Positions 1 to 64,000 of a stretch of DNA of 64,000 bases are shown here, in pieces. Under the pieces are notes generated by a model. It ran no database searches. It was not told the origin of the DNA and worked only from the letters and a program-made list of their open reading frames with translations. Position 1 is the first letter of the stretch. Each line of letters starts with the position of its first letter. This DNA is from Petrolisthes cinctipes. Lineage: Eukaryota; Arthropoda; Malacostraca; Decapoda; Porcellanidae. The translations under genes and the position numbers were made by a program. The stretch spans positions 88,501 through 152,500 of the forward strand of contig JAWQEG010000510.1 of assembly GCA_033782935.1 (NCBI GenBank), given 5' to 3'.

Positions 1-415
1 TAGAGCAATATGTATATATGTCACACTAGAATAATATGTATGTATGTATGTCACACTAGAGTAATATGTATGTATGTATGTACAGCCGTGGTCAAAAATA
101 ATCATCCATATAGGAGTAACTCACGTAAGATTTTGACAGCTTCCCTCTGTTCCTTAGCTGATATACATTCCAATAAATAGGTATAGTGCCATCGTTTAAT
201 TTAAAACAAACAGATACACACTACTTAAAACAATAAAATAATATGTGAACATGAAAACATTACACAGTAAATTGTTAAAGTTACCCATATGTGGATGATT
301 ATTATTGACCACGACTGTATGTATGTATGTCACACTAGAGTAATATGTATGTATGTAACACTAGAGTAATATGTATAAATGTCACACTAGAGTAATATGT
401 AGGTATGTATGTAAG
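1..415. repeat. Tandem repeat with TATG-rich units
   Basis: Units of roughly 25-30 bp made of TCACACTAGAGTAATATG followed by TATG repeats occur at 1-80 and again at 318-415. The array is split by the MITE at 83-317, so the two halves are one ancestral satellite. No coding potential seen. Confidence 0.8.
83..317. mobile_element. 235-bp Tc1/mariner-type MITE
   Basis: The ends are inverted repeats of about 29 bp (left starts CAGCCGTGGTCAAAAATAAT, right ends ATTGACCACGACTG), flanked on both sides by TA (81-82 and 318-319). TA duplication and a CAGYCGTGGTC end are typical of non-autonomous Tc1/mariner derivatives. No ORF inside. It sits inside a tandem repeat, which makes the boundaries clear. 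Confidence 0.85.
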
Positions 416-1380
416 GTAAGTGGAGGGAGAGGGAGACAGATTACAGTTATATATATTTGTCTTGTTTAATAAACCAGTTTAAGTTTAATTCCTTTGCATA
501 ATTTTCCGTATGGACATTATCTTAGCCTTGTTAATTGATTTAACAAAACCTGCATAATTAGATAACAAGATACAATGCTTTACAAATCAGGGAAAAGTCA
601 ATAACTGTGGATAGAAACATACTATATACATACGTACGGGAGTTCAAAGCGCGCGCCAAAGGGCTATTCAAAATGGCCGCCGAGCAGGCTGACTTGTGAC
701 ACTCCTCCCCTATCTAATAACACAGGGTCGATCGCTCTATGTGTATAGCTCTGTGGTACGGCGGCCATCATGGTCAGTGTTGCCTGATCTATTTGACATC
801 ATTTCCCTAACTTTACCTTTACAATTTCACTTTTTTACCTCAATAATTCCCTGTTTACTCTTGATCACTGACGATCTTTTTGGTATTTTTTGGTCTGGTA
901 GAACTTTCCCTGTTTATTCATGAACAATATTTATATAATGTCCCTATTATGTGGACTTCAATATTCCCTAAAACAGACAAATTTCCCAGCATCTGGCAAC
1001 ACTGATGATGACAAACAATACAAGTCAATGTAGAGACTGTGTATAATATTAACATTATTAATAGAAATATATCCTTACATGAAATATAAAAATATGATGT
1101 TGACATTATAATAATTCACTCACAGTTATATATAGAGAGATATATTATATTTATTATATATATAGTTTTATGATAACATTATAACAAGAAGGAGCTCATT
1201 TGACATTCACAAATATTGACCATAATAATAATAAAGCAGCAGGTTCAGCATCAACAATTTACCATCACTTGTAACTTTATATTTCAACACTTAAATGACC
1301 TTCTATACATACAAAGAGGTAGGAGGATAGTTTGGGGCCATAATTAAAAGAAAAATAGGTAAATATTGAAAGAATTACCG
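416..1380. other. AT-rich DNA with no recognised gene
   Basis: No coding region, RNA gene or recognisable element was found. A short GC-rich patch at 645-770 contains two copies of a GGCGGCC/GGCCGCC core in inverted orientation, which could be a promoter-like or structured patch, but nothing firmer can be said. Confidence 0.5.
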
Positions 1381-1575
1381 TTATTGAGTACGGTTTTTCT
1401 ACCTTCATTACCCACTTATTTAGACCATTCTAAGACTATTTTCTACCTTCATTACCCACTTATTTAGACCATTCTAAGACTATTTTCTAGCTTCATTACC
1501 CACTTATTTAAACCATTCTAAGACTATTTTCTACCTTCATTACCCACTAATTTAGACCATTCTAAGACTATTTTC
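1381..1575. repeat. 44-bp tandem repeat, first block
   Basis: Four head-to-tail units of 44 bp, each with CTACCTTCATTACCCAC followed by TTTAGACCATTCTAAGAC. The same unit recurs at 1911-2135 and, as single copies, at 23560-23640, 23725-23790 and 32165-32215, so it is a dispersed satellite family. Confidence 0.85.
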
Positions 1576-1910
1576 GGCATTTATTGAAAGAATTACCATT
1601 TTGCAGCAGTGTTGCCAGATCCGGTTGGGTCCCAGTATTTTGCCCCAGTCATTTATTGTACTTTATCACGATTATTTCCCGGTAGTTTGCCCAGGTTAGG
1701 TCCCGGTAGTCTGATGCGGTCTAGGTTAGGTTAGGTCAGGTAAGGTCAGACTAATTTCAAAATGCCGCATTTGCGTATGCCCTATCTTGGAAATGGGGCA
1801 TTTGCGGAGAAAATGCCATAGAAGAAAATAGTCTTAGAATGGTCTAAAATAGTGGGTAATGAAGGTAGAAAAACCGTACGCAATAACGGTAATTCATTCA
1901 ATATTTACCC

Positions 1911-2135
1911 TATTTTCTACCATCATTACCCACTTATTTAGACCATTCTAAGACTATTTTTTACCTTCATTATCCACTTATTTAGACCATTCTAAGACTA
2001 TTTTCTACCTTCATTACCCACTTATTTAGACCATTCTAAGACTATTTTCTACCTTCATTACCCACTAATTTAGACCATTCTAAGACTATTTTCTACCTTC
2101 ATTACCCACTTATTTAGACCATTCTAAGACTATTT
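1911..2135. repeat. 44-bp tandem repeat, second block
   Basis: Five further units of the 44-bp family, forming the inner part of the right arm of the foldback. Confidence 0.8.
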
Positions 2136-2224
2136 TCTTCTATGACATTTCCTCTGCAAATGCCCCATTTCAAAGATAGGGCATATTCAAATGGGGCATT
2201 TTAAAATTAGCCTGACCTTACCTG

Positions 2225-2470
2225 ACCTGACTTAACCTAACCTAGACCTTATCGGACTACCGGGACCTAACCTGGGAAAACTACCAGGACCTAACCTGGG
2301 CAAACTATCAGGACCTAACCTGGGTAAACTACCGGGACCTAACCTGGGCAAACTACCGGGACCTAACCTGGGCAAACTACCGGGAACTAACCTGGGCAAA
2401 CTACCAGGAAATGACCGTGGTAAAGTACACGAAATAACCGGGGCAAAATACTGGGACCTAGCCGGATCTG
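2225..2470. repeat. 24-bp minisatellite (GGGACCTAACCTGGGCAAACTACC)-type
   Basis: About nine 24-bp units, each holding a CCTAACC core. The reverse orientation of the same unit occurs at 1665-1745 and in a larger array at 30850-31450. Because 24 is a multiple of three, long spurious open frames run through it. Confidence 0.85.
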
Positions 2471-2519
2471 GCAACACTGCTACAAAACTGTTATTCTTTC
2501 AATAAATACCCAATACTTT

Positions 2520-2612
2520 AGGGAAGGGTTTTGGCACCCCTTCGGACCCAGCCACTAGCTTTCAGTTCTTCAACTGTCCCTCTTTTCTTTCTTTTTCCTT
2601 CCTGGTTGCTGT
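2520..2612 (+). repeat. Dispersed LINE/SINE-type 3' fragment
   Basis: The stretch with CACCCCTTCGGACCCAGCC and TTTCCTTCCTGGTTGCTG matches, on the opposite strand, the element inserted at 60870-62197, and more weakly 51186-51300. It is a truncated copy of that dispersed family; no ORF. Confidence 0.6.
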
Positions 2613-2864
2613 TAAAATATAGTTATATTTCTTTCAGATAACACCAGTAATAGTGTGGCAATCCTGACACCAGAATATTACAGTAAATATTCAGTAAATG
2701 TTTGAATCTTCAAATGATGTAAGACTGGTATTGTTATCGTTTCAGATTCATATGAAGTAACACTGTGGTTGGCAGCCCTGACACCAATAACAGTGTGGTT
2801 GGCAGCCCTGACAACAGTAATAACCAAGTGGTCATATTGGTGGCAGAATAAAGCTGTGTTAGTG

Positions 2865-3170
2865 ATGGAGGTGGAAGGAAGTGACACCATCAATGTTGTC
2901 AGAGAAGAGAAGTGTAACAAGTTGGTCTGTCAACAATGTGGTCAAAAGTTTAGTAGGAAATGCCATCTCACTCACCATTTGTTGACTCATACTGGAAAGA
3001 AATCGTTTATGTGTGATGAGTGTGGTAAAAAGTTTAGTTGTAAATCTGACCTTAAGAAACACAGAATTGTTCACACAGGAGAGAGGAACTTTGAATGTGA
3101 AGAATGTGGTAAAAAGTTTGTGACAAATAGTGTTCTAAAAAAGCACATACTTATACACACAGGAGAAAAT
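2865..3170 (+). pseudogene. C2H2 zinc-finger gene, unit A, 5' part
   Basis: Opens at an ATG (protein start MEVEGSDTINVVREEK) and encodes three Krueppel-type C2H2 fingers with the TGEK/TGER-like linker (CQQCGQKFS..., CDECGKKFS..., CEECGKKFV...). Such proteins bind DNA in the nucleus; the target cannot be told. A consensus-like acceptor (TTATCGTTTCAG at about 2743) precedes it, so this looks like an internal or last exon. The array is cut after finger 3 by a palindromic insert at 3171, and its remainder lies at 3696-4443 with stops, so this copy is broken. Units B (24711) and C (33325) share the same leader and first finger. The upstream TTG at 2769 in the same frame is less likely to be a start. 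Confidence 0.75.
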
Positions 3171-3391
3171 GTTGGACTACTCTCAGTGTATGTGAGACAC
3201 GAAAAAGAAATCAGCAAAGGTGGACAGACAGGTGAAACGGGAGTTCCAACCCTTCCTATCACCAGTCCAGCGTCTACTCCTAGGGTAGACGCTGGACTGG
3301 TGATAGGGAGGGTTGGAACTCCCGTTTCACATGTCTGTCCACCTTTGCTGATTTCTTTTTCGTGTCTCACATACACTGAGAGTAGTCCAAC
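3171..3391. repeat. 221-bp near-perfect palindrome inserted in the zinc-finger array
   Basis: Runs from GTTGGACTACTCTCAG to its reverse complement CTGAGAGTAGTCCAAC around the centre TACTCCTAGGGTAGAC. Arms of about 105 bp differ at only a few positions. Only the right half is present in unit C (from 33584). It separates zinc fingers 3 and 4 of unit A. No transposase is seen; it resembles a foldback MITE. Confidence 0.9.
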
Positions 3392-3475
3392 ATACTCCCA
3401 AAGACATCACTCTCTCTCTATTTACACAATATATACAAACACGCTACAAACCACACCCTTTGTCTTAATTAGAGA

Positions 3476-3690
3476 GCCCTTGGATACTCTGCGATCAACG
3501 GTTAGGATGCAACTATAGACCCCTGGCTGGGGTCCATTGCTCCAAGATAACCTGAGAATAAGACAATTAAAAAAAAAAAAGAGCCCTTGGATACTCTGCG
3601 ATCAACGGTTAGGATGCAACTATAGACCCCTGGTTTGGGGTCCATAGCTCCAAGATAACGTGAGAATAAGACAATTGAAAAAAAAAAGAA
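3476..3690 (+). repeat. Two tandem SINE-like units with poly(A)
   Basis: Two copies of an approximately 100-bp unit starting AGAGCCCTTGGATACTC, containing GATCAACGGTTAGGATGCAA and ending in AGACAATT plus a run of A. The same paired arrangement occurs at 33783-34000 and 35761-35980. The A-rich end suggests a retroposed unit, but no clear Pol III A/B boxes are present, so the SINE label is tentative. Confidence 0.6.
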
Positions 3691-3695
3691 TGAAG

Positions 3696-4443
3696 AACTT
3701 TGAATGTGAAGAATGTGGTTAAAAGTTTGTGACAAAGAGTAAACTTGATGAACACATACCTATACACACAGGAGTGAAGAACTTTGAATGTGAAGAATGT
3801 GGTAAAAAGTTTGTGAGAAAGGGTAATCTAAAGAAGCACATACTTATACACACAGGAGAGAGGAACTTTGAATGTGAAGAATGTCGTAAAATTTTTGTTT
3901 CAAAGGGTGTTCTAAAGCAAAACATACTTATACACACAGGAGAAAAGAACTTTGAATGTGAAGAATGCGGTAAAAAGTTTGTGAGAGGATAATTTAAAGC
4001 GACACATACTTATACACACAGGAGTGAAGAAGAACTTTGAATGTGAAAAATGTGGTAAAAAGTTTGTGACTAAGAGTGAATTAAAGCAACACACACTTAT
4101 ACACACAGGAGTGAAGGACTTTGAATGTGAAGAATGTGGTAAAAAGTTTGTGACAAAGAGTGTTCTAAAGCAACACATACTTATACACACAGGAGTGTAG
4201 AACTTTGAATGTGAAGAATGTGGTAAAAAGTTTGTGACAAAGAGTAAACTAAAGCAGCAAATACTTATACACAGGAGTGAAGAACTTTGAATGTAATGAA
4301 TGTGGTAAAAAGTTTGGTCAGAAATCTACCCTTAATAAACATAAAAAAGTTCGTACAAGAGTATAGGATTTTAAATGTAATGAATGTGGTAAAAAGTTTT
4401 CTGACAAATCCCAACTCATGTTACACAAAACTATTCACACATG
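3696..4443 (+). pseudogene. C2H2 zinc-finger array, unit A, decayed 3' part
   Basis: About nine further finger repeats of 84 bp (CEECGKKFV-type, linker TGV/TGE) continue after the insert. Several carry in-frame stops (GGT TAA near 3719, a premature stop after KKFVRG at 3990, GTG TAG near 4198) and small indels, so the array is not translatable. The last finger ([14 protein letters not shown]) matches the end of unit B. It is a dead remnant of the same gene. Confidence 0.8.
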
Positions 4444-4540
4444 AAATAAAACATTGAATGTAAGCGGTGGCAAACAATGATTGCTTCCCTCCCCCCTAAG
4501 CATGATAAGGAAAAAACTGAAAATATCAAGAGGTAGCACA

Positions 4541-5000
4541 TTATATTGTAGGTGTATGGTGACAAGGTGAGTATTCAGTGTTGCTTCCATTGGCATCATG
4601 AACAGCTTCAAGTCGAGCAGGGTAGGAAGACAAAAGTGACTCAAAAAGCTCCGTGTTGAACTCCATTACCCGAAGCACACCATTGATGTGCTCCTCCATC
4701 TTGGTACGACTAAATGGAGTTGATAGAGGTTCACACAACATCCTTTTTTTCAACCTCGTCCTTCAAGATAGATCCAACATTTTCACAGATCAGGAGAATT
4801 ACTGGGCCACTCGTCATTACCAAAGAAGTCAATGTTGTTGTCCTTCAGAAGGTTCTGGCTGGGTTCAAAGCACTTTCACATATGGTGCTTGGTTGTGAAG
4901 AGAAGTAACCTGAGTGACATCCACAACATTTTGAGAGACTTGAAGAAAGGGAATGACAATCTTTGTCAAGATCTTCTCTCCAAAATAATCTCCATCCCAA
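4541..5000 (-). pseudogene. Fossil Tc1/mariner transposase, C-terminal part (unit A)
   Basis: Read on the minus strand, the sequence gives, with frameshifts, a stretch like DNNIDFFGNDEWPSNSPDL, then ENVGSILKDEVEK, then ARLEAVHDANGSNTEYS. These correspond to the W-P-x-N-S-P-D-L-N-P-I-E-N region and the R-x-x-A-V-I-x-A-x-G-G-x-T-x-Y terminus of Tc1-type DDE transposases. At least two frame breaks make it inactive. The same relic is in unit B (25870-26640), so the decay predates the duplication. Confidence 0.75.
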
Positions 5001-5051
5001 CTTTATCCCCGAGGCTTTATCACCCACATCATCCACCATACAGTTAAGTCC

Positions 5052-5246
5052 TTGGACCCTCTTGGCCTCGTCTTGTCATTAGTATCACTTACATTTTCTA
5101 ATGCCACAGTAGAAAGAATATTTTCACAGATGAATGTTGTTCACTCTAAATTGAGAAATCGTCTCAGTGTTAGGTCAGTAGAGGCATTAATTGTTAAAAA
5201 TAAAGTATGGATTGATTCATTATTTTCAATCCTGTGTAAACTTTGA
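5052..5246 (+). pseudogene. hAT transposase dimerisation-domain fragment (unit A)
   Basis: About 60 residues containing FSNATVERIFSQMN and KLRNRLSVRSVEALI match the conserved C-terminal dimerisation region of hAT-family transposases. Only this tail is present; no upstream DDE or BED finger was found, so it is a relic. A paralogous copy sits at 26635-26838 with very few changes. Confidence 0.8.
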
Positions 5247-5670
5247 GCCTTCTGATGATATGATCAGAAGTTTCAATTCTAAAGGTTCTGAAGAGGAGGA
5301 GGAGAATAATATTATTGCTCTTGATGTACTACAATAAGAATCTGTGGCTGGAGGTATGTATACTGTATATCTAATTGTCATTATTAACATTGTTTAGCTA
5401 AGTTCTCATAGGCCTAGTTAGTCTTTACGGAAAATAAAACTGGCATTTTTAAGTTTACCTTCAGCAAAGTTCAGTTATATGGTTGTCAAATATTAAGTAA
5501 TTGTTTTTTTTTATTGAGGAAAAAATGTATCAATACAATATTCATGTTAATTAAAAAGAAACAATAAAATTTGTCTTTATTTGTTTTGTGGGATCTTCAT
5601 TTCAATCTGTGGGAAAAAAATCCTTAATCTGTGGGAAATTGGTACTACAAAATTGGCAACACTGGTTGTG
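5247..5670. other. Non-coding 3' part of unit A, shared with unit B
   Basis: AT-rich sequence nearly identical to 26839-27252 in unit B and ending TTGGCAACACTGGTTGTGACT. No gene was recognised. In unit A this end is interrupted by the LINE, in unit B by the Penelope-like element 10-20 bp earlier. Confidence 0.8.
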
Positions 5671-5675
5671 ACTGA

Positions 5676-6925
5676 GTGGATGAACTGAATGATTCCCAGA
5701 TTAGGAAAGTGACAGAGGTGGGTGAGAGAAGGATAGGAAGGGTGAGGAATAGCAATATAAGAAGATTGATGAAGAGCTGGTGGAATGAAGATATTGAGAA
5801 TGCGAGGAAGGAGAGTAATAGGAAGTGTAGAAGACTAAGGAAAAATGTAGGCAATAGTGAGGAAGATAGAATAGCATATGAGGATGCATGGAAGGAGTAT
5901 GAACGTAGACAAAAGGAGGTAAAAAAACTGATCAGAAAAGCCAGATAGAATAGCATATGAGGAGGCATGGAAGGAGTATGAACGTGGACAGAAGGAGGTA
6001 AAAAAAACTGATCGGGAAAGCCAGAGTTGTGGATGACAAGAAAGTGGTAGAGAGTTTGCGTGCCAGGGGAGAGGAAGGTGGTAGAGTGGTGTGACTTCTT
6101 AAGGGGTGAGAAGCAGGAGAGGATCAGAGTGGATGAATTAGTGGTTGGAGGAAACATAGTGAGGGACACAAGGGACAAGGTGAATGCTATAAAGGAATTC
6201 TGGGAGGAAATAGGTGGTGTGAATGAGGCAGAAATAAGTAAAGCTGAGATTAGGAAGTATGTAGGGAAACTAAAAACAGGTAAAGCAGCAGGCAGGGATG
6301 GGGTTCCGTATGGGTTCTACAAGGAGGGAGGGGAAGGAGTATTAGAAGGCCTTTACTCTCTATTCAGAGCAATCTGGGTAGAGGAAAAAGTGCCAAGTAA
6401 GTGGAATGAGAGTAGAGTGACTGTGTTGCATAAGGGAGGACAAAAGAGTAAGAGGGAGCTTAGGAACTATAGGCCTATAAATCTAACAGATACTGTATCA
6501 AAGGTGTTTTGTGGCATCCTGAATGAAAGGTTGAAAGAGAATGTGGAGAGGTATAAAGTGATGGGAGAGGAACAGAATGGTTTTAGGACAGATAGGAGAA
6601 GGGAGGATAATATGTTCGTAGTGAGAGAAGTTATTGAAAAATTGGTGAAAGATAACAGGAAAGTTTACTTAGCATTTCTAGACATTGAGAAGGCGTATGA
6701 CAGAGTTAACAGGTTTTAAGCTAGGCAAAGTGTTGGAGAGAGTGGGAGTTAGTAGTAAGGTAATGAATATTATAATGAGTATGTATAAGGAAACCAGGGC
6801 AGTGTATACAGTATGGGCGATTTAGAGACAGGGTGGGTGGAGAGTAAGAGAGGTGTGAGGCAAGGATGCGTACTTTCACCATTGTTGTTTGGTCTGTATA
6901 CAGAGGAACTAGCTGCACGAGTGAG
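5676..6925 (+). pseudogene. LINE reverse transcriptase, first segment
   Basis: Starts in the linker before RT (WWNEDIENARKE...). A 78-bp segment at 5868-5945 is repeated in tandem at 5946-6024 and shifts the frame. From 6060 the frame encodes RT fingers and palm: GKAAGRDGVPYGFYK, LRNYRPINLTD, and motif A in AFLDIEKAYDRVNR. After 6717 and again near 6825 the frame shifts; the motif B part RGVRQGCVLSPLLFGLYTEE follows and stops at the gypsy insertion at 6926. Several frameshifts make this copy non-functional. The clade is not certain. Confidence 0.8.
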
Positions 6926-7056
6926 TGTATGAGATGTCACCCAGCCAGTGCGGCACCGGGCAGGGTAGCCAGTGAGCCACTCAGGCAGTGTGTAAGCAAC
7001 CGGCCTCAGTAAAGGATAGAACCGCACTCCTCTGTGTATTACTCAACCCTCATACA
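6926..7056 (+). repeat. 5' LTR of the short-LTR gypsy element
   Basis: Begins TGTATGAGATG and ends CCTCATACA, an inverted terminal TGTATGAG/CTCATACA pair. 131 bp is unusually short for a gypsy LTR. The partner copy is 11314-11444. Confidence 0.92.
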
Positions 7057-7072
7057 TGGCGCAGTGAGTAGG
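7057..7072 (+). promoter_or_regulatory. Primer-binding site of the short-LTR gypsy element
   Basis: TGGCGCAGTGAGTAGG lies immediately after the LTR and starts with the TGG expected to pair with a tRNA 3' CCA end. The tRNA was not identified with confidence. Confidence 0.65.
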
Positions 7073-7191
7073 ATTCATTCAGTGAGGTGGATTCATTACG
7101 TAAATTTTGTGTTGCGTTTGAGGCCGCCCATAAGGACGCCACCCGCCCTGGTGTTAGTACAAAGAATATTGGGCGGGAAGGGCGGGAAGCC

Positions 7192-10100
7192 ATGGCGTCA
7201 GTGGCTACAGTGTCCTCGTTGCCAGACGCATTACAGGAGGAGGTTGGGCTCCCGCCACAGGCCGCGGGTGCCCGCCAGCCGCCACCTTATAAACCTCGCT
7301 GTGGCAACTGTGGATTAAAACACAAACCTGGGAAAGGTTCGTACCCTGCCGAGATGCTGGCATGCCACAACTGCGGTAAAACTGGACATTTGTGCAAAAT
7401 GTGTAGAAGCAAGGGTAAGCAGGTGGCAGCAACCGAGGAAATGGAGGCCTCTGGCATAATAATTGCCGCCACAAGGAACGTTGAGAGACAGCCTTTTATC
7501 TGGGTGAAGGTCAGTATTGGAAATAATGAGAGGAAGTCAGCCAAAATCCAGGTGGTGCCAGATACAGGAGCTCAAGTGTGTGTTGCTGGTCCAGGGTTGC
7601 TGGCCGCACTTAACATCATCAAAACATCGTTAGTGAACCGTGGAAATTTGAAAGATGTGGCAAATGTGAGCCTGAAACCCATAGGTTCATTCACATGCTG
7701 TATACAGCATGGTAGCAGAACCACGACACAAGAGATCTATATCTTAGAGACTGCTACTCGATGCTATGTGTCGCTACAAGCGTGTAAGGATTTAGGTTTG
7801 GTGCATGCTGACTTTCCTTACCAATCTCCAGTCGTAGCACCAACTTCTGCTGACGTTGGCAATGCTACTTCAGAGTCAGCTGACTACCTGCTAGCACGCC
7901 CAGATACAGTCCCGTTAACCCCGTTAGAAGAAAACGTGCCGCAGTTGGAGGCCTGGCTTCTTCGCCACTTCTCAGGATCCACATTTAACACTGACAGGAG
8001 CCCCTTGCCAGTAATGGAAGGCAAGCCACATAGTATCCACCTGCTACCAGATGCCAAACCCTATGCCTGCCACACACCGGCTTCGGTCCCAAGGCACTGG
8101 GAGGCGAAGGTGAAAAAACAGTTGGACGAGGACATAAGAAAGGGAATACTAGAACCAGTACCGGTTGGAGAGGTGACAGAGTGGTGCGCGAGAATGGTGG
8201 TAGTTGCAAAAAAATCAGGCCAGCCAAGACGAACCGTTGACTATCAGAAGCTCAACGCCGCCTGCAAAAGAGAAACACACCATACTCGTACACCATTTGA
8301 CTTGGTATCTGGAATCCCACGTCATACTTACAAAACCACATCAGACGCACATTGGGGCTTCCACCAAGTGGAGTTGCAGGAGGACAGCAAGAGGCTCACC
8401 ACCTTTATTACCCCATGGGGCAGGTACAGGTATCGTAGAACTCCTATGGGGCACTGTGCGGCTCCAGACGCCTACACTAGAAGGTTTGACGAGGCCATAG
8501 AGGATATACAGAGGAAATTTAAGTGTGTGGATGATACACTGTTATTCGATAACAGTGTAGAAGAGGCGTTCTGGCATACATATGATTTTTTAGAAACATG
8601 TGCCAGGAAGGGAGTAACACTAAAGCCAGAGAAATTCAAATTTTGCAGGAGGCAAGTAGATTTTGTGGGTTTCCATGTTGGCTGGGATGCTTTTAAGCCC
8701 ACAGAAGAAAGGTTGGCAGCCATCAGGAACGTTGACATGCCTGCCGAACCCTCACTAACTGATATCCGCTCCTGGCACGGGTTTGTCAATCAGCTAGCGC
8801 CCTTCCTCGCTACTGCACCCATTATGGAGCCCTTCAGAGAGTTACTGAAAAAACCACAAGGAAAAAAAGTGTACTGGGATGAAAATCTAAAGGAAAAGTT
8901 TAGGCAAGCAAAGGATGTCATTTGCAAGCTTGCAAAGGAAGGACTCTCATTTTATGACAAGGACAGGCCTACAGTTGTAGTGACAGATTGGAGCAAGGTG
9001 GGTATTGGGTTTGTAGTACTCCAACAGCATTGTTCCTGCCACCTGAAAGAAGCTCCATTCTGTTGCAAAAGTGGGTGGCGTCTGGCGCTGTGTGGCAGCC
9101 GCCACCTCACATCCGCAGAGGCAGGGTACGCACAAGTGGAAGGTGAGGCGTTGGCCGTCGCTTGGTGTCTTCGTAAAGCCCGCCTCTTTCTGCTTGGGTG
9201 CCCTAATCTCATCGTTATCACCGACCACCGCCCACTGGTAAAACTCCTGGGGGACAGAGAGCTGAAAGACATTGCCAACCCAAGACTATTTGGCCTTAAA
9301 GAAAAAACACTGCATTACAGATTTCAAATCAAGTATCTCCCAGGGAAACGTAACTCCGCAGCAGATTTCCTGTCTCGATACCCGGCTCTCTGTGCACCCC
9401 CAGATGCCACGGATGAAGAAGATGCAAACGACATGGAAGGTGCTATGGCAGCTGCAACAGTGGCTGCACTGAACTGTGACGATTGCATTGTGTTAGATAG
9501 TACAACGGTGGTACAGGCCCCTGCCGAGGACCCTGAATATCAGCTGCTCGTTGCCAAAGTAACAGCGGGTGATTGGCACCCACACCGAGCCCAGGAACTT
9601 GTCTGTCTTCGCCATTTGTATGGGGTGAGAGACAGGCTGGCAGTGTCACAAGGGCTGGTAATGTACACGTATGGACAGGGGTCAGTCCGTCTTGTCATAC
9701 CTATTGCCCTTAGAAAACATGTGGCGGAAAATCTTCACGCAGGGCATCAGGGCCTGGACGGGATGTTGAGAAGGGCAAGACAAACAGTGTATTGGCCTGG
9801 AATGGAGGGTGATTTGCAGCACCACAGAGATGTTTGTGCTGTCTGCAACGCTTACTCACCCTCACAAGCAGCTGAACCCTTAACTCTGACACCGCCACCC
9901 AAATACCCCTTCCAACATACGGTTGCTGATCTGTTCCAACTCGATGGACAAATGTATTTGGCATATGCTGATAGACTTACAGGGTGGCTGGAAATAGCAC
10001 ATTTTCCGAGCGGAGCCACATCAAGCAAGCTGTTGTCTGTAATGCGCCAGTATTTCCAAAGATGGGGCGCACCAGAGTCAATCTCCACAGATGGCGGAAC

Positions 10101-10770
10101 TAATCTAACCAGTGAAGAGATGTCCAACTTTCTCGAGAGGTGGGGAGTGGAGAGAAGAGTATCTTCCGCTCACTTTCCACAGTCCAATGGCCGGGCAGAG
10201 GTGGCCGTCAAGTCTGCCAAGAGGCTGCTTCGCGCTAACACAGGTGGCGGAGGCAGTCTACGTACAGACAAAGTGTCAGTGGCGTTGCTACAGTACTTGA
10301 ATACACAACTGCGTGGAGTAAAGAAGTCACCAGCACAACTGGCCATGGGGAGGCAGTTACGTGACGGCGTGCCTGCCCACCAGCAACACTACAAAGTTGA
10401 CAGCCACTGGCGGGGGGCCCTTCGGGCACGGGAGCGTGAATCAGTGAGGCAGCAGGGTGTGTGGGTGGAGAGGCAGGGAGCGACTAGAACACTCCCCCCG
10501 TTAATGCTCGGCACCCAGGTGTGGGTACAAAACCAGGAGACTAAAGTGTGGGACAGACGTGGGGTGGTCATGGAGACTCTTCCACATCGGCAGTATAGGA
10601 GGCATCTTCGAGCGGTGAGAGGCTCAAGCCACCCCACACAGCCACCATCACCGAACCTAATTCTACACTCAACGCGGTCCCACCCCACCCACACAGAAGC
10701 GACAGGCCGGCCACAGAGGCGTGTGAAACAGCCAGCTTGGATGTCCGATTATATAGCTGGCACCCAGTAG
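7192..10770 (+). CDS. Gypsy Gag-Pol polyprotein (K02A2.6-like)
   Basis: A single frame of about 1,190 residues from the first ATG (the frame is open from 7072, after a TAG at 7069). Order: a CCHC zinc knuckle (CHNCGKTGHLCKMC) near residue 60-70; aspartic protease with PDTGAQVC near 123; reverse transcriptase with the active-site box CVDD near 445; RNase H with VVVTDWSK near 597 and ITDHRPL further on; integrase with an H-H-C-C zinc-binding region near 850 and a D-D-E core (VADLFQLD about 910, STDGGTN about 964, GRAEVAVK about 1000). It acts in reverse transcription and integration of the element. There is no recognisable capsid before the knuckle, so Gag is either very reduced or supplied by other copies. 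No stops inside. Confidence 0.9.
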   Translation: MASVATVSSLPDALQEEVGLPPQAAGARQPPPYKPRCGNCGLKHKPGKGSYPAEMLACHNCGKTGHLCKMCRSKGKQVAATEEMEASGIIIAATRNVERQPFIWVKVSIGNNERKSAKIQVVPDTGAQVCVAGPGLLAALNIIKTSLVNRGNLKDVANVSLKPIGSFTCCIQHGSRTTTQEIYILETATRCYVSLQACKDLGLVHADFPYQSPVVAPTSADVGNATSESADYLLARPDTVPLTPLEENVPQLEAWLLRHFSGSTFNTDRSPLPVMEGKPHSIHLLPDAKPYACHTPASVPRHWEAKVKKQLDEDIRKGILEPVPVGEVTEWCARMVVVAKKSGQPRRTVDYQKLNAACKRETHHTRTPFDLVSGIPRHTYKTTSDAHWGFHQVELQEDSKRLTTFITPWGRYRYRRTPMGHCAAPDAYTRRFDEAIEDIQRKFKCVDDTLLFDNSVEEAFWHTYDFLETCARKGVTLKPEKFKFCRRQVDFVGFHVGWDAFKPTEERLAAIRNVDMPAEPSLTDIRSWHGFVNQLAPFLATAPIMEPFRELLKKPQGKKVYWDENLKEKFRQAKDVICKLAKEGLSFYDKDRPTVVVTDWSKVGIGFVVLQQHCSCHLKEAPFCCKSGWRLALCGSRHLTSAEAGYAQVEGEALAVAWCLRKARLFLLGCPNLIVITDHRPLVKLLGDRELKDIANPRLFGLKEKTLHYRFQIKYLPGKRNSAADFLSRYPALCAPPDATDEEDANDMEGAMAAATVAALNCDDCIVLDSTTVVQAPAEDPEYQLLVAKVTAGDWHPHRAQELVCLRHLYGVRDRLAVSQGLVMYTYGQGSVRLVIPIALRKHVAENLHAGHQGLDGMLRRARQTVYWPGMEGDLQHHRDVCAVCNAYSPSQAAEPLTLTPPPKYPFQHTVADLFQLDGQMYLAYADRLTGWLEIAHFPSGATSSKLLSVMRQYFQRWGAPESISTDGGTNLTSEEMSNFLERWGVERRVSSAHFPQSNGRAEVAVKSAKRLLRANTGGGGSLRTDKVSVALLQYLNTQLRGVKKSPAQLAMGRQLRDGVPAHQQHYKVDSHWRGALRARERESVRQQGVWVERQGATRTLPPLMLGTQVWVQNQETKVWDRRGVVMETLPHRQYRRHLRAVRGSSHPTQPPSPNLILHSTRSHPTHTEATGRPQRRVKQPAWMSDYIAGTQ

Positions 10771-11303
10771 ATTTGTGCGTGCGTGAGGGTGTGTGCGTGC
10801 GTGAGTGAGTGTGTGTGTGCGTGCATGTGTGTGTGTTTGAATGGGTAGCGGTATGAGTATATCAATTATATGGGAGTGTTTGTGCGTGTGTGTGTGTTGG
10901 AGTGAGGCAGTACTGGCTTAAAAGATAGTTATTTTCAATATTTTCTTGTCATACCTTAGTTTGTTATTGTCATTAAGGATACATTACCATATCTTATGTT
11001 GTGTTATAAATCATATTCTGTTATGTTGTCAATTTATTAATGTCAGATACACAATGTCCATCAGTAGCCTATATTGTACACTCGCCGGCAATTCCGCGTG
11101 GACACGTGCTCACACATATTCAGAGATGTAGCACCAATGTGATTATTTAGCTCGAAACAAGCCACGTGTGTGAGATGGAGTATCCTCGATACACTAGTAC
11201 AGAAAGTGAACTTTGTTGCTGAAGGAACTAAATGTCTTAAATCTCTTAAACATGTAAGCCCCTGTACCATGCGGCAGTGCCGGCGACTGTACATTGTATA
11301 TCT
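10771..11303 (+). other. 3' non-coding region of the short-LTR gypsy element
   Basis: GT-rich and AT-rich sequence between the pol stop and the right LTR. No env-like frame is seen. Confidence 0.7.
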
Positions 11304-11304
11304 T

Positions 11305-11313
11305 GGGGGGAGA
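11305..11313 (+). promoter_or_regulatory. Polypurine tract
   Basis: GGGGGGAGA directly abuts the 3' LTR and fits the plus-strand primer of LTR retrotransposons. Confidence 0.75.
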
Positions 11314-11444
11314 TGTATGAGATGTCGCCCAGCCAGTGCGGCACCGGGCAGGGTAGCCAGTGAGCCACTCAGGCAGTGTGTAAGCAAACGGCCTCAGTAA
11401 AGGATAGAACCGCACTCCTCTGTGTATTACTGAACCCTCATACA
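11314..11444 (+). repeat. 3' LTR of the short-LTR gypsy element
   Basis: 131 bp, differing from the 5' LTR at three positions seen by eye (CACCC/CGCCC, AACCGG/AAACGG, ACTCAACC/ACTGAACC). Followed by the GTGAG duplication. Confidence 0.92.
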
Positions 11445-11705
11445 GTGAGGAAGGAAGGTTTAGGGATTCAGGTAGGGGAGTATGTACTGAGTATTTTGTT
11501 GTATGCAGATGATGTGGTGATTCTGAGTGAGACAGGTGAGACACTGCAGAGAATACTTGATGTAGTTACAGAGTATGGGAATGATTTTAATGTCAAGTTT
11601 GGGAGTGATAAGAGCAAAGTATTGGTAGTGAATGGGGATGACCGGGATATAGGTAGAACGAGAAGACTGGGTGAAAATGTGATTGAAAGGACACAAGAGT
11701 ATAGA
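11445..11705 (+). pseudogene. LINE reverse transcriptase, second segment (catalytic YADD)
   Basis: Continues the LINE frame after the first gypsy insertion: VRKEGLGIQVGEYVLS, then LLYADDVVILSETGE, which is RT motif C with the catalytic aspartates, and on to ERTQEYR, where the second gypsy element interrupts. This segment itself has no stop. Confidence 0.85.
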
Positions 11706-13429
11706 TGTAAAAGCTCTATTTTTGTCCCCTTACGTTACTCTTTGATTTTTCTATTTTTACTCTACTTGTGGAGGGAAACAAAAATCTACTGCCTTTAACA
11801 AAACAAAAAAAAACAACCAGTGTATGCTACAACTCTATCCTATAGCTGTATCAACCTGGTCTGGAAAAAAAAACAAGATACCGATGAGGAACAGGACTTG
11901 CCTTGCGAATACCAAAAATAAATCATACAAAGGACAAGTCCAGCTCCTCTACAGTACTGGGGAAACGCTGCCACCACCAGACCAAAGTCGATCAGAGGAA
12001 CCAAGTGAGCACACACCGGAAGGGTAGCGTAACGTTACGTTAAGAAGGCTCGCGAGTAAGCAACCCAGACTACAATTTTAACGGGGGTAAGATCAGTGTT
12101 GTGAAAGGAGAACTAATCTCTATATAGGTACACAGTCTATTTGTTATATCGGTGACGGAAATACTCAGACAATTATAAACCCGTTTATTATATCCACCTA
12201 TTTGTTACAAGTACAACAAGTTCCCTATAATAATAATTTCTGTCCCCCCCCCCCCCCTTTGCTAATATTACCTACTCCCAGTTCTGTCAACTAGGATAGG
12301 AATAATTCCGGGTCTCGCCAGTTGACAGAGCTAACACATAAATCCAAAACAAAAACAATTATTACTATGAAATATCCCCCCTCCCTTAATACAGTTCCTA
12401 CTCCCTTTTCTGTCTACTAGGACAGGAATAATTCCGTGCCTCGCTAGTGACAGATCTAAGTACATATAAAAAAAAAAATATTACATGAAGTGTCCCCCCT
12501 CCCACAATATTTCAAATAATTCCTAATAATAAATTTTGCACAATAAGGCCGAAATATAGTTAATACCAAAAAAAAAATAACATCCTAATCTCAATATTAT
12601 AAATGAAAATTTAAAATTGCCAGCAACTGTAGTTAATTTTCTAAGTACCACGTGGTTCACTTTACACCAAGGGAGATCGCTAATAATGGCTGCCACCAGC
12701 AGAGACGAGATCAGAATGAGCATGAGAAAAAAAACATACTTTACTTACTATGCCTGAATGTGACCACACAATATTCCTTAGTTAGTTATATCCCATCACG
12801 GGACTTAGTAGATTCACCACACTATATTCACAATACTATATTTATGATGAGAGAGAGAGAGTTGGAACTCTTACCTGCCACCAGCAGAGACGAGATCAGA
12901 ATGAGGTAGTAGCAACTCAGGGTACCGCCTCGCCATCTCCCCCACTCTCACTCTCTTAAGCAAAGTAGTGACCAACTCATCTTAATTTCTGGCAAATCCA
13001 TCAGTTCTACCCTTACTGGTGTATATAATTACATAACCTAATTTAAACATATAAGTGAGCTCAAATATATTGCTTTCTCCCTTGTGTAAAGTTTTACACT
13101 ACTGTTATTTACATATTCAAGGCATGTATTGTTCCGCCAACAAGAAAATGTACTGTCCCGACTGTAGGCCCTAACTAATCTAATTAATTTTCTAAGCAAG
13201 TTACAATTAAATGCCGGTAACAGTATAGGAATGTTAGCTTCGTTATTATATATTATAATTAGAAATGCAGGTTATTCCCTGTCTCCATTAAATTATTTTA
13301 CATTCCTTTCTTAAATCACCGCCTGGCTACTCCCTACAATTCTACACTAAAAACCTATTCTAATACATATAAATATACAACACCCGTAAATATCCCGAAT
13401 AATAATACATATAAAATAGGGGTGTTACA
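11706..13429 (-). repeat. 3' LTR (minus-strand element), 1,724 bp
   Basis: On the plus strand it starts TGTAAAAGCTC and ends GGGGTGTTACA. It contains poly-C runs, two tandem-like blocks with TCTGTCNACTAGGA(T/C)AGGAATAATTCC, and no convincing ORF. Partner copy at 20138-21860. Confidence 0.92.
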
Positions 13430-13430
13430 C

Positions 13431-13446
13431 ACGTCCCACCTTCCTT
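13431..13446 (-). promoter_or_regulatory. Polypurine tract of the 10-kb gypsy element
   Basis: On the minus strand AAGGAAGGTGGGACG lies just upstream of the 3' LTR, in the expected position. Confidence 0.65.
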
Positions 13447-14392
13447 AGCTGGAACTTACAGTGAAAATTAATTTATCTATTTCCCTTAAAAAAAATTTAG
13501 TTCAATTCCCCCCCATTTACTCTTTACATACATTCCGTTTATCACTATCACTACACCTTACTGAACAATATCAGACACTATTCATCCTAATTGGTTAGTC
13601 AGTGTTAATACACTGCCAACTTTTTCTCCTCCCCAGTCTTTAGACTGTATCCCCTTCCCGCAGGAAAGAATTCTCCACCTTACCTTAAATACCCTAGATA
13701 TTATTGACACCTCGTCCCAGTCAGAATCCTTTGTCAAGTTCCATAACCCCGGGAGAACTTCCTTAAGGTTCTACCGTCACTAAACCCACCCGCGATTATC
13801 CCAAGCATTATCTGAGTTTTCATACATTCTATTCATTCATTCTTTTATCATTCACTCCTCCATTCAAACCTCAGACTCTGCAAGGCATGATAACCCGGAA
13901 TGCAGTAAGTGATACAGGGGCCCTGACAATGGCCCTGACTGTATACTGGAAGAGCCCTATGGAAATGGAGGGGTGGATATCTCCTCCCCACCATCACCTC
14001 CTCTTCCCATTAAAACCAAGTGTCACTTAACACCCATAACTACACACAAAAAAAATTATGAGCTGGGTTTCTAGCTCTTGTGATGAATGGTGCCCTCTTT
14101 TGACTTCAGGACATAGGGAACCATGACATTTTTCCAACTTTTTCTTTTCAACTTTTGCCCTATTTTTTTTCCTACTTTTAATTTCCACTGTTATATTTTC
14201 TAATTTTCAATATATTATTTTATCACATTTATTTCCCATTATTTGGATTATTTTTCTAATTTTTCCATATATTCATTTTTTTTTTTTTTTTACTTCTATT
14301 TCCCATTTGGTTTATTTTCTATTTTTCCAATATATTCTGTTATAACAATTTTTCCTATCATTTGGTGATTTTCTAACTTCCAGGCTTATTTT
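13447..14392 (-). other. 3' non-coding region of the 10-kb gypsy element
   Basis: About 950 bp between integrase and the LTR, T-rich on the plus strand (TTTTTCCAATATATT-like repeats at 14150-14390). No env-like frame was found. Confidence 0.7.
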
Positions 14393-17300
14393 CTAAATTT
14401 CCTCCAGAAGCCTTCTGGGAGGTCGTCTCTGTCGTGGAGGAAGTACCATATCCTCCTCCTCATCTTGTCCATCACCTCCTTCCACTTCCTCTGGTTGCAC
14501 TATTAGGTCATTTCTGCTCACATAGGGCTTGATTTTTTCTGCAGCCCTCTGGATGTTTTTCCCAGTAAATGGGTCCTCTAATAAATACACCAATCCATTT
14601 CTTATAACTTCTACCACTTTATATGGGCCCTTCCATTTCTGGTTCAGTTTGGCACAGGTACCCGGTATAATTGTTTCCTGTTTTACCCACACTAGTGCTC
14701 CTCGTTCTACTTTTTCATGTTTTCTCTGCCTATTGGCTACCGCCCGATACCTCCTAAGTGATACCGTACTTGCTTCTTGTATCATTTGTTTCATTCTTCC
14801 TGTATTGTCAGTATCGGATGGAATATTTAGTAGCGGTGCCGAGATGTTGCGGGGCTGATGTCTCCCGAAGAATGCCACATAAGGCGTCACCTTGGTACTA
14901 CTGTGGACGGCTGAGTTCATCACAGACTGACATTCGGCCAGCATGGAAGGCCAACGTTGTGGATAGCCCTCACACAGCTGGGCCAACACCGTCTTCAGGG
15001 TCCGGTGCATCCTCTCGATCATCCCGTTGGACTGGGGATGATAAGGTGTGGAGAATAGTAGTTCCACACCATGCTGGTCTGCCCAGGTCCGCATTTCTTG
15101 GCCGGTAAACTCCCTGGCGTTGTCACACAGCAACGATCTAGGGCCGCCAAAGTCTGTAACAAACTGGGTGAGCCTAGCAACAATTCCCTTGGCGTGTTTA
15201 CTTTTTAGGGGGTAAAATTTGGTGTACCGTGAAAAAGGGTCTATGATAGTTAAGATATATCTGTTACCCTCTGCACCAGAGGTCATATCAGTCAAATCTA
15301 TGGCAATTCTGTCTAAGGGTTGTATGATGGTGGGTAGTTCTTGATATTGCTGGGACAGACCCTTATTATACTTATATTGCTGGCAATTTAGACATTGTTT
15401 AATATATTTGACTACATCAGACCGTAATGTTGGCCAATAATACAATTCCTCTGCTTTCTTAATAGTTTTGAATTGTCCAAAATGTCCTGACTGATCATGA
15501 GCTAGTTCTAGTGCTACCTTTACTAATGTTTTAGGTACAACTACAGTATAATAATAACTCTCATCTTCATAAGTCCTCACATAATGGAGGATTCCCTCAT
15601 TTACTTCTAATTGGTCTAAAGTGGCTCGGGCTATTTTCCGCCTGGGCACCTGACCTCCCTCAAAATAGTCAAGCAATTCACTCCAGGTGGCATCATTTCT
15701 CTGCGCCTGCATAAATGCTTCCTTTGTCAACCCCAACCATGTAAATACTGGTGGGCGTGATATCACTTGTACTGGCCTAGATAATTGGTCTGCCACTACG
15801 TTGTCTTTCCCCTTTACATATCTTATTTGGAAATTATATTCCCTCATCTCTAACTTCCATCTTGTGACCCTTGGTGACTTTGTTCTACGTCGGAAAATAC
15901 TTGTTAGTGGTTGATGATCGGTTTGAATTAAGAATGTTGTTCCCCACAAATAATGGTGATAATGGCGACACGCCAATACCACTGCCATTGCCTCCTTGTC
16001 AGTTACACTATATCTTTTTTCACAAGAATTAAGTTTCTTTGAAAAATATCCCAATGGTCGGACTGTCTGGTCTACTTGTACCTGATGTAGGACCGCTCCT
16101 ACATACTCATCACTAGCATCGGTGACTAATACTAGGGGTAATTCTGGTTGGTATTTAGCTAAAATAGGAGGTGTCATTAATTTTTCCTTTAGTATTTCGA
16201 AGGCTTTCTGACACTTATCATTCCACTGAAAAACAGTGTTAGCCCTCGTAAGATTGGTTAAGGGTGTGGCAATTTTAGAAAAATTTGGTACAAAGCTCCT
16301 ATAAAATCCACACATTCCGATGAAACGCCTGACTTCCTTTACATTCCTTGGTGGTAACTGTTTACTTATGGCCTCCAAATTCTTAGGATCTGGCAAACTA
16401 CCATTCTTTGATACCTTATGTCCCAGAAACTATACCTCTCTTTTTACAAAATCACACTTGGTTAGGTTTAGTTTTACACCCTGTTCACTAAATAATTGGA
16501 ATAATTTTTTAAGGCGTTGCATTAATTGTGAAAAATCATCAGCCCATATAATAACATCATCTAAGTAATTTTTAACCCATCCCTCACGTAACAATGGGTT
16601 TAATAGCTCAGCCATTTTGCGAGAAAAGATGGCTGGTGCACAACTCAGTCCAAAGGGTAACCTTCGGAAACGGTACAATGATACCCCATCCGAAAAGGTG
16701 GTTAAGTTCCGACTTTTCTCATTCAACTCTATTTGAAAATAGGCATCCTTTAAATCTAATGTTATATAAAATTGATGCCCGGCTGCATGTCCCACTAAAT
16801 CATCTAATCTAGGTAGTGGAAACACATCCATTGACAAGTGTTCATTAACCCTTCTAAAGTCTAGGCACATTCGTTTGCTACCATCCGGTTTGTTAACCAG
16901 CACTATAGGTGATAACCACGCTGCACTTGAGGGTTCGATCACTCCTCGTTCTTCCATCTCACTTAACATTTTACCAATTGTTTCTTTTGCGTGTTCGGGA
17001 TATCGATACATTGGGGATCTACAAGGGTTCGGATTTGATACCTCTATGTTGGCTGGTTCTCCTTCAATCTTCCCAAGTTTTTTCTCACTAAGCATAAACA
17101 ATTTATCATGGTCTAGGACAACTCGTGTTAGCTGCCTTAATTGTTCTTCATCAAGATGTTTCCAATTTTGTTTGTTAATTAACAGTTGCAATCTTTCCTG
17201 TCTTGTACCTTGCTCTTTTACTTTATCATGGTGTGGCATCAATTCATTGGCTATTGTTACTATGTTTACCGGGGATTTAAGCTCAATATTAATTGATGAA

Positions 17301-18280
17301 TCATCCTCGATAAGTGCTACAATGGTATTTTTCTTTACCAACTTCGATATTTTGGTGGTATTATCTAGGGTGATGAGAACAGTTCCTTCCGCATCTACCG
17401 TTACTAACAAAAGAGTAGTTTGTGATGAGCAATTTCTGTGGGGCCTAATCAGTAGTGTTGTACCAGGTGGCTCACTCACTTCTGTACGTATGACCTTGGC
17501 TTGGTACGGTTCCAACTTTACATTATCTTTTATATGTACCTTTCTTCGATTCTCATCAAGAATTTGAGCTTTAGTATGCTCTCTTATTTGTTTAATCGTT
17601 CGGCGTCACAACCTTATATGATTTACCTGATACGGAGCACCTCCCCAAATCATTTCCTTATCCTTACAATTCCAAGTTAAGCTTGACTTACTGATTATCT
17701 CACAACCCAGTAAAATTTCCCTGTCTAAATATACATCTGGTACTACCGTTACCCACTGACTACTTACTCCCTGATCTCCCACATGGACTTCAATCTGCGC
17801 CATACCTAGTACCTTAAGATGTTTTCCAGTAATCCCAACTGGATTAGTTCTACCCTTGGTCGTATCTATTTGTAACCCTAGCCGTTTGACAGCACTTTTC
17901 TTTATTAAAGTTATGACACTTCCGGTGTCAATAATAGCTGCACACACCTTACCATTTACTATAATATTAATGACAGGTGACACATCTTCTCTTGTTCCTA
18001 TTATATTTCTGGTTTGATAGTAATTAGAATAACCAGTACCATTATGTTGTGGAGGGCCATACCCCGAAAAACCTGGTCTATAAGTAGCTTTTCCAGGACA
18101 TGTGGGACTATTACTCCAACAACCCGGACGCAAACAATTAAAACATTTACCTTTTTCTGGTTTGCTCCAACAATCTTTATAGTCATGAGTGTTCTTTTTA
18201 CAAAAAGCGCAATACTTAGAAGTTTGGGATTTACCCCCTGATGACAACTTTTCCATATTTCGTTTTAACTCCTCTACCAT
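14393..18280 (-). pseudogene. Gypsy protease-pol frame with two in-frame stops
   Basis: One frame of about 1,295 codons interrupted by TGA at 17606-17608 and TAG at 16430-16432; no frameshift separates the pieces. Segment 1 (17606-18280): a CCHC knuckle (CAFCKKNTHDYKDC), a second cysteine-rich motif, and an aspartic protease with AAIIDTGSVITLI. Segment 2 (16430-17515 and flanks): RT with LRRLPFGLSCAPA-like motif B and the catalytic YLDD. Segment 3 (14393-16396): RNase H (LVTDASDEYVGAVLHQ, QTDHQPLTSIF), then integrase with H-H-C-C (HFGQ... CLNCQQYK) and D-D-E core (AIDLTD, LLCDNAREF, GMIERMHR), ending in an acidic/arginine tail. Each stop could be a single C-to-T change. The frame begins inside the 3' end of gag, overlapping by about 25 nt in the -1 frame, suggesting -1 frameshifting, though no textbook slippery heptamer is evident. 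Confidence 0.88.
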
Positions 18281-18294
18281 CTTACCTAATTGTA

Positions 18295-19461
18295 CTATTT
18301 CATTTCTACTGCACCTTTTTCTTTATCTTGGTTAGGCTCATTTGCCATTTGCCTATCTGCCTGTGGCAATATCTCAATTGGCTCTCGTTTTTGCATCATT
18401 AACATTCTTTCATTTTCTACTCTTTCAAGGAAATCCTTTAGTGGAATATGATCATCCATGAAAGATTCTAGCCTATCCCTATTATTTCGAGGAAAACCTT
18501 GTAACAACTTTCGTTTTATCATTCTATCCCTTTCTGGTAACTGTTGACCTTGAAATCTACCCTGTATTGCTGCATAATGACACTTATATTGATGGGCAAA
18601 GGTTTGCGGATTTTCTATCCAATCATACTGAAATTTATCACATTGTCTCCAAGCTTGATCAAAATTTAATTCCACTTTAAATTCTCTCGTAAAATAAGTT
18701 CTCAAATCACCCCATGTAAATATTTCTCCCCTTTTCTGGGCAGTATGTATTAGGACTGCTAAATCATTGTCTACTCGGGATTTCGCTACTTCCACACGAG
18801 TACAAGAATCTTCTGTGCACCTTTCCACTGCCTCAAAGAACATTTGTAAACGAGCCGAGGAATCCAAGCTTTGCAATGTATCCAGTTCTAGTTTAGTGAT
18901 ATCACGGGGTTTAACTAATGGTGGAGTAATGTTCCTTGCCAGGTTTGATACATTTGGATTATTAGTTACGGTTGATAATGGAGGATGTACTACAGGGGTT
19001 GTATTTGGGCAAAAAGTTACGGGTGGTAGATGGTAATCTTCGGTTGTTGGCTGAAAAAACTGAGTATTTATTCTATGATGAACTGGGGATAACTGTGGTC
19101 GTTGAACTGGCTCATGTCTCATCAAAGATGGTGAGAATGGAGGTGTTAATTCCCGCTCAATAAGAGGGACAAATTGTCTCTCTTCCGGCCTTTCCAACTC
19201 ACCCACTCTCTCCGTTAAGTTACTAATTTGCTCCGTCATGTCTTTTAAATGATCTAACCCCTGTAACTCCTGTACTTTCTTTGCTATTCCAGCCACTTGT
19301 TCCGCCATTAAATTCAACTCCCTCAGTTCGAATCTTACTTCGCTATTTATCTCCTGATCCCCTGTTTTTTCGATTGCTCCTACACCACCAACAGCCCCTT
19401 CACTCTGCACTTCTAATGCTTCTGCCATGATTTCTGCTCTAACGGCACTACGTGTTATCAT
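18295..19461 (-). CDS. Gypsy Gag (capsid) protein
   Basis: 388 residues from an ATG (MITRSAVRAEIMAEALEV). The N-terminal 100 residues are rich in E/Q/L heptads (ELNLMAEQVAGIAKKVQEL) and probably coiled-coil. A proline-rich middle precedes a capsid-like helical region (residues about 190-370: DLRTYFTREFKVELNF, HYAAIQGRFQGQ, MIKRKLLQGFPRNN) typical of retrotransposon gag. Zinc knuckles are not in this frame but at the start of the following protease frame. Packages element RNA in cytoplasmic particles. Intact here. Confidence 0.82.
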   Translation of the reverse strand: MITRSAVRAEIMAEALEVQSEGAVGGVGAIEKTGDQEINSEVRFELRELNLMAEQVAGIAKKVQELQGLDHLKDMTEQISNLTERVGELERPEERQFVPLIERELTPPFSPSLMRHEPVQRPQLSPVHHRINTQFFQPTTEDYHLPPVTFCPNTTPVVHPPLSTVTNNPNVSNLARNITPPLVKPRDITKLELDTLQSLDSSARLQMFFEAVERCTEDSCTRVEVAKSRVDNDLAVLIHTAQKRGEIFTWGDLRTYFTREFKVELNFDQAWRQCDKFQYDWIENPQTFAHQYKCHYAAIQGRFQGQQLPERDRMIKRKLLQGFPRNNRDRLESFMDDHIPLKDFLERVENERMLMMQKREPIEILPQADRQMANEPNQDKEKGAVEMK

Positions 19462-19542
19462 TTTCCTTGTAATAGTTTTAATTTTTATCTACTCCCCCCT
19501 TTTTACTTTAATTTCCCAATTTACGTTACTTTATTCGTTACT

Positions 19543-20067
19543 TTACTTCCTTAATCTCTCCTCCCAGTGACCTATTACTTCTTTCAATTTTCTTTGTATT
19601 TTCCTTTGTCCCTCTCTATCAAAATGTACCCCGTCTTGTGCTAAATGTTGCTCTATTTCTTTACTGTTAAAATTGATATAATTGAATGTTCTACTATTGC
19701 CCACTATCTTATTCACCGATTTTTGTATTTTTCTATATCTCTCACTGGGAATTGGCCTACCTCCTGGATAAATTCTATTTTCTATTTCTACAATTATAAC
19801 TTTTGAGCCACATTCCTTTTCAATAAATTTTGCTATTTCTAATATTTCATTAACCAATACCCGCGGTTGAGTTTCTTCCTTAATATCGTTACTTCCCAAC
19901 CACAATATAGTGAGATCATGCCTCCACCTACTCACACTTTGCAGTCTCTCATCACTATAAAATGATTGGGCACGGGCACCGGGTGATCGATAAATAACTA
20001 CCTCAGCACCATCAACCGTCAGTTCTCGAGGAACTTGACTGTGTCCTACTATTGCTACCCTAAACAT
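19543..20067 (-). CDS. SGNH/GDSL-hydrolase-like protein encoded upstream of gag
   Basis: 174 residues from the first ATG (MFRVAIVGHSQVP), starting about 50 nt after the primer-binding site, where gag would normally begin. It shows all four SGNH blocks in order: Ser10 in VGHSQ (block I, GDS replaced by GHS), Gly30 in SPGARAQ (block II), Asn60 in WLGSNDI (block III), and Asp145/His148 in DGVHFD (block V, DxxH). Spacing and total length suit a minimal SGNH fold. The family hydrolyses esters of lipids or sugars. SGNH/esterase domains are known in ORF1 of CR1-like LINEs, but I do not know of one as a separate first ORF in a gypsy element. The frame is intact, unlike pol. Substrate and role in the element are unknown; a degenerate or binding-only role is possible because the block I aspartate is missing. 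Confidence 0.78.
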   Translation of the reverse strand: MFRVAIVGHSQVPRELTVDGAEVVIYRSPGARAQSFYSDERLQSVSRWRHDLTILWLGSNDIKEETQPRVLVNEILEIAKFIEKECGSKVIIVEIENRIYPGGRPIPSERYRKIQKSVNKIVGNSRTFNYINFNSKEIEQHLAQDGVHFDREGQRKIQRKLKEVIGHWEERLRK

Positions 20068-20118
20068 CCGACCCAATTCCACGGATCTCCGCTAAAACAA
20101 TTTTTCCGGGTCTGATTG

Positions 20119-20136
20119 ATCCCACCGCTGCCACCA
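20119..20136 (-). promoter_or_regulatory. Primer-binding site for tRNA-Leu
   Basis: On the minus strand TGGTGGCAGCGGTGGGAT begins one nucleotide after the LTR. It is the complement of a tRNA 3' end of the form ATCCCACCGCTGCCACCA, which is that of eukaryotic tRNA-Leu (AAG/TAG isoacceptors) as I recall it. Confidence 0.85.
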
Positions 20137-20137
20137 G

Positions 20138-21860
20138 CGTAAAAGCTCTATTTTTGTCCCCTTACGTTACTCTTTGATTTTTCTATTTTTACTCTACTTG
20201 TGGAGGGAAACAAAAATCTACTGCCTTTAACAAAACAAAAAAAAACAACCAGTGTATGCTACAACTCTATCCTATAGCTGTATCAACCTGGTCTGGAAAA
20301 AAAAACAAGATACCGATGAGGAACAGGACTTGCCTTGCGAATACCAAAAATAAATCATACAAAGGACAAGTCCAGCTCCTCTACAGTACTGGAGAAACGC
20401 TGCCACCACCAGACCAAAGTCGATCAGAGGAACCAAGTGAGCACACACCGGAAGGGTAGCGTAACGTTACGTTAAGAAGGCTCGCGAGTAAGCAACCCAG
20501 ACTACAATTTTAACGGGGGTACGATCAGTGTTGTGAAAGGAGAACTAATCTCTATATAGGTACACAGTCTATTTGTTATATCGGTGACGGAAATACTCAG
20601 ACAATTATAAACCCGTTTATTATATCCACCTATTTGTTACAAGTACAACAAGTTCCCTATAATAATAATTTCTGTCCCCCCCCCCCCCTTTGCTAATATT
20701 ACCTACTCCCAGTTCTGTCAACTAGGATAGGAATAATTCCGGGTCTCGCCAGTGGACAGAGCTAACACATAAATCCAAAACAAAAACAATTATTACTATG
20801 AAATATCCCCCCTCCCTTAATACAGTTCCTACTCCCTTTTCTGTCTACTAGGACAGGAATAATTCCGTGCCTCGCTAGTGACAGATCTAAGTACATATAA
20901 AAAAAAAAATATTACATGAAGTGTCCCCCCTCCCACAATATTTCAAATAATTCCTAATAATAAATTTTGCACAATAAGGCCGAAATATAGTTAATACCAA
21001 AAAAAAAATAACATCCTAATCTCAATATTATAAATGAAAATTTAAAATTGCCAGCAACTGTAGTTAATTTTCTAAGTACCACGTGGTTCACTTTACACCA
21101 AGGGAGATCGCTAATAATGGCTGCCACCAGCAGAGACGAGATCAGAATGAGCATGAGAAAAAAAACATACTTTACTTACTATGCCTGAATGTGACCACAC
21201 AATATTCCTTAGTTAGTTATATCCCATCACGGGACTTAGTAGATTCACCACACTATATTCACAATACTATATTTATGATGAGAGAGAGAGAGTTGGAACT
21301 CTTACCTGCCACCAGCAGAGACGAGATCAGAATGAGGTAGTAGCAACTCAGGGTACCGCCTCGCCATCTCCCCCACTCTCACTCTCTTAAGCAAAGTAGT
21401 GACCAACTCATCTTAATTTCTGGCAAATCCATCAGTTCTACCCTTACTGGTGTATATAATTACATAACCTAATTTAAACATATAAGTGAGCTCAAATATA
21501 TTGCTTTCTCCCTTGTGTAAAGTTTTACACTACTGTTATTTACATATTCAAGGCATGTATTGTTCCGCCAACAAGAAAATGTACTGTCCCGACTGTAGGC
21601 CCTAACTAATCTAATTAATTTTCTAAGCAAGTTACAATTAAGTGCCGGTAACAGTATAGGAATGTTAGCTTCGTTATTATATATTATAATTAGAAATGCA
21701 GGTTATTCCCTGTCTCCATTAAATTATTTTACATTCCTTTCTTAAATCACCGCCTGGCTACTCCCTACAATTCTACACTAAAAACCTATTCTAATACATA
21801 TAAATATACAACACCCGTAAATATCCCGAATAATAATACATATAAAATAGGGGTGTTACA
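20138..21860 (-). repeat. 5' LTR (minus-strand element), 1,723 bp
   Basis: Almost identical to 11706-13429. Its plus-strand first base is C where the other copy has T, breaking the TG...CA terminus. This LTR holds the element promoter, but no core motif was identified with confidence. Confidence 0.92.
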
Positions 21861-22803
21861 TAGATACTTGGGAATAATTGTGGATGAGAAAGGGTGTGAT
21901 AGGACAAAGACTGATAGGTTATCAAGAGCAAACCAGTGGGTAGGAAGACTAGGAAGTGTGTCACGGTGTACAGCCAATAAGTATGAGGTAGTGTGTGGTG
22001 TATGGAAAGGTATGGCTGTACCTGGACTCATGTGTGGACTGGAGACTATGACATGGACAGTGAATGACTTTAACAGACTGGAAGTAGTACAGAATAGGAT
22101 AGGAAGAACAGCATTAGGTGCAAGCAAGTATGTAGGTGTGGAAGCAATAAGAGGTGACGCTGGATGGAGTACGTTTCAGGAGAGGATAGCCAAAGGAGTG
22201 TTGAGATATAAGGTTAGACTAGAGGGAATGAATGAAGACAGATGGGGTATAAATGGACAGGACGGTACACAAAGTAAAGAAGGCTGTCTGATAAGAGAAT
22301 GGAAAAGTGTGGAATGCAGTACCCAATGCTAGATGAAAGGGGCAGATGGAGTGATGAGAAATGGATGAATGAGATTAAGACACGGATACAAGAAATAGGC
22401 AGAGATGAATGGATGAGAGGCATAAGTCAGAAGAGCACGCTAGATTGGTACTCCTCTAAGGACATACCAAGGAGTGAAGTGTTCTATGATGGTAGTTGGG
22501 GAAGTGAGCTGATGTTTAAGGCAAGAACAAAGTCACTGGAGGTGAATGACAGAATATCTAGATGGAGTAGTGAAGGTGTGTGGGATGTGTGAGAGTAGGG
22601 AAGATGAGACAGTAGAACATGTGTTGATGGTATGTGATAAATATGAACGAGAGAAAGCTATCATGCTGAATGTGGTAATTAGTGAACTAGGAGTGAGAAA
22701 ATGGAGGGAGATGGTGGAAGCGACAGTGGCAGCTAAAGTGCTGCTAGGTCTTAGTGAACGAGAGCTGTACAGTCCAGTGATAATAGAGAGTGTGAAAGAA
22801 TGA
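21861..22803 (+). pseudogene. LINE reverse transcriptase, C-terminal segment with CCHC finger
   Basis: Resumes as RYLGIIVDEKGCDRT directly after the TAGA duplication. The thumb/C-terminal region follows (GRLGSVSRCTANKYEV, GLMCGLETMTW, RTALGASKYVGVEAIRGDAGW). Frameshifts near 22290 and 22555 divide it. It ends with the zinc-knuckle CGMCESREDETVEHVLMVC (C-x2-C-x9-H-x4-C), common after RT in several LINE clades, and a stop at 22801. Confidence 0.8.
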
Positions 22804-23190
22804 GACGAGGAAGTGGGGTGGGGAGGAAGAGGAGGAGGAGAGATGTGGGGTGGGTTGGGGCGTGGTGGGGGAGGAGGAGGGATGTGGGGTGGGTTGGGGC
22901 GTGGTGGGGGAAGAGGAGGGATGTGGGGTGGGTTGGGGAGTGGTGGGGGAAGAGGAGGGATGTGCGTAGGGGTGTAGTCTGGCCGGAAGGTGGAGGAGGA
23001 GGAGAAGGAGTATATAGGGACGAGCAGGTTGTATAGGATATAGAGGATGAAAGTATGATGTGTATACATGTATTCTTTGGTGCTGTTTTTTGTTTTCTCT
23101 CTGCAGAGTCTGCAGAGGAAGACAGTAAGAGAGCACGGTTGCAAAGGCTACACCCGAATGCGGGTCACTCTCAGTCATCATCATCATCAA
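22804..23190 (+). repeat. LINE 3' region with G-rich minisatellite and simple tail
   Basis: Contains three units of about 37 bp (GATGTGGGGTGGGTTGGGG plus GAGGAGG-type purines), then a non-coding stretch ending in TCATCATCATCA and CAACAACAACAA. The simple repeat is probably the LINE tail. Confidence 0.6.
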
Positions 23191-23193
23191 CAA

Positions 23194-23433
23194 CAACAAC
23201 AATAATAAAGTGTGAGTTTTTGTAGTTTTCTATGTTGTATTGTTGTAATTGATAATATTAATGGTTCTTTAGTGGTTTATATGATATATACGAGTCAATA
23301 GAGAAGGAAACCAAGTGAAATACAATATATAATTCATCGATATAAGATAATTAAATTTAACAAGTATAATCATTTAATTAATTAACACAGGCTTAGTAAA
23401 TTACTTTAATAACCTGTAAAGTAATGAATAAAA
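23194..23433. repeat. Conserved spacer of the large repeat unit, copy 1
   Basis: AACAACAATAATAAAGTGTG through AAACAAGCCTG is about 95% identical by eye to 29705-29962. It marks the same position in successive units of the large tandem duplication. No gene seen. Confidence 0.85.
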
Positions 23434-23850
23434 CAAGCCTGGAAACACACACACACAACCCTTGAAAAAAAAACCACACAAACCTGGGGAAAAAAAAAAA
23501 CCCAAGGAAATATAACGGTAATTATCTATTATATTGCCATTTTATATTACAATGTTTTTACCTTTTTTACCCACTAATTTATAACATTCTAAGACACTTT
23601 TCTTCTATGGCATTTTCTTTTACAATGCCTCATTTCCAAGATAGGGCATATTCAAATGGGGCATTTTAAAATTAGCCTGACCGGTAAATATTGAAAGAAT
23701 TACCGTTATTGAGTACGGTATTTCTACCTTCATTACCCACTAATTTTAACCATTCTAAGACTATTTTTCTTCTATGGCATTTCCTCTGCAAATGCCCCAT
23801 TTCAAAGATACGGCATATTCAAATGGGGCATTTTGAAATTAGCCTGACCT
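23434..23850. repeat. Unit junction with 44-bp-satellite family
   Basis: Starts with GGAAACACACACACA and GAAATATAACGGTAAT, then two copies of the family containing CCATTCTAAGAC and CAAATGGGGCATTTT. Matched by 32035-32290 before unit C. Confidence 0.8.
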
Positions 23851-24510
23851 TACCTGACCTAACCTAGACCGCATCAGACTACCGGGAACTAACCTGGACA
23901 AACTACTTGGAACTAACCTGTGCAAACTACTGGGCCCTAACCTGTGCAAACTACTGTGACCTAACCTATGCAAACTTCTGAGACCTAACCAGGGCAAAAT
24001 ACTGGGACCTAACCTGACCCAACCAAACCTAACATAACCGTTCCTTATCTAACATAACATAACATAAACAAACCTTACCTTATCTGACCTAACCTTGTAA
24101 TGGCCGGACCTGAGAGTTAAAGGCAGAATTTGAAAGCTATTCCAGTGGAGTACTCTTATGGCTTACCCAGTAGAAGCACTGCCTGAGATTTCTCTGGTCC
24201 AGGGTTCGATTCCCCGTGGGTATGACTAGAATTTAAATGGATTAATTTCTGGGTCTAACTTGCTTGATTGATTGGGATTATTACAACCTAACCTAACATA
24301 ACCAAACCTTACCTTATCTAACCTAACCTAACCTAACAAAACCTAACATAACCTTACCTGACATAACCTAACATAACCAAACCTTACCTTATCTGACCTA
24401 ACCTAACGTAACATAACCTTACCTAACCTAACCTAACATAGACCACAGCAGACTATCGGGACCTAACCGAGGCAAACTACCGGGACCTAACTGGACATAG
24501 TCAATTTTTA
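23850..24510. repeat. Degenerate (CCTAA)n array before unit B
   Basis: Built of 5-mers related to CCTAA (CCTAA, CATAA, CCAAA, CCTTA, TCTGA) with higher-order order CCTAACCTAACATAACCAAA, plus 24-bp units such as GGGAACTAACCTG. CCTAA is the arthropod telomeric repeat. A tRNA-derived SINE interrupts it at 24135-24290. Confidence 0.85.
24135..24290 (+). mobile_element. tRNA-derived SINE
   Basis: Has a Pol III A-box-like stretch (TGGCTTACCCAGTAGA, 24159-24174) and an exact B box GGTTCGATTCC (24203-24213) with the spacing of a tRNA gene, a matching T-arm CAGGGTTCGATTCCCCG, and ends in a TTGATTGATTG-type tail. The anticodon arm does not fold cleanly, so it is not a tRNA gene. Confidence 0.65.
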
Positions 24511-24710
24511 GTGCTACAGAATATTACTGTAAATATTCAGTAAATGTTTGAATCTTCAAATTATTTAAGACTGGTATAGTTATTGTTTCAGATTCATATG
24601 AAGTAACACTGTGGTTGGCAGCCCTGACACCAATAACACTGTGGTTGGCAGCTCTGACAACAGTAATAACCAAGTGGTCATATTGGTGGCAGAATAAAGC
24701 TGTGTTAGTG

Positions 24711-25358
24711 ATGGAGGTGGAAGGAAGTGACACCATCAATGTTGTCAGAGAAGAGAAGTGTAACAAGTTGGTCTGTCAACAATGTGGTCAAAAGTTTAGT
24801 AGGAAATGCCATCTCACTCACCATTTATTGACTCATACTGGAAAGAAAATGTTTATGTGTGATGAGTGTGGTAAAAAGTTTGTGAGAAAAGCTGATCTAA
24901 AGAAGCACATACTTATACACATAGGAGTGAAGAACTTTGAATGTGAAGAATGTGATAAAATGTTTGTGAGAAAAGGTGATTTAAAGAGGCACATACTTAT
25001 ACACACAGGAGTGAAGATCTTTGAATGTGAAGAATGTGGTAAAAAGTTTGTGACAAAGGGTGAAATAAAACGACACATACTTATACACACAGGAGTGAAG
25101 GACTTTGAATGTGAAGAATGTGGTAAAAAGTTTGTGAGAGAGGATAATTTAAAGCAACACATACATATACACACAGGAGTGAAGAAATTTGAATGTAATG
25201 AATGTGGTAAAAAGTTTGTGAGAAAGAGTGATCTAAAGAAACACATACTTATACACACAGGAGTGAAGGACTTTGAATGTGAAGAATGTGGTAAAAAGTT
25301 TCTGACAAAGGGTGAGTTAAAGCGACACATACTTATACACACAGGAGAGGAACTTTGA
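24711..25358 (+). CDS. C2H2 zinc-finger protein, unit B (most complete copy)
   Basis: 215 residues from the ATG (MEVEGSDTINVVREEK) with seven C2H2 fingers in tandem: CQQCGQKFS, CDECGKKFV, CEECDKMFV, CEECGKKFV (twice), CNECGKKFV and CEECGKKFL types, each of 28 residues and joined by TGV/TGK linkers, ending TGEEL. Relative to unit A, two bases are missing in GAGAGGAAC near 25347, which ends the frame early; at least three more fingers follow out of frame to 25752, and a MITE sits in the ninth. An acceptor-like TTATTGTTTCAG precedes the leader at about 24589. Expected to be a nuclear DNA-binding protein if expressed. It lies in a tandemly duplicated repeat unit, so it may be a multicopy transposon-associated gene and not a single host locus. 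Confidence 0.65.
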   Translation: MEVEGSDTINVVREEKCNKLVCQQCGQKFSRKCHLTHHLLTHTGKKMFMCDECGKKFVRKADLKKHILIHIGVKNFECEECDKMFVRKGDLKRHILIHTGVKIFECEECGKKFVTKGEIKRHILIHTGVKDFECEECGKKFVREDNLKQHIHIHTGVKKFECNECGKKFVRKSDLKKHILIHTGVKDFECEECGKKFLTKGELKRHILIHTGEEL

Positions 25359-25794
<436 letters not shown>

Positions 25795-25869
25795 TGATTG
25801 CTCCCCTCCCCCCTAAGCATGATAGGAAAAAAATGAAAATATCAAGAGGTAGCACATTATATTGTAGGT

Positions 25870-26307
25870 GTATGGTGACAAGGTGAGTATTCAGTGTTGC
25901 TTCCATTGGCGTCATGAACAGCTTCAAGACGAGCAGGGTAGGAAGACACAAGTGACTCAAAAAGCTCCGTGTTGAACTACTCCATTACCCGAAGCACACC
26001 ATTGATGTGCTCCTCAATCTTGGTACGACTAAATGGAGTTGATAGAGGTTCACACAACATCCTTTTTTTCAACCTCGTCCTTCAAGATAGATCCAACATT
26101 TTCACAGATGAGGAGAATTACTCAGCCACTCGTTATTACCAAGGACTATAAGAGGTACAGTTATGTTTGCATCCATAGCAAGACCCGACGATATAGGTAA
26201 AGAAAAAAACTTGTTCTGACCCTACATGCTCTCTCTCTCTCTCTCTCTCTCAGATAGCAAGGCCCGATGATATAGGTAAAGAAAAAAACTTGTTCTGACC
26301 CTACATG

Positions 26308-26380
<73 letters not shown>

Positions 26381-26640
26381 ATAAGGAAAATTACTGGGCA
26401 ACTCGTCATTACCAAAGAAGTCAATGTTGTTGTCCTTCAGAAGGTTCTGGTTGGGTTCAAAGCACTTTCACATATGGTGCTTGGTTGTGCAGAAAGGTAA
26501 CCTGAGTGACATCCACAACATTTTGAGAGTCTTGAAGAATGCGAATGACAAGCTTTGTCAAGATCTTCTCCCCAAAATAATCTCCATCCCAACTTTACCC
26601 CCGAGGCTTTATCACCCACATCATCCACCATACAGTGAAG
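25870..26640 (-). pseudogene. Fossil Tc1/mariner transposase (unit B), split by CT microsatellites
   Basis: Same relic as 4541-5000, including the WPSNSPDL-like and ARLEAVHDANGSNTEYS segments. An extra duplicated block with AAAAACTTGTTCTGACCCTACATG and (CT)n runs (26223-26252 and 26313-26380) splits it. Confidence 0.75.
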
Positions 26641-26838
26641 TCCTTGGACCCTCTTGGCCTCGTCTTGTCATTACTATCACTTACATTTTCTAATGCCACA
26701 GTAGAAAGAATATTTTCACAGATGAATGTTGTTCACTCTAAACTGAGAAATCGTCTCAGTGTTAGGTCAGTAGAGGCATTAATTGTTAAAAATAAAGTAT
26801 GGATTGGTTCATTATTTTCAATCCTGTGTAAACTTTGA
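26635..26838 (+). pseudogene. hAT dimerisation-domain fragment (unit B)
   Basis: Nearly identical to 5052-5246, with FSNATVERIFSQMN and KLRNRLSVRSVEALI. Relic only. Confidence 0.8.
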
Positions 26839-27344
26839 GCCTTCTGATGATATGATCAGAAGTTTCAATTCTAAAGGTTCTGAAGAGGAGGAGAATAATA
26901 TTATTGCTCTTGATGTACTACAATAAGAATTTGTGGCTGTAGGTATGTATACTGTATATCTAATTGTCATTATTAACATTGTTTAGCTAAGTTCTCATAG
27001 GCCTAGTTAGTCCTTATGGAAAATAAAACTGGCATTTTTAAGTTTACCTTCAGCAAAGTTCAGTTATATGGTTGTCAAATATTAAGTAATTGTTTTTCTT
27101 TAGTGAGGAGAAATGTATCAATACAATATTCATGTACATTAAAAAGAAACAATAAAATTTGTCTTTATTTGTTTTGTGGGATCTTCATTTCAATCTGTGG
27201 GAAAAAAATCCTTAATCTGTGGGAAATTGGTACTACAAAATTGGCAACACTGTGCTAAGAAAAACCCACTTTTTATAGACAAAAAGTATTTAATATGGAC
27301 GTTTCGGAGGCAACTACCTCCCTCTTCAGCAGTACAGAGTTGAT

Positions 27345-29439
27345 GAGTCGTATTGGCTTCTTCGACGTAACCTACGACTTCTCAAAGGACACCTTCATGA
27401 TGATTTGTTGGAATCCGTACTTCAGACAGCCAGTAACAAGTGTAACCATGAAGAGAACAAGACCAGGATTAGACACAACAGAGTCATCAGCGAACTGTGC
27501 AGTGCCAGTGAGTGGAGCAACTGTGGTGTTATGGGCTCAGTGGTGAATTTGTCGTCCTATGTGCTATCGGAAATTGAAAATCAAGTGTTGCAACTGGGTT
27601 TTTCTTTTGCTCTAAAACCTGGTAGAGATATTGCCCTAGATTTTGTTGCGTCTGTATTTAATGGAAGACATAATTTCCCGTGCCTTAATGGTTTTATAAT
27701 CAATGGTTTTTTGGACCATTTTAACTCCTATGATTCCATTCCTAGGCGGTTTCGCTTGGCCCTGGAGAATTTAAGAAAAAACAACTTCATTTTCATAACT
27801 AAAGCTTACAAGAGCAACTCAGTTGTGATACTTGATAAAGTTAACTACGAAGAAAAGATGTTAAATCTATTAAATGACGTCACCACTTATGAAAAGTTGA
27901 GATTTTCTGCCTTAAAGCGTCTGTCCACCCAGTTCAACCGTACTGTGAAAGAACTACTCAATAATGTGCCCAACATCGATGCCAAATGGTTCATGCAAGT
28001 CAACCCTAAACTTCCACACATATATGGTCTACCCAAAACACATAAGAATGGTGTTCCTCTTCGCCCCATTGTTTCGTACTGTGGATCATTTAGCTACAAA
28101 TTATCAAAATTCTTAGCCAATAAATTATCACCATTAGTGGGATGCATTTCAAGTTCACATATTAAAAATTCCTCACATTTTATTGATGAAATTAAGTCTC
28201 TAAACCTAACTAATGGAAAAATGGTAAGTTTTGATGTAGATTCACTCTTCACTAAAGTGCCACTTAACGATGTATTAGAATTTCTAGGTAGAAAAATGCC
28301 AGACTATGATTTAGATTTGGGTATGCCAATATCTTCCTTCCTTGAATTAATTAAACTTTGTGTTTCATCCAATGCTTTTTCTTTTAATGGTAAATTCTTC
28401 ATTCAGCGATTTGGCAATGCTATGGGGTCGCCATTATCCCCCATCCTTAGTAATTTGTATATGGAATTTTTTGAAACTTGAGTTATTATCCAACATTGCA
28501 CCCCCAAATCTAATATGGCATAGGTATGTTGATGACATTTTCTCCTTTTGGCCCAACAGTCTCCATAATTTTGAAGATTTCTTTTGCAAATTAAATGACT
28601 TGGTTCCATCTATCAATTTCAAAATTGAATGGGAAATTGATGGGTCCCTACCCTTCCTTGATGTTTTGGTTACTAAAATTAATGACTTCCCTACTTTCAC
28701 TGTCTATAGGAAACCCACTCATTGTGATATGTACATTCATTTTTTCTCTTATCATAATGATTCTATCAAAATGTCTGTCATATCTACCTTGTTTCTCAGA
28801 GCATTAAGAATTTGTAGCCCCCAAAATTTAGAGGTAGAAAACAACAAAATTTGGATTATATTCCGTAACTTGAAATATCCTGATTGGTTTATAAGAAAAG
28901 CTTATTATAAGGCTAGGAAAACCTTCTATGTTCCTAAATGTCAGTCAGAAAAGAAACCTTATTTATGTCTTCCTTATGTAAAAAGTCTGGAGAAAATTCA
29001 GTCAGTTAGCAGAGAACTTGATGTAAACATAGCCTTCAAATATACTTCTAGTATCAAAACTACTCTTGTAAGAAATAATGCCACCGTTCAGCCCCAAGCA
29101 GGAGTATACAAAATTCCTTGCAAAGACTGTGACTTAGTTTATATAGGTGAAACTGGGAGATCTTTAGATGTTAGAATGAAAGAACATAAACGAGATATGA
29201 CGAATTGTAACACAAATAATGCTAACTTTGTCCATGCATATGACAACAACCACTGTATTGATTGGAATTCTGGTAAAATGATAATTAAGTGCAACAATTT
29301 CAAGAAACGTAGAATATTAGAATCAGTATGTATACAGCACTATAAAAACTTTAACTTAAATGAAGGTATGTTCAAACTAGATCCATTAATGAGAGCACTA
29401 GTGGTCAAATCCCTCCCAGATGTGGGGTCGGATCCCTGA
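27345..29439 (+). pseudogene. Penelope-like RT/GIY-YIG protein with one frameshift
   Basis: The first part (27345-28481; no ATG near the start) holds the PLE RT: YGLPKTHKNGVPLRPIVS, SFDVDSLFTKVPL (motif A) and GNAMGSPLSPILSNLYMEFF (motif B). A one-base frame change occurs in the T-run at about 28470-28480. The second part continues with IWHRYVDDIFSFW (motif C, catalytic YVDD), then PFLDVLVTK and YRKPTHCDMYIHF, and ends in a GIY-YIG nuclease: GVYKIPCKDCDLVYIGETGR with the Arg/His/Glu-bearing helix RMKEHKRD, including the CKDC cysteines typical of PLEs. About 690 residues in all. It primes reverse transcription at a nicked target. A single indel inactivates it or demands frameshifting. Confidence 0.9.
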
Positions 29440-29570
29440 GGAATGGCCAGGTCAGGTCGGTTGGGTGAGGTGAGGTGAGGTGTGTCTGTCTGTCATCAGA
29501 ACACACCTTGTCCCTCCCTCCCCCTGTCAGCTACTTATTTTCCTTTCATGTTTCATTCAACTCTGTACTG

Positions 29571-29606
29571 CTGAAGAGGGAGGTAGTTGCCTCCGAAACG
29601 TCCATA
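29571..29606 (+). ncRNA. Hammerhead-ribozyme-like core in the PLE 3' inverted repeat
   Basis: CTGAAGA at 29571-29577 fits the CUGANGA box. It is followed by a stem GGAGG/CCTCC and then CGAAACGTC, which holds the GAAA box. Penelope-like elements are known to carry hammerhead motifs in their terminal repeats. Helices I and III are not clearly resolved by eye, so activity is uncertain. The mirrored copy is in the left inverted repeat (27294-27329) on the other strand. Confidence 0.5.
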
Positions 29607-29694
29607 TTAAATACTTTTTGTCTATAAAAAGTGGGTTTTTCTTAGCATGCTGCTCTTCACGTCATTGTGAATTACCACTCTATTGGCAACACTG

Positions 29695-29962
29695 GTTGTG
29701 ACTCTGATCTGGCAACAACAATAATAAAGTGTGAGTTTTTGTAGTTTTCTGTGTTGTATTGTTGTAATTGATAATATTAATGGTTCTTTACTGGTTTATT
29801 ATGATATATACGAGTCAATCGAGAAGGAAACCAAGTGAATTACAATATATAATTCATCGATATAAGATAATTAAATTTAACAAGTATAATCATGTAATTA
29901 ATTAACACAGGCTTAGTAAATTACGTTATTAACCTGTAAAGGAATGAATAAACCAAGCCTGT
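29695..29962. repeat. Conserved spacer of the large repeat unit, copy 2
   Basis: Homologous to 23194-23433 and continuous with the PLE empty-target sequence, so it keeps the uninterrupted junction that the LINE destroyed in unit A. Confidence 0.85.
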
Positions 29963-30850
29963 GAAAATCTGTATATGTGATCCACGCGGCAAATATTTAC
30001 AATTTATGTATATTTAAGTAGGGGACAATGTAGTGTGTTCGTGTGTAATGAATATAATAGGCGATTGCACTTAACTTTCGGCAGAATAGGCTTTCGAAAA
30101 ATCGCGACCGCTTTTGAGACAAAGTCCAGCGTATGAGTAAGTCTACGGTGTTAATACCCTAAGTTCAGACTCCAGCGTTCATGGTGTCTTTCTCTCCCAG
30201 GTCCTTCTTTAAAATAAGCCACTGAACACTGTACAAAGTAGTGCACATCATTGATGGGATGCTCATGTGCTACTTCAAGTTGCCATCTCGTAAATCATGT
30301 ATTTTTTTAAATTAAGTGACGCTTTCAATATTCTTTTAATTCATCACCATTTATATATAGATAATTTCATTATTTACTCACTTAATTTCATAAATTATTT
30401 TCTCATCTCATATTATTATAATCATTAATGCAATCTATCAACCTTCTGTATTCATCCGCTATTTTCCACCATCCCATTTTCCCTGCTACGTGTGACGTGT
30501 CAGTAGTACGTCAACGTGACAAGCTGACACTCCCAACATGGCTTCTAGTGGGTATGACTTTTTTTTTCACGCATTTTGCTAAGCCACAAGAACTTTTTAA
30601 TTTATGTGTGGATCATAGGCTAATTTTGAAACATAAAATAAGTGTGGACAGGAGGCTACTATGGATTATAATAACAAATTACGCGATGTAACAAATATGT
30701 CAGCCAGAATATAAAATCACGGCCCAGGTTTCTTCGAAAATTTAATCATCTGCACAATTTTCCTGCAAGTCTGGTAAGAGTTAAAACCTTTTTGTAATAT
30801 ATTTTATTAACAAATAGCAATTATAATTATGTACAACAATTGTAATGGCC
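29963..30850. other. Unique AT-rich stretch, no recognised gene
   Basis: Absent from the corresponding place in unit A, where GCCTG runs straight into GGAAACACAC. Short open frames exist (for example 30428-30691) but without domain features. A CCAACATGGCTTCTAGTG stretch at 30532 has a good start context but no supported coding extension. Confidence 0.5.
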
Positions 30851-31450
30851 AGTCAGGTAGTCTGCTAAGGATAATAAAGGGGGGCAGTTAGGTCACGTGA
30901 GGATATGTCCCGGTAGTGTGCCCCAGTTATGTCCCGGTAGTCTGCCCCGGTTAGGTCCCGGTAGTCTGCCCCGGTTAGGTCCCGGTAGTGTGTCCCAGTC
31001 CAGATTAGGTTAGGTCAGGTCAGGTGAGGTCTGACTAGTTTCTACTGTATATTGTGCCGTGGTCTGCCCCGGTTAGGTCCCGGTAGTCTGCCCTGGTTAT
31101 GTCCCGGTAGTCTGTCCCAGTTATGTCCCGGTAGTCCGCCCCGGTTATGTCCTGGTAGTCTGCCCTGGTTATGTCCCGGTAGTCTGCCCCGGTTAGGTCC
31201 CGGTAGTGTGTCCCAGTCCAGATTAGGTCAGGTGAGGTGAGGTCTGACTAGTTTCTACTGTATATTGTGCCGTGGTCTGCCCCGGTTAGGTCCCGGTAGC
31301 CTGCCCTGGTTATGTCCCAGTAGTCTGCCCCGGTTAGGTCCCAGTAGTCTGCCCTGGTTAGGTCCCGGTAGTGTGCCCCGGTTAGGTTCCGGTAGTCTGC
31401 CCAGGTTAGGTTCCGGTAGTCTGCCCAGGTTAGGTTAGGTCAGGTTAGAT
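30850..31450. repeat. 24-bp minisatellite, reverse orientation
   Basis: Over twenty units of GGTTAGGTCCCGGTAGTCTG type, with a higher-order repeat of about 205 bp that includes GGTCTGACTAGTTTCTACTG at 31028 and 31245. It is the reverse complement of the 2225-2470 family. Confidence 0.85.
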
Positions 31451-31456
31451 TTGGTT

Positions 31457-31800
31457 AATTATCTAAACTTGCCTCGGATTTCCAAAATCTTGACATTTAT
31501 CCCTCAGGAAAATTGCAAAACCCGAGCCAACTTTTGCCGAAACTTGGCTCGGATTTCCAAAATCTTGACATTTATCCCTCAGGAAAATTGCAAAACCCGA
31601 GCCAACTTTTGCCGAAACTTGGGTCGGATTTCCAAAATCTTGACATTTATCCCTCAGGAAAATTGCAAAACCCGAGCCAATTTTTGCCAAAACTTGGCTC
31701 GGATTTCCAAAATATTGACATTTATCCCTCAGGAAAATTGCTAAACCCGAACCAACTTTTGCCAAAACTTGGCTCGGATTTTCAATGTTTCGACATTTAT
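31457..31800. repeat. 75-bp tandem repeat, 4-5 copies
   Basis: Starts of CGGATTTCCAAAATC fall at 31475, 31550, 31625 and 31700, with a variant at 31775. The unit includes TTGACATTTATCCCTCAGG. As 75 is divisible by three, several frames stay open on both strands; this is not evidence of coding. Confidence 0.9.
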
Positions 31801-32034
31801 GCAGGTCAAGAAACCAGTATCAAGGCAAAATAAGCTCATTTACGTGTTTTCCCCCACCCAAAACCCCTGATTCCCAGTGCTCTCCCCCAAGATTGAAGGG
31901 GTTAGGGAATATGTATAAACCAAGTGGTTTCCGATCAATATTATGGTCACTAATGAATAGAACAAGTAAAAATAAGCAGGAAAAACAAAAAGAAACACAA
32001 AACAAAACACGTGGACCACTTATACAGAATTACC
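31801..32034. other. Non-coding stretch, nothing recognised
   Basis: AT/A-rich sequence between the 75-bp array and the unit junction. No feature supported. Confidence 0.5.
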
Positions 32035-32290
32035 CAAGCCTGGAAACACACACACACTCAACACTTGAAAAAAAAAAACACACACAAACCTGGGGAAAAA
32101 AAACAAAACCCGAGGAAATATAACGGTAATTATCTATTATATTGCCATTTTATATTACAATGTTTTTACCTTCTTTACCCACTAATTTATAACATTCTAA
32201 GACACTTTTTTTTTATGGCATTTTCTTTTACAATGCCCCATTTCCAAGATAAGGCATATTCAAATTGGGCATTTTGAAATTAGCCTGACA
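32035..32290. repeat. Unit junction with 44-bp-satellite family, copy 2
   Basis: GCCTGGAAACACACAC, the A/C-rich stretch, GAAATATAACGGTAATTATC and the CATTCTAAGAC/GGGCATTTT block repeat 23428-23850 in the same order. Confidence 0.85.
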
Positions 32291-33065
32291 TTACCTGACC
32301 TAACCTAGACCACATCAGACTACTGGGACCTAACCTGTGCAAACTACTGGGACCTAACCTGTGCATACTACTGGGACCTAACCTGTGCAAACTACTGGGA
32401 CCTAACCTGGGCAAACTACTGGAACCTAACCTGACCCAACCAAACCTAATATAACCTTTCCTTATCTGACCTGACCTAACCTAACCTAACCAAACCTTAC
32501 CTTACCTTTTCTGACCTAACCAAACCTTATCTTATTTAACCTAACCTAACTAAACCAAACTTTACCTTATCTGACCTAACCTAACATAACCAAACCTTAT
32601 CTTATCTAACCTAACCAAACCAAACTTTACCTTATCTGACCTAACATAGCATAACCTAACATAACCAAACCTTACCTTATCTAACCTAACCTTACCTGAC
32701 CTAACCTAACATAACCAAACCTTATCTGACCTAACCTAACATAACCAAACCTTACCTTATCTGACCTAACCTAACATAACATAACCTTACCTGACCTAAC
32801 CTAACATAACCAAACCTTACCTTATCTGACCTAACCTAACCTAACATAATCTGACCTAACGTAACATAACCAAATCTTACCTTATCTGACCTAACATGAC
32901 GTAACATAACCAAACCTTACCTTATCTGACCTAACCTAACATAACATAATCTGACCTAACCTAACATAACCAAACCTTACCTTATCTGACCTAACCTAAC
33001 ATAACCAATCCTTACCTTATCTGACCTAACCTAACCTAACATAAATTTACCTAACCTAACAGCAG
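32290..33065. repeat. Degenerate (CCTAA)n array before unit C
   Basis: About 770 bp of 5-mers in the recurring order CTTACCTTATCTGACCTAAC-CTAACATAACCAAAC (35 bp, seven 5-mers), with GGGACCTAACCTGTGCAAAC units at the left. Same family as 23850-24510. It looks like diverged interstitial arthropod telomere repeat. Confidence 0.88.
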
Positions 33066-33324
33066 ACTATCATGAACTAACCGAGGCAAACTACCGGGAC
33101 CTAACTGGACATAGTCAATTTTTGGTGCTACAGAATATTACAGTAAATATTCAGTAAATGTTTGAATCTTCAAATGATGTAAGACTGGTATTGTTATTGT
33201 TTCAGATTCATATGAAGTAACACTGTGGTTGGCAGCCCTGACACCAATAACAGTGTGGTTGGCAGCCCTGACAACAGTAATAACCAAGTGGTCATATTGG
33301 TGGCAGAATAAAGCTGTGTTAGTG

Positions 33325-33561
33325 ATGGAGGTGGAAGGAAGTGACGCCATCAATGTTGTCAGAGAAGAGAAGTGTAACAAGTTGGTCTGTCAACAATGTG
33401 GTCAAAAGTTTAGTAGGAAATGCCGTCTCACTCACCATTTGTTGACTCATACTGGAAAGAAAATGTTTATGTGTGATGAGTGTGGTGAAGAGTTTAGTTG
33501 GAAATCTGACCTTAAGAAACACAGCATTGTTTCACACAGGAGAGAGGTAGGAGGAGGCTGA
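33325..33561 (+). pseudogene. C2H2 zinc-finger gene, unit C, truncated
   Basis: Same leader (MEVEGSDAINVVREEK) and first finger as A and B, then a second finger CDECGEEFSWKSDLKKH with an inserted base near its last histidine (KHSIVSH). The frame ends at 33561, shortly before the half-palindrome at 33584. With two fingers only and a truncated tail it is almost certainly non-functional. Confidence 0.75.
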
Positions 33562-33583
33562 AGACACCAGCCAAACAGGGCAG

Positions 33584-34000
33584 TACTCCTAGGGTAGACG
33601 CTGGACTGGTGATAGGGAGGGTTGGAACTCCCGTTTCACCTGTCTGTCCACCTTTGCTGATTTCTTTTTCGTGTCTCACATACACTGAGAGTAGTCCAAC
33701 ATACTCCCAAAGACATCACTCTCTCTCTATTTACACAATATATACAAACACGCTACACACCACACCCTTTGTCTTAATTAGAGAGCCCTTGGATACTCTG
33801 CGATCAACGGTTAGGATTCAACTATAGACCCCTGGCTGGGGTCCATTGCTCCAAGATAACCTGAGAATAAGACAATTGAAAAAAGAAAAGAAGAGAGCCC
33901 TTGGATACTCTGCGATCAACGGTTAGGATGCAACTATAGACCCCTGGCTGGGGTCCATTGCTCCAAGATAACCTGAGAATAAGACAATTGAAAAAAAAAG
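33584..34000 (+). repeat. Half-palindrome plus two SINE-like units (unit C insert)
   Basis: Right half of the 3171-3391 palindrome (from TACTCCTAGGGTAGACGC), the linker with ACACAATATATACAAACACG, then two poly(A)-ended units at 33783-33885 and 33896-34000. Equivalent to 3282-3690. Confidence 0.85.
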
Positions 34001-34014
34001 GAGTGAAGTTAATG

Positions 34015-34843
34015 AAGTGTAATGAAACTGTCTACAGAAAACCCTCATTGTACAGTACACTTGTATATTGGGTGTGTAATGAAACTGTGTACAGAAAACC
34101 CTCATTGTACAGTACACTTGTATATTGGGTGTGTACAGAAAACCGTCATTGTACAGTACACTTGCATATTGGGTGTGTACAGAAAACCCTCATTGTACAG
34201 TACACTTGTATATTGGGTGTGTAATGAAACTTGTGTACGGAAAACCCTCATTGTACAGTACACTTGTATATTGGGTGTGTAATGAAACTGTGTACAGAAA
34301 ACCCTCATTGTACAGTACACTTGTATATTGGGTGTGTAATGAAACTGTGTACAGAAAACCCTCATTGTACAGTACATTTGTATATTGGGTGTGTAATGAA
34401 ACTTGTGTACGGAAAACCCTCATTGTACTGTACACTTGTATATTGGGTGTGTAATGAAACTTGTGTATGGAAAATCCTCATTGTACAGTACACTTGTATA
34501 TTGGGTGTGTAATGAAACTGTGTACAGAAAACCCTCATTGTACAGTACACTTGTATATTGGGTGTGTAATGAAACTGTGTACAGAAAACCCTCATTGTAC
34601 AGTACACTTGTATATTGGGTGTGTAATGAAACTATGTACAGAAAACCCTCATTGTACAGTACACTTGTATATTGGGTGTGTAATGAAACTTGTGTACGGA
34701 TAACCTTCATTGTACAGTACACTTGTATATTGGGTGTGTAATGAAACTTGTGTATGGAAAACCCTCATTGTACAGTACACTTGTATATTGGGTGTGTAAT
34801 AAAACTGTGTACGGAAAACCCTCATTGTACAGTACACTTGTAT
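34015..34843. repeat. 57-58-bp satellite, about 14 copies
   Basis: Unit: GTGTAATGAAACTGTGTACAG, AAAACCCTCATTGTACAGTAC, ACTTGTATATTGG. Copies differ by C/T in TGTAYGGAAAA and by one added T. All three frames on both strands are open at places, so short frames here are artefacts. Confidence 0.93.
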
Positions 34844-35150
34844 TGTAGTGAACCAAGCAAGCTTTACACTTACTATCACACACTACGCTTCTAGACCTTT
34901 TCCTGACTAACTCAGACCCGACGCTTCGCTGCCGTCACTTGTCCCAGCTACCTGTACCGAGATTGCAGGAGTCACTTACCTGCTGGCTCGGCTAACGTCA
35001 ACACCTTCCAGACGCACTCACCAGGACACACTCACACACTACACTGCTTGGTTCACCACAACCTTACCTAGTGTTACCTATCAATAAACTGCCTTGTACT
35101 GCACATCGAGTCTTCAGTCATCCTGGGTGATAACGTCCCATATCGTTATA
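34844..35150. mobile_element. Solo-LTR-like insertion in the 57-bp satellite, copy 1
   Basis: 307 bp from TGTAGTGAACCAAGCAAGC to CATATCGTTATA, flanked by GTAT on each side (34840-34843, 35151-35154). It has an AATAAA signal at 35083. No internal coding region. Ends TG...TA rather than TG...CA, so the LTR label is tentative. Confidence 0.6.
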
Positions 35151-35154
35151 GTAT

Positions 35155-35690
35155 ATTGGGTGTGTAATGAAACTGTGTACAGAAAACCCTCATTGTATGA
35201 TTGACAAAGTCCTTGGACCCGTTGAGCCATAGAACAAAACAAAACTGAGATATAAAGGAGGCACCTGTGTCACACACCTCACAAATTATTATTACAATTC
35301 TCACCCTGTGTTAAAAGGTTAGTGTGTGTGTGTGTTTGTGTGTTCCTAGGCTTGTGTTATTCATTACCATACACACTAAGTGATTTACTCATGCTGTGTT
35401 AAAAGGATAATGTGTGTGTGTGTTCCCAGGCTTGTGTTATTCATTACAATTCTCACCCTGTGTTAAAAGGTTAGTGTGTGTGTGTGTGTGTTATTCATTA
35501 CCATTGCCTTGGAGGCAGGGTTTTGGGGGGTGCGGGACTAGGGGGACAGGCTTGGGGGGGGGGTGCTGGAGTAGAGGGACAGGCTTGGGGGGTCAGGGGG
35601 GTGCGGGAGTAGGGAGACAGGATTGGGGAAGGGGGTTTGGGGTGGTCAGGGGGGTGCAGGAGTAGGGGAACAGGCTTGGGGTGGGTAGAA
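35155..35690. repeat. GTGT-rich and G-rich minisatellite
   Basis: Contains TTAAAAGGTTAGTGTGTGTG repeats, then G-rich units GGGACAGGCTTGGGG/GGGGTGCGGGAGTA to 35690. Matched by 36960-37330. Confidence 0.8.
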
Positions 35691-35980
35691 AGACATCACT
35701 CTCTCTCTTTTTACACAATATATACAAACACGCTACACACCACACCCTTTGTCTTAATTAGAGAGCCCTTGGATACTCTGCGATCAACGGTTAGGATGCA
35801 ACTATAGACCCCTGGCTGGGGTCCATTGTTCCAAGATAACCTGAGAATAAGACAATTGAAAAAAGAAAAGAAGAGAGCCCTTGGATACTCTGCGATCAAT
35901 GGTTAGGATGCAACTATAGACCCCTGGCTGGGGTCCATTGCTCCAAGATAACCTGAGAATAAGACAATTGAAAAAAAAAG
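35691..35980 (+). repeat. Second block: linker plus two SINE-like units
   Basis: Repeats 33705-34000 with few changes, proving that the insert block itself was duplicated in tandem. Confidence 0.85.
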
Positions 35981-35984
35981 AGTG

Positions 35985-36566
35985 AAGTGTAATGAAACTA
36001 TGTACAGAAAACCCTCATTGTACAGTACACTTGTATATTGGGTGTGTAATGAAACTGTGTACAGAAAACCCTCATTGTACAGTACACTTGTATTTTGGGT
36101 GTGTAATGAAACTTGTGTACGGAAAACCCTCATTGTACAGTACACTTGTATATTGGGTGTGTAATGAAACTGTGTACAGAAAACCCTCATTGTACAGTAC
36201 ACTTGTATATTGGGTGTGTAATATAGTGTGTGTAATGAAACTGTACAGAAAACCCTCATTGTACAGTACATTTGTATATTGGGTGTGTAATGAAACTTGT
36301 GTACAGAAAACCCTCATTGTACAGTACACTTGTATATTGGGTGTGTAATGAAACTTTTGTATGGAAAACCCTCATTGTACAGTACACTTGTATATTGGGT
36401 GTGTAATGAAACTTGTGTATGGAAAACCCTCATTGTACAGTACACTTGTATATTGGGTGTGTAATGAAACTGTGTACAGAAAACCCTCATTGTACAGTAC
36501 ACTTGTATATTGGGTGTGTAATGAAACTTGTGTATGGAAAACCCTCATTGTACAGTACACTTGTAT
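35985..36566. repeat. 57-58-bp satellite, second array
   Basis: About ten copies of the same unit as 34015-34843, with one rearranged unit (GTGTAATATAGTGTGTGTAAT) near 36215. Confidence 0.93.
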
Positions 36567-36904
36567 TGTAGTGAACCAAGCAAGCTTTACACTTACTATC
36601 ACACACTACGCTTCTAGACCTTCTCCTGACTAACTCAGACCCGACGCTTCGCTGCCGTCACTTGTCCCAGCTACCTGTAGCCCACCTTCGCACCGAGATT
36701 GCAGGAGTCACTCACCTGCTGGCTCGGCTAACGTCAACACCTTCCATCTCGCTCCTCTGAGCCAAACGCACTCACCAGTACACACTCACACACCACGCTG
36801 CTTGGTTCACCACAACCTTACCTAGTGTTACCTATCAATAAACTGCCTTGTACTGCACATCGAGTCTTCAGTCATCCTGGGTGATAACGTCCCATATCGT
36901 TATA
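36567..36904. mobile_element. Solo-LTR-like insertion, copy 2
   Basis: 338 bp, same ends and GTAT flanks as copy 1. It retains two short segments (AGCCCACCTTCGC and TCTCGCTCCTCTGAGCC) that copy 1 has lost. Identical placement in the satellite shows one insertion followed by block duplication. Confidence 0.6.
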
Positions 36905-37194
36905 GTATATTGGGTGTGTAATGCAGTGTGTGTAATGAAACTGTGTACAGAAAACCCTCATTGTATGATTGACAAAGTCCTTGGACCCGTTGAGCCGTAG
37001 AACAAAACAAAACTGAGATATAAAGGAGGCACCTGTGTCACACACCTCACAAATTATTATTACAATTCTCACCCTGTGTTAAAAGGTTAGTGTGTGTGTT
37101 TGTGTGTTCCCAGGCTTGTGTTATTCATTACAATTCTCACCCTGTGTTAAAAGGTTAGTGTGTGTGTGTGTGTGTTATTCATTACCATTGCCTT

Positions 37195-37560
37195 GGAGGC
37201 AGGGTTTTGGGGGGTGCGGGACTAGGGGGACAGGCTTGGGTGGGGGTGCGGGAGTAGGGGGTCAGGGGGGTGCGGGAGTAGGGTGACAGGCTTGTGGGGG
37301 GGTGCGGGAGTAGGGGGACAGGCTTTCTACCCACCCCAAGCCTGTCCCCCTATTCCCGCACCCCCCCCCCCAAAGCCTGTCCCCTACTCCCGCACCCCCC
37401 CCAAAGCCTGTCCCCTACTCCCGCATCCCCCCCCCAAGCTTGTCCCCTACTTTCACACCCCCCAACCCCCACCCCAAGCCTGTCCCCTACTCCCGCACCC
37501 CATTAACCCCCCCCAAGCCTGTCCCCTACTCCCGCACCCCCCTGACCCCCACCACTCTCA
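37195..37560. repeat. Inverted G-rich/C-rich minisatellite
   Basis: GGGTGCGGGAGTAGGGGGACAGGCTT-type units (37200-37325) meet their reverse complement, AAGCCTGTCCCC/TACTCCCGCACC units (37333-37555), around a TCTACCCACC centre. The same inverted organisation recurs at 47885-48115. Expected to form hairpins and G-quadruplexes. Confidence 0.88.
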
Positions 37561-37574
37561 GAACAGGCCAAAAA

Positions 37575-37629
37575 AATTTCAATACTACATTTATCATTAT
37601 TATTATTATTATTACATTAAATTTATTAC

Positions 37630-37675
<46 letters not shown>

Positions 37676-38030
37676 TTCCAAACACACAACAATACAAAAT
37701 ATTTTCAATACCATATATTTATCATTACATTATTATTATTATTTATTATTATTATTATAATAAACAATTACAATACAAAATTTTTTCAATACCACAGATT
37801 ACATTATTATTATTATTATTTTTTATTTTTATTATTATTATTATAATTTATTATAATTTTTATTATCATCATTTTTATTATCATCATTTTCATTATTTTT
37901 ATTATTTTTACTTTCATTATTATTATTTTTATTTTTATCATTATTACCATTATTATTATTATTATTATTATTATTATCATTATTATTATTCACTACATTT
38001 TGGAGGCCAGTCGAGAGCGACATTCTGAAA
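37575..38030. repeat. (TTA)n/(ATT)n microsatellites
   Basis: Several long TTA runs with interruptions, then a poly(A) tract at 38027-38047. No coding content. Confidence 0.95.
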
Positions 38031-38049
38031 AAAAAAAAAAAAAAAAATT

Positions 38050-38263
38050 TAAATGAGAAATGTGTGTGTGTGTGTGTATATAAATAAATGTGTGTGTGTG
38101 TATAAATAAATGTATGTGTGTGTGTGTGTGTGTGTGTAACTCCTCTTGTCTCCTGTATAGTGACGTGTATAAATATGTGTATGTATGTATGTGCGTGTAT
38201 GTATGTATGTATGTATGCATGTATGTAAATAAATAACCTACATCTATGTATATATATATATAT
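38050..38263. repeat. (TG)n, (TATG)n and (TA)n microsatellites
   Basis: Simple repeats immediately left of the short Penelope-like element. Confidence 0.9.
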
Positions 38264-38672
38264 GCAGAGTAACCACAGGAGAAAACAAAGGCAAAACAGT
38301 AAGTACTTTGGTATATTACATCTTCAGACAGAATGATACAGAGACCTGAGATGGAGTATATATATACAGTGGGAAAATGGGAGGAGCTACACTTGGACAA
38401 AGGGTCTGATACCCACCTCACCTCACCTCACCTGACCCTTATTCCTAGTCTGGTGGAAACTGTTTCATCACGAATTCGGTTAATAATTTATCACATTTGA
38501 AATCGCCATAACTCATATTAACATTATCTTTATATCTCAGGCACATATAAAGATAATGTCTCTGTATCATTCTGTCTGAAGATGTAATATACGAAAGTAC
38601 TTACTGTTCTGCCTTTGTTTTCTCCTGTGGTTACTCTGCAATTATATCTCACGGTGAAGTGAGCTTTCTGCA
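38264..38672 (+). mobile_element. Short non-autonomous Penelope-like element
   Basis: 82-bp inverted repeats at 38264-38345 and 38558-38639 (two mismatches seen) enclose about 210 bp without an ORF. The right repeat contains CTGAAGA followed by a short GTA/TAC stem and CGAAAGTAC, the layout seen in the full PLE. A 30-bp extension with CACGGTGAAGTG follows the right repeat, comparable to the 36-bp extension of the full PLE. It lies inside TA/TATG microsatellites, so target duplication cannot be defined. Confidence 0.6.
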
Positions 38673-38795
38673 TATATATATATATATATGTACGTATATG
38701 TATGTATGTATGTATATGTATGTTCTTACCAATTTGTATCTTTACAGGATTGAATCAAGCTCGTAATGTCCCATATGTATGTATGTATGTATATG

Positions 38796-38834
<39 letters not shown>

Positions 38835-38839
38835 GTATG

Positions 38840-38872
<33 letters not shown>

Positions 38873-38902
38873 GTATGTACGTATATATATGTATGTATGT
38901 AT

Positions 38903-38942
<40 letters not shown>

Positions 38943-38960
38943 GTACGTATAACTAAACAA
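38673..38960. repeat. (TATG)n microsatellite with a LINE 3' stub
   Basis: Simple repeats. Within them, 38725-38785 on the minus strand reads like the last residues of a CR1-like LINE ([11 protein letters not shown]), also seen at 48880-48935. Confidence 0.75.
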
Positions 38961-38969
38961 ATACCATAC

Positions 38970-39095
38970 CTCGACATCCAAGGCCACAATATCCAGGTCG
39001 ACCCCAATGACCTGTCTGAGGTTAGGGTTGGTTCGGCCCAGGTCACCGTGTTTAAACTCCTTTATATACGTACCAGCTTGGGTCGTTAGGTAAAG
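38970..39095 (-). CDS. PUS10: PUS10 exon (fifth seen), 126 nt
   Basis: Acceptor CTACTTTTCAG and donor GAG|GTATGG flank 42 codons in phase 0-0. Encodes [18 protein letters not shown] and [18 protein letters not shown], the conserved C-terminal strand-loop of the PUS10 catalytic domain. A final exon coding the acidic C-terminus should lie further left; it was not recognised. Confidence 0.9.
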
Positions 39096-42000
39096 CTGAA
39101 AAGTAGAGACATATTATTATTGTTATTATTTATTTATTGCGCAGTGGCAATATCGTAACCAATGGGGTTCAGAGGTGCGGCCATTGCGTACTGGCTACTG
39201 TTGAACATTGGGAAGTTTTTAAAAGCACCTCGGTGACCTACCCTTCCTCAGGAGGGGTAGGTAAGTCTCACCCCGCCTCCACGTGGTAACCTCGGGGGAC
39301 ACCTCCCTGTTTTTAGTCGATTTTATTTTAAAAGGCTGGAGGTGAAGCCAAAGGGGAAGGCGGTGTGGTGGCACATTAGGTTCCCCCACATATAGGTTTT
39401 AAATTTCTGTAATGTATATATTTTAATGACGTATATTTTTTTTAAGTGTTTTTATGTAATTCTCTTTTTTTTTATTATTGTGATGTTTTTTAAGTTCTTG
39501 ACAATGTTGATGGCCCGTGTCCCTCCGGGAATGAGCGCTGCGTTGGCCTTGCCAGCCACCAGCGGCCCCCCAATGGGGGGGACGGACGGCTGCGGCTAGT
39601 GGCGGGGAGGGGTCTCCAGTCTGCCCTGTGGGGGGCAGGAAAGGGGATGAATACTTGAGGGTGGTTGGGATCAATGTGAATGGAATGGTGAATGAGGTGA
39701 AAAGGAGAGAGATAGTGGAGTGTTGCAGAAGAAGTAGAATAGATGTGTGTGGGATAACAGAGACGCATGTGAAAGGATGGGGGGTGGAAGAGAGTGGGGA
39801 TGGAGGGAAGAGTGTGTTGTGGGAAGGAATAGAAGGAGGCGTGGTATGGACTGGTATGGATGAAAAAAGTAAAGGGAGAGGAAAGGAAGGGTGTGCATTG
39901 TTGGTGTCTGGGAGAGTGTGGAAAGGAATAGATGGGTATGGAAGGAAGGGAACAAGAATAGTATGGTTGACTGGCAAGATTGGTATTGTGAAATATGCAT
40001 GGGTCTGCGCGTATGCTCCGGTGAACGTGCAGACCAAAGTGGGAAAGGCAAAAATGAAAGAGTTCTGGGATGAAATGAATGAATGTCTAAGAAAGTTTGA
40101 GAGTGGGAGGAGGATAGTGTTGATAGGAGACATGAATGGGAAGGTAGGGAATGAGAGAAGAGGAAATGTAGTTGGCAAGTGGGGTGTGAATGGGATAAAT
40201 GAGAATGGTGAGTGCCTTGTGGATGTGTGTGCCGAGGCAGGGTTGTTCCTCGCCAACACCTGCTTCGAGCACAGACTGATCCACAGGTACACGTGGAAGA
40301 GGAGGGATGAGAGGGGTGAGCAAATGAGTTTGATAGATTACATAGCTGTGGATGAAAGGTTAAGGAAAGATGTGATGGATGCTAGAGTGGTGAGAGGAAT
40401 GTTTCAGTGCTCTGACCACTATGCGGTGTTGGCAAGGATTAGAGTCAGGGTGAAATGGGAGTATGGTAGGAAGGATAGAGGGGGGAACAAGAGGGAGGTG
40501 GCAAGTGGAAGATTGAATGACAGTGAGTACAGAGAGGTATATAAGAGGAGGGTGGGTGAGGTGCTGGAGGATGCTAGGCTGAGTATGAGGGAAGGAGTGG
40601 GAGTGAATGAGGTATATGAAGTATTTAAGGCAATAGTAATGAGAACAGCAGCAGAAGTAGTCGGATATAAGACACAGAAGAGGTGCAAGAAAGGGAGTGC
40701 TTGGTGGTCAGATGAAGTGAAAGATGCTGTAGAGAAGAAAAGGAAAGCGTATAGGAGAACATTACAGAGGAATGTGTCAGAGGAAGTGAAAGAGAGAATA
40801 CAATGTATGTAAGAGACAAGTGAAGAGGATGGTGAGTGAGAGTAAAAGGAGAGTGGATGAGGAGTTTGGCATGAAACTGAGTGAAAAGTTTAAAGAAAAT
40901 AAGAAATTATTCTGGAAGGAGGTGAAAAGAGAAAGAGGAGAAGGAAAGTCTGGTAGTGTGAGAATTAAGAGAGAAGATGGAGTTACTGTGAGTGGAAGGG
41001 AGGAAGTGAAAGAAGTGTGGAAGAGGCATTTTGATGGTCTGATGAATGGGGGGACAAGAGGGGAGGCGGTGGTGACATGCATGGGGATGGAGGCAGGTGG
41101 TAGACGACAGGATGTACAGGGAGAATTAGGAAGGGAAGAGGTTAGGAAAGCAATAGGAAAGTTGAAGATGGGAAAGGCACCGGGGGTGGATGGGATAACT
41201 GCTGAAATGTTAAAGTGTGGGGGGGAGGTAGTGGTGGAGTGGATGTTGCTTATATGCACATTGGCTTGGAGGCAGGGAGAGGTGCCAGAGGATTGGAAGA
41301 GAGCCATAATTGTACCTTTGTATAGGGGGAAGGGAAGTAAGGATGAGTGTGGTAGCTATAGGGGAATAAGCCTTCTTAGTGTACCGGGGAAGGTGTATGG
41401 GAAGGTTCTTACTGAGAGACTGATTGAAGTAACAGGGAATAAAGTTAGTGAGGAGCAGGGAGGGTTCAGAAAGGGTAGAGGATGTGTGGACCAGATATTT
41501 GCATTAAAATCAATAGTGGAGAAATATATTGGGAAGGGTAGGAAGTTGTATGCTGCCTTCATGGACTTGGAGAAGGCATACGATAGGGTTGATAGGAAAG
41601 CTATGTCAGAGGTGTTAAGAATTTATGGTGTTGGGGGGTCTTTGCTGAAGGGCATTGAGACTTTCTATGCAGGTGTAAAAGCATGTGTACGGGTAGAGGG
41701 TGATCTAAGTGAGAGTTTTAATATTGGTGTAGGGCTGAGACAGGGATGTGTTATGTCACCGTGGCTGTTCAATATATATATGGATGGTTGTATGAGAGAG
41801 ATGAAAGCCAAAGTGAATGGTCTGGGGGTGAAGTTGAGGCTGAATGAAGCAAATTGGTCCTTGGCAACAAGTTTATTTGCGGATGACACTGTGTTGATGG
41901 CTGAGAGTGAAAGGGAGTTACAGAGAGTGGTGGACGAATTTCAGTCTGTGTGTAAACGAAGGAAACTGAAGGTGAATGTTGGTAAAAGTAAAGTGATGGT

Positions 42001-45000
42001 ATTTGAGAGAGCAGAAACTGAAGTGATTGACTTTGCTACACCTTACAGAGTGGCTGTACCAACTGGGACGAAGTGTGAGATAACTCTGAGGGGTGAGAGG
42101 ATGGAGGAAGTGAAGGAGTTTAAGTACCTGGGTACAGTTATGTGTAAACATGGAAGAATGGAAGGAGAAATTAGGGAGAGAGCAGTGAAGGGTAGACAGG
42201 TCATAGGATCACTGGGGAGGATTATGAAGGGTAGAAGTGTGAGTATGGAAGTGAAAATGGGACTACGAAACAGTATAATCCTGCCAACACTGACATATGC
42301 GTCGGAGACATGGACATGGAGTAGGGCCCATCAGTCTAGAATAGGTGCTGTGGAAATGAGTTACTTGAGAGGAGCATGTGGACTTACAAGGTGGGATGGA
42401 GAAAGTAATGAGAGTGTATATGAGAGATGTGGTATGAGTGAGAAAGCAATTGGTATTGAATGTGGAGTGGTTGAGAGAGTGAAACGTAATACATTGAGAT
42501 GGTTTGGACATGTAGAGAGAATGCAAGGTGAGGAATTTGTAAAGAAGGTGTATGGAAGTGAAGTTGTGGGACCTGGTGTGAGAGGCAGACCACCGGTCAG
42601 ATGGCAGAACACAGTGGAAGAGTATGTAAAGGAGAGAAACATGAGGGGCAGAGTAGGGTTGGACCAAGTAAGGAGGGAGTGTTGGAACAGGGAGAACTGG
42701 AGGCACTTCTGCCGTGGCCACCCCCTTGGGGGGAGTTCCCGGAGGGAACGAGGCGTCGGAGCTATAGATAGATAGATAGACACCGTGCCAATTAGCTGCC
42801 CTCGCCCGAGACACCTTCCAGGCTTGGGAAGAGTTAACCTATTTATTAGAAAGTTTATCATCTAAGGAATTTACTTAAGCGTGTACTGACCTTAAAGTAA
42901 TGTAGATCAATAGGTACAGCTGTAATGGTGTGTACAATGCGTGTACGTGTAGCCAGAGGTCTTCTATGTAATACTCTTAATGGAGTCTTCTGTTCAACAC
43001 TCACTTCACTCAGTTCATTTAATTTATCTAAGGCAGCTGTGTTGTAACCTGAAACATAGAGAAGATATAGTATTAATAAATAGTATTAATAGTATAGTTA
43101 AACACAGAACACAGTCGGCCCAGTGGGGCTGACTTTATTCTCTGTGAATATTAGTTATCCCCCACAGGGCTAGAATAAAGATTGTTGTAGGATCTGGTCA
43201 CTTTCTAGTGGATTTGACGAGATCTGTCCACATGAATTAAAAAATACACGTGAGGTGTACTGCAAACGGAGGCCTTTTTTTTTTTTTTTTTATATATATA
43301 TAATATAATATATATATAATATATATATAATATAAACACAGAACACAGTATAAACACAAAACACATTATATTCTCACCTTGGGTAGATAAACACAGAGCA
43401 CAGTAAGTTTTGGTTTTCTCTTCCTCTCCTTCTTTTAGATACTTGACATCTTTCCTGGAATATAATAATAATAATAATAATAATGATGATGATGATAATA
43501 ATGATGATAATAGTGATGATAATAATAATAATGACAATAGTAATAATAATAATTATAATGATAATAGTAATAATAATAATGATAATGATAATTATAATAA
43601 TTTAGAGTGACTAAGATGTAATAATAATAATAATAATATGGAAAGTGACAGTATATAATAATATAATAATAATAAAAATAATAATAATGATGATGATAAT
43701 GATGATGATAATTTAGAGACTGACTAAGAAGTAACAATAATAATAATGATAATATAAAAAATAACAATATGAAATAATAACAATAATAAAAATAATGTAT
43801 ATATATACGTACTTATCAACAATCATATATATGTATATGTATGTGTATATATATATATATGTGTGTGTGTATATATATGTATGTATATGTATATATATAA
43901 TCTTTAGTGTGTATATGTATGTGTATTATATATATACGTAATTTAACAAGAGGTGTGTATGTATATATGTATGCTTATGTATATATGTACTTCTCAACAA
44001 TATATATGTGTATGTGTATATATATGTAAGTATGTGTATATATATGTATGCGTGTATGTGTATATATATATGTGTGTATATATATGTATGTGTGTATATA
44101 TATGTATGTGTGTATGTATATGTGTGTATATATATGTGTGTATGTATATGTGTGTATATATATGTGTGTATGTATATGTGTGTATATATATGTGTGTATG
44201 TATGTATATGTATGTATGTATATATATACGTACTTATCCACAATCTGTAGGTGTCGTAATTTAACAAGGTGCGTTGACTCATTCACCGCACTCTGTAACA
44301 CCGCCACCTGTGTCTGTGTCAGCAGGGTGTGTCGGGGGTTGATGAACTCTATCACGAAGGGACGACCCACACCCAGGCAACGAACGTCAACATCCTCACG
44401 CCCAGACGACGAAAATTTCAGGTCTGGGGTAAAGACGAAAACGGTAAATATTGTAAAAAAAAAAATAGAAAACTAAGATCTGGGGTAAAGACGAAAAAGA
44501 TAAATACTGTTAAATAATTAGAAAACTTCATATCTGGGGTAAAGATGAAATGTTCTGGTCTGGGGTAAAGACGAAATGTGTAAATAAATAAAAACAAATT
44601 ACCCAACTAACTAACCCTCTAACCAACCCTCTAACTAACTAACTAAGTCTGTAACACACACACTAACACACTAACTAACCTTGAGCCTGTACAATATTAC
44701 TTAGGATAGAATTAACTAACTAACTAACCCTCTAACTAAAACACACACTCACCCTCTAACTAATACACACACTAACTCACTAACTAACTAACCTTGTGCC
44801 TTGACGATGTTATTTAGGATAGAATTAAACTAACCTTGTGCCTTAATGGTATTGTTGAGTATAGCAGAGAGTAGTTCCTGTACACTGGTGGACTGTTTAC
44901 GTTCTGACTAACTAACAAACCAACCAATCAAGCCTCTAATTAAGCCTCTAACTAACTAACCAGCCCTCTAACTAACCCTCTAACCAACTATCTAACTAAC

Positions 45001-45614
45001 TAACTTAATAATAAACAAATTACCCAACTAACTAACAAGCCCTCTATCTGACCAACCAACCAACCCTCCCTCTAACTAACTAACCAACACACTAACCAAG
45101 CCTCTAACACACACTCTAACACACTATCTAACCCTTTAACTATCTATCTAACTAACCTTGTGCCTTGACAGTGTTGTTAAGTATAGCAGAGAGTAATTCC
45201 TGTACACTGGTGGACTGTTTACGTTCTAACTAACCAACTAACCAAGCATCTAACTAACTAACTAATAAACAAATTAATCAACTAACTAGCCCTCTATCTA
45301 ACACACACACTAACCTTGAGCCTTAATGGTATTGTTAAGTATAGCAGAGAGTAGTTCCTGTACACTGGTGGACTGTTTACGTTCTAACTAACTAACAAAC
45401 AATTTAATCAACTAACTAACAAACAATTTAATGAACTAACTAGCCCTCTAACTAACCAAGCATCTATCTATCTATCTATCTAACTAACCTTGTGCCTTAA
45501 TGGTATTGTTAAGTATAGCAGAGAGTAGTTCCTGTACACTAGTGGACTGTTTACGTTCTCCCTCCACAAACCAGGGCGTCTGTGGCAACTCACGGCTGTA
45601 TTTGTTATAACGAC
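38970..45614 (-). CDS. PUS10: PUS10, tRNA pseudouridine synthase, five 3'-region exons
   Basis: Exons 45489-45614, 44234-44423, 43378-43454, 42891-43048 and 38970-39095 on the minus strand join in phase into 225 codons with GT-AG introns throughout. The product shows [26 protein letters not shown] (family motif with the catalytic aspartate), [40 protein letters not shown] and [21 protein letters not shown], a clear match in order to the catalytic domain of eukaryotic PUS10, which makes pseudouridine at positions 54/55 of tRNA and has a role in microRNA processing. The N-terminal THUMP-containing part and the final short exon (after [10 protein letters not shown]) were not found in the window, so the gene is partial as seen. 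Its introns hold an RTE LINE, microsatellites and duplicated half-exons. This is the only confident single-copy host gene here. Confidence 0.9.
39139..39215 (+). ncRNA. U4-snRNA-like sequence at the LINE 5' end
   Basis: GCGCAGTGGCAATATCGTA, then CCAATGGGGTT, closely matches the first about 35 nt after the cap region of metazoan U4 snRNA (GCGCAGUGGCAGUAUCGUA, then GCCAAUGAGGUU, from memory). The following GAGGTGCGGCCATTG could close the 5' stem-loop (CCAATG with CATTG). Similarity fades after about position 39185, so this is a partial U4-like segment, not a whole U4 gene. Confidence 0.6.
39628..40812 (+). CDS. LINE endonuclease part of ORF
   Basis: About 390 residues. Endonuclease motifs in order: [64 protein letters not shown], and [14 protein letters not shown], the classic N-E-Y-D-x-N-T/S-D-H series of APE-like nucleases. 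It nicks target DNA for priming. No ATG lies before the first motif; the frame is open from 39535, so the true start is unclear (non-ATG or lost). It ends at 40812 by a frameshift relative to the RT. Confidence 0.85.
   Translation: MGGRKGDEYLRVVGINVNGMVNEVKRREIVECCRRSRIDVCGITETHVKGWGVEESGDGGKSVLWEGIEGGVVWTGMDEKSKGRGKEGCALLVSGRVWKGIDGYGRKGTRIVWLTGKIGIVKYAWVCAYAPVNVQTKVGKAKMKEFWDEMNECLRKFESGRRIVLIGDMNGKVGNERRGNVVGKWGVNGINENGECLVDVCAEAGLFLANTCFEHRLIHRYTWKRRDERGEQMSLIDYIAVDERLRKDVMDARVVRGMFQCSDHYAVLARIRVRVKWEYGRKDRGGNKREVASGRLNDSEYREVYKRRVGEVLEDARLSMREGVGVNEVYEVFKAIVMRTAAEVVGYKTQKRCKKGSAWWSDEVKDAVEKKRKAYRRTLQRNVSEEVKERIQCM
40820..42775 (+). CDS. LINE reverse transcriptase (RTE-like)
   Basis: About 650 residues in the +1 frame relative to the endonuclease; the first ATG is at 40829 and the frame is open slightly upstream. 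RT motifs: [57 protein letters not shown] (A), [19 protein letters not shown] (B), [12 protein letters not shown] (C, catalytic FADD), [12 protein letters not shown] (D/E), and the C-terminal [16 protein letters not shown] and [10 protein letters not shown] region. No internal stop, so the element has just one frame break. Confidence 0.9.
   Translation: MKRMVSESKRRVDEEFGMKLSEKFKENKKLFWKEVKRERGEGKSGSVRIKREDGVTVSGREEVKEVWKRHFDGLMNGGTRGEAVVTCMGMEAGGRRQDVQGELGREEVRKAIGKLKMGKAPGVDGITAEMLKCGGEVVVEWMLLICTLAWRQGEVPEDWKRAIIVPLYRGKGSKDECGSYRGISLLSVPGKVYGKVLTERLIEVTGNKVSEEQGGFRKGRGCVDQIFALKSIVEKYIGKGRKLYAAFMDLEKAYDRVDRKAMSEVLRIYGVGGSLLKGIETFYAGVKACVRVEGDLSESFNIGVGLRQGCVMSPWLFNIYMDGCMREMKAKVNGLGVKLRLNEANWSLATSLFADDTVLMAESERELQRVVDEFQSVCKRRKLKVNVGKSKVMVFERAETEVIDFATPYRVAVPTGTKCEITLRGERMEEVKEFKYLGTVMCKHGRMEGEIRERAVKGRQVIGSLGRIMKGRSVSMEVKMGLRNSIILPTLTYASETWTWSRAHQSRIGAVEMSYLRGACGLTRWDGESNESVYERCGMSEKAIGIECGVVERVKRNTLRWFGHVERMQGEEFVKKVYGSEVVGPGVRGRPPVRWQNTVEEYVKERNMRGRVGLDQVRRECWNRENWRHFCRGHPLGGSSRRERGVGAIDR
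42765..42779 (+). repeat. (GATA)n tail of the RTE LINE
   Basis: TATAGATAGATAGATAGA closes the LINE after a hairpin-prone CACCCCCTTGGGGGGAG region. A similar 3' end occurs at 49860-49918. Confidence 0.8.
42891..43048 (-). CDS. PUS10: PUS10 exon (fourth seen), 158 nt
   Basis: Acceptor ATGTTTCAG and donor AAG|GTCAGT. Completes a split glycine codon, then encodes [33 protein letters not shown] and [17 protein letters not shown] is highly conserved in PUS10. The downstream intron of 3.8 kb contains the RTE LINE in the opposite orientation. Confidence 0.9.
43378..43454 (-). CDS. PUS10: PUS10 exon (third seen), 77 nt
   Basis: Acceptor ATATTCCAG and donor CAAG|GTGAGA. Encodes [20 protein letters not shown] and CLSTQ with split codons at both ends matching the neighbours. 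Confidence 0.88.
43455..44230. repeat. (AAT)n and (TATG)n microsatellites in a PUS10 intron
   Basis: Long AAT/GAT runs to about 43800, then TATG/TGTA runs to 44230. No gene content. Confidence 0.93.
44234..44423 (-). CDS. PUS10: PUS10 exon (second seen), catalytic, 190 nt
   Basis: Acceptor TCTTTACCCCAG and donor GATAA|GTACGT. Encodes [17 protein letters not shown] and [13 protein letters not shown]. The GRED-V-D-V-R segment holds the aspartate that PUS10 uses for catalysis. Its acceptor tract (plus strand CTGGGGTAAAGACGAAA) is repeated four times to 44580. Confidence 0.9.
44424..44600. repeat. Fourfold repeat of the PUS10 exon acceptor region
   Basis: CTGGGGTAAAGACGAAA or close variants at 44424, 44479, 44535 and 44560, derived from the acceptor side of exon 44234-44423. 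Confidence 0.75.
44682..45385 (-). repeat. Amplified 3' half-exons of PUS10 with splice donors
   Basis: 71-bp copies of the donor half of exon 45489-45614 lie at 44835-44905, 45157-45227 and 45315-45385, each with the GTTAG donor and each starting at the same point in the exon (CGTTCT on plus). Two eroded copies are at 44682-44713 and 44793-44826. They are separated by CTAACTAAC repeats. They code the same [16 protein letters not shown] segment but lack an acceptor. Confidence 0.9.
45489..45614 (-). CDS. PUS10: PUS10 exon (first seen), 126 nt
   Basis: Acceptor CCTCCATAG and donor CAAG|GTTAGT. Encodes [20 protein letters not shown] and [19 protein letters not shown]. Partial copies of both halves of this exon, each with its splice site, surround it (44682-45385 and 45793-46228), but only this copy is complete. 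Confidence 0.88.
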
Positions 45615-45619
45615 CTATG

Positions 45620-46260
45620 GAGGGGGGGGGGGGGAGGTTATTAGTTGTTGTGGTTGTAGTTGTTGTAGTAGTAGTAGTAGTGGTGTTGATAATAATGATA
45701 GTTGTTGTAGTAGTAGTAGTAATGATAATAACAATACTACTACTACTACTACTACTAATAATAATAATAATAATAATAATAGTAGTAGTAGTAGTCTGTG
45801 GCAACTCACGGCTGTATTTGTTATAACGACCTATGGAGGGGGGGAGGGGGGGGAAGGTTGCTAGTTGTAGTTGTGGTTGTAGTAGTAGTGGTTGTAGTAG
45901 TAGTAATAGTGGTTGTAGTTGTTGTAGTAGTTATGGAGTTAATAATAATAATAGTAGTAGTAATAGGAGAAGTATTAGTTATAGTTGTAGTAGTGATAAT
46001 AATAATAATAATAATAATAATAATAGTAATAGTAGTAATAATAGTTGTAGTAGTGTTAGTAATTGTAGGAATAATGGTAATAATAGTAGTAGTAATAATA
46101 AATAATAATAATAGTTGTAGTACCGGTAGTGTTAGTAATTGTAGTAGTAATGGTGGTAAAAATAATAGTAATAATGATAGTAATAATAGTAGTCTGTAGC
46201 AAGTCACGGCTGTATTTGTTATAACGACCTATGGAGGGGGGAATATAGTGTTAATAATAA

Positions 46261-46298
<38 letters not shown>

Positions 46299-46345
46299 AT
46301 GATGATAATAATGATAGTTGTTATAGTAGTAGTAATGATAATAAC
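45620..46345. repeat. (TAG)n-type microsatellite with two 5' half-exon copies
   Basis: TAG/GTT/AAT-rich simple repeats. At 45793-45830 and 46192-46228 are copies of the acceptor half of the PUS10 exon (GGCTGTATTTGTTATAACGAC followed by CTATGG). Confidence 0.88.
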
Positions 46346-46348
46346 AAT

Positions 46349-46490
46349 ATGAATGTAAATGCTAATTTAATTTTATGGATAAAAGAGTTTCTCACGGGCA
46401 GACCACAGTATGTAAAGTTTCTTAATACAAAATCAGAAATAATAGTGATTGCCGATCTAACACTGAAAACTGTCAAATTTTTAAATAAAC
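46349..46490 (+). pseudogene. LINE RT fragment (CR1-like)
   Basis: Encodes NLILWIKEFLTGRPQYVKFL, which matches the region between motifs A and B of CR1-like reverse transcriptases; the following motif B is lost. Other pieces of what may be the same element are at 47424-47520, 47749-47885 and 48108-48345. Confidence 0.6.
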
Positions 46491-46496
46491 CAGCTA

Positions 46497-47420
46497 ACTA
46501 ACACACTAACCAACCCTCTAACTATCTAACACACACACTAACACACTAACCAACCAACCAACCAACCCTCTAACTAACCAACCAACCAACCCTCTAACTA
46601 TCTAACCAACCAACCAACCCTCTAACTAACCAACCAACCAACCCTCTAACTAACCAACCAACCAACCCTCTAACTAACCAACCAACCAACCCTCTAACTA
46701 ACCAACCAACCAACCCTCTAACTAACCAACCAACCAACCCTCTAACTAACCAACCAACCAACCCTCTAACTAACACACTAACCAACCCTCTAACTAACTA
46801 ACCAACCAACCCTCTAACTAACCAACCAACCAACCCTCTAACTAACAAACCAACCAACCCTCTAACTAACCAACCAACCAACCCTCTAACTAACCAACCA
46901 ACCAACCCTCTAACTAACACACACACTAACACACTAACCAACCAACCAACCCTCTAACTAACCAACCAACCAACCCTCTAACTAACCAACCAACCAACCC
47001 TCTAACTAACCAACCAACCAACCCTCTAACTAACCAACCAACCAACCCTCTAACTAACCAACCAACCAACCCTCTAACTAACCAACCAACCAACCCTCTA
47101 ACTAACACACTAACCAACCCTCTAACTAACTAACCAACCAACCCTCTAACTAACCAACCAACCAACCCTCTAACTAACAAACCAACCAACCCTCTAACTA
47201 ACCAACCAACCAACCCTCTAACTAACCAACCAACCAACCCTCTAACTAACACACACACTAACACACTAACCAACCAACCAACCCTCTAACTAACCAACCA
47301 ACCAACCCTCTATCTAACACACACACTAACCAACCAACCAACCCTCTAACTAACCAACCAACCAACCCTCTAACCAACCAACCCTCTAACTATCTAACAC
47401 ACACACTAACGCACTAACCA
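46497..47420. repeat. 24-bp CTAACTAACCAACCAACCAACC minisatellite with higher-order copies
   Basis: Units CCAACCAACCCTCTAACTAA repeat for over 900 bp. Blocks at about 46594-46900 and 46926-47230 are near-identical with a period of 332 bp, showing block duplication. Open frames of the GWLVRGLV type are artefacts of the period. Confidence 0.93.
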
Positions 47421-47519
47421 ACCAAATATCTAGGTACTATTATTGATGATGTTCTTCGTTTTAAACTCAAATGTGGAAAGTGTGTATAAGAAAGCAAACT
47501 CCAGAATCTACTTTGTTAG

Positions 47520-47745
47520 GAAGTAGTAGTAATAGTAGTAGTAGTTGTGGTAGTTGTAATAGTGGTGTTAATAATAATAGTAGTAATAGGAGTAGTAGTG
47601 TTAGTAATTGTAGGAATAATGGTAATAATAATAGTAGCTCTAGTAATAGTAGTAGTGTTAGTAGTTGTAATAATAACAACAATAATAATAGTAGTTGTAG
47701 TAATAGTTCTAGTAGTATTAATAGTGGTAGTAGAAGCTAAATGCA
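47520..47745. repeat. (TAG)n microsatellite inside the LINE
   Basis: TAGTAG/AATAAT repeats between two LINE fragments. Confidence 0.9.
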
Positions 47746-47884
47746 CTCAGAATTGATAAGAAAATTATTAATCTTTTTTATTCATCAGTGATCCAATCCG
47801 TTATTTCCTTCTCCATTACATGCTGGTTTGGAAGCTGCAATTTGGAGCTCAAGAATAAACTCAATAGAATAATCAGGAATTGTA

Positions 47885-48115
47885 TTAAGGGGGTGCGGGA
47901 ATAGGGGGACAGGCTTGGAGGGGGGTGCAGGAGTAGGGGACAGGCTTGTGGGTGTTTTGGGGGGTGCGGGAGTAGGGGGACAGGCTGGGGGAGGGGTTAG
48001 GGGTGTGTGGGAATAGGGGACAGGCTTTTTACCCACCCCAAGCCTGTCCCCCTATTCCCGCACCCCCCAAACCCCCCCCCCCAAGCCTGTCCCCTACACC
48101 TGCACCCCCTTAAGC
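47885..48115. repeat. Second inverted G-rich/C-rich minisatellite
   Basis: GGGTGCGGGAATAGGGGGACAG units meet CTGTCCCCCTATTCCCGCACC units around TTTTTACCCACCCC. Same family and same inverted form as 37195-37560. Confidence 0.88.
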
Positions 48116-48399
48116 TAGAAATCAGAGACCCAATGTCATTACTCGATATATACAAAAAGTGTACCTTACAGAGATGTAATGTTATTCAAAATGACACTAA
48201 ACACCCTCTGAATTACAACTATCAAATATTACCTTCTGGTAAGAGACTAAGGTCACTCCATTGTAGAACTACAAGATTTTCTAAAACTTTTGTACCATCA
48301 AGTATAAGGATAATTTATGAAATAATACAACAAAAATGAAAACAATACAATGTATATTGTCTGGAGCATGTGAAGTGTAGTAACATTGTTTTATATGTA

Positions 48400-48492
48400 T
48401 TGATGCCTGTGTGTGTGTGTGTGTATTCCTTCGTCTGTGTGCGTGTGTATGTCTATTTCTTCGTCTGTGTGTGTGTCTGTGTGTATTCCATC

Positions 48493-48528
<36 letters not shown>

Positions 48529-48870
48529 TCCTTCATCTGTGTCTGTGTGTCTGTTTGTGTGTGTGCATTCCTTCATCTGTGTGTGTGTGTATTTCTTCGT
48601 CTGTGTTTGTCTGTGTGTGTGTACTCCTTCGTCTGTGTGTGTGTGTGTGTGTATTCGTTCGTCTGTGTGTGTATGTATTCCTTCGTCTGTGTGTGTGTAT
48701 TCTAAAGTGTGTGTGTGTGTGTGTGTGTGTGTATTCCTTCGTCTGTGTGTGTGTATTCCTATGTGTGTGTGTGTCCTATGAATGTCTGTATGTGTGTATT
48801 TCTTCGCTTGTGTGTGTGTGTGTGTGTATTCCATCGTCTGTGTGTGTATGTGCGTTCCTTTGTCTGTGTT
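48400..48870. repeat. TG-rich minisatellite
   Basis: Units of TGTGTGTATTCCTTCGTCTG. Open frames through it (Cys/Val-rich or His/Thr-rich) are compositional. Confidence 0.93.
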
Positions 48871-48879
48871 CTTACGTAT

Positions 48880-49032
48880 TTGTTCTTACCTATTTGTATA
48901 TTTACAGGATTTAGTCAAGCTTGTAATGTCCCGTATTTTAAAACACAATTATCATATTTTTCTTTAAAATTATGTATGTTTTTGACACACACCACTTCTT
49001 CTGGTAATTGGTTTCATTCATCTATTACTCTA

Positions 49033-49102
<70 letters not shown>

Positions 49103-49150
49103 ACACACTCCACCTCTTCTGGTAATTTGTTCCATTGATCTATTATTCTA

Positions 49151-49184
<34 letters not shown>

Positions 49185-49185
49185 A
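48880..49185. repeat. LINE 3' stub and (TG)n repeats with duplicated LINE piece
   Basis: Two partial copies of the LINE C-terminal end (CTTCTGGTAATTTGTTCCATT) at 48995-49030 and 49110-49150, separated by long TG runs, before the main fragment. Confidence 0.75.
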
Positions 49186-49480
49186 CACACACCACCTCTT
49201 CTGGTAATTTGTTCCATTCGTCTATTACTCTATTTGGAAAACTATATTTCTGTACATTTTTATATCCTCTTCTTTTAATTAATTTCTTACTCTGTCCTCT
49301 CATTGTAGGTATTCCTTGTTGACACAAGTTTTCTATATCTATCTTTTCTTTTTCTGTGACACATTTGTAAACCATAATCATATCACCTCTCTTTCGTCTT
49401 TCTTCCCGTTTAGGTAATTTTGGATTGGATTCTTCCTGTAGTATTTTTATCACCATTCCTAACTTACTTAAAAAGATATT
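49186..49480 (-). pseudogene. CR1-like LINE ORF2 C-terminus
   Basis: Minus strand encodes LPKREERRKRGDMIMVYKCV, TMRGQSKKLIKRRG and KYSFPNRVIDEWNKLPEEVV, the conserved tail of many CR1/Jockey-like LINE RT proteins. The RT core is missing. The 3' side runs into a TG microsatellite. Confidence 0.75.
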
Positions 49481-49499
49481 GTGTGAGGTATAGTCACTC

Positions 49500-49695
49500 A
49501 CCATAATCCCTAGCCCACCTGAGTCAAAGCCCGAGATCTTTGAGAGGGCAGTTTCTGGATGACAGCCCACCCAAAGCCTCCTCCATTGGTTTGAAATGTG
49601 TGTGTCCTCGTGATGGTTTGGGTGGGCTGTCGTCCAGAAACCCCCTGCTTCAGATCTCAGGCTTCAACTTAAGTGGGTTAGGGTTCGTGGTGCAC
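49500..49695. repeat. Inverted repeat of about 80-bp arms
   Basis: TTTCTGGATGACAGCCCACC at 49553 is mirrored by GGTGGGCTGTCGTCCAGAAA at 49620, and the outer GCCCGAGATCT by AGATCTCAGGC. Arms match along about 80 bp with several differences. MITE-like; no TSD found. Confidence 0.7.
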
Positions 49696-49949
49696 AACTA
49701 TAAATAGAAATTTTTCCTCAAATGCTTACCATTTATGACAGGTGACTGGATACCACTCTCTCTCACACAAAGTTGAGAGGTATGTGAGGGAGAGTGGTAT
49801 GTGGTGGGAGGAGGGACGCCAGTTAACGGGGAACAGGGGTTAATGGAAGTGATTCATTTGTGGCCAACCCTTCGGGGATTAAGGCGTTTGGCAATATATA
49901 GATAGATAGATAGATAGGACCACCATCACCTGTCAGGAAAAGTTTGTAC
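49696..49949. repeat. Short hairpin and LINE (GATA)n 3' end
   Basis: A hairpin at 49752-49800 (TACCACTCTCTCTCACA with its complement). 49840-49918 carries AACCCTTCGGGGATTAAGGCG followed by TAGATAGATAGATAGATAG, an RTE-like LINE tail similar to 42715-42779. Confidence 0.6.
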
Positions 49950-50225
49950 AGAAACTGAGATTGTTGTGTTTGGAAGGGAAAATGGAGTAAACAGGTTGGA
50001 GGCATTAAATGAGGAGCAGATAATGAGAGAGATGAAGACAGGGAAAGAAGGAGGTGGAGGAGGCAATGAGAGAGATGAAGACAGGGATAACTTCAGGTTT
50101 GGATGGATGCGATGTAGAATGTCTGAAATATGGTGGAACAAGTATGATGGAGTGGTTGGTAAGGTTGTTGATGATGCTATGGTACCAGTACGATGCTCTG
50201 TTGTTTGTCTATGGAGATGGAGTCA
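49950..50225 (+). pseudogene. LINE RT fragment
   Basis: With a short tandem duplication (AATGAGAGAGATGAAGACAGG twice) and frameshifts, it encodes REMKTG, then GITSGLDGCDVECLKYGG and MMEWLVRLLMMLWYQ. This corresponds to the conserved pre-palm region K-x-G-K-A-x-G-x-D-G of LINE RTs, so it is a small RT remnant. Confidence 0.65.
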
Positions 50226-50310
50226 TCATACCGGTACCACATCATCATCGTCAACAATATGAATGTTCTCGAATACGGCCCGGTAATTCAACGGTACACA
50301 GGCAGTAGTA

Positions 50311-50521
50311 CAGTCGGCCTCAGCAATTCGTATACACCACTGTGACATCAAGGGTTCGTAACAACTACAAAATTTAGTGCATTAATTTTCTAACGCAAAA
50401 CAATTCTAGTAAAGTTATTTGAGTAATACTTGAATCAGTCAGCAGAACAATGCCGACATTATGTGCAGAATAAAGACCCCTTTTAATCAATACACTGTGT
50501 ACGAATTCCTGAGGCCGACTG
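50311..50521. mobile_element. 211-bp TA-flanked MITE
   Basis: Inverted ends CAGTCGGCCTCAGCAATTCG and CGAATTCCTGAGGCCGACTG, with TA at 50309-50310 and 50522-50523. No ORF. Tc1/mariner-type ends. Confidence 0.88.
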
Positions 50522-50523
50522 TA

Positions 50524-50735
50524 CAGCCACAATCAAATAACCACCGACACTTTCCTTCCATCGTGCAAAAGATCAGTATCATATCAAAACATTATCATAC
50601 AACACGTTATGTCTTCTCATCCCCCTCAATTATTATTATTATGAGGTGCTGCAAATTCATACATGTGTTGTTCTTTATTACCAAGATATTTACTACGATG
50701 GAGGGAAAGTGTCGGTGGTTATTTGATTGTGGCGG
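50524..50735. mobile_element. 212-bp TA-flanked MITE, abutting the previous one
   Basis: Inverted ends CAGCCACAATCAAATAACC and GGTTATTTGATTGTGGCGG, with the first 40 bp of each arm matching; shares the TA at 50522-50523 and has TA at 50736-50737. Confidence 0.85.
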
Positions 50736-50737
50736 TA

Positions 50738-51185
50738 CATCTAGTAAGAAAATACAACAATTGGGAGAACAGAAACAATGGATGGAGTACATTTATTAAG
50801 TGAAGAAGCATGTATTAATAATTGAGTTTAAGGACCCTGTGATCGTGTATGAAAATTGGAGGCTTCTGATTCCTCCTGACCATCCCACGAAACAAACTCC
50901 TTCTTTATAGGTGGTGTTTCGTGACAATATTTGAAGGACTCATTTAACCCCAATTTTCTTATTACAATACAGGGTCGCTTAAATAAATGTATCACACAAA
51001 CAACAACAACAACATTAATTTATTCACTATACCACATGCATCACCAAGTATCATAACAATAACAATTGATCTTTACACTAAATCATTACCACAAAGTATT
51101 TTCACTTCAGTTTAATTAATTACTATATTGAATGAATGTTTATCTAAAAGTCTAAAAGAAGACTTACAGGAAATATAGGAGAGAT
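50738..51185. other. No recognised gene
   Basis: AT-rich. A short stretch near 50820-50910 reads IEFKDPVIVYENWRLLIPPD in one frame but has no clear exon borders and no family I can name. Confidence 0.5.
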
Positions 51186-51300
51186 TGATTGATTGATTGT
51201 TATTAGGAGCCGCAACAGCGAGGTCATATAGCGCCAGAAAAAGGCGATAGAGAGGTGAGACATCAAGCCAGAAGGAAATAGAAATAAAAGAGAATATAGG
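51186..51300 (-). repeat. LINE/SINE-type 3' end with hairpin
   Basis: GATTGATTGATTG followed by GAGCCGCAACAGCGAGGTCA and TATAGCGCCAG is the same 3' end as that at 60870-60990. On the minus strand it would end in (CAAT)n. Confidence 0.7.
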
Positions 51301-51412
51301 AAAGAGAGATTGGAAAGGAGAGAATTAGAGAAAGATTAGAACATTAAAAGGGAAAGAAAAACTAATGAATATAAACACTTAGACAAAAGAGATTTTCTCC
51401 TTGTATTCTAAA

Positions 51413-51515
<103 letters not shown>

Positions 51516-51832
51516 ACACACATACACACACTCGCATAGTACCACTCTATCTTTCACACACACATACAGTCTCTCTCTCTCTCATAGATAATTAAAGGGA
51601 GTGAATAAACTGACAATTAACCCAAGACAAATGATACCTATGAATGGTAAATTTATACTTTTTTATGTTATATATATATACAGCATTAGATGATAATGAT
51701 TGTATGCTATTTCAGGCATCACGATGGACATTCCAAGCTACAAGGATGGATGGACAGATAGGACAGTGGGACATCAAGCCACACCAGATGCAGGTGGGGA
51801 TGGAACACACACACTCACTTTACATTCAAGTA

Positions 51833-52105
51833 CAGCCACAATCAAATACACTCGAGCTCGTAAATTCAAGACCACGTACTGAGATGTTTATGTCATTTGA
51901 GCTGGTAACATTGAATGGGGGAAGAATCAACAGAATAGGTGGAACATTGTAGAACGATATGTTACTACAGTCTTTAACCTTAAATGAAACCTTCTCCACA
52001 CAGTGTTACCAGCTCAGATGACATACATACCGTAATCACTATGGCACGTGGTCGTGAATTTACGAGCTCGAGTGTACAAATGAAGGGAACTTATTTTGCC
52101 GACTG
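51833..52105. mobile_element. 273-bp TA-flanked MITE
   Basis: Inner inverted arms ACACTCGAGCTCGTAAATTC and GAATTTACGAGCTCGAGTGT, with more homology inward (CATTTGAGCTGGTAACA versus TGTTACCAGCTCAGATG). Outer ends CAGCCACAATC and TTTTGCCGACTG are bounded by TA (51831-51832, 52106-52107). The two outermost ends differ, suggesting a chimeric MITE. Confidence 0.75.
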
Positions 52106-52117
52106 TACCAGCTGCTT

Positions 52118-52119
52118 CA

Positions 52120-52160
<41 letters not shown>

Positions 52161-52245
52161 TATAATAATAATAATAATAATTTAAAAAAATAATAATAAA
52201 AATAAATATAATAATAATAAAAATAATGATATAAATAAAAATAAA

Positions 52246-52292
<47 letters not shown>

Positions 52293-52319
52293 TAATAATA
52301 ATAATGATAATGAAAAACA

Positions 52320-52358
<39 letters not shown>

Positions 52359-52390
52359 TAAAATTATAATAATAATAATAATAATAACCT
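52118..52390. repeat. (AAT)n microsatellite
   Basis: Long AAT runs with AAA interruptions. Confidence 0.97.
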
Positions 52391-52479
52391 CTTTCTCTTA
52401 CTTGTATATATGAATATTTTTTTTACCGTAAGTACTTTTAATTTTTCAGAAGCCTTCTGAAGCCTCCTGAAGAAAATGA

Positions 52480-52491
52480 AGAAGAAGAAGA

Positions 52492-52565
<74 letters not shown>

Positions 52566-52677
52566 TAGAGAGAGAGAGACTGTGTGTGTGTGTGTGTGTG
52601 TCTGTGTGTGTGAGAGAGAGAGGTACTGTGTGAGTGTGTGTGTGTGTAAGAGACTATGTGTGTAAGGGACTCTGTGT

Positions 52678-52730
<53 letters not shown>

Positions 52731-52856
52731 TGTGTGTATGTTGGTGTGAGAGGAACTGTGTGTGTAAGAGAGATAAAGTGTGAAAAAATAAACTGTGTGT
52801 GCGTAGAGAGTGATATTAATGTGTGTGAGAGAGAGACTATGTAAAAGAGATTGCAT

Positions 52857-52923
<67 letters not shown>

Positions 52924-53040
52924 TGTGTGAGAGAGAGGTAGACTTTGTGTTTGTGTGTGAGAGAAGAAAAGAGAGGATACAGCGTGTGTGTGAGAGAGAG
53001 AGAGAGAGACTGCGTGTATGTATGCATGTGAGAGGAACTG

Positions 53041-53114
<74 letters not shown>

Positions 53115-53277
53115 TGTCTTTGTGTGTGAGAGAAGAAAAGAGAGGATACAGTGAGTGTTTGAGAAAGAGAAAGAGAGAGAGAGAGAAAGAGAGAGAGAGA
53201 CTGTGTGTTTGTGTGTGTGAGAGAAACTGCAAGAAAGAGAGAGGGACTGTATATGTAAGAGAGATTTCATTTGTGTA

Positions 53278-53332
<55 letters not shown>

Positions 53333-53463
53333 AAAAAATAACTGTGTGTGTGAAAGAGAGAGAGACTGCATTTTTGTGAGAGATTGATGTGTGTGTGTGA
53401 GAGAGAGAATTTTTGAGTGAAATAGAAAAAATGAGAGACTTCGTGTGTGTGTGAGAAAGATAG

Positions 53464-53497
<34 letters not shown>

Positions 53498-53510
53498 AAA
53501 AGTGTATATG
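52480..53510. repeat. (AG)n/(TG)n minisatellite
   Basis: AG runs alternate with GTGTGTGTG and ACTGTGTG motifs for 1 kb. It produces long Ser/Leu/His-rich and Arg/Glu-rich frames that are not genes. Confidence 0.95.
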
Positions 53511-53597
53511 ACATTTTAAAAATAATTTGTAAATGAATAAATATATAAAGAAAAAATAAAGATAAAAAAATAACTATATGTTTGTTGTCCCTCTCCT

Positions 53598-53604
<7 letters not shown>

Positions 53605-53660
<56 letters not shown>
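53605..53660. repeat. (CT)n microsatellite, left flank of a LINE
   Basis: CT run that stops exactly where the LINE starts; a second CT run starts at 57033 where it ends. Confidence 0.95.
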
Positions 53661-53662
<2 letters not shown>

Positions 53663-53887
53663 GACCGTCGGCACGAGTATAGGATAAGAAATAATAACAA
53701 TTATAACACACCTAACTCAGAACAAGAATATTACCCCCACACTTACACAAGACATCGGCGAGGCTGTTATAACTGCGGAGAACGCAACCACCACCAGGCT
53801 AACTGTAGGCTTGATCATCGTCTCAAATGTCTGCAGTGCCATCAGTTAGGACACAAGCAGCGTCATTGCCAGCATTATAACCCATAG
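53660..53887 (+). CDS. LINE ORF1 C-terminal part with two zinc knuckles
   Basis: 75 residues truncated at the 5' end by the CT microsatellite. Contains GCYNCGERNHHQANCRL and KCLQCHQLGHKQRHCQ, two CCHC knuckles (C-x2-C-x4-H-x4-C), which bind element RNA as in Gag-like ORF1 proteins. It ends in TAG at 53885 in the same frame as ORF2, so the two may be one frame joined by readthrough, or the stop may be a mutation. Confidence 0.8.
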
Positions 53888-56749
53888 GATTCTGGCAAGG
53901 AAGGCAAGGCCGAGGCTACTACTAACAGAAGGAACAAACTTAAGATAGACCATATTAACGCCCAAAGTCTCTTAGCAAATAAAGATGAGATAGATCTTTT
54001 AATTAAAGAGAGGAACACTGATATCCTGTGTGTCAGTGAAACATGGCTGTCCCCTAATATCAATGATGAATATATTACTATACCTAATTTTACAGTATTT
54101 AGATGTGACAAAGGTAGAGGTGGAGGAGTATGTATTTATATTAGAGATGATTTTAAAGTAACTCCGATGAATGTAAACATTGAAAGACCTGACGGTGTAG
54201 AGGATGTTTGGGTCGCGGTACAGTGCCGTATGCTTCCTACTGTTATCATTGGCTGTTTGTACCGCCACCCAAAAGCTCTCGCCCACACTTTTGACTACAT
54301 TGCTGATGTTTTAGAGTATGTATCTTTACGGGACAAACCATTTTATGTTCTTGGTGATTTTAATGATAATTATTTATGTGTAAATAGTAAAGTTAAGAAA
54401 ATAATTTTTAGTACTAAGTTGATGCAGTTGATAGATAAACCCACTCGAATTACTCCTACTTCAGCTACTCTTCTTGACATAGTAGTTACAAATAAACCCG
54501 AGGTAGTATTATATTCTGATACGACCCCGTGTCATGTTGGCGACCATGAACTTATAAGTATAACAGTAGACTTACAGAAACCAAAGCGCCAACCTTCTGT
54601 AAAAACATTCCGTCAGTTAAAGGATTATTCACCTGAATTATTCTGCAGACTACTGAAAGGTGAAATTGACAACCTGAGTATACTATTCAAAACAGACAAT
54701 GTTGATAAACAAATACATATATTTAATGAACACTTTACTAAATGCTTAGATGAGTGTGCACCTATTGTAACGAAAGAAATTAAGAGGCCTTTTGCTCCGT
54801 GGATTACTGATGAGCTAAAAGCATTGATGCATGAAAGAAATGCGGTTCAGCAGCACCTTAAACATGATAGAGGCAACAGGGATTTACAAGACAGGTATAA
54901 GACCTTAAAAAAACAAGTTAAGAAGACCCTCCATGACGCAAAATCCCAGTACAACAATAATAGACTTGAGGAGAACAGAGGCAATGTTGCTGCTACCTGG
55001 AACATCTTAAGGGAATTGGTTCCTGATAAGAAGCATAATTTAAATGCAGTAATTAATGATAATGATTCTTTACATAAAGTAGAACAATACAACAAGTTTT
55101 TTGCAAATGTAGGGAAAAACACTTTTGAGAAATCTCAGCAATACACAAGTTACGATAACACAAGACATGAAGTAGATAAGTTGAACACTACTAACACCAA
55201 TGGTATGTTCCGACCTTCACCAACAAACAATGACACCATCATTCTTACTATAAAGCATATGAAAAACACTCATTCATATGGTTCTGACGGAATACCACTT
55301 CGCTTTATAAGAGATGCCCTCCCAATCATAATTACATACTTAACATGCATCTTTAATACCTCAATTGTAACGGGCGTAACACCTGTTGCCTGGAAACATT
55401 CTATTGTTGTACCGATCTTTAAATCAGGAGATATTGATGTACCTAGTAATTACCGTCCCATCTCGCTGTTGCCTATCTTATCTAAGATTTTAGAAAAAGT
55501 CATCACTTCACAGCTCACTACGTATCTTGAAAATAACAAGCTCCTCAGTAATACACAGCATGGTTTTAGGACCTCATTATCAACAGAAACGGCTCTTTTA
55601 ACTCTGACTAATAAACTGTATGAAAACATTGACAACAAAAAACTCTCTTTACTAACACTTTGTGACTTATCTAAAGCTTTCGATAGCGTCAGCCATGATG
55701 TACTGCTGAAGAAATGTATTAAGCTTAATATTGATCCTTTCTGGTTTGAGAGTTATTTAGAGGAGAGAACACAGTCTGTACGTATAGGTAATTGTATGTC
55801 TAGTAAATGTAATGTAACATACGGTGTTCCACAGGGATCTGTACTTGGTCCTATTCTATTCTTAATTTATGTAAATGATCTTTCACTCTATATGTCAGAC
55901 TGCTTAACTATTCAATATGCTGATGATACTCAGTTTCTCCACACTGGTACCATTGAAAATGTTCATGACTTAGTTAAGAATAGTGAGACATCTCTAGCAA
56001 AATTAAAAGAGTATTTCCACTTCAATGGTCTAATGTTGAACACAAATAAAACACAATGTATATTTATTGGCACCAGAGGACTCTTATCACAGATCCCTAA
56101 TAATACTTGTGTTCATGTTGACGACACCACCATTATACCAAGCACCTGTATCAAGAACCTTGGCCTATATTTTGATAACTGTATGCAGTTTGACACACAT
56201 ATTGCTCAATTATGTAAAAAAAGTGTTGGAACAATAATGTTTGTCAATCGCATTAAGGAAAATTTTAGTAAACATGCAAGAATAATGGTTATACAATCAC
56301 TAGTTTTAAGTATAATTAATTACGGTATAAAGATCTGGGGGAGTACGAGCCTTACTCAGCTACATCGTGCACAAAAAGTACAAAATTTTGCTGCCAAAGT
56401 GGCATTAGGCGGTGCTAAGTACGACCATGTAACGCCTTATTTGAAAGAAATGAAATGGTTAAAGATTAAAGAAAAATATAAGTACGAACTTGCACTGAGT
56501 ATTTACAACATTATTAACAAGAATGTACCTAGTTGGTTGTTTTCACTACCAACGATGAGTGAAACACACCGAGTAAACACCAGACAACAACACCAACTGT
56601 ATGTTCCTAAGACAAATACTTGTACTGCACAAAGATCAATTTCTGTGGCAGGACCCAAATTATGGAATAGTCTTCCTCTTAAAATAAGAAACAAAAATTC
56701 TCTGTCTGCTTTTAAAAAGGAGCTGAGAAATTATTTTTTCAATAGTTGA
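53888..56749 (+). CDS. LINE ORF2: endonuclease-reverse transcriptase
   Basis: About 953 codons open from just after the ORF1 stop; the first ATG is at 54167, inside the endonuclease, so translation probably starts without an ATG or by readthrough. Endonuclease: IDHINAQSLLANKDEI, CVSETWLSPNIND, GRGGGVCIYIRDD, YVLGDFNDNY, TLLDIVVTNKPEVV, GDHELISI. RT: SYGSDGIPLRFIRD, SNYRPISLLPILSKILE, TQHGFRTSLSTETAL, TLCDLSKAFDSVSHDVL (A), YGVPQGSVLGPILFLIYVND (B), IQYADDTQFLHTG (C, YADD), NLGLYFDNCMQF. C-terminus AGPKLWNSLPLKIRNKNS. No internal stop or frameshift, so it is potentially active. CR1/L2-like. Confidence 0.92.
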   Translation, partial: DSGKEGKAEATTNRRNKLKIDHINAQSLLANKDEIDLLIKERNTDILCVSETWLSPNINDEYITIPNFTVFRCDKGRGGGVCIYIRDDFKVTPMNVNIERPDGVEDVWVAVQCRMLPTVIIGCLYRHPKALAHTFDYIADVLEYVSLRDKPFYVLGDFNDNYLCVNSKVKKIIFSTKLMQLIDKPTRITPTSATLLDIVVTNKPEVVLYSDTTPCHVGDHELISITVDLQKPKRQPSVKTFRQLKDYSPELFCRLLKGEIDNLSILFKTDNVDKQIHIFNEHFTKCLDECAPIVTKEIKRPFAPWITDELKALMHERNAVQQHLKHDRGNRDLQDRYKTLKKQVKKTLHDAKSQYNNNRLEENRGNVAATWNILRELVPDKKHNLNAVINDNDSLHKVEQYNKFFANVGKNTFEKSQQYTSYDNTRHEVDKLNTTNTNGMFRPSPTNNDTIILTIKHMKNTHSYGSDGIPLRFIRDALPIIITYLTCIFNTSIVTGVTPVAWKHSIVVPIFKSGDIDVPSNYRPISLLPILSKILEKVITSQLTTYLENNKLLSNTQHGFRTSLSTETALLTLTNKLYENIDNKKLSLLTLCDLSKAFDSVSHDVLLKKCIKLNIDPFWFESYLEERTQSVRIGNCMSSKCNVTYGVPQGSVLGPILFLIYVNDLSLYMSDCLTIQYADDTQFLHTGTIENVHDLVKNSETSLAKLKEYFHFNGLMLNTNKTQCIFIGTRGLLSQIPNNTCVHVDDTTIIPSTCIKNLGLYFDNCMQFDTHIAQLCKKSVGTIMFVNRIKENFSKHARIMVIQSLVLSIINYGIKIWGSTSLTQLHRAQKVQNFAAKVALGGAKYDHVTPYLKEMKWLKIKEKYKYELALSIYNIINKNVPSWLFSLPTMSETHRVNTRQQHQLYVPKTNTCTAQRSISVAGPKLWNSLPLKIRNKNSLSAFKKELRNYFFNS

Positions 56750-57028
56750 CTAACTTGACTTTATTACTTTTACTACTTTTATATATTTTTAAGTTTTATG
56801 CATCTTAATTGTTCAATGTATTTTACTTCTTTTATGGTATTAATTTTTTAGTTTCTGTGTATTATTAGCATTAAATATTTTAATTACCATTTAATATGAC
56901 AATCCATTTTATAGAGCTTTTTATAGACAATAATTTATGATATTATGTAATAGCCAAATAACAAATTATATGTATATTGAATAACCATTGTAAAATGGAA
57001 ATAAATTCTGAATCTGAATCTGAATCTG

Positions 57029-57035
<7 letters not shown>
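56750..57035 (+). terminator. LINE 3' region and (AATCTG)n tail
   Basis: AT-rich 3' non-coding region ending in AAATTCTGAATCTGAATCTG repeats, then CT microsatellite. Confidence 0.75.
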
Positions 57036-57068
<33 letters not shown>

Positions 57069-57158
57069 TGCACATACAAATGAAATCTATCTTACACACA
57101 CAGTCGCTCTCTCTTTCTCAGTCTCACACACAAACAGTTCTTCTCACATACATACACG

Positions 57159-57204
<46 letters not shown>

Positions 57205-57225
57205 AATACAAAGTCTTCCTCTCTC

Positions 57226-57272
<47 letters not shown>

Positions 57273-57408
57273 AATACAAAGTCTTCCTCTCTCTCTCTCA
57301 CTCTCTCTCACACACACACAGTCTCTCCCCAACACAAAGGCAATCTCTCTTTCATACAGTCTCTCTCTCTCACACACATCGATATCACTCTCAGCAAAAA
57401 CACACACA

Positions 57409-57462
<54 letters not shown>

Positions 57463-57465
57463 GCT
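57033..57465. repeat. (CT)n and (CA)n microsatellites, right flank
   Basis: CT runs with CACACA and ACAGTC interruptions. Confidence 0.95.
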
Positions 57466-57727
57466 TGCTGTCCAATAATAATAATAATAATGAATAAATG
57501 AATAATAATGTGTTTCAATTTCCTTATTAAAAAATTTAATGTAAATATTAATTATCCCATGAAATAAATGGGTTTAATATTTATCAATAATTAATTTAGG
57601 TGTAAAATAATGGAAAATAATAAATAATTCAGGTGTTACCAAAATTATAATAAAAAAAAGCGATAAAATAAATGAGTATCTGTTAAAATTATAGCGTTTT
57701 CTCTTATGAATAAACCTATGAAAATTG
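57466..57727. other. AT-rich, no gene recognised
   Basis: Short (AAT) run and AT-rich sequence; nothing supported. Confidence 0.6.
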
Positions 57728-57937
57728 GTGGCAATATTGGAGCAACTTGATTCCTCCAAACCATTCCAGCCAACAGGGTAGATAGATACCATAATAATAT
57801 TTATTAATTAATCCTGTTTCCTGACATATTTTGGAGGAATCAATGTACTCCAAAGTTGCTACAAGGGACCTCAGATCTCTCTAGGGTAATTTTGGAGCAA
57901 ACTGATTCCTCCAAACCATATTATGACGTCATTACAA

Positions 57938-57984
<47 letters not shown>

Positions 57985-58734
57985 ATAGAGGAGGGTGAGG
58001 GTAGGGAAGAGGTGTGGGGTGTAAAGGAAGGGGTATGTGTCGAGAGAGAGAGAGAGAGCAGTGTTGCCAGGTCTGCTTGACGAAATTTCTATAATATCCC
58101 CATTGGTACAGTCTGTTACAGTTCCGACTGGGCCACCCAGTATCGAGAGATCGTAGATGTGGCAGCAGTGTGTGTGTGTGTGTGCTCGAAAATTATACGG
58201 ATCGTCAACACTCTCCCTCTGTAGTGAACATGACCCTGCCTCAAAGTTCATTCCATAGATGGCGCTGTGTAGTTGTGGAAGGAATGTGGACTGCAGGGTT
58301 GAAGTTTCGGGAAACATCTATGTTCGTGCCAATGAGTCATGAGCTCTCAGGCAGAGTGGTTGAGGAATGCTGATATGGAAATTTAGAACCTATATTACAC
58401 AATGAGTAGGTGAAGCTAAGGTAAAGTTGTTCGTAGCCTGAACAGTGAATGTTTCTTCTTAATGGTTATCATGTTTGGCATGCAACATTGCTCAGCCGTT
58501 CTGACAGAGCTCACGTCTCGTTGCCACGATTGTTTTCTTGTTTTTCTACCAACTAGGATCGGGCAGATAGGTTGTTTTCTTTGTCCATCATATTTTGGTA
58601 AGCATTATTTGATGTTCACCTTTGATTTCGTATTTTATTTGTAAGTCAAGTTACAAAGTATTACATGCATAGTAAAATTCCTTCATTGCTAAATACTTTC
58701 TCTCTCTCGTAATAAAAATGTTAAAGTCAACTGT

Positions 58735-58789
<55 letters not shown>

Positions 58790-59430
58790 ATAAACACCAT
58801 CTTATCTTATCCTATCTCTATACTAATAAAATCGGACAGAGAGTGAGGACCAATTCCACAGTTGTTCGTTGTGATTTGTTAGCGCCCAAACGAAAGAAAC
58901 TAAACTGTGTAAATGACTTGTGTCTGATTTATTGGAAGCATCTGATGAGTAAAGTATGCAGCTATTGTAATAATACAAATGCTCAATTGATAGTTTTGGT
59001 GAATAGGAATAATCAGCTTTTGGGAAATAACGAAGCCTTACAAGTGTGTTTGGGGAGGACTCTGACAAAATGACTGTGGAATCAGTCCTGGCTCCCTGAC
59101 ATTCTACGTTAATAAACAAATTAGTAGTGTCAAAATAAGCGATCGTTTTGCCAGTGATAATCAACTCGCATTGATTGTTAACTGGGTTATGTTTGTTTTG
59201 AACCCACAGGTGAACGGGGAAGAGGGATCACTCCTAACGACCAAACGTGTGTTTAACCTACTAATAGATTACCCCATTTTGCTAATAGATACATTAATGT
59301 GTGCATAGTAGTAGGTGATCTACCAAATTTGCACACCGTTCACATAATGATGGATTTATTCCAGAGATAACGGTGTGTGGCTGTGGAGAAGAGAAGGGCG
59401 AAGTCTCAGAAAGTAGCCTAGGTGGGCAAG

Positions 59431-59655
59431 GTGAAATTCGTTGGAACCCCATAGAGAACGTGTGGGCTAATATGATCAACTGCTGGGAGCCAGAGATGGT
59501 GGAGCGGAGACCGGAGGCACTAATGGCTCATACCCAGGCTCAGTGGGAGATGTTCCGCAACAAACCTAACAAATTCGACGCATTGTGGCCTCTGTGCCCG
59601 ATAGACTGCGTGCCGTCATAGAGAAGGAAGGTGGCTGGACTGGATATTAATTATC
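59431..59655 (+). pseudogene. Tc1-like transposase C-terminus
   Basis: Encodes WNPIENVWANMINCWEPEMV, EALMAHTQAQWEMFR and, after a frame change near 59580, SVPDRLRAVIEKEGG. This matches the N-P-I-E-N-x-W region and R-x-x-x-V-I-x-x-x-G-G C-terminal end of Tc1-type DDE transposases. The first two aspartates are absent, so it is non-functional. Confidence 0.75.
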
Positions 59656-59659
59656 AATG

Positions 59660-60430
59660 TAAATAAAAAAATATTTTGTTTAAATAAATGTTGTTGGGTT
59701 GTCAAGGATTGTATAACTCCTACTTTGCCTATTTACATTTATAGAGTGTTCCTGTCTATTGAAATTATGAACCTGTAAAGATGACGAAAGTAGAGAATAA
59801 CCAGAGTTTTATCTTTCCCCCGGCCAACGAGGGTTCAACCGCCGATTTTACAGCTGGTTAGCATATTTCTCGAATTTGGCTGGAGAGCAAGAAGTGCTGG
59901 GACGAAATGAAGGAAAATTGCTCCTAACATTTAGGAATAAAAGTAACCATAGGAAATTTTTTAAATAGTCTCATGGTCTTTCCCAGCTCATTTTACCTAC
60001 ATGACTGCATTTCAACCCAACCATAGTTAATCTAACCTAACTGAGCGGATTGCATTGACCAGGTCAGACTTGAAAAATATGCCTCCGAATAGGGGACCCT
60101 CTGAGTGTGCAGCGTGTTTTAAGATGTGATCTCGGGCACGGACGCGAATATTTCATATTTCTTTATAATGCAAGTAAATCTTGGTTTAATCACGTGTTCT
60201 GTCTGACTTTTACTAGGTGCTAATTTCTTTAGGATTATTACACATACAGCATGATATCGGTAATGTCAATTTATAGACACATTCTTCTTTAATTTGTGTA
60301 GCTAACGTTATCCATTCATTACTTGATGACTCGAGAGAAAGATACACAGAATATGCGAGAGGGATAGTTTCGGAGTAATTTCATAATTCGTAGGATTTAT
60401 GGTAACGGGTGATACAATAAACAAAGTAAT
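59660..60430. other. Centre of the palindrome, no gene recognised
   Basis: AT-rich single-copy spacer between the arms. No ORF with recognisable features. Confidence 0.5.
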
Positions 60431-60439
60431 AAAAATCTT

Positions 60440-60580
60440 TAGGATTTTATCATTATAAGGAGTCGTTACTCTGAAACGCTCATCAAATACTGACTGGCAA
60501 ACTACATTCCTAGCTAAAGTAATGACCCTACGTATCCGTTTGCTCAACCGGTGCCTTCCAGTGAACTTCACCTTGCCCAC
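60440..60580 (-). pseudogene. Possible Tc1-like transposase N-terminal helix
   Basis: The minus strand reads GRHRLSKRIRRVITLARNVV and FDERFRVT, which resembles the first DNA-binding helix-turn-helix of Tc1-like transposases (basic S-x-R-x-R-R-x-I-x-x-L-A). The orientation is opposite to the C-terminal fragment at 59431. Low confidence because the match is short. Confidence 0.4.
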
Positions 60581-60869
60581 CTACTTTCCGAAACTTCGCC
60601 CTTCTCTTCCCCACAGCCACACACCGTTATCTCTGGAATAAATCAATCATTATGTGAACGATGTGCAAATTTGGTAAAACACCTACTGTTATGCACACAC
60701 TATTTTTCACTACAAAAGGTTAATTAGCAAAAATCGGGGTAATCTATTAGGAGGTTAAACACACGTTTGGTTGCTAGGAGTGATCCCTCTTCCCCATTCA
60801 GGTGTGGCTTCTAAACAAACATAACCCAGTTAATATAGCAATCAATGCCAGTTGATTATCATTGGCAAA

Positions 60870-62197
60870 TTGATTGATGGATTGATTGATTTTTGGCGCT
60901 GCAACATCGAGATCATATAGCGCCAGAAGAAGGTGATAGAAGAGGTGGGACAGCAAGCAGGAAGGAAATAGAAAGAAAAGAGACAGTTGAATAACTGAAA
61001 GAGATTGGCTGGGGCCGAAGGGGCGCCCAAACCCTTAGGCCCCCTTCACACGACGCGACCATGGCCGCGCGACCACGAGATTATTGGCCGCGCGACCATG
61101 GTCGCTTTTCATTCTCTCGACGCGACCATGGTCGCGCGGCCAAGGATATGTTGGCGCCATTCCTACCACTCACGGTCTCGTCATGGAGGTGGAAGAAGCG
61201 GCAATTGTTATTGTGATGTACTCACAATTGCGCAAGCAAGAGAGAGAGAGAGAGATTTATTGATGAAGATAGTAAACAATAAAGAGAGATAAACAGAAAT
61301 AAAGATAAAGACACACTGGAAGTGATGCATAGATGGAGATAGTAAATAGAAAAGTGAGATAAACAAAAAGAAAGCAATTAAGACAAACAGGTAAGAACAT
61401 ATATAATACCCAAAATCAACACGTAGGATATAAATACAGGAAATAAATGAAAGAAGTGTATGAACATATTATAACACATTTAAATTCCCAGTTATAGTGA
61501 GTGACATTGGTTGAAGGAGGCTTTGAGGAAAATAATCAAGTGAAAATTTCTAAAGCACATTATTTCCTCCTTTCTGTAATATCATACTTTCATGGGTTTC
61601 CTCCGTCCTCTGGTCAAACGACGACAATCTCGGTCCTCTGGTCAAATTAGTGGGAGAGATTCTTGTGAGTTAATTGGAAGTCTACTGAATCCTCCAAACT
61701 ATGTCACAAAACACATTCCCTATTACTAAACATTGATGTGAATTGTTTCCTGGGTTAGTTAGAGCAGGCCTCGATTGAACTTCCACAATAAAATGTTCAG
61801 TATCAAAGTCTTCCTACATGATCACACACATCTGGTCGCGCTGATGGTCGCGTCTCGTCTGAATAGTTCCATTTGTTTCTACGTAAACATGTGGTCGCGC
61901 GACCAGGTTGGCCGCTCACTTGGTCGCCTTCCCTGGCGACAAGAAATCTGGTCGCGCGGCCAGACTTGGCAGCGCGACCCCGTGTGAAGGGCTCCATCTA
62001 AACCAATACAAGCATATGATCGCGCGGCCATGGTCGCGTCGTGTGAAGGGGGCCTTAAAGTATTGCCCATATCACTACAGGCAATAACCCCCTACAGGGT
62101 CTAAAGGAGAAAGGGAGAAGAGGTGGAGATGAGGGAAAGGTGAAGAAAGAACAGGATAAGAAAAGTGAAGAAGTTAGAAGGAGGTGAAGAAGAATCT
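60870..62197 (-). mobile_element. Retroposed LINE/SINE-type element with 12-bp TSD
   Basis: Flanked by ATCATTGGCAAA (60858-60869 and 62198-62209); the left arm of the palindrome keeps the empty site at 59142-59160. Excluding the inner Harbinger element it is about 310 bp. On the minus strand it ends GGCGCTATATGATCTCGAT, GTTGCAGCGCC and a (CAAT)n tail. The same 3' end occurs at 51186 and a middle part at 2520. Confidence 0.8.
61038..62054. mobile_element. 1,017-bp PIF/Harbinger-type element
   Basis: Inverted ends GGCCCCCTTCACACGACGCG and CGCGTCGTGTGAAGGGGGCC with a 3-bp duplication TTA (61035-61037 and 62055-62057). TTA target sites and GGCC...TTCACACG ends fit PIF/Harbinger. Subterminal regions carry many copies of a self-complementary GGTCGCGCGGCCATGGTCGC motif. 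No transposase ORF, so it is non-autonomous. Confidence 0.85.
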
Positions 62198-62560
62198 ATC
62201 ATTGGCAAAAATATCACATATTTCGACACTTATTTGTTTAACGTAGAATGTCAAGGAGTCAGGGCCGGTCCCACATAGTCATTTTGTTTGTCAGATTCCT
62301 CCCCAAACACACTCGTAAGCCTTCGTTATTTCCCAAAAGCTGAGTATACCTATTCACCAAAACTATCAAGCACTAGTATTATTACAATATCTGTAAACTT
62401 TACTCATCAGATTAATCCAATAAATCAGTCAAAAGTCATTTACACAGTTTAGATTCTTTCGTTTGGGCGCTAACAAACTACAACGAACAACTGTGGAATT
62501 GGTCCTAAATCTCCATACGATTTCATATATAAATAGACTGGATAAGATAAGATAGTGTTC

Positions 62561-62564
<4 letters not shown>

Positions 62565-62619
<55 letters not shown>

Positions 62620-62655
62620 CAGTACACTTTAACGTGAGAGAGAAAGAGAGAGAGT
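62565..62655. repeat. (AG)n microsatellite in the right palindrome arm
   Basis: Mirrors the (CT)n at 58738-58786 in the left arm. Confidence 0.93.
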
Positions 62656-63234
62656 GAGAAGGAGTATTTAGTAATGAAGGAATTTTACTATGCATGTAAT
62701 ACATTGTAACTTGACTTACAAATAAAATACAAAATCAGAGGTGAACATCAAATAATGCTTACCAAAATATGATGGCCAAAGTAAACAACCTATCTGCTCG
62801 ATCTGCTCGAGTTGGTAGAAAAACAAGAAAACAAGGCAATGTTGCATGCTAAACATGAAATTCATTTAGAAAAAATATTCACTGTTCTGGCAACGAACAA
62901 CTTTACCTTAGCTTCACCTACTCATTGTGTAATGTAGTTGTTAAATTTCCATATCAGCATTCCTCAACCACTCTGCCTGAGAGCTCATGACTCATTGGCA
63001 CGAGCATAGATGTTTCCCGAAACTTCAACCCTGCAGTCCACATTCCTTCCACAACTACACAGCGCCATCTATGGAATGAACTTTGAGGCAGAATCATGTT
63101 CACTACAGAGGGAGAGTGTTGACGATCCGTATAATTTTCGAGCACACACACACACACACTGCTGCCACATCTACGATTTCTCGATACTGGGTGGCCCAGT
63201 CGGAACCGTAACAGACTGTACATCTGATTCCCCA

Positions 63235-63480
63235 TATCTAGGGAAAATTCCCCATATTTGGCATCACTTATAAAGAGAATGTTGGCTCAAAATTAATGTT
63301 TGAATAGCAGTCCATAAAGGGGGTTACTGAATTGACTTCCCCTCCCCCCTACCCCCCATCCACTCTACCCATAACCCCTCCCTCCCACCCATGCCCCTAC
63401 CCCCCCTAACACAATGCCTCCAACCCCACTCCCCTACCCCTCCCTTGATTATCGTATAATGATGTCATGATTTGGTGGAG
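63235..63480. repeat. C-rich low-complexity sequence
   Basis: CCCCTCCC/ACCCC runs at 63340-63450, corresponding weakly to the G-rich stretch at 57980-58050 in the left arm. No gene. The remaining 63480-64000 is AT-rich palindrome arm and flank. Confidence 0.8.
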
Positions 63481-64000
63481 AATGTAGTTCACGTTTTGGT
63501 TCATAATTCATTTATTATTAATTATTTTGAATTCATTATTATATAATTAAATTCCTTATAATTTTCCCTATATTTTAATATAATAATTTATCTGATTACA
63601 CAATTAATTAACGAAATTAGCGAATATTTTCTATTTATAATTTCCAACCGTGACTAATTGGTACATTGGAGCACTTTGGGTGCTCCAAGGTATCTCAGGC
63701 AACATAACTTAATGCAAGAATAATACACTTTGGAGGAATCAGTTTGCTCCACAATTACCCTATGGAAATCTGGGTTCCTTTATAGTACTTTGATTCCTCC
63801 AAAGTATGTCAGGAAAGAGAATTAATTAATAAATATAATGGTATCAATCCTGTTGTATGGAATAGTTTGGAGGAATCAAATTGGTCCAGTATTACCACAA
63901 CCAACACCACAGCTTCGAATGAATTAGCTTCGAATGAATCAACTTGGTGAACCATTCTAAAGGGGTTGTAGGGAGGGGGTGGTGTATTAAAGGGGTATGG

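What the first reader, a model, noticed from the sequence alone, without database searches (positions are those of the whole stretch)
19543..20067. Gypsy retrotransposon with an SGNH-hydrolase-like ORF before gag
The sequence shows a 174-codon intact frame between the tRNA-Leu primer site and gag, with all four SGNH landmarks in order and at plausible spacing: Ser10 in GHSQ, Gly30, Asn60 in GSND, Asp145/His148 in DGVHFD. Esterase/SGNH domains are established in ORF1 of CR1-type LINEs. An independent first ORF of this kind in a Ty3/gypsy element is not something I know as described. The frame is undamaged while pol has two stops, hinting at different constraint. A role in membrane passage or particle handling is pure inference.
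Basis: partly seen in the sequence, partly recalled or inferred. Interest (0 to 1): 0.9.

Follow-up and report, generated by a model that had tools for sequence, protein, structure and literature searches.

The report
Retrotransposons whose first gene is esterase-like
A family of jumping genetic elements in a probably crab-like animal genome carries, ahead of its coat-protein gene, a gene for an esterase-like enzyme that selection has kept, and a second, distantly related kind of element in the same genome carries a related gene in the same place.

The parts
20139..21860 (-). 5' LTR (1722 bp)
   Evidence: 99.71% identical to the other LTR over 1723 columns, 4 mismatches, 1 gap opening
11707..13429 (-). 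3' LTR
11702..11706 (.). target-site duplication TAGAT, left copy (4 bp if the LTR is taken to end TG..CA)
   Evidence: flanks printed
21861..21865 (.). target-site duplication TAGAT, right copy
   Evidence: flanks printed
20119..20136 (-). primer-binding site, 18 nt, starting 3 nt after the last aligned base of the 5' LTR; tRNA-Leu by recall
19543..20067 (-). SGNH hydrolase ORF, 174 aa: Ser10, Gly30, Asn60, Asp145, His148
19462..19542 (-). 81-nt A-rich spacer; longest pyrimidine run 2 nt
18295..19461 (-). gag, first part (388 aa), frame changes before the zinc knuckles in this copy
   Evidence: 16 homologues; alignment A2
17606..18280 (-). gag zinc knuckles (by eye) and retroviral-type aspartic protease
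   Evidence: RVP 1.9e-7, gag-asp_proteas 4.8e-8
16430..17515 (-). reverse transcriptase part; in-frame stops on either side (near 17608 and 16432)
   Evidence: RVT_1 6.7e-25
14393..16396 (-). RNase H, integrase zinc domain and integrase core
   Evidence: RT_RNaseH_2 4.8e-34, Integrase_H2C2 5.9e-20, rve 1.7e-15
13430..14392 (-). 963 nt between pol and the 3' LTR; no ORF of 100 aa or more listed there

Best explanation
The ORF is a dedicated accessory gene, the first cistron, of a lineage of LTR retrotransposons: a small stand-alone cytosolic SGNH-type acyl-ester hydrolase made from the 5' end of the full-length RNA, ahead of Gag. Shown here: the predicted fold and the catalytic set, the position before gag in several Ty3/gypsy families and in one BEL/Pao-type family, and purifying selection among copies. 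Inferred: it is translated from the first AUG after the LTR, and in this family some ribosomes pass its weak-context AUG and start at gag (leaky scanning, or restart after short frames). Inferred, less sure: it hydrolyses an acyl ester of a lipid or an acylated protein, so that Gag particles can assemble on, or leave, membranes, as proposed for the esterase of the ZfL2-1 LINE ORF1 protein.
Against: No activity, substrate, RNA or protein was measured, and the geometry of the catalytic site was not measured on the model. The window protein misses Pfam's gathering score by 0.1-0.2 bits; the second-family frame that I scanned (L054) has no Pfam match at 1e-3. Foldseek's superposition on 4c1b is poor (TM 0.44, rmsd 19.8), which the domain-swapped crystal described in PMC3905857 may explain. 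In 10 of 26 diverged loci no same-type gag was found in the stretch fetched: one is the BEL/Pao type, several look like deletion derivatives, three show no element gene; the SGNH frame itself is broken in L062, L067, L068, L075 and L077. Leaky scanning is not general: a synonymous shuffle shows no significant ATG deficit inside the window ORF (6 against 7.1, P 0.31), the first kb of the window's gag is also low (14 against 19.7), the deficit is weak in L062, L064, L065 and L074 and slight or nil in the BEL/Pao-type copies, and 4 of 10 second-family copies have TTG for the first ATG. The 40 copies are the best-scoring of 256 candidates, so the intact fraction is biased upward; many lie in arrays and are near-identical (27 distinct among 35 of full length), and the P values treat distinct changes as independent.
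Confidence: 0.6

Rival explanations
1. The enzyme does not serve particle assembly but disarms a host response: it removes acyl or acetyl groups from a host protein, lipid messenger or sugar that restricts the element.
For: The closest folds include acetyl- and sialate O-acetylesterases, PAF acetylhydrolase and thioesterases; the protein is small, stand-alone and carries no second domain that would tie it to Gag or RNA.
Against: A shared fold shows no substrate. Nothing here links the ORF to host defence.
Confidence: 0.2
2. The protein works by binding, not by catalysis (as proposed for the OSK domain of Oskar), for example as an RNA- or membrane-binding adaptor.
For: Basic C-terminal helix by eye (sequence); one of 20 members matches Pfam OSK at 0.0035; SGNH proteins without activity are known (PMC3905857, passages read).
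Against: Ser, Asn, Asp and His kept in 92 of 97 proteins and in 34 of 34 intact copies, one of which has lost Gly30; a pure binder need not keep them.
Confidence: 0.12
3. A captured host gene riding as a passenger in one element family, without a role.
For: Retroelements do capture host genes; some copies are broken (6 of 40; 5 of 26 more diverged loci).
Against: A deficit of nonsynonymous change in the right frame only; presence in several diverged Ty3/gypsy families and in a BEL/Pao-type family.
Confidence: 0.03
4. The gene is needed for moving between cells or animals, an env substitute.
For: No env-like frame after pol in the window copy; a GDSL esterase has been suggested to aid passage through membranes in rotifer elements (PMC5408684, passages read).
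Against: No signal peptide or membrane segment is apparent by eye: the protein starts at the first core strand; no predictor for these was run. No test of transmission was possible.
Confidence: 0.05

Closest known systems
GDSL esterase/lipase ORF3 of Vesta LTR retrotransposons, bdelloid rotifers (PMC5408684; first of five parts and found passages read)
   Same: A stand-alone SGNH/GDSL frame in an LTR retrotransposon, catalytic residues reported intact.
   Different: There it is ORF3, and the ORF3s are missing from the earliest branches; here it is the first ORF, before gag. No sequence of it was at hand for comparison.
Esterase of CR1/L2/RTEX LINE ORF1 proteins, e.g. ZfL2-1 (PDB 4c1b; PMC3905857, passages read)
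   Same: SGNH fold, first ORF of a retroelement; the profile built here matches 4c1b at E 2.6e-5 over residues 4-166 of 171.
   Different: In the LINE it is a domain of a coiled-coil ORF1 protein in an element without Gag; here a separate protein ahead of a true gag. 15% identity in the structural match, which superposes badly.
SGNH ORF of Ngaro (DIRS-order) elements (PMC9210276, passages read)
   Same: Extra SGNH frame in a retrotransposon.
   Different: Lies after the tyrosine recombinase, in an element with split direct repeats.
ORF0 of rice Retrosat2, also in RIRE3/RIRE8 (PMC3485330, passages read)
   Same: Extra ORF before the gag-pol ORF; its authors infer ester hydrolases for part of the group from modelled structures.
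   Different: Found only in grasses by its authors; no SGNH assignment in the passages read; very divergent between elements.
orf c of walleye dermal sarcoma virus (PMC3185748, passages read)
   Same: Accessory ORF just before gag, presumed made from the full-length RNA.
   Different: A mitochondrial, apoptosis-linked protein in a retrovirus with env; no link to SGNH in the passages read.

Membership tests
SGNH/GDSL hydrolase superfamily | Catalytic Ser in block I, oxyanion Gly and Asn (GxND), Asp-x-x-His in block V | tested here: met
   GHS10, G30, GSN60D, D145GVH148 in the window; Ser/Asn/Asp/His all present in 92 of 97 family proteins
SGNH/GDSL hydrolase superfamily | alpha/beta/alpha SGNH fold | tested here: met
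SGNH/GDSL hydrolase superfamily | Profile score above Pfam's gathering cut-off | tested here: inconclusive
   32.7-32.8 bits against 32.9 for the window protein; 20 of 20 members of A1 match the family at E 0.01 or better
SGNH/GDSL hydrolase superfamily | Ester hydrolase activity | not testable with these tools
   needs protein
Ty3/gypsy LTR retrotransposon | LTRs, PBS, target duplication | tested here: met
Ty3/gypsy LTR retrotransposon | Domain order protease, RT, RNase H, integrase | tested here: met
   Pfam hits in this order
Ty3/gypsy LTR retrotransposon | RT phylogeny within Ty3/gypsy | not tested
   no reference set at hand; clade within gypsy not assigned
BEL/Pao LTR retrotransposon (relatives L076, L082, L083 only) | DUF1759 gag and DUF1758 protease before RT (that these mark BEL/Pao is recalled) | tested here: met
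   DUF1759 1.2e-21, 4.2e-20, 9.4e-20; DUF1758 8.4e-7, 1.4e-6, 5.3e-7; start of RVT_1 in 2 of 3 at E 0.0027 and 6.1e-4, below its cut-off
BEL/Pao LTR retrotransposon (relatives L076, L082, L083 only) | Integrase, LTRs | not tested
   integrase lies beyond the stretches fetched; no repeat between L081 plus the start of L076 and L080 was found, but the element's far end was not reached
CR1/L2 LINE ORF1 esterase | Esterase fused in a coiled-coil ORF1, followed by endonuclease-RT ORF2 | tested here: not met
   stand-alone 174-aa frame followed by gag, protease, RT, integrase
Rotifer Vesta-type GDSL ORF3 | Position as ORF3, after pol | tested here: not met
   lies before gag; no ORF of 100 aa or more listed between pol and the 3' LTR
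OSK domain (Oskar) | Match to Pfam OSK | tested here: inconclusive
   1 of 20 members at E 0.0035, not the window protein

The most novel reading that the evidence does not exclude
An acyl-ester hydrolase is a swappable, selected first gene of LTR retroelements in decapod-like genomes, shared by Ty3/gypsy and BEL/Pao lineages, and does for their capsids what membrane-targeting of Gag or an env gene does in retroviruses: it remodels a membrane so that particles can assemble, leave or pass on.
Probability: 0.2. Interest if true: 0.85.

Novelty: new variant of a known kind. Interest (0 to 1): 0.62.

Why it matters
SGNH esterases turn up in LINEs, Penelope-like, Ngaro and rotifer LTR elements, but why retroelements keep them is open. 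Here the enzyme is a separate first gene under measurable selection in multicopy elements, next to a true gag and in two LTR superfamilies of one genome. This separates the enzyme from the Gag-like role that it is entangled with in LINEs, offers a clean protein for assay, and raises the question of exchange of the module between superfamilies.

Tried and rejected
Chance frame: rejected. Different constraint inferred from the window copy alone: rejected as too few lesions. Splicing to make gag mRNA with an acceptor just before gag: disfavoured, longest pyrimidine run in the 81-nt spacer is 2; RNA was not examined. Leaky scanning as the general explanation of the Met-poor protein (97 internal Met in 18310 residues of 100 proteins, against 150 in 6717 for 16 gags; 0.08-0.84% in the six clades counted, 86 of 97 proteins): only partly supported. 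The all-frame ATG deficit is strong in the window copy (5 against 14.5) and L079 (4 against 14.4), weak in L062, L064, L065 and L074 (7-9 against 10.2-13.5), slight or nil in the BEL/Pao-type copies (10-13 against 12.4-13.5); a synonymous-codon shuffle of the window ORF shows no significant deficit (6 against 7.1, P 0.31). In one search the rows L054, L056 and L059 started from a wrong ATG because their first codon is TTG; those three rows are not used.

Relatives in viral contigs (SGNH single and profile, gag profile, RNaseH-integrase frame) and in prokaryote contigs (SGNH profile): none confirmed. A control set of non-retroelement SGNH sequences for the Met count was sought and not obtained (no match). 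Structure search of viral models: many phage and giant-virus SGNH domains, none closer than the PDB matches in kind. Paper searches (10 used): no SGNH/GDSL ORF before gag seen; subscription papers, preprints and Repbase reports are not held, so this is no proof of absence.

Full report
What is there. The element lies on the minus strand between two LTRs, 20139-21860 and 11707-13429, 99.71% identical with 4 mismatches and one gap opening, and is flanked by TAGAT on both sides. From its 5' end it reads: LTR, primer-binding site at 20136-20119, SGNH frame 20067-19543, gag 19461-18295, zinc knuckles and protease 18280-17606, RT 17515-16430, RNase H and integrase 16396-14393, 963 nt without an ORF of 100 aa, LTR. 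SGNH and gag share a frame but are parted by the SGNH stop, two further in-frame stops and 81 nt in all. This copy is young but not whole: gag changes frame before its zinc knuckles and pol holds two in-frame stops. Most of the relatives' gags in A2 run through the first point, and a copy with an unbroken gag there exists.

Is it kept by selection? The host assembly (1.48 Gb) gave 256 candidate places for the ORF's DNA, of which the 40 best were scored, at 97-100% identity. All 40, the window's own among them, were read: 34 intact, with Ser, Asn, Asp and His kept in all 34 and Gly30 changed in one. Among the 35 copies of full length (27 distinct), codons with one change give 26 synonymous and 29 nonsynonymous variants, omega-like 0.34 with transitions weighted 2 and 0.37 weighted 3; the same sites read in the other two frames give 1.68 and 1.04. 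Binomial P is 1.6e-4. Variants seen once are 6:16, shared ones 20:13, Fisher P 0.027, as expected if source copies are under constraint and dead copies drift. The copies are the best-scoring ones and partly near-identical array members, so the tests are indicative.

Is the order general? In 8 of 8 first loci, the window copy among them, at least the start of gag follows the ORF, and in 6 of 8 an LTR precedes it directly; L004 and L008 are rearranged. A protein search with P0001 scored 150 of 475 candidates in the genome. I read 26 of these with context. In the family of L054-L063 a primer-binding-like site stands 72-92 nt before the ORF and a gag of this type follows, 10 of 10; 4 of these 10 have TTG for the first ATG and one (L062) has a stop inside. 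Of 16 more diverged loci, same-type gag follows directly in 6 (L064, L065, L074, L077, L078, L079); in L077 the SGNH frame is broken, in L078 a shortened SGNH and gag share one 581-codon frame. In L067 and L072 Pfam finds RNase H or integrase remnants downstream, and L069, L071, L073 and L075 show gypsy-like scraps by eye only, no Pfam match in the three of them that were scanned: these look like deletion derivatives or decayed copies. In L066, L068 and L070 I recognised no gene of the element.

L076 is different. Its SGNH frame is 63-67% identical to its four best matches, P0020, P0022, P0024 and P0028, which lie in a separate clade of the tree, and is followed by a DUF1759 gag, a DUF1758 protease and the start of an RT, with a DDE transposon inserted. 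Two more copies, L082 and L083, have the same order without that insertion, so 3 of 3 read. DUF1759 and DUF1758 are hallmarks of BEL/Pao (recalled). So one genome holds related first-ORF enzymes in Ty3/gypsy and in BEL/Pao-type elements. Whether this is exchange or repeated capture is not settled; integrase and LTRs of the BEL/Pao-type copies were not reached.

How it may work. Between the LTR and gag the first AUG is that of the SGNH ORF, in a weak context; the start of transcription in the LTR is not known. Gag's AUG has A at -3. Only 5 ATGs lie between the two against 14.5 expected from base composition, none in the last 351 nt, while whole gag has 23 of 23.2 and pol 72 of 60.7. This fits leaky scanning, but the first kb of gag is also low (14 of 19.7), a synonymous shuffle shows no significant deficit within the ORF, and other families show less or none. 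The family-wide lack of internal Met (0.53% against 2.23% in gag) is therefore only partly explained. By analogy with ZfL2-1, whose esterase binds charged phospholipids and liposomes (PMC3905857, passages read), I favour a role at membranes in particle assembly or release; this step is inference.

What is known. Abstract, first part and found passages of PMC5408684: GDSL esterase as ORF3 in rotifer Vesta LTR elements, and in Athena elements. Passages of PMC9210276: SGNH after YR in Ngaro. Passages of PMC4120745: esterase ORF1 in CR1 and L2 LINEs. Passages of PMC3485330: Retrosat2 ORF0 before gag-pol, modelled in part as hydrolases. Passages of PMC3185748: orf c before gag in WDSV. Passages of PMC9289625, PMC5718144, PMC6431247, PMC6338049, PMC2774666 and PMC3286476 gave nothing closer. 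In ten searches of the held library I saw no SGNH ORF before gag.

Verdict. A real, selected, enzyme-like first ORF; a new variant of a known kind (retroelement-borne SGNH hydrolases), with the spread over two LTR superfamilies as the freshest part.

Noticed in passing
L049, L050, L051, L052, L053 (own genome): Copies lie head to tail; in L049, L050, L051 and L053 neighbours share one LTR or part of one (LTR-SGNH-gag-pol-LTR-SGNH...). Overlapping parts of neighbouring units are 99.5-99.9% alike, periods about 7.3-8.5 kb; in L052 pol runs into the next SGNH without an LTR. Real arrays or assembly effect not tested.
   Followed up: partly
SGNH family, 97-100 proteins: Methionine is scarce after the start codon in all six clades counted, most so in the clade nearest the BEL/Pao-type copies (2 of 2505), where ATGs in all frames are hardly depleted. 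Unexplained.
   Followed up: partly
L054, L056, L057, L059: TTG in place of the first ATG of an otherwise open SGNH frame: loss of the start, or a non-ATG start.
   Followed up: no
L078: SGNH, lacking its end, and gag in one open frame of 581 codons.
   Followed up: no
L069, L070, L071, L072: Copies in which no intact gag or pol was seen downstream but the SGNH frame is open: possible non-autonomous derivatives.
   Followed up: no
window 7087-10770 (+): Another long retrotransposon frame, 1227 aa, with zinc knuckle, protease-like, RT, RNase H and integrase-like parts by eye.
   Followed up: no
window 27405-29439 (+): Penelope-like frames by eye: RT followed by a GIY-YIG-like end.
   Followed up: no
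window 39628-42775 and 54167-56749 (+): LINE-like endonuclease/RT frames by eye.
   Followed up: no
window 2769-3518 and 24615-25358 (+): Two related C2H2 zinc-finger frames with nearly the same beginning.
   Followed up: no
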